Source: Armatimonadota bacterium
GTDB lineage: Bacteria > Armatimonadota > Fimbriimonadia > Fimbriimonadales > Fimbriimonadaceae
Length of the DNA stretch: 64,000 bases
Assembly: GCA_018268335.1 (NCBI GenBank)
Contig: JAFDWT010000062.1
Location: 1 to 64,000 of the forward strand
Reading direction: 5' to 3'
The notes beneath the pieces were generated by a model. It was not told the DNA's origin. It saw nothing but the letters and a program-made list of their open reading frames with translations, and ran no database searches. A program made the position numbers and the translations under genes. Of this stretch, positions 1 to 64,000 are shown piece by piece. Each line of letters begins with the position of its first letter. Position 1 is the stretch's first letter.

Positions 1-530
1 CGGTGGACGGTGTGGCCGGCGGCGGCGAGGACGTTGCAGAGGGTGGAGCCGTAGGCGGCGCCGCGGCCGGAGCCGACGGTGATCGGGCCGTTGGGGTTGA
101 CGCTGACGAACTCGACGTTGATCCGCTTGGGGGCTGAGGCTACTGAATGGGCGAAGTCGGTGGACTGGACTTGGGCGAGGAAACCCGAGACCCAGGTGGT
201 GGACAGGGTGAAGTTGATGAAGCCTGGGCCGGCGATTTCTACTTCTTGGAAATAGGACGGATAGGACGTAGAGGACGTATGAGGTTCAGATGGGGGCTGG
301 AGTTCGGATCTAAGGAGCTCGGCGATGGCGCGGGGGTTCATGCCGGCGGGCTTCGATGCGACCAAGGCGAAGTTGGTCATGAAGTCGCCGTGGCCGGCTT
401 GTTTGGGCACGTCGACCTCTATTGACGCCTCAAGAACTGCAGCTGGGAGGCTCCCGTTTTCCACAAGCCGACGCACGGCGTCGCGCACGAGCGTCGAGAG
501 GGAATCGCGGACGAGGGGGGCCTGGCTCAA
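1..530 (-). CDS. argS: Arginyl-tRNA synthetase, N-terminal part (runs off the window)
   Basis: Class I aminoacyl-tRNA synthetase charging tRNA-Arg in the cytoplasm. Reading the minus strand gives an uninterrupted frame with the family's N-terminal domain (VDVPKQAGHGDFMTNFAL), then EIAGPGFINFTLS, then NVEFVSVNPNGPITVGSGRG, the start of the catalytic Rossmann fold. Only about 175 residues are inside the window. The usual HIGH-type signature reads TVGS here, so both histidines are replaced. A 13-17 residue Ser/Thr/Tyr/Pro-rich insert encoded by a 9-bp tandem repeat sits just before QEVEIAGPGF. The start is uncertain. TTG at 530 (MSQAPLVRDSL) fits the family's N-terminus but has no clear ribosome site. 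In-frame ATG at 641 and GTG at 617 would add a tail coded by a G/C-rich repeat. The gene is divergent from the pilus operon. Confidence 0.9.
   Translation of the reverse strand, partial: MSQAPLVRDSLSTLVRDAVRRLVENGSLPAAVLEASIEVDVPKQAGHGDFMTNFALVASKPAGMNPRAIAELLRSELQPPSEPHTSSTSYPSYFQEVEIAGPGFINFTLSTTWVSGFLAQVQSTDFAHSVASAPKRINVEFVSVNPNGPITVGSGRGAAYGSTLCNVLAAAGHTVH
252..278 (-). repeat. Three in-frame 9-bp tandem repeats inside argS
   Basis: On the minus strand three consecutive nonamers read ACGTCCTCT, ACGTCCTAT, CCGTCCTAT. They code for (T/P)-S-(S/Y) three times. They lie in the linker between the N-terminal domain and the catalytic core, where ArgS proteins normally have a short variable loop, so the repeat was tolerated without breaking the frame. 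Confidence 0.8.
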
Positions 531-568
531 AGTGAGGCTAGAGATACCTGATGTGGGGGTGGAGGCTC

Positions 569-600
569 GGGGCTGGGGTCTGGGGCATCGGGTCTGGGGG
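569..600. repeat. G-rich repeat (GGGTCTGGGG units) upstream of argS
   Basis: Imperfect copies of GGGTCTGGGG. They are the reverse complement of the CCCCAGACCC array at 782-850, so the two tracts are inverted relative to each other across about 200 bp. The tract lies either in the argS 5' leader (start at 530) or in a poorly conserved N-terminal tail (start at 641). Confidence 0.6.
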
Positions 601-753
601 CTACGGAGTTCCCCCACCCGGTTCGCTTCGCTAACCGACATTCCCAGATGGAGGCAGCGAACTCTTGGGCAAAGCTGGTTGACGCTGGCGAGGTGCCTGC
701 GGTGATCAATGCTTGTATCCGGGAGCCGGAGGCGGTCGGAGCCCGCCGGGGAA

Positions 754-780
754 AAGCGGTGTCATAGCCCCCGCACTCCA
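754..780 (+). repeat. Repeat B, degenerate copy
   Basis: AAAGCGGTGTCATAGCCCCC then GCACTCCA. It closely matches the 3' half of the longer repeats at 43537-43591 and 47892-47946, which read AAAGC(G/A)GTGTCGGAGCCACC then GCACTCCA. The internal stem GCGGTG/CACCGC is imperfect in this copy. Confidence 0.55.
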
Positions 781-781
781 A

Positions 782-850
782 GCCCCAGAACCCGTGCCTC
801 ACACCCAGACCCCAGACCCCGTACCCCGTACCCCAGACCCCAGACCCCGC
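782..850 (+). repeat. C-rich tandem array (CCCCAGACCC / CCCCGTACCC units)
   Basis: A run of near-identical decamers with AGAC or GTAC between C4 blocks. It is the complement of the G-rich tract at 569-600. The G-rich strand carries repeated G3-G4 runs, so it could form quadruplex or slipped structures. It has no coding character. Confidence 0.7.
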
Positions 851-916
851 CTCCCTCCATCCGGCCCGGTTCTTTAAGATTTTCTCCGCCCCTTCCCCTT
901 TTGTTGCCGATAGGAC

Positions 917-922
917 TACAAT
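917..922 (+). promoter_or_regulatory. -10-like hexamer TACAAT upstream of pilB
   Basis: TACAAT lies 81 bases before the pilB start. The same hexamer precedes pilT (2845) and the secretin-N protein gene (31136). No convincing -35 box is visible at 16-18 bp, so this is a tentative promoter. Confidence 0.3.
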
Positions 923-1003
923 AGGGCTTGACCAGTCGCCAAGGGGGGAGCCTCCCTTGCGCCCGAACTCTGATGTGAAGGGGAACGGTCAAGGTGTTAA
1001 CGT

Positions 1004-2791
1004 ATGGCATTGAAACGCGTACCGATGGCGGACTTCCTGGTGCAGAACGGCTTTTTGAAGCCCGAGCAGCTAGCCGAGGCCCTGCAGGTACAGAAGCAGA
1101 CCAACAACCCTGACCTCGGGCGTGTCCTGATCGACCTGGGCATGGTAGGCGAAAGGGAAGTTTTCAAGGCGCGGGCCCAGGAGACCGGCGAGGCGTTCGT
1201 CGACCTGGACAACGTGAGCGTCGATTCCAGCGCGCTCAACGTCGTGCCGGACCGCATCGTGCGCCAGCACAACGTCCTGCCGGTGAAGAAAGACGGCACG
1301 ACTCTTTGGCTGGCCATGGCCAACCCCAACAACCTGGAGGCCATGGACGCCGTCCGGTTCGCCAGCGGATGCCTTGTGCGGCCTGTCTTGGCGGTGCCGG
1401 GTGCCCTTGACGACGCGATCCGCAAGTACTATCCCGAAGGCGGCGAGACCGGCGGCGCGCCGGCCAGTTCGGCTCCTTCGGCGGCGACCCAGCAGGCAGC
1501 GGCTGAGCGCTCGGTGATGTCCTCGGACATCCGCGGCGCGATCGCGGCGGCCCAGGTGATCCGCGACGCTGACTCCTCGATCGTCGAAGACGGCAAAGGC
1601 GACGACGACATGGCCGACCAAGCCCCGATCATCAAGCTGGCCAACGCCGTCATCCAACAGGCGATCCTCGACCGCGCGTCGGACATCCACGTGGAGCCGC
1701 AACAGCGCGGCGTCCGCGTCCGGTACCGCATCGACGGCGTCCTCATGGAGGCGATGACGATCCCCAAGAACCTCCAGGCGCCGCTCATCAGCCGCTTGAA
1801 GATCATGGCGGAGATGAACATCGCCGAGCGCCGCGTCCCGCAGGACGGCCGCATCGAAGTCCGGCACCAGGGCAAGGAATTCGACCTCCGCGTCAGCTCG
1901 ATCCCGACGCCGTTCGGCGAAAAGATCGTTATGCGTATCCTTGACAAGGGGAACGCGATGATCGGTCTGATGAAGCTCGGCTTCTCGGCCGAGAACCAGG
2001 CCAGGATCGAGGAGCTGATCAGCCAGCCTAACGGCATGTTCCTCTGCACCGGCCCGACGGGTTCGGGCAAGACCACGACGCAGTACTCGGTCTTGCACAT
2101 GCTCAACTCGATCGAGCGCAACATCATCACGGTCGAGGACCCGGTCGAGTACCAGCTGGGCGGCATCGCGCAGGTCCAGGTGAACAAGAAGGCCGGTCTG
2201 ACCTTTGGCACCGCGCTCCGCGCCTTCCTCCGCCAAGACCCCGACATCATCATGGTCGGTGAGATGCGCGACCTTGAAACGGCGGAGATCGCCATTGAGG
2301 CGTCGCTGACGGGCCACTTGGTCCTCTCCACTCTGCACACGAACGACGCGCCTTCGGCCACGCTTCGTATGATCGACATGGGCGTCGAGCCGTACCTCAT
2401 CGCGGCGACCGTCATCGGCATCCTGGCCCAACGTCTGGGACGCCGCATCGACCAGGACCACAAGGAAGCTTTCACCGTCAAGGCCATCGAGCTGCGGCGC
2501 TTCGGCTTCCCGGTCACCGACCCCGACGAGGATGTGACCCTTTATCGCGGCATCGCGCACGAGGACAACCGGCAGACCGGCTTCCGCGGCCGCACCGGCT
2601 TCCACGAGCTGATGGTGATGAACGCGGAGATCGCCGAACTGGTTGTGAGGCGCGGGTCGCTGAACGACATCAAGGCGGCGGCGAAGGCCAACGGCATGCA
2701 TGAGCTGCGGGAAGACGGTCTGGACAAAGTCCTTGCCGGCGTCACGACGCCCGACGAAGTCATGCGCGTCGTCTTCACCGCTGGCTTCTAA
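1004..2791 (+). CDS. pilB: Type IV pilus / type II secretion assembly ATPase PilB (GspE family)
   Basis: Cytoplasmic hexameric ATPase that powers pilin polymerisation at the inner membrane. The 595-residue protein has an N-terminal MshEN/T2SSE_N domain (FLVQNGFLKPEQLAEAL and following), then the secretion ATPase core. Walker A GPTGSGKTT starts at residue 350 and Walker B DPDIIMVGEMRD at about 412, with the Asp and His boxes between and after. The region from about 480 to 545, where many PilB/GspE proteins carry a four-cysteine zinc motif, has no cysteine. The ATG follows a modest AAGG site. First gene of the pilB-pilT-pilC-pilD block. Family assignment is secure; whether the filament is a pilus or a secretion pseudopilus is not settled by this gene alone. 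Confidence 0.95.
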   Translation: MALKRVPMADFLVQNGFLKPEQLAEALQVQKQTNNPDLGRVLIDLGMVGEREVFKARAQETGEAFVDLDNVSVDSSALNVVPDRIVRQHNVLPVKKDGTTLWLAMANPNNLEAMDAVRFASGCLVRPVLAVPGALDDAIRKYYPEGGETGGAPASSAPSAATQQAAAERSVMSSDIRGAIAAAQVIRDADSSIVEDGKGDDDMADQAPIIKLANAVIQQAILDRASDIHVEPQQRGVRVRYRIDGVLMEAMTIPKNLQAPLISRLKIMAEMNIAERRVPQDGRIEVRHQGKEFDLRVSSIPTPFGEKIVMRILDKGNAMIGLMKLGFSAENQARIEELISQPNGMFLCTGPTGSGKTTTQYSVLHMLNSIERNIITVEDPVEYQLGGIAQVQVNKKAGLTFGTALRAFLRQDPDIIMVGEMRDLETAEIAIEASLTGHLVLSTLHTNDAPSATLRMIDMGVEPYLIAATVIGILAQRLGRRIDQDHKEAFTVKAIELRRFGFPVTDPDEDVTLYRGIAHEDNRQTGFRGRTGFHELMVMNAEIAELVVRRGSLNDIKAAAKANGMHELREDGLDKVLAGVTTPDEVMRVVFTAGF

Positions 2792-2804
2792 TAGCATTTA
2801 AGTG

Positions 2805-2836
2805 TCGCCAGGGGTGCACACACCCACTTCTGGCGA
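2805..2836 (+). terminator. Nested hairpin between pilB and pilT
   Basis: Outer stem TCGCCAG/CTGGCGA and inner stem GGGTG/CACCC around a CACA loop. There is no T-tract directly after it. A -10-like TACAAT follows at 2845, so this may be an attenuator or a weak terminator ahead of a second promoter. Confidence 0.4.
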
Positions 2837-2844
2837 TGCTTTGG

Positions 2845-2850
2845 TACAAT
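2845..2850 (+). promoter_or_regulatory. -10-like hexamer TACAAT upstream of pilT
   Basis: TACAAT lies 51 bases before the pilT ATG and just after the hairpin. It has the same hexamer as upstream of pilB. No clear -35 box. Confidence 0.3.
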
Positions 2851-2900
2851 GGGGCATCGCCATCGAGCATCTATTGCCGTAGAGTAGAGACCACACGCAC

Positions 2901-4115
2901 ATGCAGAATCCGAACGACTCCGCGCCTCCTGTAGCTCCGCCAGCACCGGCGGCGCCTCCGCAGGCGACCGAAGAACCCACGAGGGCCGGACAGCCGAAGC
3001 CGCTGGAAGACCTCCACATTGACGAGCTGCTCCACATCATCGTCGACCGGAACTGCAGCGACCTTCACATCTGCGCCCAGAGCGAGCCGATCATCCGCGA
3101 GGACGGCAAGCTGAAGCGGCTGAACTACGAGAAGTTCACACCGCAGCAGACGCAACGGATGCTCTATGAAATCATCAGCGACGACCAGGTGACCCGGTTC
3201 GAGCAGACCAAAGAGCTCGACTTCAGCTACCAGTTGCCGCGCCGGGCCCGGTTCCGCGTCAACCTCTATCGCGACCGAGGCGCCTGCGCCGCCGCGTTCC
3301 GCTTGATTTCAAGCCGGATTCCGACGACGGAAGAGCTTAACCTGCCTCCGCTTCTGAAGCAGCTTTCGGAGAAGCCCCGTGGTTTGATCCTCGTCACCGG
3401 CCCGACCGGTTCTGGTAAGTCGACGTCGCTCGCGGCGATGATCAACCACATCAATACGAACTTTTCGCATCACATCATCACGATCGAAGACCCGATCGAG
3501 TACCTGCACCAGCACAAGCAGTGCGTCATCAACCAGCGCGAGTTGGGCGGCGACACGCTGAGCTTTGCGAACGCGCTGCGCGCCAGCCTTCGCGAAGACC
3601 CGGACATCCTGCTGGTCGGTGAGATGCGCGACATGGAGACCATCGCCTTGGCCATCACCGCCGCTGAAACGGGCCACTTGGTCTTCGCAACGCTGCACAC
3701 CAACAACGCGGCCGAATCGATCGACCGTATCATCGACGTCTTCCCGCCGGGACAGCAGGAGCAGATTCGCGTCCAGCTGTCCAACAATATCGTTGCTATC
3801 ATCTCACAGCAATTGCTCCCCAGGGCGAGCGGCCCCGGCCGTATCCCCGCCAACGAGATCATGGTGGCCACTCCCGCCGTCAGGAACCTGATCCGCGAGA
3901 ACAAAACCCACCAGATCCCGTCTATCATCCAGACCAGCGCTGCGGCCGGCAACGTGACCATGGACCAGTGCTTGCGCGACCTGTACATGAAGGGATTGAT
4001 CACCCTCGAAGAAGCCTTGACGCGTTGTATGAACGTCGAAGAGCTGAAGAAGATGATCAACCTGGGTGGACCCCCGACATCGGGCGGCAACGCTGGCCCG
4101 CCAAACCGAAGGTGA
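2901..4115 (+). CDS. pilT: Type IV pilus retraction ATPase PilT
   Basis: Hexameric ATPase that disassembles pili, giving twitching motility and DNA uptake. The 404 residues start with a roughly 35-residue Pro/Ala-rich stretch not found in classical PilT. The PilT N-domain follows (ELLHIIVDRNCSDLHICAQS), then Walker A GPTGSGKST at residue 167, the Asp box, Walker B EDPDILLVGEMRD, and the His-box-type ETGHLVFATLHTNNA. The C-terminus ends in a Gly/Pro/Asn tail. Presence of PilT favours a retractile type IV pilus over a pure type II secretion system. It is 8 bases from pilC. Confidence 0.95.
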   Translation: MQNPNDSAPPVAPPAPAAPPQATEEPTRAGQPKPLEDLHIDELLHIIVDRNCSDLHICAQSEPIIREDGKLKRLNYEKFTPQQTQRMLYEIISDDQVTRFEQTKELDFSYQLPRRARFRVNLYRDRGACAAAFRLISSRIPTTEELNLPPLLKQLSEKPRGLILVTGPTGSGKSTSLAAMINHINTNFSHHIITIEDPIEYLHQHKQCVINQRELGGDTLSFANALRASLREDPDILLVGEMRDMETIALAITAAETGHLVFATLHTNNAAESIDRIIDVFPPGQQEQIRVQLSNNIVAIISQQLLPRASGPGRIPANEIMVATPAVRNLIRENKTHQIPSIIQTSAAAGNVTMDQCLRDLYMKGLITLEEALTRCMNVEELKKMINLGGPPTSGGNAGPPNRR

Positions 4116-4123
4116 GATGAGAC

Positions 4124-5365
4124 ATGCCCGTATTTAGCTACACGTTCAAAGACGCGACCGGCGGCCTGCAAAAGGGCACGGCGGAGGCGGAGTCGGAAGA
4201 AAGGCTGAAGCAGCGCTTTACCGAGCAAGGGCTCGAGATCGTCGAGCTTCAGATGATCAAGAAGGGCACGACGCAGAAAGCCCGTGGCTTCGGCAAAGTC
4301 AAGCTGAAAAAGCTTGCCGTCTTCTGCCGCCAGTTCTCCACCATGGTCGACGCGGGCGTTTCGCTGGTCCGGTGCTTGGACGTTTTGTCGCGCCAGACCG
4401 ACGATCCTAAGCTTAAGCGCATCTTGCTCGACATCGGTGAGCGGGTCGAGGGTGGTGAATCGCTGAGCCGCTCGATGCAACGGCACCCGCGGACGTTCAA
4501 CAATCTCTTCATCGGCTTGATCCGCGCCGGTGAGATCGGCGGTGTCTTGGAAGAGTCGCTCCAGCGCCTTTCCGAGTTCTTGGAGAAGGACGTCGCCCTG
4601 CGCCGCAAGGTGACGTCGGCTTTGACCTACCCGATCCTGGTCATGGTCGCCGCAGTCGCGATCGTCATCTTCCTTGTCACCTGGGTCGTCCCGCAGTTTG
4701 CCAACCTGTTTAAGGACATCGGACTGAAGGAAGAGGACTTCCCGGCGATGACCAAGTTCCTGTTGGACCTCTCGTACAACCTGACGAAGAACGGCCTGAC
4801 CATCGCGATTGTCGTCGTGGCGATCGTGATTGGCTACAAGCTGTTCGTCAGCACGAGGTTCGGGCGGCGGACGATGGACCGCGTCAAGCTCATGGTCCCC
4901 GTCTTTGGCCCCCTGCACCACAAAGTCTGCATGACTCGGTTTTCACGCACGATGGGCACGCTGCTCTCGTCGGGTGTACCGATTTTGCAGGCGATGGAGA
5001 CCGTGGCGGGAACCGTCGGCAACTCGATCATGGCCGACGCGGTGCTTGACGCCCGCGCCCGCATCCGAGAAGGCGACCGCATCGGCGACCCGTTGGAGGC
5101 GAGCAAGATGTTCCCGCCGATGGTCGTCCACATGATCGGCGTCGGTGAGGAGTCCGGTTCGCTCGACTACATGCTGGCCAAGATCGCCGACTTCTACGAG
5201 TCCGAGGTCGAGGCGACTCTTTCTTCGTTGACGGCGGCGCTTGAGCCATTGCTCATCGTCTTCCTGGGCTTTGTTGTCGGCTTCATCGTCATCGCGATGT
5301 TCATGCCGCTCATCAAGGTCATTGAAAAGCTGTCCTCGGGTGGCGGCGACGACGCTGGCGGCTAG
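4124..5365 (+). CDS. pilC: Type IV pilus inner-membrane platform protein PilC (GspF family)
   Basis: Polytopic inner-membrane platform that couples the PilB/PilT motors to the growing filament. The protein is 413 aa, the usual size. Two T2SF domains are visible. The first begins near LAVFCRQFSTMVDAGVSL, followed by a membrane segment (YPILVMVAAVAIVIFLVTWV). The second begins near RFSRTMGTLLSSGVPI, with a C-terminal helix (LLIVFLGFVVGFIVIAMF). A third helix (GLTIAIVVVAIVIGY) lies between. The C-terminus is a short Gly/Asp tail. Co-transcribed with pilT. Confidence 0.95.
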   Translation: MPVFSYTFKDATGGLQKGTAEAESEERLKQRFTEQGLEIVELQMIKKGTTQKARGFGKVKLKKLAVFCRQFSTMVDAGVSLVRCLDVLSRQTDDPKLKRILLDIGERVEGGESLSRSMQRHPRTFNNLFIGLIRAGEIGGVLEESLQRLSEFLEKDVALRRKVTSALTYPILVMVAAVAIVIFLVTWVVPQFANLFKDIGLKEEDFPAMTKFLLDLSYNLTKNGLTIAIVVVAIVIGYKLFVSTRFGRRTMDRVKLMVPVFGPLHHKVCMTRFSRTMGTLLSSGVPILQAMETVAGTVGNSIMADAVLDARARIREGDRIGDPLEASKMFPPMVVHMIGVGEESGSLDYMLAKIADFYESEVEATLSSLTAALEPLLIVFLGFVVGFIVIAMFMPLIKVIEKLSSGGGDDAGG

Positions 5366-5386
5366 TTCCGTCCATAGGTGATAAAT

Positions 5387-5429
5387 TGGCCCCTGGCTCT
5401 GCACTGCAGGCCAGGGGCCACCGATTTTT
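5387..5429 (+). terminator. Intrinsic terminator after pilC
   Basis: Perfect 11-bp stem TGGCCCCTGGC/GCCAGGGGCCA with a 12-base loop, followed by CCGATTTTTA. It would end or attenuate the pilB-T-C transcript before pilD, which begins 54 bases later. Confidence 0.75.
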
Positions 5430-5482
5430 ACTAGGGCGGGTATCCTTGCGCAGGCGGGGGGCGCCACGGAGGGCGTAAAGAC

Positions 5483-6565
5483 ATGTTTCCCGAATGGACG
5501 AGCCTGGTCGGCTTTTGGGTTGGGGCGACCATCGGCAGTTTTCTCAATGTGGTGATCTACCGGTTGCCACGCGGCCTCTCGATCGGCCAGCCGCGCAACA
5601 GCTTTTGCCCCAACTGCAAGAACCAGCTGTCTTGGGGCGAACTGATTCCGATTCTGAGTTGGCTGTTCCAGCGCGGCAAGTGCAAGCAGTGCGGCGTCAA
5701 GATCAGCCCGCGCTACCTGGTCGTCGAGCTCGTCAACGGGCTCTTTTGGGCCGTCATCTGGCACCAGCATTTGGTCTTGGGCCAATACAACTCAGGTTCA
5801 GAGGTGGTGAAAGCGGTCGGGTTCATGTGTTTTGCCTCGGCCCTGCTGGTCGCGATCTGCACCGACATCCAGTACTACATCATCCCCGACGAGGTCAACG
5901 CGATGATGCTGGCGATCGGGCTGGCGATGAACGTGGCCTTCGTGTCGCTCCACGACCCCGTTGCTTGGGCGGGGCGCTGGCCCTCCAGTGTTTTGGGTGC
6001 GTTAGTCGGCGTCGGTGTCCTGTGGGGGATCGCCTTTTTGGGTCTGGTGATCTTCCGCAAAGACGCGATGGGGCATGGTGACATCAAGATGGCGCGCGGC
6101 ATCGGCGCCGTGCTCTTGTGGCAAAGCGCCTTGGCCAGTTTTGGAATCGCCGTCGGCTTGGGTGCTGTGTTTGGCATCCTCATGATCTTTCTGCGCAAAG
6201 GCATCGAGGCGCGGGCGGAGGCCAAAGCTCGAGAGCTTGCGGCAGCAAGTGGTGGTGACTACAAGCCCCAAGAGGAGGAGGACGACGAACCCTATGAGCC
6301 GGAGTCCATTGGCTCTTTGCTCTTCTGCGGTCTGGGTTACGTGCTGTGCATCGACGTGATCGGGCTGTTTATCCCGCGACTTTACGAGTGGTGGTTCAAG
6401 GAAAACCCGCGCTCCACCGAGGAGATTGAGGACCAACCTGAGGTAGAACCGACGATGATCCCGTTCGGGCCCTATTTGGCTGCCGGGGCATTGGTGGCGA
6501 TGGTGTTTGCAGGGCCTCTGGACCAGGCGATGCAGGCTTATATCCGGTACATGTCTGGGAAATAA
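5483..6565 (+). CDS. pilD: Prepilin peptidase / N-methyltransferase PilD
   Basis: Inner-membrane aspartic protease that cleaves the leader of prepilins and methylates the new N-terminus. The N-terminal DiS_P_DiS methylase domain carries the two zinc cysteine pairs (CPNC at residue 42, CKQC about 25 residues later). The A24 peptidase domain has catalytic Asp128 (CTDIQYYIIPD) and Asp200 (GHGDIKM). At 360 aa it is longer than the usual 250-290. The extra part is an acidic cytoplasmic loop (EEEDDEPYEPE) and additional C-terminal membrane segments. It sits directly before the genes for its likely substrates. Confidence 0.93.
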   Translation: MFPEWTSLVGFWVGATIGSFLNVVIYRLPRGLSIGQPRNSFCPNCKNQLSWGELIPILSWLFQRGKCKQCGVKISPRYLVVELVNGLFWAVIWHQHLVLGQYNSGSEVVKAVGFMCFASALLVAICTDIQYYIIPDEVNAMMLAIGLAMNVAFVSLHDPVAWAGRWPSSVLGALVGVGVLWGIAFLGLVIFRKDAMGHGDIKMARGIGAVLLWQSALASFGIAVGLGAVFGILMIFLRKGIEARAEAKARELAAASGGDYKPQEEEDDEPYEPESIGSLLFCGLGYVLCIDVIGLFIPRLYEWWFKENPRSTEEIEDQPEVEPTMIPFGPYLAAGALVAMVFAGPLDQAMQAYIRYMSGK

Positions 6566-6626
6566 AATGAGGAACATGCGGGAAACTTTTCTCGTCAAAC
6601 TTGGCTGTAAAGCGGAAGTGCAAAAA

Positions 6627-7526
6627 ATGAGCAACAAACGGGCGTTCACTCTGATCGAGCTCCTGGTCGTGATCGCCATCATCGCGATCCTCGCCGGGAT
6701 CATCTTTCCGGTCTATGCCAGAGCCAAAGACTCGGCTAACCGCAACTCCGACATGGCGTCGATGAACAACCTGCGGTCGGCACTCCAGCTTTACCGGGCC
6801 GACCAGGGCGGCTATCCGCCGGCGCTGTTGGGCTATGTGACCCTGTACTCGGGTGGCCCCGATGCGGGCAACGTCATCCCCGCCGACCGACTGAAGGGCT
6901 ACCTCTATCCCAAGCGCGTGGACTCGATCAAGACTTTGACCCCGGCCTACAACCGGTCGACGGTCACACAGACGACAAACGCGGTCTTTCCGCCCGCCGA
7001 CGCCTCGGCGGTCGGTAGTGCTCCCATCATGGATTTGAACGGCGACGGGATCGTCTCGAACGCCGACGACGTGGCCGGCGCCCGCCAGGCCTTCGGCCCC
7101 GCGGACGGCGACGTGTGCTGGAACAGCACGGTGCTCGCGGTCGCGGCCGGATCTCGGTGCGGCGGTGTCGATTCGACTCCGCTCAGCTTCTATGCGGTGA
7201 GCGGCTTTGACACGGCGCAGGTGCCGACCTCTGGCGGCGGCCAGCAGACTCAACTGCGCTATTCCCGGTTCTGGACGAACTACGCCATCGGGCCATCGGG
7301 CGGCGGCGGCGGGGCGGACGACGATCCGCGCCAGCTGGGTTATGACGATCCTCCGGAAGACACTGTCGTCACCTGGGACAGCTACTTCCGCGACTATGAC
7401 TCTGGGAACCCGGGTGTGCCAGTGGCCACTCGGCGGGATCTCCTTCTCTTTGTGAGTGGCAGCGCGCGCCCGTGGGACTCGCGCGCCCTCTTCGATAACT
7501 CTTGGAGACTACGCCGGGCCCGGTAA
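6627..7526 (+). CDS. Type II secretion / pilus pseudopilin with dockerin-like calcium motif
   Basis: Prepilin with a short leader MSNKRA and then FTLIELLVVIAIIAILAGIIF, including Glu at +5. The residue before the cleavage site is Ala rather than Gly. ATG at 6627 was chosen because it gives a short, positively charged leader; an upstream ATG at 6567 would give a 26-residue leader. After the N-terminal helix comes a globular domain. Residues 136-157 read DLNGDGIVSNADDVAGARQAFG, matching one half of a type I dockerin/EF-hand loop. The frame stops at 7526, but another frame reads GDYAGPGNGNPDVVKSVCSL and onward to a TAA at 7579-7581, overlapping the next start. A frameshift near 7453-7506 is therefore possible. 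300 aa as read. Confidence 0.85.
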   Translation: MSNKRAFTLIELLVVIAIIAILAGIIFPVYARAKDSANRNSDMASMNNLRSALQLYRADQGGYPPALLGYVTLYSGGPDAGNVIPADRLKGYLYPKRVDSIKTLTPAYNRSTVTQTTNAVFPPADASAVGSAPIMDLNGDGIVSNADDVAGARQAFGPADGDVCWNSTVLAVAAGSRCGGVDSTPLSFYAVSGFDTAQVPTSGGGQQTQLRYSRFWTNYAIGPSGGGGGADDDPRQLGYDDPPEDTVVTWDSYFRDYDSGNPGVPVATRRDLLLFVSGSARPWDSRALFDNSWRLRRAR

Positions 7527-7574
7527 CGGGAACCCGGACGTCGTCAAGTCGGTCTGCAGTTTGGACGGTTTTGT

Positions 7575-9683
7575 ATGGTAAGTGTCGTGACGCGCCGGAA
7601 GCTAAGGTCGGGTACCACCCTGATCGAACTCCTGGTCGTGATCGTGGTCTTTTTGGTGGGGATCCTGGCTGTCGTCCAGATTTTCCCGGCTGGACTGGCC
7701 ACGCTCCGGCTGACGGCTGGCAATACCCTGGCCACGTCGCTGGCCCGGTCTGAGATCCAACGGATCCAGGGCCAGGCCGAGCAAGTGCCGGAGATGATCA
7801 TGCCGGTCAACTTCGTCGGTTCCACATCGCTCATTGCGATCGAGAGCGGAATCGACATCAACGACTTGAAGGCGCCTCTGGACGACCCGGCCGCGAACAT
7901 TGGCCGGATCAACCAGGACGGCGGCGTATTGGTCGGCGGCTCCGTGATCGGCAACTGGTCCAAGGTGAGCGGCGCGAACATCATCTCGCGCGTCATTGGT
8001 GAAGGCAAGCCGGTCCCCTCGCCCCGCGTCGTCGGCACCCAGTTTGGCAGTTTGATGCAGCTTTTGTTTGCGCCGATCTACTACACGGTCGACAGTGGCA
8101 CCGGCTTGGGCCGGGCTGGGCTGCTGCAGCTCTATGGGAACGACATGGTCGGGCGTGACGGCGACCGGGACTTCAACATCCCCAACCCCCGAGGCAGCCG
8201 GTTCCGCGACTATCAGTTCTTCACCGTTCCCGCTGGCAGCGCGACCGACCCGACGATGACGCCGTTCGCGAACGAGGACCAGCTGTGGATCGGCTCGCTC
8301 CAGAGCGCGACGACGGGCAACTGGCTCAGCCAGACGTACCGGGTCAACTTCAGCTTTAACTACAACACGGGCTCGGGTGTCCGGCAGTTCGACGTGGTCG
8401 TGCTGGCCCAACCGGGTGACACGTCGTATATCGCGCCGAACACGATCACCGCGGGCGTTTTCAGCGGGCCGTACACCGTTGTTTCTCTGCAGCGCCTGAT
8501 CGCCAAGTCCGGTCTGTACGGCGGCGGCGGCTTCGACCCGACCAAGTTCCTCGGCGCTGACATGTCGTCGGTGCGCGTGCAGCGGGTCTACGACGAAGTC
8601 GGCTACCTGTCGGCCTGGGACGCGGGCAACCCGTACCAGTACAAAGTCCTCAGCTCCAACTTGGGCGCAGTCCTGATCAATCCGGGCGCATCGTTCGCGA
8701 AGGTCCGCGTGGCAGGCGGGGCGACGGTGCCACTGGTGGCCAAGGCTGATTACACCGTCTTCGATTGGCGCATCATCCGCGACGAATTCCGGGTGCCAGG
8801 CGCGGGCAGTGTGAAGCTGGTGGCTAACTCGGTGAAGTCTGCTTCTGGCACGGGTGTGGACGGCAAGCCGAACACCGGTCTGGGTTCAGACGTCCCCGGC
8901 GACCACTCGCTGTGGACGCCGAACGCGGCCGGAGTGAACGGCAGCCAGGACTTCATCCTACAAGACATCGAGACGGGCGGCATCATCCTGGGCAACAGCC
9001 AACTGGACGTGCACAGCGCTTACTGGGTCGACAAGTCAAACGGCGTCGTCACTTTCAAAAGCGTCGCTGCTGGGCCGGGCCTGCAAGCCTATGTCGCCTT
9101 TCCGACCGGTGATCCGGGCAACCCATGGTCGGCTGACCTAAACGCTCCGGTCGACATCTCGGGCCGGAACGTGCGCGCGCTTTACATGGCTCGCAACGAA
9201 TATGCGGTGCAAGTTCTGAAAGCGTCGAGCACTTATCGCTCGACGTTCCCCGGAACGCCTGGTGGGCTGAAGGCCGGGGAGTGCGCCGTGGGTGGCGTCA
9301 ACGGCTGGGGCTCCCCGAACCGGCTCTATTTCTCCTTGGCTGACTACACGCAGAAGGCGACGGCCGGTGAGATGTGGGTGACCGACGGGACGACGCCCAG
9401 GCCGCTCCTGGACAAGGACATCTTGATCAGTGGCCGCGAGACGCTCGGTGGCGTCACACTCGCCTACTACCAGCTGCCAGCGGGGCTTACGTTCGACTTC
9501 GCCACTAACGGGTACAGCGTCCGGCGTGTGCGCGGCTCCTCGCTCAAGGCGAGGGTGCTGTGGAACCCGACGTCGTTCCAGCTCGGGACAGACCAAGTGC
9601 AGAACTACCAGAACTTCATGACCTGGGCGCAGTCTTGGCGCCGGGTCGTCACCGAGAGCTTTGAAGCGGGAGCTCCGAACTAA
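7575..9683 (+). CDS. Giant pseudopilin-like protein (PilV/GspI-type N-terminus)
   Basis: Prepilin-type N-terminus: leader MVSVVTRRKLRSG, then TTLIELLVVIVVFLVGILAV with Glu at +5. It should be cleaved by PilD and anchored in the inner membrane before joining the filament. At 702 aa it is several times the size of normal minor pilins (150-250 aa). The remaining roughly 650 residues are a soluble, Gly/Asn/Asp-rich extracytoplasmic region that I cannot assign to a known domain. It is followed after one base by the next pseudopilin gene, so the two are almost certainly co-translated. By position it would correspond to PilV/GspI of a minor-pilin tip complex; this is inference. Confidence 0.85.
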   Translation: MVSVVTRRKLRSGTTLIELLVVIVVFLVGILAVVQIFPAGLATLRLTAGNTLATSLARSEIQRIQGQAEQVPEMIMPVNFVGSTSLIAIESGIDINDLKAPLDDPAANIGRINQDGGVLVGGSVIGNWSKVSGANIISRVIGEGKPVPSPRVVGTQFGSLMQLLFAPIYYTVDSGTGLGRAGLLQLYGNDMVGRDGDRDFNIPNPRGSRFRDYQFFTVPAGSATDPTMTPFANEDQLWIGSLQSATTGNWLSQTYRVNFSFNYNTGSGVRQFDVVVLAQPGDTSYIAPNTITAGVFSGPYTVVSLQRLIAKSGLYGGGGFDPTKFLGADMSSVRVQRVYDEVGYLSAWDAGNPYQYKVLSSNLGAVLINPGASFAKVRVAGGATVPLVAKADYTVFDWRIIRDEFRVPGAGSVKLVANSVKSASGTGVDGKPNTGLGSDVPGDHSLWTPNAAGVNGSQDFILQDIETGGIILGNSQLDVHSAYWVDKSNGVVTFKSVAAGPGLQAYVAFPTGDPGNPWSADLNAPVDISGRNVRALYMARNEYAVQVLKASSTYRSTFPGTPGGLKAGECAVGGVNGWGSPNRLYFSLADYTQKATAGEMWVTDGTTPRPLLDKDILISGRETLGGVTLAYYQLPAGLTFDFATNGYSVRRVRGSSLKARVLWNPTSFQLGTDQVQNYQNFMTWAQSWRRVVTESFEAGAPN

Positions 9684-9684
9684 G

Positions 9685-11871
9685 ATGCGCTCACGACGCG
9701 GTTTCTCATTGATCGAACTGATCACGGTGATGGCGGTGACCGCCATTCTGCTGACGATCATTGTCGTCCCAGTCATCCAGAGCTTCAACTTGACTCGCGC
9801 TGGCCAAGGGTTCGCTGACGCGCAGGCCAAGGCGAGGACGCTGATCGCCAAGATCGAGCGCGAGGTCAAGAACTCGGCCGCCGTGCGCGACAACACGGGC
9901 ATCGCGGGCATGACCGCTGTGCACCTGCCGGGTGTCGACAACACGAACCGCAGGATCCTGTTGCCGAACAGCAAGCTCGACATCTTCCCGCCGGCCCAGG
10001 GCGACCCGGGCTCCCGTGTCGGCACCGCCTACATCGACCCGGACACGGGCAAGATCGACCCGACGCGCAAGTCGCCGAAGGGGCAGGTCTCGCTGCCGGT
10101 CGGCGCGGGCGACACGATGGTCCGCTACTTTATCGCTCTGCGCGACCCGTTCAGCCTCTACAACAACCCGTGGGTGACCTACAAGAACGCGACCTCGGGT
10201 GGTTCTTGGTTGTCGAGCGCGAGCGGGCAGGACAATCTTTACGTCCTCTATCGGGCCGAGGTGCCGGTCTATAAATGGGTGACCATCGCTGGCACGCCGA
10301 CGCGGGTGGTTAACACCGAGTTCTTCTACGACCTCGACCGCGACGCTGACCCGAACACCGGTGGCCCCGGGTTCGATGACCCTGACTTCATGGATCCTTC
10401 TGTGGCCCTGCCTGCCTATGCGACGCCGATGGCTTATGACCCGGCGGACAAGGCGGCCGTCGTCCGCAACTGGCTCCGCGCCGCTCGGATCGTCACCGAG
10501 CTGAGCCGGTACGACATGGTGCTGCCCGAGCTGAACAAGGCCAACAACAGCGTCCTCTTCGCCGCCAATGGCGACCCAGTCGTGACGAGCACCGCCCGGT
10601 TCCAGCCGACGCGCGTCTCCAGTGAGCCGAGCAAAGGCATGCTGGCCGTGCGTGCGGGAGAAGAGAACGACAACGCCATCAAGATCGGGCCTGACGTCTA
10701 CAGTTCCGACCATGGCTTCTGGGCCAACCCGGAAGTCCGGCTGTGGCCCAGCCAGGTGCCGGCATCGTGGTCTAGCGGCAACGGCTCCGGCGGTGCGGTG
10801 CGGCCAGCGGCGAACCCTTCTCTGGGCTACTTGGCCTTGCGGCCCGGCACCGGCGGTTCGCTGACTCTGAGTGGTCAGGGTGGCTTCAGTGGCGACTTCT
10901 TTGACGCCGGGCTGTACGCCAGGCTGAAGGCACAAGGCGTCGCCTATCCATTCTACAAATCGATCCTCGCCGCGGCGGGCACGCAGCCCGACTTGTTCTT
11001 GCCGGTCGTGCCGGACGCCAAGGCCGGGAAGCTGCAGGCCAGTTTTGACATCCGCGATTGGGGCACCGACGCGAGCACCGCGTGGGCCGACCGTCTGCCC
11101 AGCAGCGGCGCGGACTCAGGTTTGGACACCGGCCCAGCGGTGACTCCGGCTGACAACTTCTACAAGACCACCGGCAACAACTGGCACCAGTTCGTCGGCA
11201 TCAACGAGCGGTTTGCCCGCCTGTGGAACCAGTGGGACGGCCTGTGGCCCAATCCGACCCAGGCGCCGGCCAAAGAAGGCCCGTTCGGCGTCAAGCGTTG
11301 GATTTACCTCGGCGAGTATCCGCAGTTCGGCCCGAGCAACACGGCCGGCCCGCTGGCGCCGAGCATGAAGTTCCACCGCGCTTCGGTGACTCCGGGCAGT
11401 GACGAGGTCTATGGCCCCGACCAGACACCGGGCCCTAACTACGGCCGCTTGGTGCGCTATTCGCGCATCCCGAACGTCGAGTCGATCCCGGTCGGCCCCA
11501 ACCAGTACAAGATCAACTACGTCGACCGCAAGGAGCCGGACTGGGCGGGTCTCTTCGGGTTCGCGGGCGTCAACTATGACCCCAAGACCATGGACTTCAC
11601 GAACTTCCTGTCGGGCGTCCTGCAAGAGCGGTACCGGGCCGGATACATCGAGTTCAACAGCCGGTTTGGCGAGCCGCTCCCGCCAGGGAACATTTTCGTC
11701 AATTACCGCTTCCAATTCACTGAGCCCAACGACGCCGTGGCCGTCAGCTATGACTCGTCGGAGCTCATGGAGGTCGTGTTGACCATCCACAACTTCCCGC
11801 AGACGACAGTCCCGTACCCGCAGATCACCACGGTCCGCGGAACGGTGGCGGTCCGGAACGCGGTCAGATAA
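9685..11871 (+). CDS. Giant pseudopilin-like protein (PilW/GspJ-type N-terminus)
   Basis: Canonical class III prepilin signal: MRSRRG then FSLIELITVMAVTAILLTII, with Gly at -1 and Glu at +5. ATG 9685 was chosen over TTG 9661 because it gives the short basic leader and leaves a one-base gap after the preceding stop. The N-terminal helix continues into KARTLIAKIEREVKNS, the amphipathic second half typical of PilW/GspJ. The other roughly 650 residues are unassigned; an acidic stretch DLDRDADPNTGGPGFDD could bind calcium. 728 aa in total, far above the roughly 200-350 aa of known PilW/GspJ. Part of the six-gene block 6627-27111. Confidence 0.85.
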   Translation: MRSRRGFSLIELITVMAVTAILLTIIVVPVIQSFNLTRAGQGFADAQAKARTLIAKIEREVKNSAAVRDNTGIAGMTAVHLPGVDNTNRRILLPNSKLDIFPPAQGDPGSRVGTAYIDPDTGKIDPTRKSPKGQVSLPVGAGDTMVRYFIALRDPFSLYNNPWVTYKNATSGGSWLSSASGQDNLYVLYRAEVPVYKWVTIAGTPTRVVNTEFFYDLDRDADPNTGGPGFDDPDFMDPSVALPAYATPMAYDPADKAAVVRNWLRAARIVTELSRYDMVLPELNKANNSVLFAANGDPVVTSTARFQPTRVSSEPSKGMLAVRAGEENDNAIKIGPDVYSSDHGFWANPEVRLWPSQVPASWSSGNGSGGAVRPAANPSLGYLALRPGTGGSLTLSGQGGFSGDFFDAGLYARLKAQGVAYPFYKSILAAAGTQPDLFLPVVPDAKAGKLQASFDIRDWGTDASTAWADRLPSSGADSGLDTGPAVTPADNFYKTTGNNWHQFVGINERFARLWNQWDGLWPNPTQAPAKEGPFGVKRWIYLGEYPQFGPSNTAGPLAPSMKFHRASVTPGSDEVYGPDQTPGPNYGRLVRYSRIPNVESIPVGPNQYKINYVDRKEPDWAGLFGFAGVNYDPKTMDFTNFLSGVLQERYRAGYIEFNSRFGEPLPPGNIFVNYRFQFTEPNDAVAVSYDSSELMEVVLTIHNFPQTTVPYPQITTVRGTVAVRNAVR

Positions 11872-11886
11872 GGGCCATTGAGGAAT

Positions 11887-14800
11887 ATGGACATCCAGCG
11901 ACGGAGACCGACGAACCATCGGCAGCAAGCCGGTCAGACCCTTGTCATCGCCATCATCATATTGGCGGTGCTGCTGATCCTCGGCCTCGCCTTTGCGGGC
12001 GTCGTCAGCGGCAACATCCAGGGGGCCAGCCGGTCGCAGAAGCGGACGGTGACCGAAGACCTGGCTCGGGCGGGCAGTGATTTTGTCCACCATCAAATGC
12101 TCTACTCCTCGTTGGGCGCCGACTGGCGGCCCGATCCGACGCCGCCAGCGACTGCGGGCAACTTCACCCGCGACCCGGACGCCTATTACACTCGCCCCGG
12201 CACCTTCATGGCGGTGACGCCCGATCCGGCGCACCCGACCGTGCAGATCGTTGACCGTGGCGGGCCGGACTATCTAGGGCCCTACGCCAAGCTGGTCTAC
12301 AACAAGGGCCGCGCTCTCGTCCGTGTGCGCTACGCGCCGTCGGACTACAACGCCTATGCTGCTCCGACCGGCGACCTGCGCCAGCCGGGCGCGGCTCGCT
12401 CGTACACGATCATCGAATCCGTCGGCCGCAGCGGCCAGACGACGACCGATGGTCGCCTGGACCCGAGTTTGCTTTTGGCTGATTCAGTGCAGATCCTCGG
12501 GCTGCCGGACGCCGCCGCGCTGGTCGCCTCTGTCGGCAAGCTGAAGGCCGCCGACGCCCAGGTCACCGACAGCAAGAAGCTGAGCGCGTTCGCGTCGATC
12601 GGGTTCATTGAGTCGGCGATGTTCATCACGAACAAGGACAAGCAGAGCCGCGCTGCTGAGATCGGCGCGCCGACCTCCTTGCCTGGCTCACCCTTGTGGT
12701 TCAACAACACCAATGCCAGCGCCAGCTACGAGGGCGTGGACGTCGCCATTCCCATCTCGATCGGCGACGACCTGGGTGCAAACACGTTTAACGGCAGCAC
12801 AGCGAGCTGGGCGCAGATTCCTGGATTTGGTTCCTTCTACAGCAACGCCGACGTCAAGTTCTATGGATCGACCTCCTTTGTTCTCAACAAGGGTCTGGGC
12901 GAGCAAGTCAACATTGCCGGCAGCATCCAGCCAGGGAACGATGCCTCGTCGGTCGCTGTCAAGAGCTTCCTGTACAACCGCGGCGCGGATCAGTTCCAGT
13001 GGGACCCCGCTGGCTCGGTGAACCTGAACGGCCAAGCGATGTCTTCGGACAACCCGTCATTCACAACGGCCAAGGGTGCCCTGAACGACAAGCATGGCGG
13101 CACCGACGTCAACGGTTATGGCCGGAACATCGGCCGCAAAGAGCCGCCGCTCATCACCCGCTTGGACCCTGCCGACAACCGCAACCGGTATGACGTGCTC
13201 ACCCGCCTGAACGGGCCGCTGAACGCCAACGGCCAGAACATTGCCAGTTGGGGCTGGGGCGGCGGCATTTATCTGGATTCGCCAGAGCGCGGCAACCGCC
13301 AGACCGAAGAGGAGCGCGAGACGCTCGACCCGGCCAAGGCGCTGCCCAACGACTGGCTGAACCCCAACAACGCCAACAGCAAGGGCTGGCAGGGACCGTA
13401 CTACATCCCGGTCGCCACGTATGTGCTGTTCACCGGCGATGGCTTCAGCATCACCCGCGACTCGCGGTCGCGCAGCAAGTTCTGGCGCTACCCTGACACC
13501 GGTGGCACCACATGGACCGACCCGGTCGGCGGGCAGCCGCGCGGCAACGTCAGCACTGTCCACTTCTGGGTGCGGTACGTGGCGGCCGACAACAAGACCT
13601 ACATCGTCAACGACGTGCAGGCCCCGAACTTCAACCCGAATGTCTCGGACACCGCCTTTAAGACCTGGACGGTCAACAACAAGGTCGTCGCCCAAGAGTT
13701 CAACGGCGTCATCCAGGCCGCTGGCGACGTGCGGACCCGCGGCGTCATCCCGACGGACGTCCAGATCACTTTGGTCACCATGGGCAGCGCTTATGTCGAG
13801 GGCAGTCTGGTCAAGGGTGTCGTCGCCCGCGACCCGGCGACGGGAGCGCCATCGACGCTAGGCAGACCGACCCGGTCGGCGCTGGCCGTCCTGGCCAAGG
13901 ACTTTGTCACTCTGAACACGACGCAGTTCTTTGCGCCTGCTCCGGGAGAGAGCCCGCAGGCCAAGAGCGGCGACGGTGTGGCCGACACGCCGAACCCGGT
14001 GGAGCTGGATTCGACAAAGCCCGACCTGCGCCTGATGGCCCAGTTCCTGCTCAACCCTTCCAACGCCAATCCGACGACCTGGCAGCCGTATGCGCGTTTG
14101 TATTCGACTGGTGGAATCGCTTTGGGTCAGCCGATTAGCTCGAACTTGCTGTTCTCGCTGTCTGCCGACGACGGTGGGCCGTCATTTGCCTCGCTGGACA
14201 TTTCGACGGCGACAATGGCGGACAGCTCGCCGGTGACGGGGACCTTCCTGTGGCCGGGCCGCTACAACTTCATTGGCTCCTCGGGCGTGTATGCGACCGA
14301 GAACTACAACGACGCCGGTTCGTTCTTTGTCCCGCCGGCACCACCAGCGGCCCCTGCTCCTTGGAACGTGCCTGTCCTGGGTCTCGGTGACGCTGGCGTG
14401 AACGCCTATCCGAAATTCATGACTGTCGCGGCACCGGTATTTGACCGCGCCAACGGCGGATTCTGGAACGCTTACAACCCGGTCACCCGCAAGTTGACAT
14501 CGACGGCTTCCAACCCTGAGGGCCTCTACGCTCTCTCGATGCAGGATCCGACGCTGTTCGACCTGCGCCTGAACCCAGTGGGCGGCGGCGCGACCAAGAA
14601 CTGGCTGGTCAGCCGGACCGCGGTGGCCCCGTTCGACGTGCGGATCGAAGCGTGCCTGTCGGCCGAGGAAGGCTCCTTCTTCGTGATCCCTGGCAACTGG
14701 TTCAACACGAACCCGCTTGACACCAGGCCACGGTTCGAATCCCGTATTGTCGAGCTCGGCGGCAATCTGACCTCGGCCAACTATGGTGGTGGCGACATTC

Positions 14801-15225
14801 TGGCCCAAGCCCAGCACGAGCGGTACCAGCAGTACGGCAACTCGCCTGAGGTGCCGTTCTACGGGGAGCCTCTGGACGTGCGGATCACGATCTTCGGCTC
14901 GATTAGCCAGAACATGCCGGCTCCGATCGGCCAGCAGGTGGAGTGGCTGAAGAAATGGGGCTGGATCCCGCGACGGCTCGGGGCGACTGGCATCTACACG
15001 CCGCAGATCCACATGGGCAGCGTCAACCCGAACACGCCGGCGGCGGTGGCTCCGAACCTGAGGCTGGTCTATGACCCGATGTTGGCGACGGCCGGCGTCC
15101 CTGGCGACGCGGTCAGCCCGGCACTTGTGCCCGTGCGCACCGACTCGAACGGCAACCTTTTGCCCCCGATGCCGCGACTGCCGGTGAGTCCGACCCTGGC
15201 CTTCTTTGGAGACGTGAACCCGTGA
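11887..15225 (+). CDS. Giant PilX/GspK-like membrane-anchored protein
   Basis: N-terminus has a basic segment (MDIQRRRPTNHRQQAGQ), then a single hydrophobic helix (TLVIAIIILAVLLILGLAFAGVV), then SQKRTVTEDLARAGSDFVHH. This layout is typical of PilX/GspK minor pilins: a helix followed by a T..LARAG motif. The usual Glu at +5 is absent, as in GspK. ATG 11887 has a GAGG site 5-8 bases upstream and was preferred to TTG 11878. At 1112 aa it is 3-5 times larger than GspK or PilX. The large extracytoplasmic part has no domain I recognise. The stop codon overlaps the next start (GTGA). Confidence 0.75.
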   Translation: MDIQRRRPTNHRQQAGQTLVIAIIILAVLLILGLAFAGVVSGNIQGASRSQKRTVTEDLARAGSDFVHHQMLYSSLGADWRPDPTPPATAGNFTRDPDAYYTRPGTFMAVTPDPAHPTVQIVDRGGPDYLGPYAKLVYNKGRALVRVRYAPSDYNAYAAPTGDLRQPGAARSYTIIESVGRSGQTTTDGRLDPSLLLADSVQILGLPDAAALVASVGKLKAADAQVTDSKKLSAFASIGFIESAMFITNKDKQSRAAEIGAPTSLPGSPLWFNNTNASASYEGVDVAIPISIGDDLGANTFNGSTASWAQIPGFGSFYSNADVKFYGSTSFVLNKGLGEQVNIAGSIQPGNDASSVAVKSFLYNRGADQFQWDPAGSVNLNGQAMSSDNPSFTTAKGALNDKHGGTDVNGYGRNIGRKEPPLITRLDPADNRNRYDVLTRLNGPLNANGQNIASWGWGGGIYLDSPERGNRQTEEERETLDPAKALPNDWLNPNNANSKGWQGPYYIPVATYVLFTGDGFSITRDSRSRSKFWRYPDTGGTTWTDPVGGQPRGNVSTVHFWVRYVAADNKTYIVNDVQAPNFNPNVSDTAFKTWTVNNKVVAQEFNGVIQAAGDVRTRGVIPTDVQITLVTMGSAYVEGSLVKGVVARDPATGAPSTLGRPTRSALAVLAKDFVTLNTTQFFAPAPGESPQAKSGDGVADTPNPVELDSTKPDLRLMAQFLLNPSNANPTTWQPYARLYSTGGIALGQPISSNLLFSLSADDGGPSFASLDISTATMADSSPVTGTFLWPGRYNFIGSSGVYATENYNDAGSFFVPPAPPAAPAPWNVPVLGLGDAGVNAYPKFMTVAAPVFDRANGGFWNAYNPVTRKLTSTASNPEGLYALSMQDPTLFDLRLNPVGGGATKNWLVSRTAVAPFDVRIEACLSAEEGSFFVIPGNWFNTNPLDTRPRFESRIVELGGNLTSANYGGGDILAQAQHERYQQYGNSPEVPFYGEPLDVRITIFGSISQNMPAPIGQQVEWLKKWGWIPRRLGATGIYTPQIHMGSVNPNTPAAVAPNLRLVYDPMLATAGVPGDAVSPALVPVRTDSNGNLLPPMPRLPVSPTLAFFGDVNP

Positions 15226-18200
15226 ACGCGCTGAGGACACTTTTGACGACGTTGATGGCTTCTGCCGTCGCTGCGGCGGCGCTGGCCCAGCCGGTCAGCT
15301 ATGCGACCAAGACGCAGACCGTCAACGCGGGTGTCCTGCTGGTCTCGAGCCAGGTGTCGGGTGGACAGCTTTACAACCCTGCGCCGCATGTCTGGGGGCA
15401 GCTTGACCGCGACACCCACGTCCGACCCGCGGGGATTTCGTTTGACAACCCTCTTGGTCAGTCTACGCTCAGCGTCGCCGCTGCCGGCCGCTGGGGCTTG
15501 CCAGCAGTCCAAAAGAGGTTGACCAAGAAGGAAGCCCCGTATTGGGAGGTCGTCCTTGCCGACGTCAGCGAGACCACTCTGGCCAGGTTCGACGTGCTTT
15601 CTCTGACGGTGCGCAACACGCTGGCGCTCAGCCCGGCGGAGAGAGAGAAGCTGCGGCGGTTTGTGGACCAGGGCGGCACCCTGTGGATCGACATTTGGCA
15701 GGGAGGGGTGCTTAACGTCGACCCGGCTAACTCAGGCCCCTTGTTGTTCGGATTGAACTCCAACAACGGTGGCCTTTTCGCCGACCTGGGCGAACCGGTC
15801 ATGAAGTACCCGAACGCGCTGACCATGCCCGATGTCGCCCAGATGGGTGACCCCGGCTCTGTGCAGTCCTTGGTCATCGTCACCCCGACGACGACGCTCA
15901 ACCAGGTCATGGCCGACTTCATTGCAGGCCAACCGCGCATGAGCAACGTCGTGGCGAACGCGGCTGGTGGGACGGTGACCGTGGCCCAGATCGGGTCGGG
16001 GCATCTGGTGGTCACATCCCGGGGAATCACGGGGAACATCAACCGCGGTTTTGACCCTTCCAACCCGGGCGCGGCTTGGACAGCCAACACAGGCTACAGT
16101 TCACTCTTGCCCGTGAACGACACTTCGTTCGCTGCGGCGGCAAAGTTTGCTTTCAACCTCATCAACCTCAACTCGAACTTCAACGCCCAGGCCGGCGGCA
16201 GCCGACGTTCGAACAGTGTGCGTTCGACCGTCCCGGCACCGTTGATCGAACGGTTTGCGGTGCCAGGCTCCTATACGGGGACCAACACGCCGGCTATCGC
16301 CAAAGGCCGGGTGGTCGTGACCAGCGGCTCGAGCATCGGGTGCTTCTTGGCGAACCCATCAGAAGGGACTCCTGCGAACGCTAGCGACCCTTACGTGCAG
16401 GCTTGGCCGACGCAGAACGCGGGGGTCGCGTTATCTTCGCCAGTGATCGTCGACGTCCCGAACACGACGCTGGGCGACACGCAACAGATTTGGGTGCTTG
16501 GGTCGGACGACGCGCTCCGCGTCTATTCGTTGACGAACGGCGCGCTGCTCAAGACGGTGAACGCACCTTCGGGCGGCCAGGTCGGCATCGGCACCTTTGC
16601 GCCGACCATCCAGGACAACATGGTGGTCGTCGCCGACAAGTCGACTTCCGACAACAGCGGCCGTCTGTGGGCGGTCAGCCTAATCGACGGCGGCAACCCC
16701 GGCGGCACCAGCAATGCTTGGGTCGTCAAGAACTCGCCGCGCATGTTGCAGCCGACGGCGTCGGCGACAGTCGGCTACATCCCTATCCGGGACAACTCGA
16801 ACGGTGTGGACCGTGTCGCTTACGTGGCTTCGGCTCCAGACGCCTCGAACAACCGGCCAGCGGCTTTTGCCAGCGTGTGGTTGGGAGCGAAGGGTGAGTC
16901 ACCGGTCCAGGTGTCCAAGTCCGGGGCGCAGATCACGGTCAACTTGCGATGCAGCCAAAACGCCTTACCGGTTCTCGCGGGCTCCAGCCCGTTCGGACTG
17001 CACGCGACCGTCATGCGGAAGAGCGGCGCTCCGCTCACTCAGTCCGAGATGGAGAGTTATTTCCAGAACACGGTACTGCAACCCAGCCCGGGTGTGATTG
17101 AGTTTTCATTGAGCCCGGCGGGCAACAGCTCGGGCCTCGATTGGGACGGAACCGCAACACCGACACCCAATGACGACGTGTCGTTCAGGATCGACTACAC
17201 GATCGACTGGAGCCAGACCAATACGGTGCCAGGAGACTCTTATGTCCGTGGCAACATTAGCGTCGTAGATTCGTCGTCGATGACGCGGCAGATCATTGGC
17301 AGCCCTGCTTTGGGTACTGACGGTCATATCGGCATCACGGTCGGCAACTCGGCGGCGATCGGACCGAAGGGCGGCACGTTCTACAACATGGTCGAATCGG
17401 GCCGTGGCACGTTCGACGTCCGCACCCGCTGGGACCTGTACGACAAAATTTCGACCGGCTTCAACGTGCTCGGCCAGGGCAATGTCAAGTACCCCGAGTG
17501 CTTGACCGACGAAGACGACCTGGTCAAGAAGCTGCTGGTCATCAGCGGCAATCCGATCTTGGACACGCCGATTTCTGGTCTGACGTTCTCCAGTGCGCCA
17601 GCCGTGGTTGGCGACACGATGTATTGCGTTGCCAACGGTGTCAAGTTTGTCTTTGGCCAGCCGATCTCGACTTCGGTTCTACTGGCTTTCAAAGCCAACC
17701 CAGATCCTGTGTCGTTCGAAGTCGACAGCCCGGCACCGGCAAGCGGTCAGCCTGAGCCACTGCTGACGCTGCAGCAGCCAGACATGGCGCGCAGCCTAAA
17801 CCAGGCCAATCCGACCGCGTTCAGCGCGATGGTCACTAATGGCCCCAAGATCAGTCTGAACCGCGTGCCGGGTGCCAACAAGGTGCGCATCACGCTGGAG
17901 AGCCTCTCGCCGACGGCGGGTGGCACCATGAACTCTTGCGTCTCTACGAACCTGCCGTTGATCATTAAGCGGACAGACACTGCGACCGACCAGCTTTTGC
18001 AGCCAGAGGCGACGACCAGCTGGGTCTATAGCGGTGCCACTTTCCAACCGGGTAACGCCGCCGGTAAGTTCAACCACCTGTCGTGGTATTCGGTTCTGAA
18101 CGGCTACCAGACGACGACCGGTCCGCTGGTCACCGGGCAGACGATGTTCGTCGGTGGCGCGAGCTTCTTGCCGTCTCTCCTGGTCAGTGGCATTCCGACG

Positions 18201-19961
18201 TTCCCCTTGCCGACCAACGGGCTTGTCTTCGGTGTCGATTCGCAGATCGCCGGCAACGACCCGTTCCTGGTGGGTAACAGCGTCAAGCCGTGGGAGAACC
18301 AGCTCTATGCCTTGAAGGGCGTACTGGCTCCGGGCAGCTTTGTCGGCGCGAGCGCCAATCCGGCCCTGCGTTGGCCGCAGGTGAACGGCGTCGAGAGCAT
18401 CAGCGACTTCCGCACGCGCCTGTTGCAGGCGGCGATCTCTGACCCCTCTGCCTTGGGAATGGCGGCGGGCAACGGGGTGCTGGCAGTTCTGGGTGCCAAC
18501 AGCATGCATGCGTTCTCGCGCAGCGAGTTCCTCGTCGCCGACTCGGGCCGCATCGGCCGGTTCGACGCCAGCGGCAACCCGCTTTGGACGACCGACCGGA
18601 CGATCTATGCCGGCAAGGGCCAACCGGTGACCAACGCCAACGGCCAGCGCCCGCTCTCTGACCCTGTCCGCGTCTATCCCGCTGCTTCCAACGGTTATTG
18701 GGTCGTCGATGCCGCTTCGGACCAAGTCATCAAGATCGACTCGGCCGGCAGGGAACTGCGGACGATCAACCGTTTGAAGCTCCACCCACAGAGAGTGCCA
18801 GCTGGCATGGTGGACAACGAGTCGCTCACCTTGCGCAATCCGCGCGACATGACGACGTTTGATTCGAACATGTCCCCAGCCGACGTTGCGGCGATCTTCC
18901 CTGGCGAAGTGCTGCAGCTGGCGGGAGGCAACGAGCTTTGGAACCACGTTCTGATCGCTGACGCCGGCAACAACCGGGTCATCGAGGTCGTCGACAGGTA
19001 CCGCCTCGACAGCTCGGGCCGCGTCCTTGGCCCCGTGCGGTACAAAGTGCCGCGCGGCGGGCCTGAGGACGAAGGCGACGGCTACAGCACCGCTTTGGGC
19101 GTCATCGTCTGGCACACGCCGGAAGAGTTCTCGGGCAAGCTGTACAGCTACAACAGCATCGGCCGTGTCGATGTCGGATCGGGCGTGAACCGGCACACCG
19201 TCTTTGCCTTCGGCTTTGGGAACATCCAGCCGGGCAAGGTGACGGTCGGCCTCGATTCGACAGGTCAAGACGTCGACCTGCGCAACGGGTTTGGCGGGAT
19301 CATCCTGTACGACGGCCCCAACACCGAGGTCATCAAGCAGTTTGAAATCCCTGCGATCCCGGCTGGCACGTTCTTGGGTGAGAACCCGCCCGGTTCTGGC
19401 AGCTACGCCTTCAACTTGCCGGTGACTAACCGCCCGGTTAAGGTGGAGCAGTTCGCTGGGCTTCGGTCGACGACCGTCCGGTACGTCGATGTCGGCGGCA
19501 CTCCGACTATTGCGGTGATGGTCACCACCAGCTCGGGCGTCTACGAGATCATCAAGGACACGTCCAACCCGTCGAACCCGGTCTGGCGCGCCCGATGGAT
19601 GCTGCCGCGCGAAGCGTATGCCGCCATGCGACGGCCCCGGACGGCTGGCCCGTATGTGACCACCGACTTGCTGGGCAACCCGGCCGGGTTCCGACCGACC
19701 TATGCGCGCAGGTTGGAGTCCGGTGACGTGCTCATCGTCAACAACTACTTTGGCACCTACTTTGGCAACACATCCGAATTCAATGGAGAGGTCTTGTTGG
19801 TCGACGGCAGCTTTGCCACCGGCAGCACGGGCCCCCTTGACCCTGGTTATGGTGTCGGTAGGCTGAACCTCGGCTTCACGGCGATCAGCGTGAAGTTCGA
19901 CCTCCCGCCTGTGTCCGGTACCCGTGGACTCGTGTCCCCCGTCTTCGCCGAACGGCAATAA
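15222..19961 (+). CDS. Giant exported protein: GATase-like fold, propeller repeats, NHL-like motif
   Basis: A GTG start overlapping the previous stop gives a Sec signal peptide (MNALRTLLTTLMASAVAAAALAQ). The mature protein is about 1555 aa. Residues about 120-160 (FDVLSL.. LSPAEREKLRRFVDQGGTLWID) look like the class I glutamine-amidotransferase-like fold of the DUF4159 type, without visible catalytic residues. From about 340 to 560, strand patterns such as IWVLGSDDALRVYSL suggest a PQQ-like propeller. NHVLIADAGNNRVIEVVDRY at about 1240 is an NHL-type blade. By position behind PilV/W/X-like genes, it may play the role of the tip adhesin PilY1. That is inference from context; sequence homology to PilY1 was not seen. 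Confidence 0.6.
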   Translation: MNALRTLLTTLMASAVAAAALAQPVSYATKTQTVNAGVLLVSSQVSGGQLYNPAPHVWGQLDRDTHVRPAGISFDNPLGQSTLSVAAAGRWGLPAVQKRLTKKEAPYWEVVLADVSETTLARFDVLSLTVRNTLALSPAEREKLRRFVDQGGTLWIDIWQGGVLNVDPANSGPLLFGLNSNNGGLFADLGEPVMKYPNALTMPDVAQMGDPGSVQSLVIVTPTTTLNQVMADFIAGQPRMSNVVANAAGGTVTVAQIGSGHLVVTSRGITGNINRGFDPSNPGAAWTANTGYSSLLPVNDTSFAAAAKFAFNLINLNSNFNAQAGGSRRSNSVRSTVPAPLIERFAVPGSYTGTNTPAIAKGRVVVTSGSSIGCFLANPSEGTPANASDPYVQAWPTQNAGVALSSPVIVDVPNTTLGDTQQIWVLGSDDALRVYSLTNGALLKTVNAPSGGQVGIGTFAPTIQDNMVVVADKSTSDNSGRLWAVSLIDGGNPGGTSNAWVVKNSPRMLQPTASATVGYIPIRDNSNGVDRVAYVASAPDASNNRPAAFASVWLGAKGESPVQVSKSGAQITVNLRCSQNALPVLAGSSPFGLHATVMRKSGAPLTQSEMESYFQNTVLQPSPGVIEFSLSPAGNSSGLDWDGTATPTPNDDVSFRIDYTIDWSQTNTVPGDSYVRGNISVVDSSSMTRQIIGSPALGTDGHIGITVGNSAAIGPKGGTFYNMVESGRGTFDVRTRWDLYDKISTGFNVLGQGNVKYPECLTDEDDLVKKLLVISGNPILDTPISGLTFSSAPAVVGDTMYCVANGVKFVFGQPISTSVLLAFKANPDPVSFEVDSPAPASGQPEPLLTLQQPDMARSLNQANPTAFSAMVTNGPKISLNRVPGANKVRITLESLSPTAGGTMNSCVSTNLPLIIKRTDTATDQLLQPEATTSWVYSGATFQPGNAAGKFNHLSWYSVLNGYQTTTGPLVTGQTMFVGGASFLPSLLVSGIPTFPLPTNGLVFGVDSQIAGNDPFLVGNSVKPWENQLYALKGVLAPGSFVGASANPALRWPQVNGVESISDFRTRLLQAAISDPSALGMAAGNGVLAVLGANSMHAFSRSEFLVADSGRIGRFDASGNPLWTTDRTIYAGKGQPVTNANGQRPLSDPVRVYPAASNGYWVVDAASDQVIKIDSAGRELRTINRLKLHPQRVPAGMVDNESLTLRNPRDMTTFDSNMSPADVAAIFPGEVLQLAGGNELWNHVLIADAGNNRVIEVVDRYRLDSSGRVLGPVRYKVPRGGPEDEGDGYSTALGVIVWHTPEEFSGKLYSYNSIGRVDVGSGVNRHTVFAFGFGNIQPGKVTVGLDSTGQDVDLRNGFGGIILYDGPNTEVIKQFEIPAIPAGTFLGENPPGSGSYAFNLPVTNRPVKVEQFAGLRSTTVRYVDVGGTPTIAVMVTTSSGVYEIIKDTSNPSNPVWRARWMLPREAYAAMRRPRTAGPYVTTDLLGNPAGFRPTYARRLESGDVLIVNNYFGTYFGNTSEFNGEVLLVDGSFATGSTGPLDPGYGVGRLNLGFTAISVKFDLPPVSGTRGLVSPVFAERQ

Positions 19962-19965
19962 GCTT

Positions 19966-22900
19966 ATGGAACCTCGCCGCCAATCGTCAACGACCACAAT
20001 GGGACGCGCTAAGCCGGGCCCGTTGCTCGTCGCCGCCATAGCGCTCTTCGCGCTGTTCGCCGGCGCACAGGACTACCGCATGCACCGCGGTGGTGGGCAG
20101 CGCACTGGTAAGGCGACGATCCAGACCGGTACTGTCGATCCCGAGACGACCTGGAACAACGGGGGCCGAGGCTTCTTGCGCTGGTGGGACCCGATCTTCT
20201 CGATCGGCGGCCTGACCGACAACGACGACTCGACCACGGTTGAGACGCCGGCCAACTCGTGGGTCAACCCGGCCCCTGGGACGGTCGGCTCTGACTTTGT
20301 CACCTTGGCTAGCGGCTTCTACCAAGCCGACTTGACCCATGCGCCCTACCGCTGGGCCACGACAGTCGCCCAAACGATCGGCTCGACCGATCCTCGCACC
20401 GGTGCGACGACGACTTACCGCTGGACGATCGCCGGACTGATCCCTGGCCAGGAATACGCGGTGTCGGTGAGCGTGCCAGTCGGCCCGACGAACACGGCCC
20501 CGACGTTGCCGGTCGACAATAGCAACCCGCTGAAGTTTGGGCAACGGTACTACGTTTTTGACGTGGTCGACGCCAACGGCACTGACCTGCGCGTGGTGGA
20601 CTCGACCAACGGCGGCGCCTTCATCCGCTTTGGCGAGACCGAAGCAAAGGTTTACACCGCTGATTTGAGCGGACATATCAACGTCCGCCTGTACAACACG
20701 ACGCCGCGCGGCACTGACGGTCAGTTTCTTGACCCGACAGCCTCTCCGGGAGTCGATCTGGTTTATGCCGACGCTGTGCGCGCCGAAGGCGCTGTCACGG
20801 CCACCGGCGGCTACAAGGCTTCTCCAGTCGTCGGTGAACTGCTGAACACGCCATTCCTGGGTGGGGCGACGCTGTTCCCGCAGCGAGTCGTCTCGGCCCG
20901 CAACGAGCCGCTGTTCGTCGGCAACCTCGGTGAGCAGTACAGCGTCGGCGAAGTCACCTCGTTCACCCACAACGGCCAAGTGGTCGACCCCTCGTCGCCG
21001 CTACGCCGGAACATGGTCTGGTCGTGGCCCGGGCGACGTCCGAACGACTTGACCCAGGCTGAGAAGGACAGGTTCGCGACCGAGCTCACCAATTTTGTCA
21101 ATGGTCCAAACCCGACCGACACGCGGGCGCAAGTGCGCCGCGTCGTCGACGATCTGGACCCGCTAACGGCCGCTTCGGGCAACTTCATTTCCGCAAACGA
21201 CCCGCTCTACACGCCCCTAGGCGCCACGTATTTCAAGAGCCCGGTGAGCGGTTCGGTCACCGGTGGCGTGCGCTACAAGGCCGACCAGTTTGTTGACGGA
21301 CGCTACTTCATCGACGTCTACGTGCCGACTGGCGCTCCCGCTGTCGACCTGGCCACGAATGTGGAGATCCAGGTTTTTCAGGGCGGGACGCAGATTGATA
21401 CGGTGACGATCAACGAGTCCACGCAGCGCGGCTGGATCCGCCTGGCGGTGACCGATCCGGACGGCGGCAGCGGCATCAACCACACGAGCCTCTTCCCGGT
21501 CTCGGTCGTCATCACCGACCACTCGTCGGTCGCCCAGGACTCGCTGGACGGCAGGTCGGTCGTTGCTGACGCTGTCCGCTTTGTCACAAAGTCGGACTTG
21601 AGCATTAGTTCCACTCCGGCCATGGTTTCGGCTTCCGTTCGCGACGGCGTGACACTGGCTAATCGCGACGTGGTGATCGCCGCCGACGAGACCGGTCACA
21701 TCCGGTGCATGGACGCCCACGGCAACAGCACAACCGGCGCCCAGCCGAAGGTCTTCTGGACCTATCCGACCGAAGTCTCGGCGGGCGACCCTAACGCCGC
21801 TCTGACCGAAGACGGCGGCGTGGCGACCATGCCGACTAAATTCGATCTGAGTTCGGCGGTCGTCATGCACGTCGGCGCTATCGACTTGCTGGTCATCGGC
21901 TCGGCCAATGGCCGCGTCTATTGCATCGACATGGCGGGTCGCGGCGACGGCACGACCAAGCGCATGTGGACCTATCCGGACGACTTCCGGCCCGACGCTC
22001 CGACCACGCCTTTTGCTACTCCGTTGCCGCCCGTCCGGGGCTCGGTCGCGGCTGCGACCGTGGCTGGGCAGGACGCCGTCATCGTCGCGGTCGCCGGGAA
22101 GGTTCTCGCGCTGAGCGCGGCTGGCAACCCGGCGTCTAAGACAACTTCGGTGCTGTGGCAGTATCCGCCGGCCGTCGCGAACTTCGGCGAAGTGGCTATG
22201 ACGCCCACAGTGGCCTTCGGCCAGGTGTTCTTTGGCGCAGCCTCTCTCGCGAATCCGGCGCTTGGGCAATTCTCGGCCTTAAACGTCGACACCGGTGCGC
22301 TCAACTGGACGATCACGACTGACGGTGTCGGCAACGCCTTGGGTTACATGGGCTCTTGTAGCCCTGCGGCTGTGTCTGGTGCCCTCGTCCGGCCGTCTGA
22401 CCCGACGAACTGGGACTCGGTGTTCTTCGTCGATGGTCTGGGCAAGTTGATCTCGGTCGACCCAGCCAATGGCAACGTCCGATGGCTGACCACTGAGGTC
22501 AAGACCATGTGCGACTCGTCGGTGACGTTCACGCACATGCGTCAACATGACCCGGCTGTGCCTGCCGTCTTCGAGGACGCGCAGCCCACCGTCGTCGTCG
22601 CTAACCGGCTGGGCGAGTGCCAAGGCTTCATCGCCGACGGCCGCACTTATGCGAGCGGCACCCATCGCAACTGGCTGTACACGTTGGAAGGCGACAACCC
22701 GCTGTCCTCGTTCGCCGCTGGCGGCTGGCCGAACCAGACTGGTTTCCCAGCCAACCGCAGCCACCTGTACATCGGCGACACCAAGGGCTTTTTGTACGCC
22801 TTCACATCGGTCGACGACGACAACTCGACGCCGCCGATCACGCCTGGCACGCCTCCTGGCTCGGGCAATCCGAACAATGGTGTCACGGCACAAGATTTGA

Positions 22901-25900
22901 GCTTCTTGACGCCCGACAACATTGTGCTGGTCGCTCCTGACGAGTTCCAATCGCTGCAGTCCAAGGCGACGCAGGGCAGCCTCAGCTACGCCCAGGTCAG
23001 TGCGGTGGCGACCTCCAGTGTCCAGCGCCGTGCCTTTGAGATGGGCGAGAACCTGTATGTGGTGGTATGGAACGTCCCTGCTTCCACCGACTCGCCGACG
23101 GCAGGCTACGGCATCGAGTTCAACACGTACTCGAACCTGAGGGTGCAGCAGCGCCGTCAGACGCAGATCCGCGACGTCACCGGTGCGCCTTCGGGCAAGG
23201 GCGGCGTGGCGTTCTACTCGTTGCCGTGCCTTCCCACTGGCCAGGGCGGCATGACGCCCGGCTACAACTTCATCAAGGCCCGCGCCTTCTTGGCCGGACA
23301 GTCGAATGTCCGGGGCGCTGACGCTAGCCTGAAGGCGACCGTCAACTCGCCATCTCCGGCCACGCTTGGCGACGTCACTGTGGCGAACCCTCTGGCCGTC
23401 TTCTTCCCGACCCGCGACGCAGTGAACGGATTTGGAGCGAACAGCATCGGCAACACAACCGACGCGGCTCTAGCCAGTTCGATCGCCAACGGCAGCAACG
23501 GCGTGGACAGCGGCGGCATCGGCGGCCCGACGAACCACTTCTTGAAGGCGTCTTGGCCCGCGAACCCTGCTTCCGCCGCTTCCGACACGTTGGAGCCCGG
23601 TGCCTACTTCGGCACGACTCCGTCGACGATGGGCGAATACGTCAGCCACGGCTCGGCGGCAGTCGCCGAGATGGACGTCCGCGACAGGTCGCTGCTCACG
23701 CTACAGTACGGCGATTCTCGTGGCCTGGCTAACGTCCGCATGTCGTCCAGCGACTTCGCCTGGATGCCGCGGACGAACACACGGGCCCTACTGCCCGACG
23801 CCAGTACCCCTGGGCAACCCGTGTACGATCCTGTCAACGATCTGGGTGTCGACCGGCCCTTGAACCAAGGAACCAACAAGTCGGCGTGGAAGTACCGGAA
23901 CTTCGAGGACTATCCGTGGGCTTATCCCAACAAGAGCCTCGACTATCCAGACGTCAGCCGTGGGGCACTGTCGGTGGTGAAGGGTGCGACCGGTGAGGCG
24001 CAGAACCCGTTCATCCAGACCGTCAACTTGGCCCCGCCGGCGATCACGGCGGCCAACCGCACAGCCTATGGCACCCGAGCAGGCTATGAGGCGCAGATGG
24101 TGCGCACCTTGGTCTCGACTCCGTTCGAGCTGCGTGTCGACGTGCCGAAGTATCAGCCGGCCAACCTGATGGACTACCGTGGCCGGCAGTACGTCTACGT
24201 GGACTCGAACAACAGCTTCGGTCTCGAAGACACGTACCGCAGCATCGGCATGGGCATCCGAGTCGGTGAGGACAAGCGGCTGTCGACCTCGACGCCGACG
24301 GTCGATCTGAACTCCCTGCCCAGCGGCGGCGGATATAACGGCCATGTCAGTGGCTCGCCCGACAACGGTGCGATCCAGCCGACGGATCCTAACTCCGCGT
24401 TCAAACCGTACAACCCGGCCTACACGACCGGCAACACGGCGATGTTCCAGCCGTTCACCGTCCTCAACCAGGGCAACGTGAACCTGCTGAACGTCCGAAT
24501 TTCCAAGCAGTTCGACAAGGTCAACGGCTTCAACCGTCTGTTCCGGACGGTGGAGATCTTCGGCCCGCAGATGCAGGACCTGGCATGGATCGACGCGAAG
24601 AAAAACATGCTGTCGGACCTCGACCCGCAGTGGAGCGTCCCGTTCCGCGCCGGGGTCGACAACCAGATGGTCTTGCCGAAGCCCAGGCCCGGCGACGCTG
24701 CGCCGACGCGCATGAGCCGCAACCCGGTCTACCGGTCGAACGCGAACTTGCGCACGGCGGGTGGATCGCTGGTGCCTCCGACGACCGGCTTCGAGACCGG
24801 CGACCCACGTATCGGTGTCGCTGTCCCAGTCGGCACGCCGAGCGGCACCTACATGCGGCAGATCTATGCCTTTGAGAACGAAGGCAACGACGGCGACGCC
24901 AACAACCCGTCGCTCGGCCCCTCCGCTGCCGACACGTCGGTGAGCGAGGCGTACACGGACCCGGCCATCACGCTGAAGTTCAACGTCCGCGAGGCCAGGT
25001 TGACCAATTCGCCGACACGCAAGGCGGCGCCGAACGTAGACAACCTGCTCGCTGGTGGCGAGAAGTTCTTCTGGTCCAACCGTCAGCCGACGGCGATGCG
25101 GTCGGGCAGCGGCCCGCTCTTCGTGGCCTGGGCTTCGAACCGCATGTCCAACAGCACGGGCACGCCGGACTGGCTGACGCCAGGTCGGACTTCGGGTTCG
25201 CTGGCTTCGGGCGACACGTGGCGCATCTTCGTCTCGGCCAATGGTGGCGTGACTCCGGTTTGGGACCGCTTGAACCCGCTCGCTGACCACAGCCCGATGA
25301 ACGATCTGGACCGGGCACTGCCTTTGTCCACCGGGTTGGGTGCACCGGACCAGCGCTGGTTCGGCCCGTCGCTGCTGTTCCCGCTGGAAGGCAGCATCAA
25401 CTTCAACAACCTGTTCACGCTGGGCACGGGCGAGTCGATGGACTTCAGCCGTGGACCCAGCGGGTTCCAATTCGGTGCTCCGTCCTTCCCGACGGGCGGC
25501 CTCTATGAGAGCCTGCAGTCGCCGACCCTGTCCCGCGCCGATGTCAGCCAGAGATACCTGGCCTTTGTCGGACGTGGCACGAAGGTCGGGGCTGGCGGTG
25601 ACCGTAGCACGGTCGAGCAGATCATGCTCGCCAACCTCTCGTTCAGCGGCGGCAGCGTCGCCCTGAACGGACTGACGGCGATGCCCTATGACAACGCGGC
25701 GGGCAAGAGCCGGCCGAGCATTGTCCAGGCTGGCAACAACGCGACGGTCTTCTATACCGGCGTCAGCAACGGCCTCGGCCAGATCTTCACGTCGACCTAC
25801 GACGGGACGAATTGGACGGGCGTGCGGTCGGTGGCTCTGGGTGACCAGTTCGAGAACATCAGCGCGCCGACGGCGATCCTGCGCCGCTACCAAGGTAGCA

Positions 25901-27111
25901 ACAGCGCCGCCCGCATCGACCTAATGTTCACGGCCAAGCTCCGTGGCCGCCAGTTCGCCGAGGCGTTCTTGGGCCGCATCACGGCCAGTAGCGTCAGCGG
26001 ATCGCCGACCGGCGCTCCTGGTGGCAGCGTGCGTGTCGTGCCGTTCACCAATCGCACGGACAAGCTGGAGGTCGACCCGGCCACGGGCACCTACTTCGCA
26101 CCCGGCGTGCAGTGGTCCTCGAGCGAAGTCGGCTTGAACACGATCCGGCTGAAGTACACGGCGGTCGACGGCAGTGGCAATGCAGTGCTGCGCGATGTGA
26201 TCGACCCGATTTCAGCCAGCCGAGTGGTCGACCTGACCAACTCGGAGCTCGTCTATGACTCGGCCCTGGGCGGCAAGGTCTACATGGACATGAACGCCGG
26301 CACGGTCAAGTTCTCTGGAGCGATCATTCCGAGGAACATGCAGCTCTACATCACGTATAGTCCGCAGTTCATCCGGATCAGCGCGGCCAGGGGCGGCGAC
26401 TACCGCGGCGTCTCGGCGGTGTTGGACGAAAGGTTCTTGGGAATCTACGTCGCGCCGAACGCCAACCGCAGTGACGAGAACCTGGTCAACGACCTCAACT
26501 ATTGGGGCAACAGCGTGAACGGCCGCCCGGCCAACAACGATCCGGTCCGGTACGACCGGTACGTCGTCACGTCGGCGAAGACCTCGTCGGACGGCAACCA
26601 GGCGACGAGGCCGGTCCTGCAAACCCTGCGGTACGGCATCGTCTTGCCGGCTCCGGTGGCGGTGAACCCGAACGGTACGGTTGTGAACTTCAAGGTGACG
26701 TTCTTGGGTGTGATACCGGAGACGCCGTTCTATCAGATCGACCCGGCCAACGGGCGGGTGTACTTCACCTCGGTGATGGAAGACCGGCCGGTCCGCATCG
26801 TCTACACGGGCGTGGACGGCAACGGCAACCAGATCCCGAACATCGTGCTAGGCACCTCGGCGACCAACGTCCCGGTGGTGGGCTTGATCACCGAGCGGCC
26901 TGAGGAAGCAGTGCCGATCGAACAGGCGGCCAACGAGTCGGACGTCTCGCTGGCGGTGGACCCGTACAACATCGCGTTCAACCCGCTCGACCCGAGCATG
27001 CGCAGGCCTCCGCTGTTGTGGATGTTCTGGACCAGTGCCCGCGCCGGTGTGCCGGACGTGTACTTCCAGACCCTGGCGCCGCGCTGGGCTCCTCAGCCGC
27101 CGTCTCCCTAG
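19966..27111 (+). CDS. Giant exported protein (2381 aa) with golvesin-like and PQQ-propeller-like regions
   Basis: ATG 19966 gives a basic N-region and hydrophobic core (GPLLVAAIALFALFAGAQ), an export signal. Two regions near the N-terminus end in VYADAVRAEG and VVADAVRFVT, the ending typical of golvesin-like carbohydrate or surface-binding domains. From about residue 566, repeats such as DVVIAADETGHIRCMDAHG, LLVIGSANGRVYCIDMAG and LYIGDTKGFLYAFTS form a PQQ-like beta-propeller. The remaining roughly 1400 residues are unassigned. Starts 5 bases after the preceding gene and is followed by a strong terminator, so it closes the block. A cell-surface or filament-tip role, with possible adhesion, is inferred from signal, domains and operon position. 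Confidence 0.6.
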   Translation: MEPRRQSSTTTMGRAKPGPLLVAAIALFALFAGAQDYRMHRGGGQRTGKATIQTGTVDPETTWNNGGRGFLRWWDPIFSIGGLTDNDDSTTVETPANSWVNPAPGTVGSDFVTLASGFYQADLTHAPYRWATTVAQTIGSTDPRTGATTTYRWTIAGLIPGQEYAVSVSVPVGPTNTAPTLPVDNSNPLKFGQRYYVFDVVDANGTDLRVVDSTNGGAFIRFGETEAKVYTADLSGHINVRLYNTTPRGTDGQFLDPTASPGVDLVYADAVRAEGAVTATGGYKASPVVGELLNTPFLGGATLFPQRVVSARNEPLFVGNLGEQYSVGEVTSFTHNGQVVDPSSPLRRNMVWSWPGRRPNDLTQAEKDRFATELTNFVNGPNPTDTRAQVRRVVDDLDPLTAASGNFISANDPLYTPLGATYFKSPVSGSVTGGVRYKADQFVDGRYFIDVYVPTGAPAVDLATNVEIQVFQGGTQIDTVTINESTQRGWIRLAVTDPDGGSGINHTSLFPVSVVITDHSSVAQDSLDGRSVVADAVRFVTKSDLSISSTPAMVSASVRDGVTLANRDVVIAADETGHIRCMDAHGNSTTGAQPKVFWTYPTEVSAGDPNAALTEDGGVATMPTKFDLSSAVVMHVGAIDLLVIGSANGRVYCIDMAGRGDGTTKRMWTYPDDFRPDAPTTPFATPLPPVRGSVAAATVAGQDAVIVAVAGKVLALSAAGNPASKTTSVLWQYPPAVANFGEVAMTPTVAFGQVFFGAASLANPALGQFSALNVDTGALNWTITTDGVGNALGYMGSCSPAAVSGALVRPSDPTNWDSVFFVDGLGKLISVDPANGNVRWLTTEVKTMCDSSVTFTHMRQHDPAVPAVFEDAQPTVVVANRLGECQGFIADGRTYASGTHRNWLYTLEGDNPLSSFAAGGWPNQTGFPANRSHLYIGDTKGFLYAFTSVDDDNSTPPITPGTPPGSGNPNNGVTAQDLSFLTPDNIVLVAPDEFQSLQSKATQGSLSYAQVSAVATSSVQRRAFEMGENLYVVVWNVPASTDSPTAGYGIEFNTYSNLRVQQRRQTQIRDVTGAPSGKGGVAFYSLPCLPTGQGGMTPGYNFIKARAFLAGQSNVRGADASLKATVNSPSPATLGDVTVANPLAVFFPTRDAVNGFGANSIGNTTDAALASSIANGSNGVDSGGIGGPTNHFLKASWPANPASAASDTLEPGAYFGTTPSTMGEYVSHGSAAVAEMDVRDRSLLTLQYGDSRGLANVRMSSSDFAWMPRTNTRALLPDASTPGQPVYDPVNDLGVDRPLNQGTNKSAWKYRNFEDYPWAYPNKSLDYPDVSRGALSVVKGATGEAQNPFIQTVNLAPPAITAANRTAYGTRAGYEAQMVRTLVSTPFELRVDVPKYQPANLMDYRGRQYVYVDSNNSFGLEDTYRSIGMGIRVGEDKRLSTSTPTVDLNSLPSGGGYNGHVSGSPDNGAIQPTDPNSAFKPYNPAYTTGNTAMFQPFTVLNQGNVNLLNVRISKQFDKVNGFNRLFRTVEIFGPQMQDLAWIDAKKNMLSDLDPQWSVPFRAGVDNQMVLPKPRPGDAAPTRMSRNPVYRSNANLRTAGGSLVPPTTGFETGDPRIGVAVPVGTPSGTYMRQIYAFENEGNDGDANNPSLGPSAADTSVSEAYTDPAITLKFNVREARLTNSPTRKAAPNVDNLLAGGEKFFWSNRQPTAMRSGSGPLFVAWASNRMSNSTGTPDWLTPGRTSGSLASGDTWRIFVSANGGVTPVWDRLNPLADHSPMNDLDRALPLSTGLGAPDQRWFGPSLLFPLEGSINFNNLFTLGTGESMDFSRGPSGFQFGAPSFPTGGLYESLQSPTLSRADVSQRYLAFVGRGTKVGAGGDRSTVEQIMLANLSFSGGSVALNGLTAMPYDNAAGKSRPSIVQAGNNATVFYTGVSNGLGQIFTSTYDGTNWTGVRSVALGDQFENISAPTAILRRYQGSNSAARIDLMFTAKLRGRQFAEAFLGRITASSVSGSPTGAPGGSVRVVPFTNRTDKLEVDPATGTYFAPGVQWSSSEVGLNTIRLKYTAVDGSGNAVLRDVIDPISASRVVDLTNSELVYDSALGGKVYMDMNAGTVKFSGAIIPRNMQLYITYSPQFIRISAARGGDYRGVSAVLDERFLGIYVAPNANRSDENLVNDLNYWGNSVNGRPANNDPVRYDRYVVTSAKTSSDGNQATRPVLQTLRYGIVLPAPVAVNPNGTVVNFKVTFLGVIPETPFYQIDPANGRVYFTSVMEDRPVRIVYTGVDGNGNQIPNIVLGTSATNVPVVGLITERPEEAVPIEQAANESDVSLAVDPYNIAFNPLDPSMRRPPLLWMFWTSARAGVPDVYFQTLAPRWAPQPPSP

Positions 27112-27135
27112 GGCGAACCTGGCGAAGACGACGAA

Positions 27136-27177
27136 AACAGTCCGACCGACGACCATCGGTCGGACTGTTCGGTTTTC
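27136..27177 (+). terminator. Intrinsic terminator closing the giant-pseudopilin block
   Basis: Perfect 14-bp stem AACAGTCCGACCGA/TCGGTCGGACTGTT with a 6-base loop, followed by CGGTTTTC. It lies 25 bases after the 2381-residue gene and ahead of the pilM promoter. Confidence 0.85.
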
Positions 27178-27243
27178 AACCGCCAAGCTGTGACCAAGCC
27201 CGCGGGGACTGCGTCAATACTAACGCGGCCACCTCGCGCGAAG

Positions 27244-27273
27244 TTGACACGGCTCCCTTGGCGATGCTATCAT
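27244..27273 (+). promoter_or_regulatory. Sigma-70-type promoter for pilM-pilQ
   Basis: TTGACA (27244-27249), 18-base spacer, TATCAT (27268-27273). It lies 68 bases before the pilM ATG and just after the terminator, so the pilM operon is transcribed separately from the pseudopilin block. This is the best-matching promoter in the window. Confidence 0.7.
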
Positions 27274-27341
27274 CAAGGACGCCTGCGAAGCTAAGCAAGG
27301 AGAGCGGTCGTCGCCCTGCGACAGGGTCGGGTAAGTCCTCA

Positions 27342-28553
27342 ATGGCCAAAAAGTACACCAGTATCGTCGGGGTCGACATTGGAAGTCAGACCATCAAAGT
27401 CGCAGAAGTCCGCCTGGCTGGCAAACAGCCGACGGTCACTGCCATCGGCATGGCCATGACGCCAGAGGGTGCCGTCGACCATGTGGGTGTGCATGACCCG
27501 GTCGCCGTCGGCGCCGTGCTCAAACAGGTTTGTTCTCAGTGCGGAGCGAATGTCGGCGACGCAGTGGTGTCGCTATCGGGCCAAGGCTCGGTGGTCGTCC
27601 GCACGCTCGAAGTCCCTGTCATGTCCGACAGCGAGCTGAAACAGCACATGGACTGGGAGATCACTCGCAACATCCCGTTCGCCGAGAGCGACGTGGTCAG
27701 TGACTTTGCCGCCTTCCCGGCCAACGGCGCCCAGAACATGGACGTCGTCATGGCGATCGCGACGCAGTCAACAGTGAACGTGATCCGCGACATTTTGAAG
27801 CGGGCCGGCAAGAAGCCTGCGGCCCTGGACGTCCAGCCGCTTAGCTTGGCACGGTCGCTGAAGACGAGTTACGAGTCGGAATACGCGGGCAAGCGAGTGT
27901 GCGTGGTCGACATCGGCCACAAGTCGAGTTCGATCAGTATATTCAACGACGGTAAGTTGGTGATGCCGCGACAAGTGCCGATCGGTGGCGAGATGTTCAC
28001 TCGCGCCATCGCCGATGCGATGTCGATCCCGTTTGCCGAAGCCGAGGGCATGAAGCACGCCAAGGGGCGGATACCTGATACGGCTGGCCAAGCTCCGGCC
28101 TTCAACCCGTTTGGCGACACCGGTTTCGCCACTCAACAGTTCCAGCCCTATAACCCGTTTGCCGAAACGGAAGAGGCCGCCCCGGCGGCGCCAGAAGAGG
28201 CAGCTCCTGCCGCACCGCCAGCCCCTGCTCCGGTGGAGACGGGAATGGACGCCGACGAGACGAAGCTGTGGAACGCCATGGCTCCGGTCGCCGACGAGTT
28301 CGTCAGCGAAGTCCGGCGGTCGGTCGATTACTTCCGCAGCAAGGGCGGTGACGTGGACGTCATCCTGCTCTGTGGCGGTGGTGCTGGTCTTCGCGGTGTG
28401 GCTCCGTTCATCCAGTCGGTCGTGGGCATCCCGACAAGTGTCTTTGACCCGACGAAGGGCCTCCCCGTCACTGCTAAACATGCCGATGATCTTGAGCAGG
28501 AGAAACAAGAGTTCGCGGTCGCCATCGGCAACGGCCTCCACATAGCCTTTTGA
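27342..28553 (+). CDS. pilM: Type IV pilus inner-membrane assembly protein PilM (first copy)
   Basis: Actin-like cytoplasmic ATPase (FtsA fold) that binds the PilN cytoplasmic tail and links the motor to the envelope complex. The start MAKKYTSIVGVDIGSQTIKVAEV carries the phosphate-1 loop; VCVVDIGHKSSSISIF is the phosphate-2 loop; ILLCGGGAGLRGVAPFI is the adenosine motif. The 403 aa include a roughly 60-residue Ala/Pro/Glu-rich insertion near residues 255-310 that is absent from typical PilM (about 350 aa). The upstream in-frame ATG at 27018 would run through the terminator and promoter and was rejected. A second PilM lies at 62384. Confidence 0.9.
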   Translation: MAKKYTSIVGVDIGSQTIKVAEVRLAGKQPTVTAIGMAMTPEGAVDHVGVHDPVAVGAVLKQVCSQCGANVGDAVVSLSGQGSVVVRTLEVPVMSDSELKQHMDWEITRNIPFAESDVVSDFAAFPANGAQNMDVVMAIATQSTVNVIRDILKRAGKKPAALDVQPLSLARSLKTSYESEYAGKRVCVVDIGHKSSSISIFNDGKLVMPRQVPIGGEMFTRAIADAMSIPFAEAEGMKHAKGRIPDTAGQAPAFNPFGDTGFATQQFQPYNPFAETEEAAPAAPEEAAPAAPPAPAPVETGMDADETKLWNAMAPVADEFVSEVRRSVDYFRSKGGDVDVILLCGGGAGLRGVAPFIQSVVGIPTSVFDPTKGLPVTAKHADDLEQEKQEFAVAIGNGLHIAF

Positions 28554-28566
28554 ACCAGGACACGCC

Positions 28567-29529
28567 ATGAAACTGAATCTTCTCCCGACCCACGTCGCGA
28601 CGCAAAGCAAGGCTCCGGTCTTTGCCGCGCTCGGTGCGACGTTCGCGGTGCTCGCTATTGGCGGCGCTGTGTTCCTGCAGGTCTCGTCGCAGGCCGACCT
28701 GAAGGACGCCAAGGAAAAGCTGGCCTCCAGCAAGCAGGGCGCTGCCGACGCGTTGGCCACTGCCAACCACGCCGAAGAAATTTCGAAGAAAGGCGAGGTC
28801 ATCAATACTAACTTGATGCTCGCCAAGGCGATGTTCAAGCACAACTCCGCTTATGTCGAGCTGTACGAGTCGATCATGCCGTACATTCCGGACTTCTACC
28901 GGGTGACGTCCATGACGGCCTCGCCGGGTGGGGCGGACACCTCGACGGTGACTTTAGTCGGGCAGATCGAGTCGTTCCGCAAGTACGCGGACGTTGCCTT
29001 GGCTTTCTGGCGCACTCCTGGAGTCACCAATGTGACCCGCGCCGGATTCCAACTCGATGATCCCTCTCGCGGGCCGATCACTGAGACCGACCAGTCCGGC
29101 AGTGTTGTCAAGCCGGGCGAGCAACCGCTTCCTTCTGATCCGTTGGACAAGATGGACGCCATTATCGCCCGCGCCAATTCAGCACCCGAGGGGTACCTTA
29201 ACACGGGGAACTTTGGTCAAGACGGTGGCGTCAAGGGCCCGATGCCGGGCTGGTCGACGGTCACGATCGTTTTGACCGTCAGCAAAGATTTGCGCACTCC
29301 GGATCCTCGTTCGACACTGGGCGGATCTGGCGGTGGCGGAGGCGGAGGCATCCCCGGCGCCCGTGGGCCCGGTGGTCCTGGCGGAGGATTCCCAGGCGGC
29401 CCGCCTCCTGGCTTTAATGCCGGAGGCCCTCCAGGTGCTGGCCCCGGCGTTGGTGCGCCCCCGAGCAACCCAGGAGCCGGTCGGGCTCCCGCAGGCGGCG
29501 GAGGCAGGGGCCGCGGGGACGACGACTAG
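28567..29529 (+). CDS. pilN: Type IV pilus assembly protein PilN, with long Gly/Pro-rich C-terminal tail
   Basis: Bitopic inner-membrane protein. The start MKLNLLPTH is the PilN cytoplasmic motif that docks into PilM. Next come one membrane helix (APVFAALGATFAVLAIGGAVFL), a periplasmic coiled coil (DLKDAKEKLASSK) and a small alpha/beta domain. The last roughly 80 residues are Gly/Pro/Ala-rich low complexity (GGGGGGIPGARGPGGPGGG and similar), unusual for PilN. 320 aa compared with about 200 usual. 13 bases after pilM. Confidence 0.85.
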   Translation: MKLNLLPTHVATQSKAPVFAALGATFAVLAIGGAVFLQVSSQADLKDAKEKLASSKQGAADALATANHAEEISKKGEVINTNLMLAKAMFKHNSAYVELYESIMPYIPDFYRVTSMTASPGGADTSTVTLVGQIESFRKYADVALAFWRTPGVTNVTRAGFQLDDPSRGPITETDQSGSVVKPGEQPLPSDPLDKMDAIIARANSAPEGYLNTGNFGQDGGVKGPMPGWSTVTIVLTVSKDLRTPDPRSTLGGSGGGGGGGIPGARGPGGPGGGFPGGPPPGFNAGGPPGAGPGVGAPPSNPGAGRAPAGGGGRGRGDDD

Positions 29530-29550
29530 GTAAGTCGAGGCATAAGCGAT

Positions 29551-30339
29551 ATGAAACTAAGTCCAATCGTTTGGTTGTGGGTCGGTGTCGCTGTGGCCGT
29601 GACGGCCCTCAGCTATGGGTATTTCTGGCATTTCCAGCCGAATTCCAGCGAAGCCAAGATGGTCCGTGAAGCGGCCGCCGCTTATGAGGCTGAGGGTGCC
29701 AAGTTGCCCCAAGCGAAGAAGCGGTGCGAAAACGCCGAGGCCGAGGTTCGTCGGATCGGATCCGAGTGGCAAGCCATCGTCGGTGAGCACACTCCTCCTA
29801 TGTCGGTGGAGCAGGGCGGTATCAGCCTGGCTGTCGACCGCTATCACTTGACGGTCGATTCGCTAAAGTTCCGCGACAGCGTCCAGGCAGCGGTGAACGC
29901 GCAGGTCAAGAAGGGTGGGGTCAAGGTGATCCAAGGCCCGACGATCCCGCATCCCCCGACCGAACCGGACCAGATCGTCGAGGACTATTACAACATGCGC
30001 GGGTTCAAATTCCCGGCTTGTGTCTTCGATCTCGGCACCGTCACGGTGACTGGCACCTGGGATCAAATCAAGGCCAACATCGAGAGTTGGTCGTCGATGC
30101 CGGACTACTTGGCCGTCGCCGACGGTCTGGCCGTCAACGGCACTTCGCCCAATTTGACCGCGACGTACAACGTGACCGTCGTGGCCTACATTCGAGGCGA
30201 GAAGATCGCGCCGCCGATCGGTGCGGCTGCCGCCGCGACTCCGGCGGCCGGTGGGGCTGCTCCGGTTGGTGGGTCTCAAACTGGTGCGCCGGCTCAAGGT
30301 GCGAGGAACTTGGAAAGCGGCAGCGCTGGAGGAAACTGA
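29551..30339 (+). CDS. pilO: PilO-like inner-membrane assembly protein
   Basis: One N-terminal membrane helix (IVWLWVGVAVAVTALSYGYFW), then a coiled coil (AAAYEAEGAKLPQAKKRCENAE) and a small periplasmic domain. The GTVTVTGTWDQIKANIESW stretch fits the ferredoxin-like fold of PilO. The C-terminus is an Ala/Gly-rich tail. 262 aa. The assignment rests on topology and position between PilN and a PilP-like lipoprotein; sequence similarity is weak. Confidence 0.7.
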   Translation: MKLSPIVWLWVGVAVAVTALSYGYFWHFQPNSSEAKMVREAAAAYEAEGAKLPQAKKRCENAEAEVRRIGSEWQAIVGEHTPPMSVEQGGISLAVDRYHLTVDSLKFRDSVQAAVNAQVKKGGVKVIQGPTIPHPPTEPDQIVEDYYNMRGFKFPACVFDLGTVTVTGTWDQIKANIESWSSMPDYLAVADGLAVNGTSPNLTATYNVTVVAYIRGEKIAPPIGAAAAATPAAGGAAPVGGSQTGAPAQGARNLESGSAGGN

Positions 30340-30341
30340 CA

Positions 30342-31070
30342 ATGGACAAGAATTGGACACGCAATACGATCTGGGCCTTGGCTGCAGCAGCTGTCGGCCT
30401 AGCAGGATGCCAGGCCGCGCCTTCCGAACCAGATTCTCCGGCCACAGGCACGAACAAGTTTCAGGACACTTTGGCCAAGACCCGTCCGGCCGACGCCGGA
30501 GTCGAGCTTGGCACCAACCCTTCTGAGGGCCTGCCGGACTCGCCGACCAAAGCGAAGACGATGGCCTTTGCCAGCCGCAACGATCCGTTTTCTCTGCTGG
30601 CTGCCGAGTTGAAATTTGACCGCGCGCAGGCTGCGGAAAGGCTGCAAGCAGAATCCGGTGGCTTCAACTCTGAATACTCCGAACCCGAGGAGACCGAGGC
30701 CGAATTGCCGCGGCTCCAGCCCAAACCGGCCTGGCGGCTATCCGGCATTATCATCAGTGAAGGTGGTGTGGTCGGTTTGCTCGATATGGGCACGGAGGTG
30801 ATCCAGATTCGACCGGGCATGTCGATTCCGAACAGCCCATATACAGTCGTCTCGGTCGACGGCCAGCGCGCAGTGTTGCGCCGCAACGACGGCCAACTGC
30901 CTAAGGACATCACCATCGAGCTTTCGGGCCCGATCGGTGGCGGCGGTCAGCTTGGCGGCGGCAACGCTGGTGCGCCTCCAGCAGGCGCAGGCGGCGGTCG
31001 GCGAGGCCCGGCAGGATTCAACGCCCCAGGTGCTGGCGGCGGCAAGCAAGGGGGAGGGGCGAAGGACTAA
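30342..31070 (+). CDS. pilP: PilP-like lipoprotein with Gly-rich tail
   Basis: Lipoprotein signal with a clear lipobox (VGLAGC, Cys22). The mature part contains RNDPFSLLAAELKFDR and a small beta domain (WRLSGIIISEGGVVGLLDMG... VIQIRPGMSIPNSPYTVVSVD), as expected for PilP/GspC homology regions that bind the secretin N-domain. The last roughly 50 residues are Gly/Ala/Pro-rich. 242 aa. ATG 30342 lies 2 bases after pilO; the longer frame from 30018 overlaps pilO and was rejected. Confidence 0.75.
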   Translation: MDKNWTRNTIWALAAAAVGLAGCQAAPSEPDSPATGTNKFQDTLAKTRPADAGVELGTNPSEGLPDSPTKAKTMAFASRNDPFSLLAAELKFDRAQAAERLQAESGGFNSEYSEPEETEAELPRLQPKPAWRLSGIIISEGGVVGLLDMGTEVIQIRPGMSIPNSPYTVVSVDGQRAVLRRNDGQLPKDITIELSGPIGGGGQLGGGNAGAPPAGAGGGRRGPAGFNAPGAGGGKQGGGAKD

Positions 31071-31135
31071 ACGTCTTTGAAGCCCTTCAAAGAGCCAGGA
31101 CAAGCCACCCACAGCAAAACTGCGACACCATCTTG

Positions 31136-31141
31136 TACAAT
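31136..31141 (+). promoter_or_regulatory. -10-like TACAAT ahead of the secretin genes
   Basis: TACAAT lies 58 bases before the ATG at 31199, in a 128-base gap, with an AGGAG ribosome site further on. It may give the secretin genes separate expression from pilM-P. Confidence 0.35.
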
Positions 31142-31198
31142 TAGACACGCGACCAAGAAACACACGTCAGAAAAACGAACCGTAGGAGTTATCGAACC

Positions 31199-31891
31199 AT
31201 GAAAACCAATTTGAAGTCGATCTTGACCATGGCAGCTGCAGCCGCGCTCTTGGCCGCGCCGTTGCTCTTGGTCGCCCAAGACGGCGGAGCCCAGGATCCG
31301 CGCAACACGGTCATCCCGTCCATTGAGCTGGACCAAGCCGACGTCCGCGACGCGCTGAAGATTCTCTTCCGCACCGCCAACGTGCAATACACGGTCGACC
31401 CGACGGTGCAAGGCCTCGTGACGGTCAACCTGAAAGACGTCCCGTTTGAGACCGCCCTGCGCAATATCCTGAACCAAGTCAATGCGACATGGCGCGTCGA
31501 CACTGGCGTCTATAACATCATTTTGAAACCGACGACGGAGGCTCCTAACCCGACCGACCCGAACGTCGTGCCGACGACTCCGACCAACGCGATCATCAAG
31601 ATCCCGCTGCGCAGCGTCGATCCGTACCATCTGGTCGCCCTTTTGTCTGGTCAGGACAGCCAGCAGTCGGTTCCTGAAGTCTCGACGAACATCGGCGGCT
31701 TTGGCGGCGGCGGCGGTGGCTTCGGCGGTGGCGGCGGCTTTGGTGGCGGCGGCATCGGCGGCGGCTTTGGCGGCGGCGGCTTCGGTGGTGGTGGCGGCGG
31801 CTTTGGTGGCGGCGGCGGCGGCTTCGGCGGCGGCGGCTTTGGTGGCGGCGGCTTCGGCGGCGGCGGTGGTGGCGGCGGTTTCGGTCGCTGA
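31199..31891 (+). CDS. Stand-alone secretin N-domain (STN) protein with poly-glycine tail
   Basis: Signal peptide (MKTNLKSILTMAAAAALLAAPLLLVAQ), then a secretin/TonB short N-terminal domain (IELDQADVRDALKILFRTAN ... LRNILNQVNATWRVDTGVYNII). Next is the beginning of an N1-like region (TNAIIKIPLRSVDPYHLVALL). Instead of the secretin pore, the last roughly 70 residues are almost only Gly and Phe (GGFGGGG repeats). 230 aa. It is periplasmic and immediately upstream of the full secretin. It could be an accessory ring, a peptidoglycan or PilP adaptor, or the remnant of a split secretin. The Gly tail is clean and in frame, with no sign of a broken longer gene. Confidence 0.75.
   Translation: MKTNLKSILTMAAAAALLAAPLLLVAQDGGAQDPRNTVIPSIELDQADVRDALKILFRTANVQYTVDPTVQGLVTVNLKDVPFETALRNILNQVNATWRVDTGVYNIILKPTTEAPNPTDPNVVPTTPTNAIIKIPLRSVDPYHLVALLSGQDSQQSVPEVSTNIGGFGGGGGGFGGGGGFGGGGIGGGFGGGGFGGGGGGFGGGGGGFGGGGFGGGGFGGGGGGGGFGR
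31692..31888 (+). repeat. Low-complexity GGC/GGT glycine-coding tract
   Basis: About 200 bases of GGC, GGT and TTC codons coding for Gly-Phe repeats at the end of the STN protein. A shorter similar tract (about 32574-32700) codes for the linker of the secretin. Prone to slippage in multiples of three. Confidence 0.8.
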
Positions 31892-31927
31892 GACAGACAG
31901 ATTGGGATTGGAGGATACTGGGATAAC

Positions 31928-33571
31928 ATGAAGAGCACATTCAAGGCGACCGTGGCCGCGATCAGCTTCACGGCGATGACGGCCATGGCCGCACTTGGCG
32001 CGGCGCAGGACAGCGCACTGGCGACACGGGTTGATCTCGTCCTTCGGGACGCCGACCTGCACGTGGCCCTGCAAGCGCTGACGCGCCAGACGGGCATCAA
32101 GTTTGTGGTGGACGGCAGTGAGAGTCTGGAACTCAAGAAGATCTATCTCTCGCTGACCGACGAGACTGCCGACAACGCGATCCAATACGTCTGCCAAGCG
32201 GCAGGCGCCTATGCGGAGCGCGACCAGAACGGCGTCTTTGTCATCCGGCCCATCAACAAAAAGCCGGTCGAGACCAAGATCCAGCCGTCTGTCGCTAGGC
32301 CGACGATCACCAAGAAGTGTCGCTTGATGAAGGCTGACCCTGAGGCGGTGCTCCACCTCATGAAGGGGGACAAACCCTTCGCTTCCGATCATTACATGGA
32401 AGAGCTGGACAAGTATCAGCGCCAGCTCACCCACACACTTTCGAGCTATCCCAGCTCGCAGCTGACCGTGGTCGCGGGTGGTGAATCCAAAACCTACGGC
32501 GGCGCGATGAACTACTCCGACACGCAGAAGACCGGCCCGGCTTTGGCCCTTCCGGACGACGCCGGCAACCAGCGCGGTGGCTTCGGTGGCGGCGGTGCTG
32601 GAGGCTTTGGCGGCGGCGGCGGCCAGTTGGGTGGTGGCGGCGGTGGCCAGCTCGGTGGTGGTGGCGGCGGTCAGCTCGGCGGCGGTGCTGGTGGCGGATC
32701 CTTCTCGGGCCTGCAGGCCGGCCAAGGGTTCTTGCCACAGGGCGTCGACCGGCTCAGCTACGACCCGGCTGACAACAGCCTGATCTTCCAAGGTTCGGAC
32801 GAGGCGTATAAGAAGCTCCTTGACCTCCTGCAGATTTTCGACGTGGCGCCCAAGCAGGTCGTCATCAAAGTCGAATTCGTCACGACCAGCCGGTCGGCGG
32901 ACCGTTCGATCGGTATCGACTGGCTGTACGAGCGCGGTGGCACGTTCTTTGGCAACCGACCGGGAACTTTTGCCCGCACCAGCGACCCGGTCTTCATCAA
33001 CTACGCCACGGGCAACATCACCACGCGGCTGCGCACGATCATGACCGACGGTTGGGGCCGCGTTGTCAACGCTCCGTTGCTGCGCACGCTCAACAACCAG
33101 CCGGCTTCGGTGGCCCAGATCACGACGACGACGATCTTCTTGAACACGGTGACGGCGAGTGCGGGTGGCAACATCCTCTCGACCAACCCGTTCCCGCTGA
33201 CGATCCCGACGTTCTTGATCATCAAGCCCCGCATCAACGGCGACAACACGATCACCATGACGCTGAACCCGCAGATCACCACGATCGGCCAGGTGAAGCG
33301 CGGCCCAGACGGACAGGAAATCCCGGACTTCGTCAGCCAGCAGGTGAACGTGGTGGCCCGCGTCAAGGATCGAGAGACGATCGCCCTGGCTGGTATCACC
33401 AACAAGGCTGACACCTCGTCGGTCTCGCGGATCCCCATCCTCAGTGACCTGCCGATCGTCGGACAGTTGTTCCGTGGCAAGACGCAGAACTGGACCACCA
33501 GCGAACTGATCGTCTTTGTGACGCCCAGCATCGTGAGCGACGACGACTACGGTCTCGGCGCCGCCCCCTAA
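31928..33571 (+). CDS. pilQ: Type IV pilus secretin PilQ
   Basis: Outer-membrane secretin channel for the pilus. Signal peptide ending near AALGAAQ, STN domain (VDLVLRDADLHVALQALTRQ), an N1-like region, and then a Gly-rich linker (about residues 215-260). An N-type domain follows (DRLSYDPADNSLIFQGSDEA). The secretin domain has VVIKVEFVTTSRS and the signature VSRIPILSDLPIVGQLFRGK near the C-terminus, then ELIVFVTPSIV. 547 aa. No AMIN domain is visible. Typical spacing from the preceding STN gene (36 bases). Confidence 0.9.
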   Translation: MKSTFKATVAAISFTAMTAMAALGAAQDSALATRVDLVLRDADLHVALQALTRQTGIKFVVDGSESLELKKIYLSLTDETADNAIQYVCQAAGAYAERDQNGVFVIRPINKKPVETKIQPSVARPTITKKCRLMKADPEAVLHLMKGDKPFASDHYMEELDKYQRQLTHTLSSYPSSQLTVVAGGESKTYGGAMNYSDTQKTGPALALPDDAGNQRGGFGGGGAGGFGGGGGQLGGGGGGQLGGGGGGQLGGGAGGGSFSGLQAGQGFLPQGVDRLSYDPADNSLIFQGSDEAYKKLLDLLQIFDVAPKQVVIKVEFVTTSRSADRSIGIDWLYERGGTFFGNRPGTFARTSDPVFINYATGNITTRLRTIMTDGWGRVVNAPLLRTLNNQPASVAQITTTTIFLNTVTASAGGNILSTNPFPLTIPTFLIIKPRINGDNTITMTLNPQITTIGQVKRGPDGQEIPDFVSQQVNVVARVKDRETIALAGITNKADTSSVSRIPILSDLPIVGQLFRGKTQNWTTSELIVFVTPSIVSDDDYGLGAAP

Positions 33572-33595
33572 AGGCGACGTCTAGCAAAGAAATGT

Positions 33596-33632
33596 GCGGC
33601 GGGGGTCACAAGACCCCTGCCGCCTTTGTATT
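33596..33632 (+). terminator. Intrinsic terminator after pilQ
   Basis: 12-bp stem GCGGCGGGGGTC/GACCCCTGCCGC with one mismatch and an ACAA loop, followed by CTTTGTATT. It ends the pilM-Q transcript just before aroK. Confidence 0.7.
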
Positions 33633-33638
33633 CTAGGA

Positions 33639-34148
33639 ATGTCTGTGGCGCATTTGATCCTTGTCGGCATGATGGGCTCGGGCAAGACGACGGTGGGCCG
33701 TCTCTTGGCCGAGGACCTTGGCCGCGAGTTCATTGATGCCGACAGCGCGCTCCAGCACAAGCTGGGCCGTCCGATTCCGCAGCTGTTCAAGCTGTTTGGC
33801 GAAGAGGCGTTCCGACAGCACGAGACGGCTTATCTGCGGAGCCTGCCTGAGGGCGACGCGGTCATCTCCACCGGTGGCGGTGTGGTTATGCGTCCAGAAA
33901 ACTGGCGCGAGCTGAGGCGCTTGGGCCAGACCGTGTTCCTCGACGTCGATCCTCAGACCATAATCAGCCGCTTGGCCGTCTCGCGGCGCAAGAGGCCGCT
34001 GTTGGAAACCGAGAATTGGGAAGAGAAGTTCATGCAGATCTGGAACGACCGCCGCGATCTCTATCTCCAAGCCGATTTCCACGTCGTTGCTGAAACTGAC
34101 GAATTCTACGAAGTCGCCCAATTGATCCGACAGGCGGTCGGTCTTTGA
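33639..34148 (+). CDS. aroK: Shikimate kinase
   Basis: Phosphorylates shikimate at O3 in aromatic amino acid synthesis. 169 aa. The P-loop GMMGSGKTTVG is at the N-terminus. The shikimate-binding Asp (FIDADSAL), Arg (EEAFRQHE) and the STGGGVV motif follow, then the lid (SRRKRPLLE). ATG 33639 was chosen because the longer frame from 33594 starts inside the terminator hairpin. First gene of a seven-gene operon in which each gene overlaps the next. Confidence 0.95.
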   Translation: MSVAHLILVGMMGSGKTTVGRLLAEDLGREFIDADSALQHKLGRPIPQLFKLFGEEAFRQHETAYLRSLPEGDAVISTGGGVVMRPENWRELRRLGQTVFLDVDPQTIISRLAVSRRKRPLLETENWEEKFMQIWNDRRDLYLQADFHVVAETDEFYEVAQLIRQAVGL

Positions 34149-35173
34149 CGATCCGCCACTCTGCAGGGTCATACGAAATCCACTTCGGCGGCATCGTCGA
34201 ATCACTGATCGATTTGGGCCCCCGAGACTTCTTGGTCACCGACACGATGGTCGCCGCCCACTACGGGCCGTTTCCGCTCGATGACGATAGGGTGGCGGTC
34301 GTACCTTCTGGCGAGTCGAGCAAATCGATAGAAGCCTATTCCCAGTTGTTGTCCCGGGCAGCTCAGTCCAAACTGCGCCGCGATGGCCGGATCGTAGCCC
34401 TTGGAGGCGGCGTCGTCGGGGATCTGGCTGGCTTCTTGGCCGCCACGTATATGCGGGGCGTCAGCTTTTTGCAGGTGCCGACGACCTTGCTGGCGATGGT
34501 GGACAGCTCGATCGGTGGCAAAGTAGGGATCGATTTGCCCGAGGGCAAGAACCTGGCGGGCGCCTTCTATCCACCGACTCAAGTCCGCGTGGCCGTCGAG
34601 TTCTTGGAGACGCTGCCAGACCGGCATTTGGCCAATGGTGCGGCGGAGATTTGGAAGCACGCCTTTATCTCGGACGTCGGTCTTCTCAAACTCCTGTCTG
34701 AGGCACCGCTTCGCCCCGGCGACCCGCGGACCCTCGACATCGTCCAGCGCAGCCTGATGGTCAAGGCGCGGGTGGTGCAGGCTGACGAGTTTGAGACCAC
34801 TGGTCTGCGGGCGACGCTCAACTTTGGCCATACCATCGGCCATGCCCTGGAGAAAGAGTTGGGCTACGAGGGTCTGCTACACGGCGAGGCCATTGCCGCC
34901 GGCATGTACTATGAGTGCCTGGTCGGCGAGTCCATCGGTGTGACGCCGTCCGGCACTGCCGATGTCGTGAGGGAAGGTCTGGAAAGCCAGGGCCTACCGA
35001 CCCATCTGCCAATGAGCGTGGAACCCGAAGGCATGGTCGAAGCGATGAAGTTGGACAAGAAGGCACGCGGAGAGGGGCTGAGCATGAGCTTGCTGACCGA
35101 AGTCGGCGCGTGCAGTCTGACCCACGGCATAGACGAAAGGACCGTCTTGTCCGTCTTGGAATCTAGGCGATGA
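34145..35173 (+). CDS. aroB: 3-dehydroquinate synthase
   Basis: NAD- and metal-dependent second step of the shikimate pathway, converting DAHP to 3-dehydroquinate. 342 aa. Motifs: GGGVVGDLAGFLAATYMRGV (NAD binding), PTTLLAMVDSSIGGKVGID, and metal ligands Glu (NGAAEIWKHAF), His (NFGHTIGHALE) and His (HGEAIAAGM). TTG start overlapping the aroK stop by four bases (TTGA), which implies translational coupling. Confidence 0.95.
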   Translation: MTIRHSAGSYEIHFGGIVESLIDLGPRDFLVTDTMVAAHYGPFPLDDDRVAVVPSGESSKSIEAYSQLLSRAAQSKLRRDGRIVALGGGVVGDLAGFLAATYMRGVSFLQVPTTLLAMVDSSIGGKVGIDLPEGKNLAGAFYPPTQVRVAVEFLETLPDRHLANGAAEIWKHAFISDVGLLKLLSEAPLRPGDPRTLDIVQRSLMVKARVVQADEFETTGLRATLNFGHTIGHALEKELGYEGLLHGEAIAAGMYYECLVGESIGVTPSGTADVVREGLESQGLPTHLPMSVEPEGMVEAMKLDKKARGEGLSMSLLTEVGACSLTHGIDERTVLSVLESRR

Positions 35174-35397
35174 ATGCAATCAGGGCAGCGGTGGGCTGGG
35201 TCGGCGTGGCCTTAATGGCGGGCGGCTATTTAGCCAGTGTTTACTTTGCCCTGGCCGGCGACCCGGCGCCATATGTCAAAGCCCTGGACGCCTCGGCGGT
35301 GCCAATGTTGTCCTTGGTCTTGTTGGCAGCCGCTGTTGTCTTGGCCTTCCTCCCTTCGCAGACTGACAAGGCAGACGACGAGGAAGGCCAAACATGA
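35170..35397 (+). CDS. Small two-helix membrane protein
   Basis: 75 aa with two hydrophobic segments (AAVGWVGVALMAGGYLASVYFAL and AVPMLSLVLLAAAVVLAFL) and an acidic C-terminus (DKADDEEGQT). It overlaps aroB and the following kinase-like gene by ATGA on both sides. Function unknown. As its neighbour is a membrane-anchored PASTA protein, a partner role is possible but unproven. Confidence 0.8.
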   Translation: MNAIRAAVGWVGVALMAGGYLASVYFALAGDPAPYVKALDASAVPMLSLVLLAAAVVLAFLPSQTDKADDEEGQT

Positions 35398-37181
35398 TCG
35401 GACAGGTCTTTTCCGGCCGGTACGAGCTGGTGGAAGAGACCGATGTCGGTCCCGTCTATGAGACTTTCAAGGCCAAAGACAAGCTCTCGGGGAAGGAGTG
35501 CACTCTTCGCCTATTGAAGTCCGAAATCGCCCGCGAGCCGGGTTTCCTGCCCGAAGTCCGGGCTATTGTCGAAGAGGTCGCGGATGTGACCCATCCCAAC
35601 CTGGAGCAGCTTCAAGGCGTCCTCAGCGACCAAGGCCAGAGCTACATCCTCTCCGAATTTACGCCGGGCGCGAGTTTGGAGGACCGGATCAAGCGGCTGT
35701 CCAGCTTTTCCGTCCCTGTCGCCGTCGGCACAGTTGTCGAGGTCGCCGAAGCCGTTTCTGCCTTGCATGCAGCTGGCATCGTCCATGGCGACATTTCGGG
35801 CAAGACAGTGTTTGCGACGTCGGCTGATTCGATCAAGGTGTGTGTGCCTGGTCTTTGGCGGGCCTATGGCAACAGCGCGCGGGCGGCGGTGTCGGCATTG
35901 CGGTCCATGGCGCCGTACCTCGCCCCCGAGGTCACCGCAGGCGGCATGCCTGGTTTCCAGAGCGACATCTATGCGATGGGCGTTTTGTTGTGGCAGCTCT
36001 TGACGGGGCGTCTACCCTATCCAGGTGACACGCCAAGTGCCATCGCGGTCAAGCACGCGACTGCGCCCTATCCCAGCTTGCGGCAGGTGACGAGCTCGGT
36101 GCCGATGCCGTTGGACAAAATCGTCGAGAAGGCGATGGCCAAGGAGCCTGCGGCCCGGTACCGGTCGGTGGAGGATTTGCTGCGCGACCTGCGCCTCTTG
36201 GCCGAGGCCTTGCGCTTCGGCAAACCGCTGACATGGCCGTTGCAACCTGCCGACGCCGCTCACGTCGATAAAGTCGTCCCGGAGATGAACGTGGCCAACC
36301 CCAAACGCGAAAAGTCGACAGCCAAACGGAGCGACACCTCAGACGGCGTGCCAGGCTGGCTCCAGGGCATCGCCTATATCGCGGTGGGTATGGCCGTCCT
36401 GGTGATCGCGGCTTGGTTCTATTTCAACATCCACAAGCCGAAGCCGCTGCACACGCCGAACCTGGTCGGCAAGTCACAGCTGGAGGCGATGCAAGACTTG
36501 CAAAAGATGGGACTCAAGCTGCGCATCTTGCCCCGCAAGGAGGCGAGCGAGAAATATGGCGAAGGCGTGGTCGTCAGCCAGGCTCCCACGGCGGGTGAGG
36601 ACGTGCTCGAGCACAGCTATGTCGAGGCGGTGGTGAGCTCGGGAAGCAAGTTCGTCACGGTGCCGTCGCTCAAGGGCAAGACAGTCGAGGAGTGCAGGGA
36701 CTTGCTGAAGGCGATCAACCTGGACGTCTCGGACCAGATCGAGTTTGTCGCCAACAACGACTACCAGCGTGGCTTTGTCGTCAGCCAGGAGCCGGAAGCT
36801 GAAAAGAAGGTCACCCGGTTCAGCCGGGTCAAGCTGCGGGTCGCGAGCGGGGAGCACCAGGACGAATCGCCGACGTCTTCTGAGCGTTATACATTGACCG
36901 TCGCGGTCAAGAACGTGACAAGCCCGGTGCTAGTCCGCGTGGATTTGAGCGACGCCCGAGGCAACCGCACTGTCCACGAAGACACCCACAGCCCCGACGA
37001 CACGTTTAAGGTATCGCAGCGGGCCTACGGCGACGACGTGACCTTCAAGGTGTACTACGACAACGTGCTTGTGAAGACCGTCCGGCCGCCCAAACCCAAG
37101 GAGCGAGGCCCTAAACCAGAAGACACTGCCGGTGTCGCCGAAGACGCGCCGGCTCCAGCGGCGGACGGTGAGCAGCCTTGA
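35394..37181 (+). CDS. Membrane-anchored PASTA-domain protein with a degenerate Ser/Thr kinase domain
   Basis: The 595 aa have a kinase-like domain (residues about 7-270), one membrane helix (about 325-345, AYIAVGMAVLVIAAWFYF) and two extracytoplasmic PASTA domains (TPNLVGKSQLEAMQDLQKMG..; VPSLKGKTVEECRDLLKAIN..), then a beta-rich C-terminal domain. PASTA domains in active kinases (PknB, PrkC) sense muropeptides or lipid II. The catalytic residues are missing. The VAIK lysine is Arg39 (CTLRLLK), the HRDxKxxN loop is HGDISGKT (131-138), and the DFG motif reads VPG (151-153). The APE (YLAPEV) and the F-helix SDIYAMGVLLWQLL remain. It is therefore most likely a pseudokinase. It sits between aroB and rpe, overlapping by four bases at each end. 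Confidence 0.85.
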   Translation: MIGQVFSGRYELVEETDVGPVYETFKAKDKLSGKECTLRLLKSEIAREPGFLPEVRAIVEEVADVTHPNLEQLQGVLSDQGQSYILSEFTPGASLEDRIKRLSSFSVPVAVGTVVEVAEAVSALHAAGIVHGDISGKTVFATSADSIKVCVPGLWRAYGNSARAAVSALRSMAPYLAPEVTAGGMPGFQSDIYAMGVLLWQLLTGRLPYPGDTPSAIAVKHATAPYPSLRQVTSSVPMPLDKIVEKAMAKEPAARYRSVEDLLRDLRLLAEALRFGKPLTWPLQPADAAHVDKVVPEMNVANPKREKSTAKRSDTSDGVPGWLQGIAYIAVGMAVLVIAAWFYFNIHKPKPLHTPNLVGKSQLEAMQDLQKMGLKLRILPRKEASEKYGEGVVVSQAPTAGEDVLEHSYVEAVVSSGSKFVTVPSLKGKTVEECRDLLKAINLDVSDQIEFVANNDYQRGFVVSQEPEAEKKVTRFSRVKLRVASGEHQDESPTSSERYTLTVAVKNVTSPVLVRVDLSDARGNRTVHEDTHSPDDTFKVSQRAYGDDVTFKVYYDNVLVKTVRPPKPKERGPKPEDTAGVAEDAPAPAADGEQP

Positions 37182-37816
37182 AGCTCTGTCCCTCGATACT
37201 CAGTTGCGACCCGGCGGACTTTCGGAGCTCGGTCGTCAAAATGATGGAGGGTGGTGCGGATTGGATCCACCTGGACGTGATGGACGGGCAGTTTGTGCCG
37301 CCGATCACCTTTGGCGCCGACTTGGCTGCCTCGCTGGTCAAGCTGGGGCCGACGCCGATGGAGGCCCACCTGATGACGTTGACGCCGGACCGTCACTTCG
37401 AGGCGTTTGTCGCTGCGGGCTGCAAGCGGATCACCTTCCACCTAGAAGCCACGGCGCACGCCCATCGACTGGCCCAGTCATTACGGAGGTCAGGCGTCCA
37501 GGCCGGCGTGGCAGTGAACCCGGCGACACCGGCGTCTGCCTTGGCCAGCGTTGTGAGCGACGTTGACTTGGTCTTGGTCATGACGGTGAACCCTGGCTGG
37601 GGAGGCCAAGAGATGATCGCCAGTTGCGTCGACAAGGTGCGAGAAGTCCGCGCGATGGCTCCGCATGTCACGATCCAGGTCGATGGCGGGGTCGACCCGA
37701 CGACGATCCGCAGACTGTACGAGGCCGGGGCGACCGACTTCGTCGCTGGGAGCTTCGTCGTCAAGTCCGGCACGATCGCCGACAACTTGAGGGCCCTTCG
37801 AGACGCATGCGCCTAA
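37178..37816 (+). CDS. rpe: Ribulose-phosphate 3-epimerase
   Basis: Pentose phosphate enzyme interconverting ribulose-5-P and xylulose-5-P. 212 aa TIM barrel. Motifs: CPSILSCDPADF, HLDVMDGQFVP (metal His/Asp), EAHLM, VLVMTVNPGWGGQ and the phosphate site VDGGVDPTTI. TTG start overlapping the previous stop. The C-terminus overlaps the next small gene by ten bases. Confidence 0.95.
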   Translation: MKLCPSILSCDPADFRSSVVKMMEGGADWIHLDVMDGQFVPPITFGADLAASLVKLGPTPMEAHLMTLTPDRHFEAFVAAGCKRITFHLEATAHAHRLAQSLRRSGVQAGVAVNPATPASALASVVSDVDLVLVMTVNPGWGGQEMIASCVDKVREVRAMAPHVTIQVDGGVDPTTIRRLYEAGATDFVAGSFVVKSGTIADNLRALRDACA

Positions 37817-38097
37817 AGGTCACGACCACTGCACTGCTGATCACTGGCTTGCTGTTCTTGCTAGCATGGCCGCTGGTCGCTGGGCACAGGCCGCCGCCGC
37901 ACACTCTGGCCCTGAAGACGTGGGGCGTCCGCTTTGCCACCTATGTCATGCTGACAGTCCTCGTGTGGGTTGGAGTCGCCTTCAGCGCCCTGTTCACCGT
38001 GCGACAAGTCCGACGGGACTTGCAGAAGGAGCGGACGGAAAACCTGCGGGTTTTGCTCGAAGCGACTTCTGCCGACCACGTCAAGAAGGTGGAATGA
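37807..38097 (+). CDS. Small membrane protein between rpe and ribD
   Basis: 96 aa with two hydrophobic segments (LLITGLLFLLAWPLVA and FATYVMLTVLVWVGVAFSALF), then a charged helix (RQVRRDLQKERTENLRVLLEAT). Overlaps rpe by 10 bases and ribD by 4. No family recognised. Its conserved operon position suggests a real gene. Confidence 0.75.
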   Translation: MRLKVTTTALLITGLLFLLAWPLVAGHRPPPHTLALKTWGVRFATYVMLTVLVWVGVAFSALFTVRQVRRDLQKERTENLRVLLEATSADHVKKVE

Positions 38098-39125
38098 CGG
38101 CCGACGAATCGTACATGTCTAGGGCGGTGGAGCTAGCGACCAACGGCTGGCCCGCTCCCAACCCCCGTGTCGGCTGCGTCGTCGTGGCTGGCGGGGGGAT
38201 CGTGGGTGAGGGTTTCCACGACCATGCAGGCGGGCCGCATGCGGAAGTGGTGGCTCTTCAACAAGCAGGCGCACGAGCGCGAGGGGCAACGGTGTATGTG
38301 ACTCTGGAGCCCTGCGCCCACCAGGGCCGTACACCACCGTGCACGATGGCTTTGATCGAAGCGGGCGTCAAGCGGGTGGTTGTGGCCGTCAACGATCCGA
38401 ACCCGCTGGCCGCTGGAGGTTGCGACGCCCTGCGGCAGGCAGGGATCGAGGTCGTAAGTGGCGTTCTGGCCTTGGAGGCTGAAAAGGGCAACGAGCGGTT
38501 TCTGACCGCGATGCGGCGTGGACGACCGTGGGTGGTCGTCAAGGCGGCGGTGACCTTGGATGGCTGCACGGCCTGGCCCGACGGGCGCAGCAAGTGGATC
38601 ACCTCGGACGCGGCACGCCTGGTCGGGCACAGGCTGCGGGCTGAGTGTGGCGCAGTTTGTGTTGGTTGGCGGACCGTGCACACGGACAATCCGTCTTTGA
38701 CTGCGCGGATACCAGGAGTGGTCAACCAGCCATTGCGTGTCGTAGTGGACCCGCATTCGCGTTTGACGGGTCGCGAGCACGTGTTTAGTCAAGAAGGTTC
38801 GGCTTGGTGGTGCGTCGAAGAGACCACGCAGCCGGGCCAGACTTTGCTGGACCCATACGGACTCGACGCCTTGATGGAGCGGATGTTCGAGCGCGGCCAG
38901 ACGGGGCTGCTGGTCGAGGGCGGCGGCCAGACGATCCGGACCTTCGTCGAGTCGGGTTGCATCGACCGGCTGGAGCTGTTTGTCGCCCCCAAGATCTTTG
39001 GTGCCGGCGTGCCATGGATGCCGCCGACTGTGCCGCTGGACGGCTGGACGGAGCGATTGGTGTTGGAGGCAGCGACTCCGGTGGGGCCGGACGTGCATCT
39101 TTCGTACCGGGTCTTGGGAGCGTAG
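38094..39125 (+). CDS. ribD: Bifunctional riboflavin biosynthesis deaminase/reductase RibD
   Basis: Two consecutive steps of riboflavin synthesis: zinc-dependent pyrimidine deaminase, then NADPH reductase. 343 aa. Deaminase zinc motifs GGPHAEVVAL and TLEPCAHQGRTPPC. The reductase part has VVVKAAVTLDGCTAWPDGRSKWIT and LLVEGGGQTIRTFVESG. The start overlaps the previous stop (ATGA); a much longer frame from 37866 runs across the small membrane gene and was rejected. Last gene of the operon. No other rib gene is nearby. Confidence 0.95.
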   Translation: MTADESYMSRAVELATNGWPAPNPRVGCVVVAGGGIVGEGFHDHAGGPHAEVVALQQAGARARGATVYVTLEPCAHQGRTPPCTMALIEAGVKRVVVAVNDPNPLAAGGCDALRQAGIEVVSGVLALEAEKGNERFLTAMRRGRPWVVVKAAVTLDGCTAWPDGRSKWITSDAARLVGHRLRAECGAVCVGWRTVHTDNPSLTARIPGVVNQPLRVVVDPHSRLTGREHVFSQEGSAWWCVEETTQPGQTLLDPYGLDALMERMFERGQTGLLVEGGGQTIRTFVESGCIDRLELFVAPKIFGAGVPWMPPTVPLDGWTERLVLEAATPVGPDVHLSYRVLGA

Positions 39126-39140
39126 AGCTTGTGGGGCCAC

Positions 39141-39176
39141 GGGTGGCACTGGATAGAGCGAAGCGGTCCCAGTGCT
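39141..39176 (-). repeat. Palindromic repeat A, copy 1 (inverted)
   Basis: Reverse complement of the consensus GGAGCACTGGAACCGCTTCG then CTCTATCCAGTGCCACCC. Terminal stem CACTGG/CCAGTG around an inner GCGAAGC turn. It lies just after ribD. Confidence 0.8.
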
Positions 39177-39236
39177 GGTGTGCAGGGCGTTTGGCTGATC
39201 CGACCCTTTCGGGGTCGAGGCGTTGCGGCGGTCTCA

Positions 39237-39292
39237 CCCCGGGTCGCCTTGTCCACCTGAGCTGAAGTTACGGTGAACAAGACGACCCGGGG
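39237..39292. repeat. Long inverted repeat (21-bp arms)
   Basis: Left arm 39237-39257 (CCCCGGGTCGCCTTGTCCACC) and right arm 39272-39292, matching at 19 of 21 positions, with a 14-base loop. Both mismatches become G-U pairs if the minus strand is transcribed, which suggests an RNA structure downstream of pdxT rather than a DNA site. Confidence 0.65.
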
Positions 39293-39528
39293 CTACCTGA
39301 TGTGACCCCTACCGGGGTCGGGAATTGTGGGTCTCTTGTCACCACAGTGCATGTTGGTCGAAAGTTGGCTCGACGACTAAGGCTTGCATTGATGTCAGGG
39401 ACATTGGATGCCTTCGTGTGCTGGTACCCAATCTGGGACTTTTTTTCAGGATTCGGAACACGCATCTTGGGGTCGTCGTCATACCTGGCAACAGCAGAGA
39501 GTTTTCTTCCTCCCCCAAAAACCAAACA

Positions 39529-39567
39529 GCCCCGTCTCATCGCCCTCTGAGCGGGGCCCCTTTTTTT
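39529..39567 (+). terminator. Rho-independent terminator
   Basis: GCCCCG ... CGGGGC stem extended by CTC/GAG, ending in CCCC and seven T residues. It faces the plus strand and ends 2 bases before the pdxT stop. It may terminate the ribD operon or an unannotated short RNA from the preceding 300 bases. Confidence 0.75.
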
Positions 39568-39568
39568 G

Positions 39569-40150
39569 TCAGAGGCCTAAAAACCACCGGTGGAGGCTCG
39601 TGTCGTCGGTGAGCTCGGGGTGGAACGAGGTGCCGACGAGGTTGCCCTGACGGACGGCGACGACCTTGCCCTCGTACTCGGAAAGGACTTCCACAGCAGG
39701 GCCTGACTCCACCACGATGGGGGCGCGGATGAAGACGCCGGTGACGGTCTCGTCGAGCGGTTTGAAGGGGACGTCGACTTCGAAGCTGTGGACTTGGGCT
39801 CCGAAGGCGTTGCGGCGGACTGTGACGTCGAGCACGCCAAGGCTGTATTGCTTGCGGTCTTCGACGCGGGCGGCCATCATGATCATGCCCATGCAGGTGC
39901 CCCACATCGGCTTGCCCTCTTGGGCAAACTCGATGAGGGCCGGGCCCAGGCCGAATCGTTGGAGGAGCAGGCCGACGGTGGTACTTTCGCCGCCTGGCAG
40001 CACCAGTCGGTCGACTCCGGCAAGGTGCTCCGTGGTCTTGACCAATCGGAGTCGGTCGTCGGGGACGCCACATCGGCGGAAGGCGACGAGGTGCTTCTCA
40101 AAGTCGCCCTGGACCGCCAACACGCCGACGACATCTGCCACGGGGGCCAT
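39569..40150 (-). CDS. pdxT: Pyridoxal 5'-phosphate synthase glutaminase subunit
   Basis: Supplies ammonia from glutamine to PdxS for PLP synthesis. 193 aa. Oxyanion region LPGGESTTVG, nucleophile GTCMGMIMMA, and catalytic His-Glu in GTSFHPELTDD. The start MAPVADVVGVLAVQGDFEKH fits the family; the frame could extend to 40198 with a basic tail. The partner pdxS is not in the window. Divergent from the arginase-family gene. Confidence 0.93.
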   Translation of the reverse strand: MAPVADVVGVLAVQGDFEKHLVAFRRCGVPDDRLRLVKTTEHLAGVDRLVLPGGESTTVGLLLQRFGLGPALIEFAQEGKPMWGTCMGMIMMAARVEDRKQYSLGVLDVTVRRNAFGAQVHSFEVDVPFKPLDETVTGVFIRAPIVVESGPAVEVLSEYEGKVVAVRQGNLVGTSFHPELTDDTSLHRWFLGL

Positions 40151-40212
40151 TCTACGGCTGGCACGGCGAGCCTGAAGGGGACCAGCAGGCTCGGGCAAGT
40201 AGAATAGCCAGA

Positions 40213-41193
40213 ATGATCGACCTTATCGGCGCGCCGTACGACCTGTCGGGCCCGATGCTGGGCAGCCGGATCGGCCCTTGGGCCATGAGGTTGCTCGGCT
40301 TTGCCCAAGCTCTGCGCGACCTCGGCCTGACGGTCAACGACTTGGGCGACGCGTTTCCCCTCTCGAACGAAGTCCCCTCGCGGCTAGCTAAGCGCTATGC
40401 CGAAGGGATTAGTGCTTGTAAGGCCCTGCGAAAGTCGGTTTCGACCAGTCTGAAGAAGGGCAACTTGCCGGTTGTGATGGGAGGCGACCACAGTTTGGCG
40501 ATGGGGACGGTCGCAGGGGCCCTTGATGTGTACGGCGACGATCTGGCCGTGGTCTGGATTGACGCCCACATGGATTTGAACACGCCCGACACGACGCCCT
40601 CGGGCAACATGCACGGCATGCCTTTGGCCGCTCTGGCGCTCTTGGAGCCCGGGATGCACTACGGCCGCGCCGAGAAGTGGTCGAACGCCCTCACAGAGGC
40701 CTGGAGCGAGATTCTCGCCGACGTCGTGCCGCGTCCGGGCTTGCGCAAGAGCAATGTGGCGTGGATCGGCCTGCGCGACGTCGACGAGGGCGAAGTGCGC
40801 AACCAGGAGGGGATGCCGGGATCGCTGGTCTTGACCATGCAGGACATCGACCGTTTGACGGCTCCCGGTGCGATCAAGGCCTTGGCCGATTGGACCGCCA
40901 GCACTGGGGCGAAGAAACTGTGGATCAGCTTCGACGTCGATGCTCTGGACCCCATTTTTGCCCCTGGCACGGGCACTGCCGTCCGCGGCGGGTTGACGTA
41001 TCGCGAGGGTCACCTGCTCGCCGAGACGCTGCATGAGATGGGATTCGGCGAGAACGCGCCGTTCCAGATCGTCGGCGTCGACCTGGTCGAGGTCAACCCG
41101 CTCCACGACAACAAGGGCGAGACGGCGCGGGTGGCGATCGAGTGGGCCAGCAGCCTGTTCGGCAAGACGATCATGCACACCAAGGCGGTATGA
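40213..41193 (+). CDS. Arginase/agmatinase-family ureohydrolase (likely arginase)
   Basis: Manganese-dependent hydrolase producing urea, with arginine the likely substrate. 326 aa. Metal motifs: GGDHSLAMG, WIDAHMDLNTP and SFDVDALDPIFAPGTGT, plus a GVDLVEVNP end. The NTPDTTPSGNMHGMPLA loop is typical of arginases (RocF) rather than agmatinases. A -10-like TAGAAT ends 8 bases before the ATG, so a leaderless message is possible. Overlaps kdsD by ATGA. Confidence 0.88.
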   Translation: MIDLIGAPYDLSGPMLGSRIGPWAMRLLGFAQALRDLGLTVNDLGDAFPLSNEVPSRLAKRYAEGISACKALRKSVSTSLKKGNLPVVMGGDHSLAMGTVAGALDVYGDDLAVVWIDAHMDLNTPDTTPSGNMHGMPLAALALLEPGMHYGRAEKWSNALTEAWSEILADVVPRPGLRKSNVAWIGLRDVDEGEVRNQEGMPGSLVLTMQDIDRLTAPGAIKALADWTASTGAKKLWISFDVDALDPIFAPGTGTAVRGGLTYREGHLLAETLHEMGFGENAPFQIVGVDLVEVNPLHDNKGETARVAIEWASSLFGKTIMHTKAV

Positions 41194-42158
41194 GCGCGGC
41201 TGACGCAGTTCGGCGGGTGTTGCTGGCAGAAGCGGAGGCGCTTCAAGCAGTCGCTGGGCGTCTGGACTCGGCTTTTGATGCCGTGGTCCAATTGATCATG
41301 GACTGCCGGGGGCGGGTCATCACCTGCGGCGTCGGCAAGAGCGGCCACATCGCGGCTAAGGCTGCGGCGACGTTTGCCTCGACGGGGACGCCGTCGTTCT
41401 TTCTGCATGCCGCCGAAGCGGTCCATGGCGACTTGGGGATGGTGCGTGAAGCCGACGTGGTCTTGGTCTACACCTACAGCGGCGAGACAGACGAGGTCGT
41501 GCGGCTGTTTCCGTCGTTCAAGTCGATCGGGGCGCAGACGGTGGCAATGACGGGGCGGGCGTCGAGCAGTACGGCTCGCCTTGCCGACCTGGCGCTGGAC
41601 CTGTCGGTGGCCAAGGAGGCCTGTCCCAACAATTTGGCTCCGACGACTTCGACGACCGTGATGTTGGCGGTGAGCGACGCCTTGGCCGTGGCCGTCATGG
41701 AGGCGCGAGGCTTCGGGGCGGCGGATTTTGCCCGGTTCCACCCGGCTGGTGCGTTGGGGCGGCGGCTGACGCTCACGGTGGCCGATGTCATGCGGGTCGG
41801 AGACGAATTGCCGTTGGTGCCGCCCTCGATGCCGCTCATGGACTGTTTGCAGGCCATCGGGCGGGCCGGGGCGGGCGGCGTCGTGGTTGTCGAGGAGTCA
41901 GGAGCGACGTATGGCTACATGTCGGACGGCGACTTGCGTCGCTGGCTCATGGAGCACGGCGGCCGGCTGGACGGTACGGCAGGCGAGGCCTGCGTGCGCA
42001 ACGTGGGCACCTGCGAGCCGGGGATTCTGGCCTTTGAGGCCCTGGAGGCGTTCCAGAACTACCCGAAGAAGATCGGTGAAATGCCGGTCGTCGACGCTGG
42101 GGGGCGGGTGGTGGGATTGTTGATGCTGAAGGACTTGTTGCGGGCTGGCTTGGTTTAG
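41190..42158 (+). CDS. kdsD: D-arabinose-5-phosphate isomerase (KpsF/GutQ/KdsD family)
   Basis: Converts ribulose-5-P to arabinose-5-P, the first step toward KDO of LPS. 322 aa: SIS domain (VITCGVGKSGHIAAKAAATFASTGTPSFFLH, SGETDEV, ALAVAVMEARGF) and two CBS domains (VADVMRVGDELPLV..; C-terminal GEMPVVDAGGRVVGLLMLKDLLRAG). Evidence that the organism makes KDO-containing outer-membrane glycolipid. The start MSAADAVRR overlaps the previous stop. Confidence 0.92.
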   Translation: MSAADAVRRVLLAEAEALQAVAGRLDSAFDAVVQLIMDCRGRVITCGVGKSGHIAAKAAATFASTGTPSFFLHAAEAVHGDLGMVREADVVLVYTYSGETDEVVRLFPSFKSIGAQTVAMTGRASSSTARLADLALDLSVAKEACPNNLAPTTSTTVMLAVSDALAVAVMEARGFGAADFARFHPAGALGRRLTLTVADVMRVGDELPLVPPSMPLMDCLQAIGRAGAGGVVVVEESGATYGYMSDGDLRRWLMEHGGRLDGTAGEACVRNVGTCEPGILAFEALEAFQNYPKKIGEMPVVDAGGRVVGLLMLKDLLRAGLV

Positions 42159-42176
42159 CTCAAGCCTGTAAGAGAG

Positions 42177-42632
42177 CTAGAACCTAACTCGTTCAGGCAA
42201 GTGGCCGTTTTGCGCCTTGACCTGGCCCGCCAGGCGGCGGAAGACAGTCCAATAGGGGCCGGACTTGTCGAGGTCAGTCCAGAGGTGCTCGGAGCCGTCG
42301 GCGAGGCGGACGTAGTGGCCGAACATGTAGTAGGCGACTTCGGCTCTGATGAGGCGAGAATCGACCATGAGGCCGATCTCTTCGAGGAAGCCGATGAAGT
42401 TGCGGCGCTCCTGGACCGAGCGCTGGCCCAGGGCAGGGTCTTCGGCCACGATCTGGTCGAGGATTTCCTTGTAGGCCGGGGTTTCCAGGAACCGGCGGCG
42501 CATCTCGATGAAGTGGGCGGCCCGGATCTCGCGGGTGCGGCGCCAGTACTCGGCGATACCGCCGAGGAAGCCGACAAACGCCATGACGCCGGCGATGACG
42601 ATGCTCACGTCCTTGACGGTGCTGAGATCCAT
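42177..42632 (-). CDS. Hypothetical membrane-anchored protein
   Basis: 151 aa. One N-terminal hydrophobic helix (VSIVIAGVMAFVGFLGGIAEYW), then a mainly helical soluble part (RRTREIRAAHFIEMRRRFLETPAYKEIL; FIGFLEEIGLMVDSRLIRAEVAYYMFG). The layout resembles DUF4760-type proteins, but I am not certain. Start at 42632 was chosen because the longer frame from 42698 begins inside the rpmA terminator. Convergent with kdsD. Confidence 0.7.
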   Translation of the reverse strand: MDLSTVKDVSIVIAGVMAFVGFLGGIAEYWRRTREIRAAHFIEMRRRFLETPAYKEILDQIVAEDPALGQRSVQERRNFIGFLEEIGLMVDSRLIRAEVAYYMFGHYVRLADGSEHLWTDLDKSGPYWTVFRRLAGQVKAQNGHLPERVRF

Positions 42633-42654
42633 GCAGGCGATGATGACGGGCGGG

Positions 42655-42690
42655 AATAAAAGAGCCCCGGACCCTGCGGGTCCGAGGCTC
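42655..42690 (-). terminator. Intrinsic terminator of rplU-rpmA
   Basis: Read on the minus strand: GAGCC-T-CGGACCC, GCA loop, GGGTCCG-G-GGCTC, then TTTTATT. A 12-bp stem with one bulge pair. It lies about 55 bases beyond the rpmA stop. Confidence 0.85.
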
Positions 42691-42691
42691 C

Positions 42692-42729
42692 GGAGCACTG
42701 GAAACGCTGCGCTCTATCCAGTGCCACCC
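42692..42729 (+). repeat. Palindromic repeat A, copy 2
   Basis: GGAGCACTGGAAACGCTGCG then CTCTATCCAGTGCCACCC. It lies between the rpmA stop and its terminator, so it would be transcribed in the 3' untranslated part of the rplU-rpmA message. Confidence 0.8.
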
Positions 42730-42745
42730 GATGTGGGTGTCGGGC

Positions 42746-43003
42746 TCAGGTTTGGTCGGCGTAGACCGCGATGCGGCGGCGGTCCTTGGGGCCTTCGAAC
42801 TTGACCTGGCCGTCGATAAGGGCGAACAGGGTGTGGTCGTTGCCGATGCCGACGCCGGGGCCGGGATAGAACTTGGTGCCGCGCTGGCGGACCAAGATCA
42901 TGCCGGGCTTGACGACCTGGCCGCCAAAGCGCTTGACGCCGAGCCGCTGCGAGTTGGAGTCGCGGCCGTTACGGGTGGAGCCTTGTCCTTTTTTATGTGC
43001 CAT
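42746..43003 (-). CDS. rpmA: 50S ribosomal protein L27
   Basis: 85 aa. [20 protein letters not shown], then [27 protein letters not shown], the classic L27 pattern. The N-terminal tail reaches the peptidyl transferase centre. No Firmicutes-type cleavable extension. Four bases after rplU. Confidence 0.97.
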
Positions 43004-43007
43004 AAGC

Positions 43008-43325
43008 TTATTTGCCTCCGACGACTTCGGTCACCAGAAGGTGGGTCTGCGGCTGGCGGTGTCCCCAGCGCTTGCGCTCGTTCTTCTTGGGCTTGTAGTT
43101 AAAAGCGTTGATCTTCTTGGCTTTGCCCTGCCGCACGATCTGAGTCTTGACGCTGGCACCCTTCACGAAGGGGCTTCCCAACTTGACCGATCCATCGGCG
43201 ACGACCATGACGACTTCGCCAAGCTCGACGGGCGTTCCCGGCTCGCCGTCGATTTTCTCGACGATCAGGAGGTCGTTTTTCTCAGCTCGGTACTGCTTTC
43301 CACCGGTCTTGACTATCGCATACAT
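43008..43325 (-). CDS. rplU: 50S ribosomal protein L21
   Basis: 105 aa. [20 protein letters not shown] at the N-terminus, and the C-terminal [19 protein letters not shown] contains the RNA-binding signature. A strong AAGGAGG site lies 8 bases before ATG 43325, which decides this start over the long extension to 43511. Forms an operon with rpmA. Confidence 0.97.
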
Positions 43326-43421
43326 TGTTCTGACCTCCTTATCGGGGGGACCGCTGAGCGGGACGCGGGCCGTTTGCGGGCCTCCGGGCGTGATCGCCCG
43401 TCCCTGCTTTCGCAGGCGCAT
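43326..43421 (-). promoter_or_regulatory. Structured 5' leader of rplU (possible L21 leader)
   Basis: About 95 bases between the probable promoter and the ribosome site contain several G/C hairpins, including GGGCG/CGCCC (about 43387-43400) and CCTGCGAAAGCAGG (about 43402-43416). L21 operons in several phyla carry autoregulatory leaders. Similarity to a known class was not tested. Confidence 0.4.
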
Positions 43422-43451
43422 AGTATGGCATCGGTTGGCTGCCTCACGCAA
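43422..43451 (-). promoter_or_regulatory. Probable rplU promoter
   Basis: Minus strand: TTGCGT (43451-43446), 18-base spacer, CATACT (43427-43422). Reasonable but not perfect match to a housekeeping promoter, about 100 bases before rplU. Confidence 0.4.
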
Positions 43452-43478
43452 CAGAGGGTGGGGGACCGCTAGGCCCCC

Positions 43479-43513
43479 GGAGCACTGGCGCTTCGCTCGA
43501 TCCAGTGCCACCC
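43479..43513 (+). repeat. Palindromic repeat A, copy 3
   Basis: GGAGCACTGGCGCTTCGCTC then GATCCAGTGCCACCC. Slightly shorter centre than the other copies. Followed after 23 bases by repeat B. Confidence 0.8.
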
Positions 43514-43536
43514 GGGGCTGTTGCCGTACGGGTTCG

Positions 43537-43591
43537 GCGCGTCATAGCCGCGCCGGACAAAGCAGTGTCGGAGCCACCGCACTCCACAAGG
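43537..43591 (+). repeat. Repeat B, copy 1
   Basis: GCGCGTCATAGCCGCGCCGG, ACAAAGCAGTGTCGGAGCCA, CCGCACTCCACAAGG. Nearly identical to the copy at 47892-47946. Contains stem GC(A/G)GTG/CACCGC around TCGGAGC. Lies between two copies of repeat A. Confidence 0.75.
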
Positions 43592-43645
43592 ACCGCGAGC
43601 GGATCAAGCCTTGAGGGGCATTTCGTCCAAACGTTTTGTACTCCC

Positions 43646-43683
43646 GGAGCACTGGAACCGCTTCGCTCTATCCAGTGCCACCC
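43646..43683 (+). repeat. Palindromic repeat A, copy 4
   Basis: GGAGCACTGGAACCGCTTCG then CTCTATCCAGTGCCACCC, the consensus form. Lies 24 bases downstream of the diguanylate cyclase stop codon. Confidence 0.85.
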
Positions 43684-43707
43684 CAGGCTTGTCAACGGCC
43701 GAGCTTG

Positions 43708-45138
43708 TCAGCAGGCGTGGCGTTGGTCGACGCGGGCGGTCTCCACTCGGTTGCGGCCTGCTCGCTTGGCTTCGTAGAGTGCCAGGTCTGCGACTTTGAG
43801 CAAGCTCGACGGGTCAATGCCGCTCACTGGGTAGGCAGCGCAGCCGAAGCTGGCGGTCACTTTGGCGTAGCCAGTGTCCAAATCCATGATCGCCTGGCGG
43901 GCTCGCTCGGCAGCGGCAACCGCCGCCTGCAAGTCGTCACCAGGCAGGATGAGCGTGAACTCCTCGCCACCGTAGCGGGCGGCCATGTCGTAGCCGCGCA
44001 GGGACGATGCCAGGCACGAAGCCACGGCTTGGAGCACCCTGTCCCCGGCGTCGTGGCCTTCTTCTTCGTTGAAACGGCGGAAGTGGTCGACATCGACCAT
44101 CACGACGCCCAAGGGGCGACGCTCCCGCTTGGCTTCGGTCAGGCGCAGGGCCAGGTAGTCCTGCATGGCTCGGTGGTTGGCAATGCCGGTCAACGGGTCT
44201 TGCGATGCCATCCGCTCGGTCTGTTCGAACAGGATCGCGCTGTGGATGCCCATGGCGACGTGTTCGGCGAGTGAGAGCCACATGTCGTGGCGGCGGAGGA
44301 ACCGGTCGTCCTCGATCCGGGCGATCAGTTCCAGGACGCCGACAAACCGGCCGGCGCTGACCAGCGGCATGACGATCGCAGAGCTATCGTCGGTCACGAA
44401 GCCGGCTTCGTGGGCGGCAGTCAGCGGGTTCGCGGTCAGCCTGGGCACGAGCAGGGGCTTCCGGCTGGTCGCCACGAGGCCTACAGCAGTGGTCGCGGAG
44501 ACGCCCAACTCGGGCTCGTGGAGGCCGTGCAGCATGCCTCGGCCTACACCGACAGTTTCGGCTAGCTTCAACTGGCCGTCGTCGTCGAGAGTCCATAAGA
44601 GGGCAGCGGCGAGGTCTAGGGAGGCGAACAAGGCGTGGACCGTCCCCATGGCCAGGGCCTGTGAGCTCTGGTTGCGGGTCAGGACTTTACCGAGGCGGTC
44701 CAGGGCGGCGGTGTGGCGCTGCAAGTGGTCCAGGCGCTCAGCACATTCGACTTCGGCACCGGCGTCGGTGACCAAGACTTCCACTCGGCCTTCTTGGCCG
44801 GCGGTGGCCCACAGGCGGTGGACGCCGTCCAGGGCCTCGGCGTGGCCTCGGCCCCTGGCGGAGTGGGCGATGGCGGCCCAGACCGGGTCGTCAGCGGGCT
44901 TGGTGCGAGCTAGCCCGCACGAGACAGTGACACGGCCGTCGCCGTCGAGGACGGCGTAGCCGACGCGTTGGGGATCGAAATTGGCGGCCAGCGCCGGGAA
45001 CGCGGCAAGACACTCCGACCCTCCGGATTGGGTAGGGACGCATTTGGCTTTTCTCTTGGGTAAACGTGAGCTCTCCAATAACGTGTCTCTTCCGTATTCT
45101 CGGCAGGTTTCTTGTCCTATTCCGGAAGTCCTGACCAA
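43708..45138 (-). CDS. GAF-domain diguanylate cyclase (GGDEF)
   Basis: Makes the second messenger cyclic di-GMP. Up to 476 aa. The central region (about residues 140-290, ALLWTLDDDGQLKLAETVG .. SAIVMPLVSAGRFVGVLELI) is a GAF-type sensor. The C-terminal GGDEF domain has DPLTGIANHRAM, VDVDHFRRFNEEEGHDAGD and the active site RYGGEEFTLI, with an RGYD inhibitory-site motif just before it. The catalytic residues look intact, so it should be active and product-inhibited. The start is uncertain (TTG 45138; a TTG about 60 bases further in is possible). Divergent from the clostripain-like lipoprotein with only 37 bases between. Confidence 0.88.
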   Translation of the reverse strand: MVRTSGIGQETCREYGRDTLLESSRLPKRKAKCVPTQSGGSECLAAFPALAANFDPQRVGYAVLDGDGRVTVSCGLARTKPADDPVWAAIAHSARGRGHAEALDGVHRLWATAGQEGRVEVLVTDAGAEVECAERLDHLQRHTAALDRLGKVLTRNQSSQALAMGTVHALFASLDLAAALLWTLDDDGQLKLAETVGVGRGMLHGLHEPELGVSATTAVGLVATSRKPLLVPRLTANPLTAAHEAGFVTDDSSAIVMPLVSAGRFVGVLELIARIEDDRFLRRHDMWLSLAEHVAMGIHSAILFEQTERMASQDPLTGIANHRAMQDYLALRLTEAKRERRPLGVVMVDVDHFRRFNEEEGHDAGDRVLQAVASCLASSLRGYDMAARYGGEEFTLILPGDDLQAAVAAAERARQAIMDLDTGYAKVTASFGCAAYPVSGIDPSSLLKVADLALYEAKRAGRNRVETARVDQRHAC

Positions 45139-45175
45139 TACTTAGGGCTTCTCGTTCCGTCACACTGGTGAGACG

Positions 45176-46996
45176 ATGAGACTTGCATGGGGACTCGTGG
45201 CACTGGCGGCCGGGCTGCTGATCGGGTGCGGTGGCGGTGGCGGCGGGACGGTGACGACTGGCGGAAGTCTGGTCCTCGGTGCATGCAAAGTCGCTTCGGC
45301 CAAAGCGACGATCAACTATGCGACCGACTGGGGTGCGGCGGGCCTGTCGGCCTCACAGGTCTTGCAGATCGTCGACCAAGACGGGAAGTCGGTCCGGTCG
45401 GACAGCCTGAACGCTTCCAGTGGCAATTCGTTGAACCTTGCCAACATCACTGCGGGTGTCTATCAGTTTGTCGCCACCCTTTACAGCGGTGCCGATGCGA
45501 CTGGTTCGGTCCTTGGACAAGCGTCGACTTCGGTCGATCTGTGCAGCGGATCGCTGACTTCCGGCAAGACCAGTCAGATCAACACGACGCACGCCGAGCA
45601 GCCGTTTAGCCTGAGTTTGTCGCCCGGTTCCGTGCATCTGGTCGCCGGTCAGGTCAGCAAGTTCGTGGCGACCGTTTTGAGCCCGAGTGGCAAGGTCGTC
45701 TTTGTTCCCGCCGCCAACGTGCAGTGGTCGGTGACCGGTGGGTTTGGGACGGTGGATCAAACGGGGACGCTGAACACGACCAAGGCCGGATCGGGTCAGG
45801 TGTCGGTCAGCTTGACGGGGACAAGCCTGACGGCTTCATCGGCGGTGACCGTCGATCCGTTCACGGTCAGCCACACCAAGTGGACAGTGTTGGTCTACAT
45901 GAACGCGGCCAACGACCTTTATGCAGCTTCGACGCTCAACATGAACCAGATGGAAAAGGTCGCCGACAACCCGCAGGTGCGGTTTGTGGTTCAGTGGAAG
46001 CAGAGCCGGTCGGCCTTTCCCTCCAGTACGTTCGACGGCGTCCGGCGCTACTTGGTCGAGCCGGACACTACCGACGCCATTGCCAGCCAACTGCTGCAGA
46101 CCAACCTGCAAAATGGTTCGGGCAATCCGTTGGACATGGGCGATCCGCAGACCTTGTTGGACTTCATCACTTGGGGCAAGACGAACTTTCCGGCGGACCG
46201 ATACGTGCTGGTGGTTTGGAACCACGGTAACGGTTGGCGTCGGTCGCTGCGCGACTATGGTACGCGCGGTTTCAGCTACGACGACGAGTCGGGGACCTCG
46301 ATCAACACGTGGCAGATCGACCAGGCCCTCGGCAACAACACATTCGATATCGTCGCTTGGGACTGCAGCCTGATGCAGATGATGGAGGTGGCCTACGAAC
46401 TCCGCAACCATGCGACATACGTTGCGGGTAGCGAGGAGAGCCCTCCAGCTGAAGGATATCCCTATGACGCAGTCTTCGCGGGTTGGCGGAACAATCCGGA
46501 CGCGACGACTCTGGCCCTGAGCAAAGGCTTTGTCGACGGGATGGTGAACGATCCCGACTACACCTCCCGCAAGATCACCCAGAGTGTCTTGGACACAAGC
46601 AAGCTGCCCGCGCTAGCCAGTGCCCTCAGCGACTTTGGGACGCAGTTGAACTCGAACAAGGGGACGATCGCCGCAGCGATCCAGACGATCCGCAACACGG
46701 CGCAGTCGTATAGCCCGAACTCCGTGCGGGTCTACCGCGACATCATGGACCTGTGTTTGCGGTTTGAGGCCGACGGGACGGTACCGACGGGCGTGAAGAA
46801 CAGCAGCGCTGGCGTGAGGGCCGCCCTGTCGGACTGCATCGTTTGGGAAGGTCACAACACCAATTCGGCTGGGAGCCGTGGGCTGAGCATCGACTTCTCT
46901 TCGGGTTCGATCTTCACTTCCGTGGCGTCGGACTACAGCCAGATGAAGTTCGCGCAAGACACCCAGTGGGACGAGTACTTGCAAGTGTCGCCCTAA
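45176..46996 (+). CDS. Clostripain-family (C11) cysteine peptidase lipoprotein
   Basis: 606 aa. Lipoprotein signal MRLAWGLVALAAGLLIGC with a Gly-rich stretch behind the cysteine. Then an Ig-like region (about 140-225, SLSPGSVHLVAGQVSKFVATVLSPSGK, bacterial Ig-like type). The C11 domain follows from about 232 (WTVLVYMNAANDLYAAS), with catalytic His in VVWNHGNGW and Cys in IVAWDCSLMQMMEVAYEL. Arg-specific proteolysis is typical of the family. It should be anchored at the envelope and face outward or into the periplasm. Followed by a G/C hairpin and T-tract. Confidence 0.9.
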   Translation: MRLAWGLVALAAGLLIGCGGGGGGTVTTGGSLVLGACKVASAKATINYATDWGAAGLSASQVLQIVDQDGKSVRSDSLNASSGNSLNLANITAGVYQFVATLYSGADATGSVLGQASTSVDLCSGSLTSGKTSQINTTHAEQPFSLSLSPGSVHLVAGQVSKFVATVLSPSGKVVFVPAANVQWSVTGGFGTVDQTGTLNTTKAGSGQVSVSLTGTSLTASSAVTVDPFTVSHTKWTVLVYMNAANDLYAASTLNMNQMEKVADNPQVRFVVQWKQSRSAFPSSTFDGVRRYLVEPDTTDAIASQLLQTNLQNGSGNPLDMGDPQTLLDFITWGKTNFPADRYVLVVWNHGNGWRRSLRDYGTRGFSYDDESGTSINTWQIDQALGNNTFDIVAWDCSLMQMMEVAYELRNHATYVAGSEESPPAEGYPYDAVFAGWRNNPDATTLALSKGFVDGMVNDPDYTSRKITQSVLDTSKLPALASALSDFGTQLNSNKGTIAAAIQTIRNTAQSYSPNSVRVYRDIMDLCLRFEADGTVPTGVKNSSAGVRAALSDCIVWEGHNTNSAGSRGLSIDFSSGSIFTSVASDYSQMKFAQDTQWDEYLQVSP

Positions 46997-47009
46997 GAAA
47001 ACGAAAAGG

Positions 47010-47060
47010 GGGGCCGGCGGGCGAGACCGGCCCCATGGGCTGGAGGGTTTTTTGGTTTTT
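47010..47060 (+). terminator. Terminator after the C11 peptidase gene
   Basis: GGGGCCGG/CCGGCCCC stem with a 9-base loop, then ATGGGCTGGAGGG and a T-rich tract (TTTTTTGGTTTTT). The distance between stem and T-tract is longer than usual. Confidence 0.5.
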
Positions 47061-47284
47061 GGCGGGGGTTTGCCTGGGCGATAGGCTTCCCCCCCTTGTT
47101 CAGGGGTCATGTTCCAGGAAAAGCGTCTATGTCCTGTTGATTCCTTGCCGTGCGGCCTTCTTTGACGCTGGAATTGCCAGTCTCGGGGCCATGGCGGGCA
47201 AAACAAACACAATCACTGGAGCACGATTACCGGTGTCGCCCGTAGGTCCCGCAGGCAGGCAGGTTCGTTGTGGGCGGGCCGTGC

Positions 47285-47290
47285 TATAAT
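47285..47290 (+). promoter_or_regulatory. TATAAT -10 box for rpsR
   Basis: Perfect TATAAT 58 bases before the rpsR ATG. The -35 region is not a clear match (GGTTCGTTGTGG lies upstream). Confidence 0.45.
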
Positions 47291-47347
47291 CCACTTCCCG
47301 CGACAAGCCAATGGCTTGCCACGGACTCCACGAGAAGAGCACGGCGC

Positions 47348-47689
47348 ATGAGCGATAACAAAGACGCGATGATGGACGGAGCCAGCGAAAAGGCTGCCGT
47401 CGATATGGCTGACGGGCGTGGCGGCGAAGGCCGCGGCCGCAAGAGCCGCCGACGCAAGGTCAGCTTTTTGACTTTGAACAAGATCGACACCGTGGATTAC
47501 AAGGACGTCAACGTCCTGCGACGCTACCTCTCGGCGGACCGTGGCAAAATCCTCGCCAGTCGCCAGACGGGCAACACCGCCAAGCAGCAGCGGATGATTT
47601 CGCAGGCGATCAAGCGGGCCCGCGAGATGGCTCTGTTGCCGTTCGTCCTCTCTGAGCCGGGCGACGACCGCAAGCCGCGTCAGGCGTAA
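47348..47689 (+). CDS. rpsR: 30S ribosomal protein S18
   Basis: 113 aa. The S18 core is clear: DTVDYKDVNVLRRYLSADRG, then KILASRQTGNTAKQQRMISQ, AIKRAREMALLPF. The N-terminal 40 residues (acidic then Gly/Arg/Lys-rich) are a longer extension than usual. It stands alone rather than in the common rpsF-ssb-rpsR-rplI operon, with its own promoter and terminator. The upstream ATG at 47270 lies before the -10 box and was rejected. Confidence 0.95.
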   Translation: MSDNKDAMMDGASEKAAVDMADGRGGEGRGRKSRRRKVSFLTLNKIDTVDYKDVNVLRRYLSADRGKILASRQTGNTAKQQRMISQAIKRAREMALLPFVLSEPGDDRKPRQA

Positions 47690-47716
47690 GCCAGCCTTCG
47701 AATCGGATCGTATCGA

Positions 47717-47752
47717 GAGCCCTTGGCCTGAGGCCAAGGGCTCTTTGTATTT
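47717..47752 (+). terminator. Intrinsic terminator of rpsR
   Basis: Perfect 12-bp stem GAGCCCTTGGCC/GGCCAAGGGCTC with a TGA loop, followed by TTTGTATTT. Confidence 0.9.
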
Positions 47753-47821
47753 GTGGGTCGCACTTTGGCACGGATCCACCGTCAGGAAGGTAGAAGCATT
47801 GGTTGCGGGCACTCTACGCGC

Positions 47822-47856
47822 CGCACTGGAACCGCTTCGCTCTATCCAGTGCCGCC
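47822..47856 (+). repeat. Palindromic repeat A, copy 5
   Basis: CGCACTGGAACCGCTTCGCT then CTATCCAGTGCCGCC. Followed 36 bases later by repeat B, the same order as at 43479-43591. Confidence 0.8.
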
Positions 47857-47891
47857 CGTTTCCATCCTGATGCCACTCCATCTACTCAGAT

Positions 47892-47946
47892 GCGCGTCAT
47901 AGCCGCGTGGGACAAAGCGGTGTCGGAGCCACCGCACTCCATAGGA
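47892..47946 (+). repeat. Repeat B, copy 2
   Basis: GCGCGTCATAGCCGCGTGGG, ACAAAGCGGTGTCGGAGCCA, CCGCACTCCATAGGA. Carries the perfect stem GCGGTG/CACCGC. No gene overlaps it; the gap 47753-48016 otherwise shows nothing recognisable. Confidence 0.75.
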
Positions 47947-48016
47947 TTCGTGCTTGATGAGGGCCGTATCATCCAGGCTTTGCACAGCTAGGCCTCGGCG
48001 AGTTTGGGGCGGCTCG

Positions 48017-48958
48017 CTACTGGCGGCAGTGCCACATGAAGCCAAGCGTGAAGTCGGGGCCGACCTCGGCGCCTTGGGGAAAGTGCACCCAGCTGAAGTC
48101 GCGGTCTTCGCTGAAGAACGCTGATAGCCACGAGTGCTCGCTTGTCCGCCGCGAATAGGTGAAGCTGACGACCCGGTGCTCCAGATCGACTTCTGAGACG
48201 CCCAGGTTCTGCGGTGCGCCTTCGGCTGTCCACTGCAGGCCAAAAGTGTCCCGACTATTACGGTGCCAGGCGAGGGCGACGGTGCCGGTCTCGACGAGGC
48301 CTTTGACATTGGCCAGTTGCCGCGCCCGGCCCTGGGCGACCAGACCGCCCACGACTTGAAGGTTCAGGTCGCGCGACAGTTTGAACGTGTGGTCGATGGA
48401 GAGGCCGGCGTCGGCGTTGCCGCTGCCCAGCGCCTGGGTCGAATCGCCGGTCGGTAGTTTCACCCAGGCACGGGCGGCGGTGGCGTGGCCAAGGGGGCGT
48501 CCAAAGCCGACGGTGATGTCTCCCAGGCCAGAAGCCGAGCCGAACCTGGGGCTGCCCGGCAGTGCGATCTCGCTGTTGCCGTTCGGCGTGTTTTCGCGCA
48601 GCGGGACGCCGAAGGCGACGATATGGTGGTAGCCAGAGATGACGGGGTCGAGAAGGCCGCCACCGCGCGTGAGGAACGGGACTTCGAGCGTCCACTCGCC
48701 GTCCATGCCGCTCCAGCGGCGGGTGTAGGCCAGCCTCCAGGTTTCGGCGTCTTCGAGCACTCCCGGTGCGCCCCGCATCTCGTTGGCAACTGTCATGTTC
48801 CAACTGCTTTCGCCCGAACCTTTCGGCAGCACGGGTCCTAGCGGCAATGGCCTCAAGAACTGCAAGGCGGCGGTCCGGTTCACCCGCAGGGGAAGGGCGT
48901 CGGGCGACTGGGCCGAAGCTATGGCGGGGAGTAGGACGAGGAAACCCAGGTGGCGCAC
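48017..48958 (-). CDS. DUF3187-type outer-membrane beta-barrel protein
   Basis: 313 aa. GTG 48958 was chosen because it gives a compact signal peptide (MRHLGFLVLLPAIASAQ); the longer frame to 49102 adds a Cys/Arg-rich tail across the divergent promoter region. The mature protein is strand-rich, with alternating patterns. Stretches such as GEWTLEVPFLTRGGGLLDPVI, SGYHHIVAFGVPLREN and SGLGDITVGFGRPLG fit the DUF3187 family of predicted outer-membrane proteins. The end FTLGFMWHCRQ is close to a barrel-closing strand but lacks the usual C-terminal Phe. Function unknown. Convergent with rpsR and divergent from the AbrB-like gene. Confidence 0.75.
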   Translation of the reverse strand: MRHLGFLVLLPAIASAQSPDALPLRVNRTAALQFLRPLPLGPVLPKGSGESSWNMTVANEMRGAPGVLEDAETWRLAYTRRWSGMDGEWTLEVPFLTRGGGLLDPVISGYHHIVAFGVPLRENTPNGNSEIALPGSPRFGSASGLGDITVGFGRPLGHATAARAWVKLPTGDSTQALGSGNADAGLSIDHTFKLSRDLNLQVVGGLVAQGRARQLANVKGLVETGTVALAWHRNSRDTFGLQWTAEGAPQNLGVSEVDLEHRVVSFTYSRRTSEHSWLSAFFSEDRDFSWVHFPQGAEVGPDFTLGFMWHCRQ

Positions 48959-49062
48959 ATAGCGTAGATACCCGAAACGCCAGCCCGTGCAGCGTGCGAC
49001 AAAGGTCACAGATCGCACTTGTGTGAAATGTATGATAGTGCAATCCACGAGTAGTAGGACTG

Positions 49063-49347
49063 ATGGCACACGATTCGAACCAAGACAGCGGCGGCGGGGC
49101 AACCAAAGGGTGCTTTGGCGAGTGCTTTTATGGGGCGGCGACCGTCGGTGACCGTGGACAGGTCGTCATCCCTGCCGAGGCCCGGCACAAGCTGGGGATC
49201 GCTCCTGGCGACAAGCTGCTGATCATGCGGCATCCGGAGCTACAAGGAGTGATGATGTTCAAGCTGGATTCATTGCAAGGGTTCATGGACGAGTTCATGC
49301 GCCGCTTGGCGATGATCAGCACGGAGGAAGCGGAGGAAAACCCATGA
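49063..49347 (+). CDS. AbrB/SpoVT-type transcriptional regulator
   Basis: 94 aa. The swapped-hairpin DNA-binding domain occupies about residues 24-70: FYGAATVGDRGQVVIPAEAR, HKLGIAPGDKLLIM. The N-terminus is Gly/Ser-rich with two cysteines (GCFGECFYG), and the C-terminus is a charged helix (FMDEFMRRLAMISTEEAEE). The stop overlaps the TolC-like gene start (ATGA), so it likely controls this efflux operon. A TATGAT box lies 27 bases upstream of the ATG. Confidence 0.9.
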   Translation: MAHDSNQDSGGGATKGCFGECFYGAATVGDRGQVVIPAEARHKLGIAPGDKLLIMRHPELQGVMMFKLDSLQGFMDEFMRRLAMISTEEAEENP

Positions 49348-50654
49348 CACTCATGCCATTGATCGCCGTCATCGCGCTGGGCCAGGCACAGCCGGCCAAG
49401 CTGACCATGGACGAGGCAGTCAAGATCGGCGCGACGAACGCCTTCTCGGTCCGGCAAGCGCAAAACAGGCTGGACAAGGCCGCTTACAACCAGAAGGCCA
49501 GCCGGAACGCACTCGGCCCCTCGCTGTCGGTCGGCGGCAACTGGGCATATCAGAAGCTGGACTTTGCTAACTCGAACTCTGGGTCTGGCCAGGGGCAGTT
49601 TGGAGTCGACGGCACCAGCAAGTCGGTGTCGGCGACCCTGACCCAGCCGATTGACATTTCTGGACTCATCCATTTGGCGGCGACCGTCCTGGACGAGCAG
49701 ACCATGGTGGCGAGGGCCGCCCTGCGCGCTGAGGAGAACAGTGTCCGCAGCCGCGTCAAGACGAAGTTTCTCAATGTCTTGCAAGCCTCGGAGTTGGTCG
49801 ATGTACAAGTCGCTGCGCTCAAGGCGAACAAGGACCGACTGGAGAAAGCGCAGGTCAAATGGCGGGAGGGCGCCATCGCACGCTTTGAGGTTTTGCGGTT
49901 CGAGACCGAGGTCAAGAAGTCGGAACAGAGCCTGATCGAGGCGAAGTCCAACCTGAGCTTGGCCAAGCAAGATTTGAACAACACGATCGGCCGCGAAGCG
50001 GAGGTCGATTTTGAGGCCGTCCCAGTCGCCAACGTGCCAACCGACATACCGACGGTGGACGTCCTGGTGCGGCAGTCGTTGTCGACCAGACAGGAAGTCA
50101 AGCAAGCGGAAGCGAGCGTGGTCGCCGCCGATTCGACCAAGAAGCTGACTTGGCGCAGCCTGCGGCCCTCGCTGAACCTGTCGCTGTCGCAGACGAACTA
50201 CATCGACCCGGCCACGAGCTCAACGAAGGCGCAGACCTTGGCAGCAATCAACCTGACGGTGCCGATCTACGATTCGGGCGTCACTCGGCTGAACGTCCAA
50301 GCAGCCCAGCGGGATGTCGACTACGCCGAGATCGCGGTCGAGCAGACCAAGCTCGGTGTGTCGCTGGAGACCCAGTCGGCCTACACGAGCGCCAAGACCG
50401 CGCTGGAGGCCATCGACGTCGCCAAGCAGAACGTCAAGCTGACCGAAGAGGCCTTGCGCCTCGCGCAGATTCGATACGACCAGACCGTCGGCATTTTGCT
50501 CGACGTCACGACCGCCCAGTCCGACTTGACCGCCGCCAGGGCGAGCCTGGTCATTGCCAACTACAAGTACTACCAAGCCTACGCCGCCCTGCAAAAGGCG
50601 GTCGGCAGCGAGACCCTGGGAGCGACTGCCCCAACAAAGGAAACCAGCAAGTGA
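49344..50654 (+). CDS. TolC-family outer-membrane efflux protein
   Basis: Outer-membrane channel and periplasmic tunnel of a tripartite pump. 436 aa. Signal-like N-terminus (MTLMPLIAVIALGQAQ), then the two OEP repeats. The first begins LTMDEAVKIGATNAFSVRQAQ. The second begins around PTVDVLVRQSLSTRQEVKQAEASV. Long coiled-coil helices follow each (ASELVDVQVAALKANKDRL; QNVKLTEEALRLAQIRY). Overlaps the adaptor gene (GTGA). Confidence 0.9.
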   Translation: MTLMPLIAVIALGQAQPAKLTMDEAVKIGATNAFSVRQAQNRLDKAAYNQKASRNALGPSLSVGGNWAYQKLDFANSNSGSGQGQFGVDGTSKSVSATLTQPIDISGLIHLAATVLDEQTMVARAALRAEENSVRSRVKTKFLNVLQASELVDVQVAALKANKDRLEKAQVKWREGAIARFEVLRFETEVKKSEQSLIEAKSNLSLAKQDLNNTIGREAEVDFEAVPVANVPTDIPTVDVLVRQSLSTRQEVKQAEASVVAADSTKKLTWRSLRPSLNLSLSQTNYIDPATSSTKAQTLAAINLTVPIYDSGVTRLNVQAAQRDVDYAEIAVEQTKLGVSLETQSAYTSAKTALEAIDVAKQNVKLTEEALRLAQIRYDQTVGILLDVTTAQSDLTAARASLVIANYKYYQAYAALQKAVGSETLGATAPTKETSK

Positions 50655-52102
50655 AGAACCTCCCGCTCGTCCTGTGCGCCCTGCTCGCGATGGCAGGCTG
50701 TGTCGACCGCAACGCCCAGAAGCAGGCCAAGGAGACGGCCAAGATCGTCACCGACCCGACGACGTTTATTAGCGTCGAACCGGCGAAGCAGGAAGACGTC
50801 CCCGAATACCTGACGCTGACAGGCCAGATCACGACGACTGAAGACATTCAGGTCGGCGCGAAGAACGCAGGCCGGGTGGTGGCGGTCTATGTGAAGGACG
50901 GCGACTCGGTCTCGGCCGGGCAGGTGGTGGCTATGCAGGAGACCGCCGACGCTGTGGCGCGGCTCAGCCAAGCCAGGGCCGCCGTTGATTCTGCGAGAGC
51001 CCAGTTGGAGCAGGCGAAGATCGACCGGAGCGTCGCTCCGACCCGGTCCACCGCCGCGGTCAAGGCTTCGCAGGCCCGTGTGGCGCAGGCCCAATCCGCC
51101 CTGACCAAGCTGCTCAACGGCGCGCGCGCCGAGGACCGTCGGTCGGCTGAGATCGCAGTGGACAGGGCCAAGAGCGACTTGGAACTGGCCGACAAGAACC
51201 TGACCCGCAACCGGAACCTTTATAAGGAAGGCGCGGTCGCGCTGACCGACGTTGAGCAGGCGGAGAACCGGCAGGCCAATGCTCTGGCCGCTTACCGCTC
51301 GGCACTGGAGCAGCTTCGCGTGAGCAAAGACGCCTCGCGTCCAGAGGACATCGAAGCGGCCCGTGAGGCGCTCCGGCAGGCTCAGGAGCAGCTGAAGAGC
51401 GACGAGGCCAACAAGAAGACCGACCCGCTCTACGATCAGCGCGTCCAGGCCGCGCAGGCCAACTACCAGTCGGCGCTGGACAGCCAAAAGCTGGCCCAGC
51501 AAGCGCTATCGGACATGACGCTGCGGTCGCCAGTAAGCGGACGCATCTCCGGCCGGCCTCTGCAGCCGGGCTCCTTCGCGGGCCCCGGGACGGCGGTCGC
51601 CCACGTGATCGGTGCCGGTGGCGCCTACTTTGACGCCGAGATCGCCGAGGCAAACGTCTCCCGCGTGCAAGCTGGACAGCAGGTCGACGTGACGGTCGAC
51701 GCGCTGGGTGGCAACGCGTTGAAGGGGACGGTGCGGTCGGTCAGCCCGCTGGCTTCGTCGGTCGGCCGCATTTTTAGCGCGCGGGTCGAGTTGGCGGATC
51801 CAGCCAACAGCCTACGGCCCGGCATGTACGCCAGCGGCAAACTCTTGTTGGGTGTCAGCTCGGGTGCGGTCACGGTTTCGACTGCCGCCATCATCAACGA
51901 CGGCGACAAGGCCCATGTCTTTGTCCAGCAAGGCGATAAGGCCAAGCGCGTCGAAGTCAAGGTGTTGCGCCCGATCGGCACCAGCAGCATCGTCACCGGC
52001 GTGGCGCCGGGTGACAAGGTCATTGTCAAGGGCCAGTCGACGCTTGTCGACGGCTCGGCCGTCAAAGTCGGCACCGCGCCGGCAGCAGGAAAAGGAGCGT
52101 AA
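50651..52102 (+). CDS. RND-type efflux periplasmic adaptor lipoprotein
   Basis: Membrane fusion protein bridging the RND pump and TolC-like channel. 483 aa. Lipoprotein signal (MKNLPLVLCALLAMAGC). The lipoyl half-motif (VGAKNAGRVVAVYVKDGDSVSAGQVVA) is followed by a long coiled-coil hairpin (about residues 95-285). The second lipoyl half (LRSPVSGRISGRPLQPGS) and beta-barrel domains come next. The coiled coil is longer than in AcrA. GTG start overlapping the preceding stop; the in-frame extension to 50150 lies inside the TolC gene. Confidence 0.9.
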   Translation: MKNLPLVLCALLAMAGCVDRNAQKQAKETAKIVTDPTTFISVEPAKQEDVPEYLTLTGQITTTEDIQVGAKNAGRVVAVYVKDGDSVSAGQVVAMQETADAVARLSQARAAVDSARAQLEQAKIDRSVAPTRSTAAVKASQARVAQAQSALTKLLNGARAEDRRSAEIAVDRAKSDLELADKNLTRNRNLYKEGAVALTDVEQAENRQANALAAYRSALEQLRVSKDASRPEDIEAAREALRQAQEQLKSDEANKKTDPLYDQRVQAAQANYQSALDSQKLAQQALSDMTLRSPVSGRISGRPLQPGSFAGPGTAVAHVIGAGGAYFDAEIAEANVSRVQAGQQVDVTVDALGGNALKGTVRSVSPLASSVGRIFSARVELADPANSLRPGMYASGKLLLGVSSGAVTVSTAAIINDGDKAHVFVQQGDKAKRVEVKVLRPIGTSSIVTGVAPGDKVIVKGQSTLVDGSAVKVGTAPAAGKGA

Positions 52103-52105
52103 AGA

Positions 52106-55100
52106 ATGGGTTTGACGAAGCTGGCCATCCAGCGCCCTGTCTTCATCTTGATGTTGATGGGGGCCGCGATGCTGATGGGCTTCATCGCATGGAAAAGCAT
52201 GCGGTTGGAGCTCAACCCCGACGTCAGCTTCGGCGTCGTCAGCGTCACGACGGTCTACCCCGGCGCGGGCCCTGAAGAGGTCAACACACTGATCTCGCGC
52301 CGTATGGAGGACGCGGTCAGTGGCATCTCGAACTTGCGCGAGGTCGTGGCGACCAGCCAGGAAGGCGTGTCGAGCGTCACCCTGCAGTTCGAAGTCGGCA
52401 CCAACATGGACGTGGCGGTGGCCGACGTCCGCACTAAGGTCGACCAGATCGTCGGCCGGTTGCCTCGCGAGGCGGAGAAGCCGGTCATCGACAAGATCGA
52501 CGTCGCCAGCAGCCCGGTTTTGAACCTGGCGGTCAGCAGCGACAAGATGAGCAGCCGTGACCTGCGCGACCTCATCGACAACGTCATCAAGGACAAGTTC
52601 GCGCGTATCAAGGGCGTCGCCCAGGTCGGCGTCAACGGCGGCGACTTCCGCGAGATCCAAATCCAGATCAAAAAGGACGCACTGCTGCGCTACAAGCTCG
52701 GCATAGCCGACATCCAACGCGCCATTGCCGCAGGCACTCTGAACCTGCCGAGCGGACGCATCGTCAGTGGCGCAAAGGAGACCACGGTCCGCATGATGGG
52801 CGAGTTCAAGACCATCAAGGACATGGAGGACTTCTACCTGACGGTCTCCAGTCCGGATCGGAACGGGGACGACCAGAAGGTCCGGCTTGGCGATGTGGCC
52901 ACGGTCGTGGACACCACGGCAGAGAAGCGCTCGCTGAGCCGCCTGGACGGCAAGGACTCGATCTCGGTCGTCGTCCAGAAGACAAGGGACGGCAACGCGG
53001 TCGAGATCGCCGACGCGGTGCTTAAGCCACAGTTCGCGCCTGTCAGCCTGCTCAAGCAACTGGAGACACAGTACGGCGTCAAGTTCACGGTCACCAACGA
53101 CACGTCTAAGAACATCAAAGACTCGATCGACGACCTGACTTTTGCCATCGTCTTTGGCATCGTCTTGGTCGGCACTGTCGTGTGGTTGTTTCTGCACAAC
53201 CTGCGCGGCACGATCATCGTCGCTATCGCCATCCCGGTCTGTATGTTCGCCGCCTTGGTGGCGATGTGGATGGCCGGGTTCACGATCAACAACCTCTCGA
53301 TGTTGGCGCTCTCGTTGGCTGTCGGCGTCTTGGTCGACGACGCCATCGTCGTTCTGGAGAACATTTACCGTCACTTGACCCTGGGTGAAGACCCGGTCGA
53401 GGCGGCGCTGAACGGTCGCGCCGAGATCGGCTTGGCCGCCATCGCCATCACCCTGGCTGACGTCGTCGTCTTTGTGCCGATCGGCACAATGGGCGGCATC
53501 GTGGGCCAGTTCTTCCGGCCGCTCGGCCTGGGCTACGCAGTCACGGTCATGCTGTCGCTGTTCGTCTCGTTCACCGTCACGCCGATGCTGGCCTCGCGGT
53601 GGTACAAGAAGGGCGAGGACTGGGAGCATCCGAAGGGTCGTTTTGCCCGCTGGTTTGAGAACGTCTTCCACGGGTTCGCCAATGCCTATCGGCGCGTCCT
53701 GCGGTCGTCGTTGAAGCACCGGTGGTACATGTTCGGCGGCGGCTTCGCCGTCTTGGTCTCGCTGTTCATGTTCATTGGCGGCTCGTTCGCCAAGGACATC
53801 CCCGGGGCGGTCGGCGCGGCGGTACCGATGGTGATGATCACCGGTGTTTTGACGGTCGCGATCTTCCTGGGGAACATGCTGTTCCGACGGAAGTTTGTGC
53901 CGGGTGTTTTCGGCGGTTTCCTGCTGTTTTCGGCGATCTTTGTCGCTGGCCCGGTGTTGGGCAAGATGTACCACGAGTGGAAGCAGGAGGACGTCTTCAA
54001 GTTCACCTTTGCGCCACCCAGCGACTCGGGATCTGTGCAGATCAACGTTGAACTTCCGCCCGGTTCCAGCTTGGCAGCGACGTCCGATGTCGTGGCGCAG
54101 ATTGAGCAGAAGGTGTTGAAGAACCCTGAGACCAAGTACGTCGTCGCCAACATCGGCACACAGGGCGGCGGTTTCTCGGCGTCATCCTCGGGCACGCAGT
54201 ACGCCCAAGTCAATGTCTCGCTCTATGACAAGAAGTCGGCTTTGGACGACCTTATGTTCTGGAAGAAGTCCGAGGAAAAGCTACGTTCAGTCAAGGACAC
54301 GGACGTTGCTGCCCAGCTGACGAAAGAGGTCGGTCGGATCCCTGGTGCGAAGTTGAACATTGCGGCGGGACAGAGCTTCTCGTTCGGTTCGGCCATCCAG
54401 TTGTCGCTGCGGTCTGATGACCGTGCCTTGTTGCTCAAGACGGCGACGGCCATCCGCGACGGATTGGCGGGTGGTGCGATCGAGGGCGTCGTCGGCCCCA
54501 ATATCTCCACCAAGGGTGGCAAGCCCGAGTTGCGGGCAGTGCCGCAGCGTGAGCGCATGGCCGATGCCGGCGTCAGCGCTTCGGACCTTGGCGGCGTCAT
54601 GCGGACGATGTACGAGGGCGACATCAACAGCAAGTACCGGGTCGGCGGGCGCGAGTACACGATCCGCGTGATGATGGATCTGGAAGACCGCGACGACGCC
54701 TCCGTGATCTCGCATCTGCCGATCACGTTTAAGCGGGGCAACCCGATCTTCTTGATCGAGCTGGCGACCCTGCAGTCAGGGCAAGCCATCGACAAGATCG
54801 ACCGTCGTGACCGGCAAGAGGTCATCACCGTCACGGCCGACCTATTGCCCGGCTTTGCTCCTGGTTCGGTGCAGGCGAAGATCGACGCTTGGCTGAAAGA
54901 CAAGCAGATGATCCCGCCTGGAGTGACGAACAAGGCTCTCGGCCAAGCCGACGCGCAGGCACGGGAAATGCCCTATCTGCTCGGCGCGATGTTGATCGGC
55001 TTGATCTTGGTCTACATGGTCTTGGCGTCGCTGTTCGACAACCTGCTGTATCCGGCGATCATCCAGTTGGCCCAGCCGCAGGCGATGGTCGGCGCGTTGC

Positions 55101-55516
55101 TCGCCCTGATCCTCACCGACAAGACCCTGAACATTGTCGGCATGATCGGCATTATCGCCCTGATCGGCTTGGTGGGCAAGAACGCCATCCTGATCGTGGA
55201 CTACACGAACACGCTCAGGGCCAGGGGCATGGAGAAAATGGAGGCTCTGGTCGAGTCGGGCGGGACGCGTTTGCGGCCGATCATGATGACGACGATGGCG
55301 CTGGTCTTCGGTATGTTGCCGGTCGCCATGGCCATCGGCCGCGGATCGGAGTTCCGCGAGACGATCGGCATCACGATCATCGGCGGCACGCTGCTGTCCA
55401 CCGTCTTGTCGCTCTTGGTGATCCCGTGTTCGTATTCGCTCTTCGACGACTTTAACCTTTGGTTGAAACGAGTCATAGCATTATTGCGATCCAGATTCAG
55501 TCGGCAAGCTCCCTGA
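52106..55516 (+). CDS. RND-family efflux transporter with an extra membrane hairpin
   Basis: Proton-driven inner-membrane pump of the AcrB/HAE1 family. 1136 aa. N-terminal MGLTKLAIQRPVFILMLMGA and porter motifs (NPDVSFGVVSVTTVYPGAGPEEV) are followed by TM4 with the proton-relay Asp pair (VGVLVDDAIVVLENI). The C-terminal half has TM8-12 (LIGLILVYMVLASLFDNL .. LIGLVGKNAILIVDYTN). Between TM7 (FAVLVSLFMFIGGSF) and the second porter domain (PPSDSGSVQINVELPPGSS) there are about 60 additional residues. They contain two more hydrophobic helices (VPMVMITGVLTVAIFLGNML; VFGGFLLFSAIFVAGPVLG) joined by RRKF. Substrate unknown. Confidence 0.93.
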   Translation: MGLTKLAIQRPVFILMLMGAAMLMGFIAWKSMRLELNPDVSFGVVSVTTVYPGAGPEEVNTLISRRMEDAVSGISNLREVVATSQEGVSSVTLQFEVGTNMDVAVADVRTKVDQIVGRLPREAEKPVIDKIDVASSPVLNLAVSSDKMSSRDLRDLIDNVIKDKFARIKGVAQVGVNGGDFREIQIQIKKDALLRYKLGIADIQRAIAAGTLNLPSGRIVSGAKETTVRMMGEFKTIKDMEDFYLTVSSPDRNGDDQKVRLGDVATVVDTTAEKRSLSRLDGKDSISVVVQKTRDGNAVEIADAVLKPQFAPVSLLKQLETQYGVKFTVTNDTSKNIKDSIDDLTFAIVFGIVLVGTVVWLFLHNLRGTIIVAIAIPVCMFAALVAMWMAGFTINNLSMLALSLAVGVLVDDAIVVLENIYRHLTLGEDPVEAALNGRAEIGLAAIAITLADVVVFVPIGTMGGIVGQFFRPLGLGYAVTVMLSLFVSFTVTPMLASRWYKKGEDWEHPKGRFARWFENVFHGFANAYRRVLRSSLKHRWYMFGGGFAVLVSLFMFIGGSFAKDIPGAVGAAVPMVMITGVLTVAIFLGNMLFRRKFVPGVFGGFLLFSAIFVAGPVLGKMYHEWKQEDVFKFTFAPPSDSGSVQINVELPPGSSLAATSDVVAQIEQKVLKNPETKYVVANIGTQGGGFSASSSGTQYAQVNVSLYDKKSALDDLMFWKKSEEKLRSVKDTDVAAQLTKEVGRIPGAKLNIAAGQSFSFGSAIQLSLRSDDRALLLKTATAIRDGLAGGAIEGVVGPNISTKGGKPELRAVPQRERMADAGVSASDLGGVMRTMYEGDINSKYRVGGREYTIRVMMDLEDRDDASVISHLPITFKRGNPIFLIELATLQSGQAIDKIDRRDRQEVITVTADLLPGFAPGSVQAKIDAWLKDKQMIPPGVTNKALGQADAQAREMPYLLGAMLIGLILVYMVLASLFDNLLYPAIIQLAQPQAMVGALLALILTDKTLNIVGMIGIIALIGLVGKNAILIVDYTNTLRARGMEKMEALVESGGTRLRPIMMTTMALVFGMLPVAMAIGRGSEFRETIGITIIGGTLLSTVLSLLVIPCSYSLFDDFNLWLKRVIALLRSRFSRQAP

Positions 55517-55529
55517 TTCCTGGCCCCTC

Positions 55530-55572
55530 TGGACGGCCCGTGAGATAATAAAGACATCGAACGGGCCGTCCA
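55530..55572. promoter_or_regulatory. Perfect 12-bp inverted repeat upstream of the P1B ATPase
   Basis: TGGACGGCCCGT (55530-55541), 19-base spacer GAGATAATAAAGACATCGA, ACGGGCCGTCCA (55561-55572). The A/T-rich spacer contains GATAAT, a plausible -10 box, so the arms flank the promoter core. This is the layout of a repressor or MerR-type operator. There is no T-tract, so a terminator is less likely. Confidence 0.6.
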
Positions 55573-55606
55573 AATCGTTCTCACCGCGCTCTGCGGTGTC
55601 CTGACG

Positions 55607-57496
55607 GTGGCCTCGTGGGTATTCCCCCACCCGGCACTGCCCTATTGGGCTGTGGCTGCGGGTGCCTATTTCGCCATTAAGTCTGGCTGGGAAGCCGTCA
55701 AGGCGCGCGAGATCGACGTCAACGTCCTCATGATCGGCGCGGCGGTCGGCGCTGTGGCGATCGGCCACCCGATCGAAGCGGCAGTCCTCCTCTTCCTCTT
55801 CAGCCTATCGAACACCCTGGAGGCTTTCGCCTTGGGGCGGACCAAGTCGGCGATCGAGGGGTTGATCAAGCTTCGGCCGGAGACGGCGCTCCTGGTGACC
55901 GACGACGGCGACAAGCCGGTGGCGGTCAAGGGGTTGCAGGTCGGCGACGTAGTCCGCGTTTTGCCGTTTGAGCACATCCCGGTCGACGGCACGATCGTCA
56001 ACGGGCACACCAACGTCGACCAAGTGGCAATGACCGGCGAGTCGGTGCCGGTGCCTAAGGCGGCCGGTGACGACGTACTGGCCGGCACACAGAACATGGA
56101 GGGCATGGTCGTCGTCAAGGTGACGCGCGCGACGGGCGACACGACCCTGGAGAAGATCGTCGACCTGGTTCGCGACGCCCAGGAGAACAAGGCGAGCGGC
56201 GAGCGGATCAGCCAGTGGTTTGGCAAGCGGTACACGCTGTTTGTCGTCGGGGCGTTCCTGTTGTCATTGGTTTTGCGGTTGGCGTTCCGGCAGCCTAGCA
56301 ACGATGCCTTGTACGCCTCGTTCACCCTGCTCGTCGCGCTGTCGCCCTGTGCTTTGGTCATCTCGTCGCCAGCGACGACGCTGAGCGCCTTGGCATGGGC
56401 CGGGCGGCGTGGACTCTTGGTGCGCGGCGGTGAGGCGGTGGAGGCGGCCGGTCAGGTGGACACCTTCTGCGTCGACAAGACGGGGACGCTGACCGTCGGC
56501 AAGTTCACGCTAAACGAGATTTGCGTCTGTGAGGACGAGCCCGCTCTTGTGACGGTCGGCGGCAGCTCCTGCCAGGCGGAGGAAGCCTGCTGGGCACGTG
56601 GCGAGAAGTCGATGTCGCGCGAGGCGGTGGCGATCTTGCGGGCGGCCGCAGCGGCGGAGCAGTACGCCACCCACCCGATCGCCGAGGCGATCGTCGCCGC
56701 GGCCCGCGAGCAGGGCGTGGACGTGCCCGAGGCTACTGACCAGGAGGTTGTGCCCGGGTTTGGCGTCAAGGCGATCGTCGAGGGCCAGAAGATCAGAATC
56801 GGCCAGCGGGCGTTTTTCGAGCTGGACGGCGGCTTGCCGCAGGGCTTTGCAGCCCACGCTGAGGAGTTGCAACACAAAGGGATGACGGTCGCCATCCTGG
56901 AATACGACGGCCACTACGCTGCCCTGGGGCTGGGTGACACGATCCGCAAAGAGGCCGCGGACGCCTTGGGACAGTTGCGCGGGCTCGGGCTCGAGAAGAT
57001 TTATCTGTTGACGGGCGACACGCCGGAAACGGCCAAGGCGGTAGCGCGCGAACTGCACATTGACGAAGTGCGGGCTGGGCTGTTGCCTCAGGACAAGGAG
57101 AGCGTTTTGGCCGGTTTGGCACAGGAGGGGCGACAGGTGCTGTTCTTGGGCGACGGCGTGAACGATGCACCTAGCCTGGCGGCGGCGCGGTTGGGCGTCG
57201 CGATGGGCGGGCTGGGCAGTGACATCGCGCTCAACGCCGCCGACGTCGTCATCATGCAGGACCGGCTCGACCGGGTCTCCGAACTGGTGCGTCTGGGGCG
57301 CAAGACGAACCGAGTCATCCGGGCGAACCTAGCCTTTGCCGGCTCGATGGTGGTGGTATTGACCTTGGGTTCGCTGCTGATTGAGGTCCTGGCTCCTCAG
57401 TTGCGTCACGCGATCTTGCCTTGGGCCGTCGTCGGGCACGAGGGGACGACGGTACTCGTGATCCTAAACGGTATCCGGCTACTCCGCGGGCCCTAG
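55607..57496 (+). CDS. P1B-type (P1B-4-like) heavy-metal-transporting ATPase
   Basis: Metal efflux pump of the inner membrane. 629 aa. Motifs: MTGESVPVPK (actuator TGES), SPCALVISSP in TM4, DKTGTLTVGK (phosphorylated Asp), THPIAEAIV (nucleotide-binding HP), TGDTPETA and GDGVNDAPSLAAA. The SPC metal site together with HEGTTVLVILNGIRLL at the end fits the P1B-4 group (CoaT/CtpD/CzcP), usually exporting cobalt, iron or zinc. No N-terminal metal-binding domain. A Cys-rich loop (CVCEDEP, SSCQAEEACWARG) in the N-domain is unusual. GTG 55607 is the only standard start after the in-frame stop at 55541, yet the preceding open codons also read like protein. Confidence 0.9.
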   Translation: MASWVFPHPALPYWAVAAGAYFAIKSGWEAVKAREIDVNVLMIGAAVGAVAIGHPIEAAVLLFLFSLSNTLEAFALGRTKSAIEGLIKLRPETALLVTDDGDKPVAVKGLQVGDVVRVLPFEHIPVDGTIVNGHTNVDQVAMTGESVPVPKAAGDDVLAGTQNMEGMVVVKVTRATGDTTLEKIVDLVRDAQENKASGERISQWFGKRYTLFVVGAFLLSLVLRLAFRQPSNDALYASFTLLVALSPCALVISSPATTLSALAWAGRRGLLVRGGEAVEAAGQVDTFCVDKTGTLTVGKFTLNEICVCEDEPALVTVGGSSCQAEEACWARGEKSMSREAVAILRAAAAAEQYATHPIAEAIVAAAREQGVDVPEATDQEVVPGFGVKAIVEGQKIRIGQRAFFELDGGLPQGFAAHAEELQHKGMTVAILEYDGHYAALGLGDTIRKEAADALGQLRGLGLEKIYLLTGDTPETAKAVARELHIDEVRAGLLPQDKESVLAGLAQEGRQVLFLGDGVNDAPSLAAARLGVAMGGLGSDIALNAADVVIMQDRLDRVSELVRLGRKTNRVIRANLAFAGSMVVVLTLGSLLIEVLAPQLRHAILPWAVVGHEGTTVLVILNGIRLLRGP

Positions 57497-57697
57497 GCTT
57501 CCTAACCTTGAAAGTCCGGTGACGTTTTCAAATTTGTTTACCTCTCCCAGTGGCAAAAATATACTTGCCGCACATTACAGGCTGAGCCACAAACCGATTT
57601 GTGCAAGTCTAGTCGATCCTTTGCCTGCCAGGATTCGTCTGTAGATATGGAAGGGGCCAAAGTTGCTACGTCGGTTCCCATTCTAACAATCAAGCCT
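57497..57697. other. A/T-richer intergenic stretch after the P1B ATPase
   Basis: Less GC-rich than the surroundings, with an imperfect hairpin GTGGCAA/TTGCCGCAC (57550-57573). No promoter or gene could be supported. Confidence 0.4.
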
Positions 57698-57925
57698 ATG
57701 ACTTACACGATTAAGATCGTCGATCCTATCGACAACACGCAATTTTGCCATACATACACATCAGATGTGTGGCCCGAGCCCGGAGACTCAGTCCCTTACG
57801 GTAAAGAAGCACCTGCAAAGGTCAAGTCCGTCTCTAGCGGTGAAGGTGGCTCCCAAGCCATCGTCCGGATCATTGCCACTGCAACCAGGGTAGGACGGTT
57901 CCGACCGCCCCAAGGGCTGATCTAA
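57698..57925 (+). CDS. Small hypothetical protein
   Basis: 75 aa: MTYTIKIVDPIDNTQFCHTY, then TSDVWPEPGDSVPYGKEAPA, ending VIRIIATATRVGR-type strands (IVRIIATATRVGRFRPP). Looks like a small beta-rich cytoplasmic protein. No ribosome site is obvious; upstream in-frame ATGs at 57647 and 57599 are possible. It sits in a less GC-rich segment, so it may be acquired. No family recognised. Confidence 0.45.
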   Translation: MTYTIKIVDPIDNTQFCHTYTSDVWPEPGDSVPYGKEAPAKVKSVSSGEGGSQAIVRIIATATRVGRFRPPQGLI

Positions 57926-57992
57926 CCTACCGGCTCAGTAATCGCCACACCTGGCAGGCCCGGCATGTCTGAATTCGCCATAAAGTTCGAAT

Positions 57993-58172
57993 ATGCGTGC
58001 CGGGCGTAAGACCCCAAGCGGCTCGCGCAAAGCAATGCGCCCAAAGGTTTCCTTTTTGTGTGCCAACTACCTTAAGACTTCATCTACTGGAGAGGCTCTG
58101 ATCTCAAGCGAACAGGAAAAGGAGATTTTAGACGCTGGATGTGTCCGAGCCCACAACGGTACAGGGCCATGA
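57993..58172 (+). CDS. Possible short ORF (59 aa) or gene remnant
   Basis: Open frame MRAGRKTPSGSRKAMRPKVS.. continuing FLCANYLKTSSTGEALISSE, QEKEILDAGCVRAHNGTGP. An overlapping frame just upstream reads MSEFAIKFEYACRA and stops. The two together look like a small protein broken by a frameshift, but this cannot be shown without a homologue. Confidence 0.25.
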   Translation: MRAGRKTPSGSRKAMRPKVSFLCANYLKTSSTGEALISSEQEKEILDAGCVRAHNGTGP

Positions 58173-58210
58173 TTCTGATAACTAACGAGCCAAGTTGAGT
58201 GAAGGTCACG

Positions 58211-59023
58211 TTACAATCCTGGTATCAGTTTTGCAAGGCCCTCCGACGGGTCTCGTTTGACTGTAAACCACTTTCGCACCTTGTACTTGTCACAAATTTG
58301 CTGAACGAGGTCATTGCATCGTGTAGCGCTGTTATCGATGCGACCGGGGCTTTTGCCTCTCATGGCAATTAGCTTCTCCACTGCCTTTTGCTGATCATCA
58401 GAAACTGTCCCCAAAATATCTGCAAGTTCCAGAATCATTGCTGGGGTCTCTGACAATGTCTGAGAAAAGCTAGCTTGTATCGGGGCACACTCGGATGGTG
58501 GAGGGACGCTCTGAAAGAACTCATCGATATCTTGCCAATCCTGTCGCAATTTCGCGGTCTGGTCTTTCACATCATTTGATGGCAGGTTCTCGACATTTGG
58601 TCCTTCTTCACCAAATAGGTCCTTCATTGGGTTGGCACTCCCAGTTCCAAGGACCTTGCCCAGCAGAATTGAAAGCTGTGCTCCTTGCTGGTCGCAGAGG
58701 GCCACCCGCCTGCGTTCGGTCTCTTCGAGGTGTTTCAGCCAGTCCAGGATGTCTTTGGGCATGGAGTTGTCGGCGGGGAGGACCGGGCTGTCTTTGCCGA
58801 CGGCCGGCAAGACCGGGCCGGCCGGGCCGCCGTTGCTGGCGAGGACGGGCGCGTTGTTTTTGCCGACGAACCCCAGGGAGGGAGCCCCACTTTTGCCGCC
58901 CAGCCCGAAGATGCCGGCTCCGAGGCCAAAGCCGAGGATCGCGACCAAGACGACAATCCCGACGACCAGCCAGACCTTGGTCTTGGAAGTCTGGTTGACA
59001 TATGGGTCGCTGGGGACTTGCAT
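58211..59023 (-). CDS. Hypothetical membrane-anchored protein
   Basis: 270 aa. Short polar N-terminus (MQVPSDPYVNQTSKTKV), one helix (WLVVGIVVLVAILGFGLGAGIF), a Gly/Pro/Ala linker (about 45-85) and then a helical domain (DILDWLKHLEETERRRVALC; AMILELADILGTVSDDQQKAVEKLI). Three cysteines in the soluble part. A clear AGGAG lies about 8 bases before the ATG. The 3' half is less GC-rich than the 5' half, suggesting a composite origin. Function unknown. Confidence 0.75.
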   Translation of the reverse strand: MQVPSDPYVNQTSKTKVWLVVGIVVLVAILGFGLGAGIFGLGGKSGAPSLGFVGKNNAPVLASNGGPAGPVLPAVGKDSPVLPADNSMPKDILDWLKHLEETERRRVALCDQQGAQLSILLGKVLGTGSANPMKDLFGEEGPNVENLPSNDVKDQTAKLRQDWQDIDEFFQSVPPPSECAPIQASFSQTLSETPAMILELADILGTVSDDQQKAVEKLIAMRGKSPGRIDNSATRCNDLVQQICDKYKVRKWFTVKRDPSEGLAKLIPGL

Positions 59024-59227
59024 GGACTCTCCTGCTTGTTAGACGACTGTTCAGGGACGGCGGTCCCTTATGAATGCACCAATCGTCCGACTCCTTTATT
59101 ACCTTGCCTCTGCAAAAAGTGCGGGAAATGTCCTCGCAAAAGGTAAGGGTGGACGGCGGCAGGCCGAAAATGGCAGAAAGGTCTCCTTGAACCGTTGGGC
59201 CAGCCAGGCCGTCGGAGAAGTAGAAGG

Positions 59228-59752
59228 ATGGCGCAAAAGATCAACCCGGAGCACCCGTTGGTGCAGATGTTCCGCGACAAAGTCGCCGAGCAGACGACGA
59301 CCCACTTGGGGTCGACCGGCTACGACGACGTCGAGGCCTATCTTACGAGCTTGCTGGTCGATTTTGTTCGGATGGAAAGCGTTTTCTCCGTCCGCGACAG
59401 CGAAGGCAAGCCGCTGCGGTCGGTGATCGAGATGGTGGCCGAGGCGGACGTGCGGCTCAACGCCGCCAGCTTTGAGCGCGAGCGCCAGGTGCACAAGCAC
59501 ATCGGGGACTTCATCTTGTTCTGGACCGGCGTCGCACCCGACTACCTGTCGCGTCACCGGGCCACGATCGGTACTGACCTCGTGTGCGACTACACGCGGC
59601 AAGGGCAAGAGAGTTACTACGTGGTCAGCACGTTTGACCATCCGCCGTACGACGCCGAGTCGTCAACTTTCCGCAAGCTCAGCCGCGAGTTCGACGGGCT
59701 GTCCTTCGTGCTCGGGCAGGTCGGCCGTTCCTTTGGCCTCGGCGCCCATTGA
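59228..59752 (+). CDS. Hypothetical cytoplasmic protein
   Basis: 174 aa, soluble. MAQKINPEHPLVQMFRDKVA, then YDDVEAYLTSLLVDFVRME, then DSEGKPLRSVIEMVAEADVR, and a roughly 70-residue C-terminal part with GDFILFWTGVAPDYL. ATG with GGAGAAG about 10 bases upstream. No family recognised. Its last 90 bases overlap the end of the convergent MFS gene. Confidence 0.75.
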   Translation: MAQKINPEHPLVQMFRDKVAEQTTTHLGSTGYDDVEAYLTSLLVDFVRMESVFSVRDSEGKPLRSVIEMVAEADVRLNAASFERERQVHKHIGDFILFWTGVAPDYLSRHRATIGTDLVCDYTRQGQESYYVVSTFDHPPYDAESSTFRKLSREFDGLSFVLGQVGRSFGLGAH

Positions 59753-60994
59753 GGGCATCTGCACCGAGCGGAAGCCGCGGACGCTGAACGCGGCCGTGCA
59801 CGCCACCATGATGACGACGCCCATGATGAAGAAGACGCCGTCCACGCCCCATCTCGAGATGACCGGCCCGGCTAGAACGACGCCGATCGGCTGAGCCGCC
59901 TGCTGGACCAGCGACCATAAGCTGTTGACGCGTCCCCTGACTTCATCAGGGAAGCCGGCCTGGCTATAGAGCGCCAGCGCCAGCCAGCTGAACGGGATGC
60001 CGACACCGCAAAGAGCGTTGAGCAGCAAGAAGACGCCGAACGACTTGCCCCAGGTCATGAGCAGGCAGAAGAAGCCGACGGAGAACCAGGCCACGGCCAT
60101 GATCCGACCCGGGTGCTTGAGCTTGGATTTGCCAGCTACGACGCCGAAGCCCAGCATCACGACCATGAATGTGAATTCGACAAGACCGAGGGTGAAGAAC
60201 TTGCCACCGTACCGGCTCTGGTTGACGGCGACGTAGGCGATCATGAACCAGGCGATGACGAAGTGGCACGCGGCGGTCAGGGGCAGGGCCGTCCGGAGCA
60301 GAGCGTCTTTGGAGACGGCTTGGATTCCGGCCTTGATGTCGGCGACAAAGTGGCCGTACGAGTGGGCGTCTAGGTCGTCTCTTTCTGGAACGAGCTTTGG
60401 CAATCGCCAAATGAAAATGGCTGAAACCAGGAACGTCAAGCTGTTGACTGCGGCTGCCAACGGAAAGAACGCTTGTGGTGCAAAGCTCTCAATGGCGCCT
60501 AGCACACCGAAAGAGACAGCGAGGCCGACCATGGCGGTCGCCTGTTGGGTCATGACCATGAAGGCGTTCGCGCCCTGCAGCTCTTCCTTTGGCACCAGGG
60601 CTGGGATGGCGGCCGAGCGGGCCGGCATGAAGAAGACGGTGATCGACGAGAGCAAAAACCCAGTGGCAATGATGACCCCCACCGGAACTTGAGGCTGGAA
60701 GAATGCCAATAGGCTGACCGCCAATGTCACGACGGCGCAGCCCATGTCGGCGAAGACCATGACCTTCTTGCGGTCGAACCGGTCGGCCACCACCCCTGCC
60801 AAGGGGCCAAAGACGACGAACGGCAGCGCCTGTGCCATGGCCGCGAGCCCAGTCACAGCGTCACTGCCGCTGAGCTTGCGGGCCATGAATAGGAACACGA
60901 GGCCATAGACACTGTCGCCGACAAGCGACACCGCCATACCGACCCATAGGTCGCGAAACCCCTTATGCCTGAGCGACTGGGCACCTGGAACCAA
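59663..60994 (-). CDS. MFS transporter (MFS_3 / EntS-like group)
   Basis: 443 aa with 12 predicted membrane segments. N-terminal SLRHKGFRDLWVGMAVSLVGDSVYG and the loop GVVADRFDRKKVMVFADM (MFS signature between TM2 and TM3); later FPDEVRGRVNSLWSLVQQAAQP, the equivalent loop in the second half. Likely drug or siderophore export; substrate unknown. TTG start at 60994 fits the family's N-terminus; the next ATG is 19 codons in. The hydrophilic C-terminal tail overlaps the convergent gene. Confidence 0.9.
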   Translation of the reverse strand: MVPGAQSLRHKGFRDLWVGMAVSLVGDSVYGLVFLFMARKLSGSDAVTGLAAMAQALPFVVFGPLAGVVADRFDRKKVMVFADMGCAVVTLAVSLLAFFQPQVPVGVIIATGFLLSSITVFFMPARSAAIPALVPKEELQGANAFMVMTQQATAMVGLAVSFGVLGAIESFAPQAFFPLAAAVNSLTFLVSAIFIWRLPKLVPERDDLDAHSYGHFVADIKAGIQAVSKDALLRTALPLTAACHFVIAWFMIAYVAVNQSRYGGKFFTLGLVEFTFMVVMLGFGVVAGKSKLKHPGRIMAVAWFSVGFFCLLMTWGKSFGVFLLLNALCGVGIPFSWLALALYSQAGFPDEVRGRVNSLWSLVQQAAQPIGVVLAGPVISRWGVDGVFFIMGVVIMVACTAAFSVRGFRSVQMPSMGAEAKGTADLPEHEGQPVELAAELAES

Positions 60995-61138
60995 GGCTCG
61001 ATGCTACCAACTGCACTCCGCTATAGGCAGGACGGCTGGCGTTGACGGATCAAGAAGCTGAGAACTTGGAGCGGACGCTGAGGTTCTTACCAGGGACGAC
61101 CAATACAAATACCGGGCCTTTGCACCGGAGTCGAATTC
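60995..61138. other. Divergent intergenic region before the second pilus locus
   Basis: 144 bases. TTGACG near 61039 and TACAAA near 61104 are promoter-like but not correctly spaced. GGAG precedes the ExeA-like ATG. Confidence 0.35.
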
Positions 61139-61954
61139 ATGTACGAGCAGTATTGGGGACTAAGTGAACCTCCGTTCACGTTGACACCAGACCCGCGGTT
61201 TCTCTATATGAGCCGTTCCCACGAGGACGCGCTTATGATGTTGCACTACGCGATCACGCGCAACAAAGGAGCGGCGACGCTTTGCGGCGAGATCGGACTG
61301 GGCAAGACGACCATCAGCCGCAAGCTGCTGGAGATGTTGGACCCCGTCCAATACAAGATCGTCCTGATCTTCAACCCGATCTTGACACCGACGCAGATGA
61401 TGCAGGAGATCCTCTCCCAGCTCGACGTCGAGTGTCCGAGCCGAGACCGGCAGGTGCTGGTGCAGCGGTTGCACTTGGCACTGCTCGAGTTCTATGACAA
61501 GGGCCGCCGAGTCGTCCTGCTGATCGACGAAGCGCACCTGATCAAGTCTACGCAGACTCTTGAGGAGCTCCGGCTGCTCTTGAACTGCCAGATGAACGAC
61601 CAGTTCCTGATCAGCCTGCTCTTGCTGGGCCAAACCGAACTCCTGCCGAAGCTGGCCAAGGTGCCCGCCCTCGAACAGAGGTTGGCGGTGCGGCACACGA
61701 TCAAGCCCCTCAACGTCCACGACACCGGCGAACTGATCTTGCACCGTATGAAGGTCGCCGGATACATGGGCGAGCAGAGCCCCTTCACTCCGGAGGCCAT
61801 CCATTTGATCCACAAGGTCTCAGGCGGCGCCCCGCGCGTGATCATCCAACTTGCCGACAACTCACTGCTCATGGCCATGGCCCGAAAGGAAAAGATGGTC
61901 GACGGCTATCTGGTCCATGAGCTCGCCGAAGAATTCCACGGAGCAGCAGCATGA
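61139..61954 (+). CDS. ExeA/GspA-like AAA ATPase
   Basis: 271 aa. Start MYEQYWGLSEPPFTLTPDPR is the family hallmark; Walker A GEIGLGKTT, Walker B RVVLLIDEAHLI, sensor/lid region LRLLLNCQMNDQFLISLLLLGQ and a C-terminal lid PEAIHLIHKVSGGAPRVI. ExeA with ExeB helps secretins cross peptidoglycan; this version lacks the C-terminal membrane and peptidoglycan-binding part, so it would be cytoplasmic. First gene of the second pilus-type locus, overlapping the next by ATGA. Confidence 0.9.
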   Translation: MYEQYWGLSEPPFTLTPDPRFLYMSRSHEDALMMLHYAITRNKGAATLCGEIGLGKTTISRKLLEMLDPVQYKIVLIFNPILTPTQMMQEILSQLDVECPSRDRQVLVQRLHLALLEFYDKGRRVVLLIDEAHLIKSTQTLEELRLLLNCQMNDQFLISLLLLGQTELLPKLAKVPALEQRLAVRHTIKPLNVHDTGELILHRMKVAGYMGEQSPFTPEAIHLIHKVSGGAPRVIIQLADNSLLMAMARKEKMVDGYLVHELAEEFHGAAA

Positions 61955-62394
61955 ACCTAGCAGACGCCATCCGACGAGCCCAAGAGGGCCAAAACGCCGC
62001 GCCGACCAGCTTTGCTGCGGCGCCCAAAGAGGAGCCGGTGATCACCGCCGCCGCCCCGTCGTTCTCGACGCCGACCCCGGTCGGCCCCGACGAGATGCCC
62101 GCGCCGCCGAACCCGAACGTCAGCGGCAGCGTCGTCCGACTCGAACTCTTCCTGTCGGCCGAGCAACTCGGTGGCATGTTCCGGGCGATCATGGCGGGCC
62201 AGCACACGGTCCTGACCGTCCGCGAGGCGGCCAGCTATCTGCGCATCACCACGGGGGCCCTGGAAAAGCTCGCCGAAGACGGCGAGGTGCCGGCAGTCCA
62301 AATCGACGGCCGCTGGCGCTTCCCCAAGGCCAGCTTGGACGACTGGCTGTTGGCGCAGACCATTTCAACAGAGGAAGTAGAAGATGTCGCTTAG
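61951..62394 (+). CDS. Excisionase-type helix-turn-helix protein in the pilus operon
   Basis: 147 aa. N-terminal roughly 50 residues are Ala/Pro-rich and probably disordered. A middle segment (SVVRLELFLSAEQLGGMFRAIMAG) is followed by an HTH_17/excisionase-type domain (LTVREAASYLRITTGALEKL, AEDGEVPAVQIDGRWRFPKA, SLDDWLL). It overlaps ExeA by 4 bases and the following pilM by 11, so it is translated together with assembly proteins. It could be a regulator of the locus or have been adapted as a protein-protein adaptor. Confidence 0.85.
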   Translation: MNLADAIRRAQEGQNAAPTSFAAAPKEEPVITAAAPSFSTPTPVGPDEMPAPPNPNVSGSVVRLELFLSAEQLGGMFRAIMAGQHTVLTVREAASYLRITTGALEKLAEDGEVPAVQIDGRWRFPKASLDDWLLAQTISTEEVEDVA

Positions 62395-63472
62395 TCTTTT
62401 CAAGAAGAAATCGTTCTTGGGCCTGGACATCGGCCACCACGCCATCAAAGGCGCCCAGGTGGAGAAGACAGGCTCGGGATGGAAGGTCGTCAAGGCCTTT
62501 AACATCACCACGCCGCCGGACGCTGTGAAGGAAGGGATCATCATCGACCCCGATCCGGTCGGCGCCGCCATCAAGGCGGGGATGAAGCAGGCGCACATCC
62601 ATGCGGACAGCGCGGTCGTCGGCGTCGCCGGTGGCTCGGTCATCGTCCGCAACGTCCGCATCCCCAAGATGAACGAGACGACCTTGCGCAAGTCGATCCG
62701 CTACGAGGCGGGCCGGTACGTGCCGTCTTCGATCGAGGACAGCTTTATCGAGTTCGACATTGTCGAGCAGGACGTGGACGGCCAGATGGACGTCTTGATC
62801 GTGGCCTCGCCCAAAGACATGGTGAACAGCCGTGTCGCCGCCTGCAAGGCTGCTGGGCTGGACGTCGAGATCGTCGACGTCGAGGCCTTTGCCAACTACC
62901 GTGCGGTCGTCGAGGTCGAAGAGAACAACGTCCTCAAGGAACTGACGGTCGCTATGGTCGACATCGGTGCGATGACCACATCGGTGAGCGTCGTCTCCAA
63001 GGGCCAGTTCGCCATGTGCCGCACCATCCCGCAGGCCGGGCAAGTGCTGACGGAGGCGCTCAAGACCTACTTCAAGCTCACGGACGCCGACGCGGAGTCG
63101 GGCAAGACACAGCTCGACTTGAGCGTGCTCTTGGCCGATGCCAAGGTGGTGGAGAACCCGCCACTGCGCATTGTCCAGCCGCACATCGACGACCTCATCC
63201 GCGAGATCCGTCGGTCGCTGAACTACTACCAGTCGCAGCAGACCGAGCAGGGCCAGCCGAACCCGGTGACCCACTTGTTGGTCTCTGGTGGCGGCGCGAA
63301 GTTCGTCGGCCTGGGCGAATACATGGCCAACAAGCTGGGGATGCAAGTCGTCGCCGGCGGCATTTTTGACAACCCGCGGGTCACCAACGGCCTGCTCGAC
63401 GACACAGAACGGGGCTTCGACTTGGTCGTGGCTTCCGGACTGGCCATGAGGGCTTTCGCGAAAGCGGTCTAG
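62384..63472 (+). CDS. pilM: Type IV pilus assembly protein PilM (second copy)
   Basis: Actin-like ATPase, 362 aa, the standard PilM length. FLGLDIGHHAIKGAQVEKTG (phosphate 1), VRNVRIPKMNETTLRKSIRY and the ExxxYVPSSIEDSFIEF block typical of PilM. Then VAMVDIGAMTTSVSVV (phosphate 2) and HLLVSGGGAKFVGL (adenosine motif). More canonical than the copy at 27342. Overlaps the HTH gene by 11 bases. Confidence 0.93.
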   Translation: MSLSLFKKKSFLGLDIGHHAIKGAQVEKTGSGWKVVKAFNITTPPDAVKEGIIIDPDPVGAAIKAGMKQAHIHADSAVVGVAGGSVIVRNVRIPKMNETTLRKSIRYEAGRYVPSSIEDSFIEFDIVEQDVDGQMDVLIVASPKDMVNSRVAACKAAGLDVEIVDVEAFANYRAVVEVEENNVLKELTVAMVDIGAMTTSVSVVSKGQFAMCRTIPQAGQVLTEALKTYFKLTDADAESGKTQLDLSVLLADAKVVENPPLRIVQPHIDDLIREIRRSLNYYQSQQTEQGQPNPVTHLLVSGGGAKFVGLGEYMANKLGMQVVAGGIFDNPRVTNGLLDDTERGFDLVVASGLAMRAFAKAV

Positions 63473-63490
63473 CCAAGAGAGAGAAGCACA

Positions 63491-64000
63491 ATGCCATTGA
63501 TCAACTTGATCCGTGAACAACGCCTGGCGGCCCGCCAGCGCGAGCAAAAGGCACGCACCGCCCTCCTGGGCACGCTCGGCATCGGTGGCCTGGCGGTTCT
63601 GGGTGCCGGCGCCCTTTTGCTCGACACGACGCGGCTGAACCTGGAGGCTTCGAACCTCGAGGCGAAGAAGAAGAAACTCGCGCCGATGCTGACGAAGCTC
63701 GACGACGCCAACAAGGAGATCGACCGCCTGAAACCGCGGATCGAGACTCTGCAAAAGGCCGTCGAATCGACCCAGAAGTGGAGCACGGTGCTCAACCACT
63801 TGGGCAGCAACACGCCGACTGGTTCCTGGCTGACCGGCATCAAAACGATGCAGACAGACAAGACCAAGCCGATCCTGATCACCTTCACCGGCATGGCGGC
63901 TAGCCACGAGGCGGCGTCGGAGTTCACCCTGCGCCTGACATTTTGCAACGAGCTGCAGAACCCTGCGTTGAAGTCGACCACCGAGAAAATGGCCGAAGGC
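63491..64000 (+). CDS. pilN: PilN-like assembly protein (second copy, cut by the window end)
   Basis: First 170 residues visible. MPLINLIREQRLAARQREQK (PilN-type INL motif for PilM binding), one membrane helix (LLGTLGIGGLAVLGAGALLL), a coiled coil (EASNLEAKKKKLAPMLTKLDDANKEI) and the start of the periplasmic domain (LLNH-type VLNHLGSNTPTGSWLTGI). The frame is open at the window edge. 18 bases after pilM. Confidence 0.85.
   Translation, partial: MPLINLIREQRLAARQREQKARTALLGTLGIGGLAVLGAGALLLDTTRLNLEASNLEAKKKKLAPMLTKLDDANKEIDRLKPRIETLQKAVESTQKWSTVLNHLGSNTPTGSWLTGIKTMQTDKTKPILITFTGMAASHEAASEFTLRLTFCNELQNPALKSTTEKMAEG

Follow-up and report, generated by a model that had tools for sequence, protein, structure and literature searches.

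A free-standing secretin N0 protein with a Gly/Phe tail is encoded directly ahead of pilQ in type IV pilus operons of Armatimonadota

In Armatimonadota, the type IV pilus operon includes an additional gene directly ahead of the secretin gene pilQ, encoding a small secreted protein in which a secretin-type N0 (STN) domain is followed by the initial half of an N1 domain and by a long Gly/Phe tail. The same protein is found in the same place throughout the phylum, which argues against a chance arrangement and, judged from sequence comparisons, it is probably a dedicated periplasmic subunit of the pilus secretin, adding an N0 layer or connector between PilP and PilQ.

The gene was analysed in the window, i.e. 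the whole stretch of 64,000 nucleotides from an Armatimonadota genome of 3.09 Mb in 126 contigs, where the operon order is pilM-N-O-P-[free N0 gene]-pilQ-aroK-aroB. The free N0 gene (31199..31891, 230 aa) is complete according to its open reading frame, Pfam match and relatives, and a 36-base gap separates it from pilQ (31928..33571, 547 aa) on the same, forward (+) strand, on which all of the operon and cluster features given here lie. A PilP-like lipoprotein—assigned by position, a lipobox (LAGC) and a weak match to TIGR03021 (pilP_fam, E=0.09)—is encoded at 30342..31070 and is the likely partner of the free N0 protein. It is preceded by pilM, pilN-like and pilO-like genes (27018..30339), of which pilM itself spans 27018-28553 (PilM_2, 4.2e-43) and pilN and pilO are assigned from position and family conservation; aroK and aroB (33594..35173) are the usual genes downstream of pilQ. 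Further genes at 1-12 kb on the same strand encode PilB (MshEN and T2SSE), a second, PilT-like T2SSE ATPase, PilC (T2SSF) and a prepilin peptidase (Peptidase_A24), together at 1004..6565, as well as pilin-like proteins, and the window therefore contains a full type IV pilus cluster. The region that separates pilM from the pilin-like genes (11887-27111) encodes very large secreted-looking proteins of 1112, 1578 and 2395 aa with DUF4159 and PQQ-type repeats, possibly pilus-associated adhesins or substrates. Additionally, the source genome has a second T4P-type secretin cluster: a second pilM is located at 62420-63457 of the window and a second PilQ, an 873-aa frame with the order AMIN-N0-N1-pore, just past the window end (L123, G000:C85:65358-67979). 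No free N0 gene adjoins this second secretin in the 14-kb stretch that was read.

From its N-terminus onwards, the free protein comprises a signal peptide, N0, a variable linker, the first half of N1, a PExST motif and the Gly/Phe tail. The signal peptide (31199..31276; about 26 aa, MKTNLKSILTMAAAAALLAAPLLLVA/Q, with the cleavage site placed by eye) follows the n-h-c pattern and has equivalents in relatives; the protein would reside in the periplasm. Its N0 domain (31313..31531, residues 39-111) is of the canonical T4aP PilQ type. Pfam STN (PF07660) is matched with 31.6 bits against a cut-off of 28.4 (E=1.5e-7), and a profile of 67 relatives (A1) searched against the PDB finds the N0 of N. meningitidis PilQ (4ar0) at E=9.4e-12 and matches the structures of P. 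aeruginosa PilQ, V. cholerae PilQ and HofQ across N0 into β1-α1 of N1. In the AF2 model, N0 is confident (pLDDT about 90) and adopts the β-α-β-β-α-β-β fold; Foldseek with this model returns PilQ N0 (4ar0) as the best match and DotD of the Dot/Icm system (7mud) at rank 29. By Pfam, AF2 and Foldseek alike, the protein is thus a free-standing N0 domain as in the DotD/TraH-like class.

The adjoining part of N1 (31592..31651, residues 132-151, IIKIPLRSVDPYHLVALLSG) is confined to β1-α1, where both the profile and the hhalign matches stop, and is modelled as an uncertain lone helix; the second half is absent, leaving the free protein short of a complete secretin N1. A conserved PExST motif (31673..31687; about 80% P and E in an alignment of 67 relatives) then leads into the tail. 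ORFs and Pfam bear out the sequence-only reading in that the two genes lie side by side at these positions, that the first encodes a secreted protein without a match to the pore domain PF00263, and that the second encodes a full secretin with its own STN domain. The same reading had taken the first protein to be an STN domain followed by Gly/Phe repeats and nothing else; domain and tail are indeed present, but 'only' does not stand, since the half N1 is there as well.

The tail of the window protein (31694..31888) is 65 residues long, consists of 82% Gly and 15% Phe without any acidic residue, and ends in FGR. Its Gly codons are mixed (41 GGC, 12 GGT) and its Phe codons split evenly, which argues against recent pure slippage. 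Across 57 tails with 4170 residues—including one unlinked paralogue, the second copy in L076, that ends like the second half of N1—Gly accounts for 72% and Phe for 13.5%, with 6 acidic residues overall. The basic residues of these tails are concentrated at the very end (65 of 101 in the last 10 positions), and 50 tails terminate in R or F.

The neighbouring PilQ is a short T4P secretin without an AMIN domain that matches Secretin (PF00263, 6.5e-33), TIGR02517 and TIGR02515, with weak matches to Secretin_N and STN. It has its own, more diverged N0 (32027..32251), the first half of N1 (32306..32368), a Gly-rich insert inside N1 (32570..32737, residues about 215-270), the second half of N1 (β2-β3-α2, 32744..32839, from the Secretin_N match and the model) and the pore domain assigned by Pfam (33044..33535, residues 373-536). 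The Gly-richness of the insert is conserved, and the PilQ model shows a disordered stretch, Gly-rich in part, that separates two N1 halves of about 81-92 pLDDT each. In profile–profile comparison by hhalign, the conserved region of the free protein aligns with the start of PilQ (E=9.3e-23) and the alignment ends after the first half of N1. Because it ends there, and because the PilQ model has its Gly-rich insert within N1, the free protein resembles, in sequence and model, the initial part of a secretin severed at this insert. Coevolution of the tail with the PilQ insert was considered as well and rejected: their lengths give a rho of 0.21 (p=0.12) and most residue types show no correlation, Tyr alone correlating among seven residue types (p=0.003).

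Matches occur in 96 of 101 relatives and, at E<=1e-8, in 250 of 291 genomes of the phylum, some of the latter matches being other N0 proteins or secretins. The gene is immediately 5′ of pilQ in 59 loci, with pilP/pilO-like genes preceding it in most; these loci were located via the free N0 gene itself, with the neighbouring pilQ on one contig, and hence speak to position and not to frequency. For deep lineages, loci were fetched via pilM positions, and the same operon place is occupied in 20 out of 20. This includes G249, G248, G092 and G102, where the profile missed or nearly missed the gene and the ORFs clearly begin like N0, continue with a segment resembling half of N1 and finish in Gly-rich sequence. 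The sequence-only reading had suggested looking for the two-gene arrangement in related genomes, where it has now been found, and had regarded a frameshift joining the genes in relatives, or absence of the gene from close relatives with functional pili, as speaking against it. Neither such a frameshift nor a fusion was seen, and most of the apparent absences in close relatives, several in number, turned out to be due to contigs that break inside the operon or immediately ahead of it (L104-L112). As for the others, G029 and G047 measure 1.5 Mb and show a PilM signal that is slight or lacking, and the absence in G041, which has the second type of PilM only, is unexplained. The one clear exception is G170, whose pilQ operon has lost its copy: here, pilP adjoins pilQ directly (L114) and copies of the free N0 gene are kept elsewhere, with 11 matches past 1e-12 genome-wide.

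Paralogues also occur remote from pilQ. In G170, three tandem N0/half-N1/Gly-tail copies without an adjoining secretin are found beside a gyrA/parC-like gene (L113, G170:C87:1-2947), and tandem copies likewise lie by a gyrA/parC-like gene, with no secretin adjacent, in G173 (L115, G173:C101, locus 5052-7417). Unlinked paralogues in L118 (9285-10151, G062:C20) and L076 (1870-2796, G071:C205) end in 'TLLVDPATNRIIYIPPRR' and 'TDVLVSDIDNSVIVGDF', respectively; these ends resemble the second half of N1 following a Gly-rich stretch and are possible intermediates of truncation. Several loci (L020, L047, L050, L054, L055 and others) end in or near the Gly tail, L020 running into a cold-shock-like domain. 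Since Gly-repeat tracts break or apparently mis-join assemblies, the free N0 gene, like pilQ, is probably under-annotated in MAGs. Different arrangements of the STN domain occur, too. G000:C51 encodes a 237-aa protein with STN and a FecR_C-like domain and without a Gly tail (L122, 7059-7772) beside a gene whose product has an HxxxCxxC anti-sigma-like motif, and similar frames of 220-250 aa are present in many Fimbriimonadales genomes. An 810-aa protein in G119 (L121 5234-7666, G119:C1) joins a BlaR1-type M56 peptidase to STN/N0 and weak Secretin_N and Secretin matches.

The free N0 gene is likely restricted to Armatimonadota. The search spanned 392 genomes, reaching other phyla, and in the 34 genomes outside Armatimonadota that matched at E<=1e-12, the matches fall in frames of 427-1044 aa, i.e. 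of secretin-like length. Two of the 34 are exceptions, namely G418, where a contig end truncates PilQ, and G471, with an orphan lipoprotein. This orphan, a 253-aa lipoprotein-like protein with N0 and half N1 and no linked secretin (L125 6729-7490, G471:C22), breaks off behind the first N1 half, has no Gly tail and is possibly a parallel case. At the two outside loci examined, in G307 and G471, PilQ directly follows the gene in the PilP position. A plasmid search for the free N0 protein gave no match.

Comparison over 59 genomes reveals that the free N0 is better conserved (54% mean pairwise identity) than PilQ's own N0 (43%), with the secretin domain at 51%, and that the half N1 of the free protein (41%) likewise exceeds the first half of N1 in PilQ (26%). 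In the same PDB search, 4ar0 is matched at 9.4e-12 with the free N0 profile versus 2.7e-6 with that of PilQ N0; by sequence, the free N0 is closer to the canonical T4aP N0 than the N0 of PilQ itself. The two sets of N0 domains form separate clades (SH-aLRT 99) and the duplication is therefore older than the sampled lineages. Relative to the congener G001, the NG86 dN/dS of the free N0 gene is about 0.13 (dN 0.153, dS 1.15), similar to that of pilQ, indicating at the sequence level that it is under purifying selection. In Neisseria, PilP binds PilQ N0 via β1/α1 (PMC3441751), and GspC binds GspD N0 likewise via β1 and α1 (PMC3169554). Conservation of this PilP-binding type of face is 55% for the free protein compared to 44% for PilQ, yet the gap is larger in β2-β3 (53% versus 35%), so the conservation of the face is suggestive only and the excess not specific to it.

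How might such a protein work? In the reading we favour, a stand-alone N0 module would derive from the N-terminal part of a secretin, severed at the Gly-rich insert in N1, and would oligomerise into an extra N0-type layer between the HR-like domain of PilP and the N0/N1 ring of PilQ, offering PilP a canonical N0 docking face. Its half N1 could pack against PilQ or neighbouring free subunits, and the flexible Gly/Phe tail with its basic/aromatic C-terminal cap could span or fill the space by the Gly-rich insert of PilQ; binding to PilP and PilQ, ring formation and the role of the tail are what we would expect of such a subunit. This model draws on the conserved place between pilP and pilQ (59 loci plus 20 deep-lineage loci), on the homology of N0 and half N1 to PilQ, the canonical N0 score, purifying selection and the separate clade, on a free N0 that is more conserved than PilQ N0 and keeps the PilP-binding face, and on the precedents of the stand-alone N0 proteins DotD and VirB7-XAC2622. 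It is weakened by the uncertain model of the half N1, by a conservation excess that is not specific to the PilP face, and by the second, AMIN-containing secretin without an adjoining free N0 gene. Given the G170 operon without the gene and the extra tandem copies far from any secretin, tight linkage to pilQ is not obligatory, and the paralogues may do other work. The sequence-only reading had already proposed an extra ring or a connector between PilP and the secretin; this fits the position, selection, N0 type and precedents, but the half N1 and the PilQ insert had been missed. A further-reaching and doubtful version envisages a phylum-wide, two-gene hetero-oligomeric secretin, in which the free subunit docks PilP and contributes its half N1, the N0 of PilQ is re-tasked, and the Gly/aromatic tails would jointly give the periplasmic vestibule a flexible collar or mesh.

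The half N1 invites a different explanation, namely that the free β1-α1 replaces the first half of N1 in PilQ, or is swapped between free subunits, such that N1 would be built in trans and the secretin would be an obligate two-protein oligomer. The half N1 being more conserved in the free protein than in PilQ is in keeping with this, as is the expectation, from a weak model, that an isolated half domain should require a partner. However, PilQ retains its own first half, which models well with its second half, and some unlinked paralogues (L060/L118 and the second copy in L076) keep an end resembling the second half of N1; we consider complementation of this kind unlikely. The tail, in turn, could mark an exported or surface Gly-rich structural protein whose N0 does no more than target it to the secretin or pilus machine so that it is exported. 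Long Gly/aromatic tails, a capped C-terminus and multi-copy tandem paralogues without a linked secretin are compatible with this, but strict conservation resides in the N0 part and not in the tail, and the linked gene is kept beside pilQ phylum-wide, making this quite an unlikely account.

A small secreted protein whose gene adjoins that of the secretin, in an operon where no pilotin has been identified, might also act as a pilotin- or scaffold-like assembly or stability factor for PilQ outside the final machine, with N0–N0 contacts templating oligomerisation. We regard this as improbable: the window protein contains neither a lipobox nor any Cys, i.e. no DotD/TraH-type lipoprotein signal, and Pfam finds no pilotin or TPR family in it that would point to a pilotin fold. 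Finally, as the free protein is the counterpart of a shortened secretin N-terminus and assemblies break at Gly tracts, the gene could be taken for a broken duplicate or frameshifted secretin, whether pseudogene or Gly-repeat sequencing artefact. Tens of genomes in which the boundaries, the stop and the position are the same, a downstream pilQ with its own signal peptide, a dN/dS of 0.13 and an old, separate clade leave this idea with hardly any credibility, and we reject frameshift, fusion and relic alike.

It is at the N0 domain of PilQ that the outer-membrane pore meets the pilus machinery of the inner membrane. That a whole phylum has retained another N0 protein, encoded separately in the pilus operon, suggests that two gene products can together make up such a joint. 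The free protein offers a natural experiment on the roles of N0 and N1, and a function-linked identity is gained for a gene that most Armatimonadota genomes contain and that is easily passed over as a truncated secretin or low-complexity ORF. Among open-licence papers, we found none that describes a free N0 protein for a type IV pilus system or operon; the Fimbriimonas genome paper names PilB, C, D, Q, M and T.

Stand-alone N0 proteins are already known from T4SS core complexes. DotD (TraH of IncI plasmids), a component of the Dot/Icm type IVB secretion core complex (PMC2951367), is similarly small, consists of essentially one secretin-type N0 and a flexible region, and is part of an envelope-spanning machine. 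It differs in being a lipoprotein with an N-terminal flexible part, no half N1 and no Gly tail, shows poor sequence similarity and partners with DotC/DotH rather than a secretin; moreover, the free N0 gene is surrounded by type IV pilus genes and not by type IVB secretion genes. The Xanthomonas T4SS protein VirB7 XAC2622 also combines a stand-alone N0 with a flexible extension, oligomerises and has been proposed to form an outer N0 layer on the ring (PMC3093366), but is a lipoprotein partnered with VirB9 in a non-secretin machine. PilQ itself (TIGR02515; PDB 4ar0, 6ve2, 6w6m) agrees in sequence and fold across N0 and the first half of N1, whereas the free protein is a separate polypeptide that has a Gly/Phe tail in place of the second N1 half and pore, and adjoins a PilQ with its own N0-N1. 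In its genomic setting, it resembles PilW of Thermus thermophilus, an extra, lineage-specific and Gly-containing periplasmic protein that is encoded just 5′ of pilQ and is considered to provide a flexible link to PilMNO (PMC13039148). PilW, however, has a GspC HR-like domain and replaces PilP, whereas the Armatimonadota operon has a PilP-like protein plus an N0-like extra protein.
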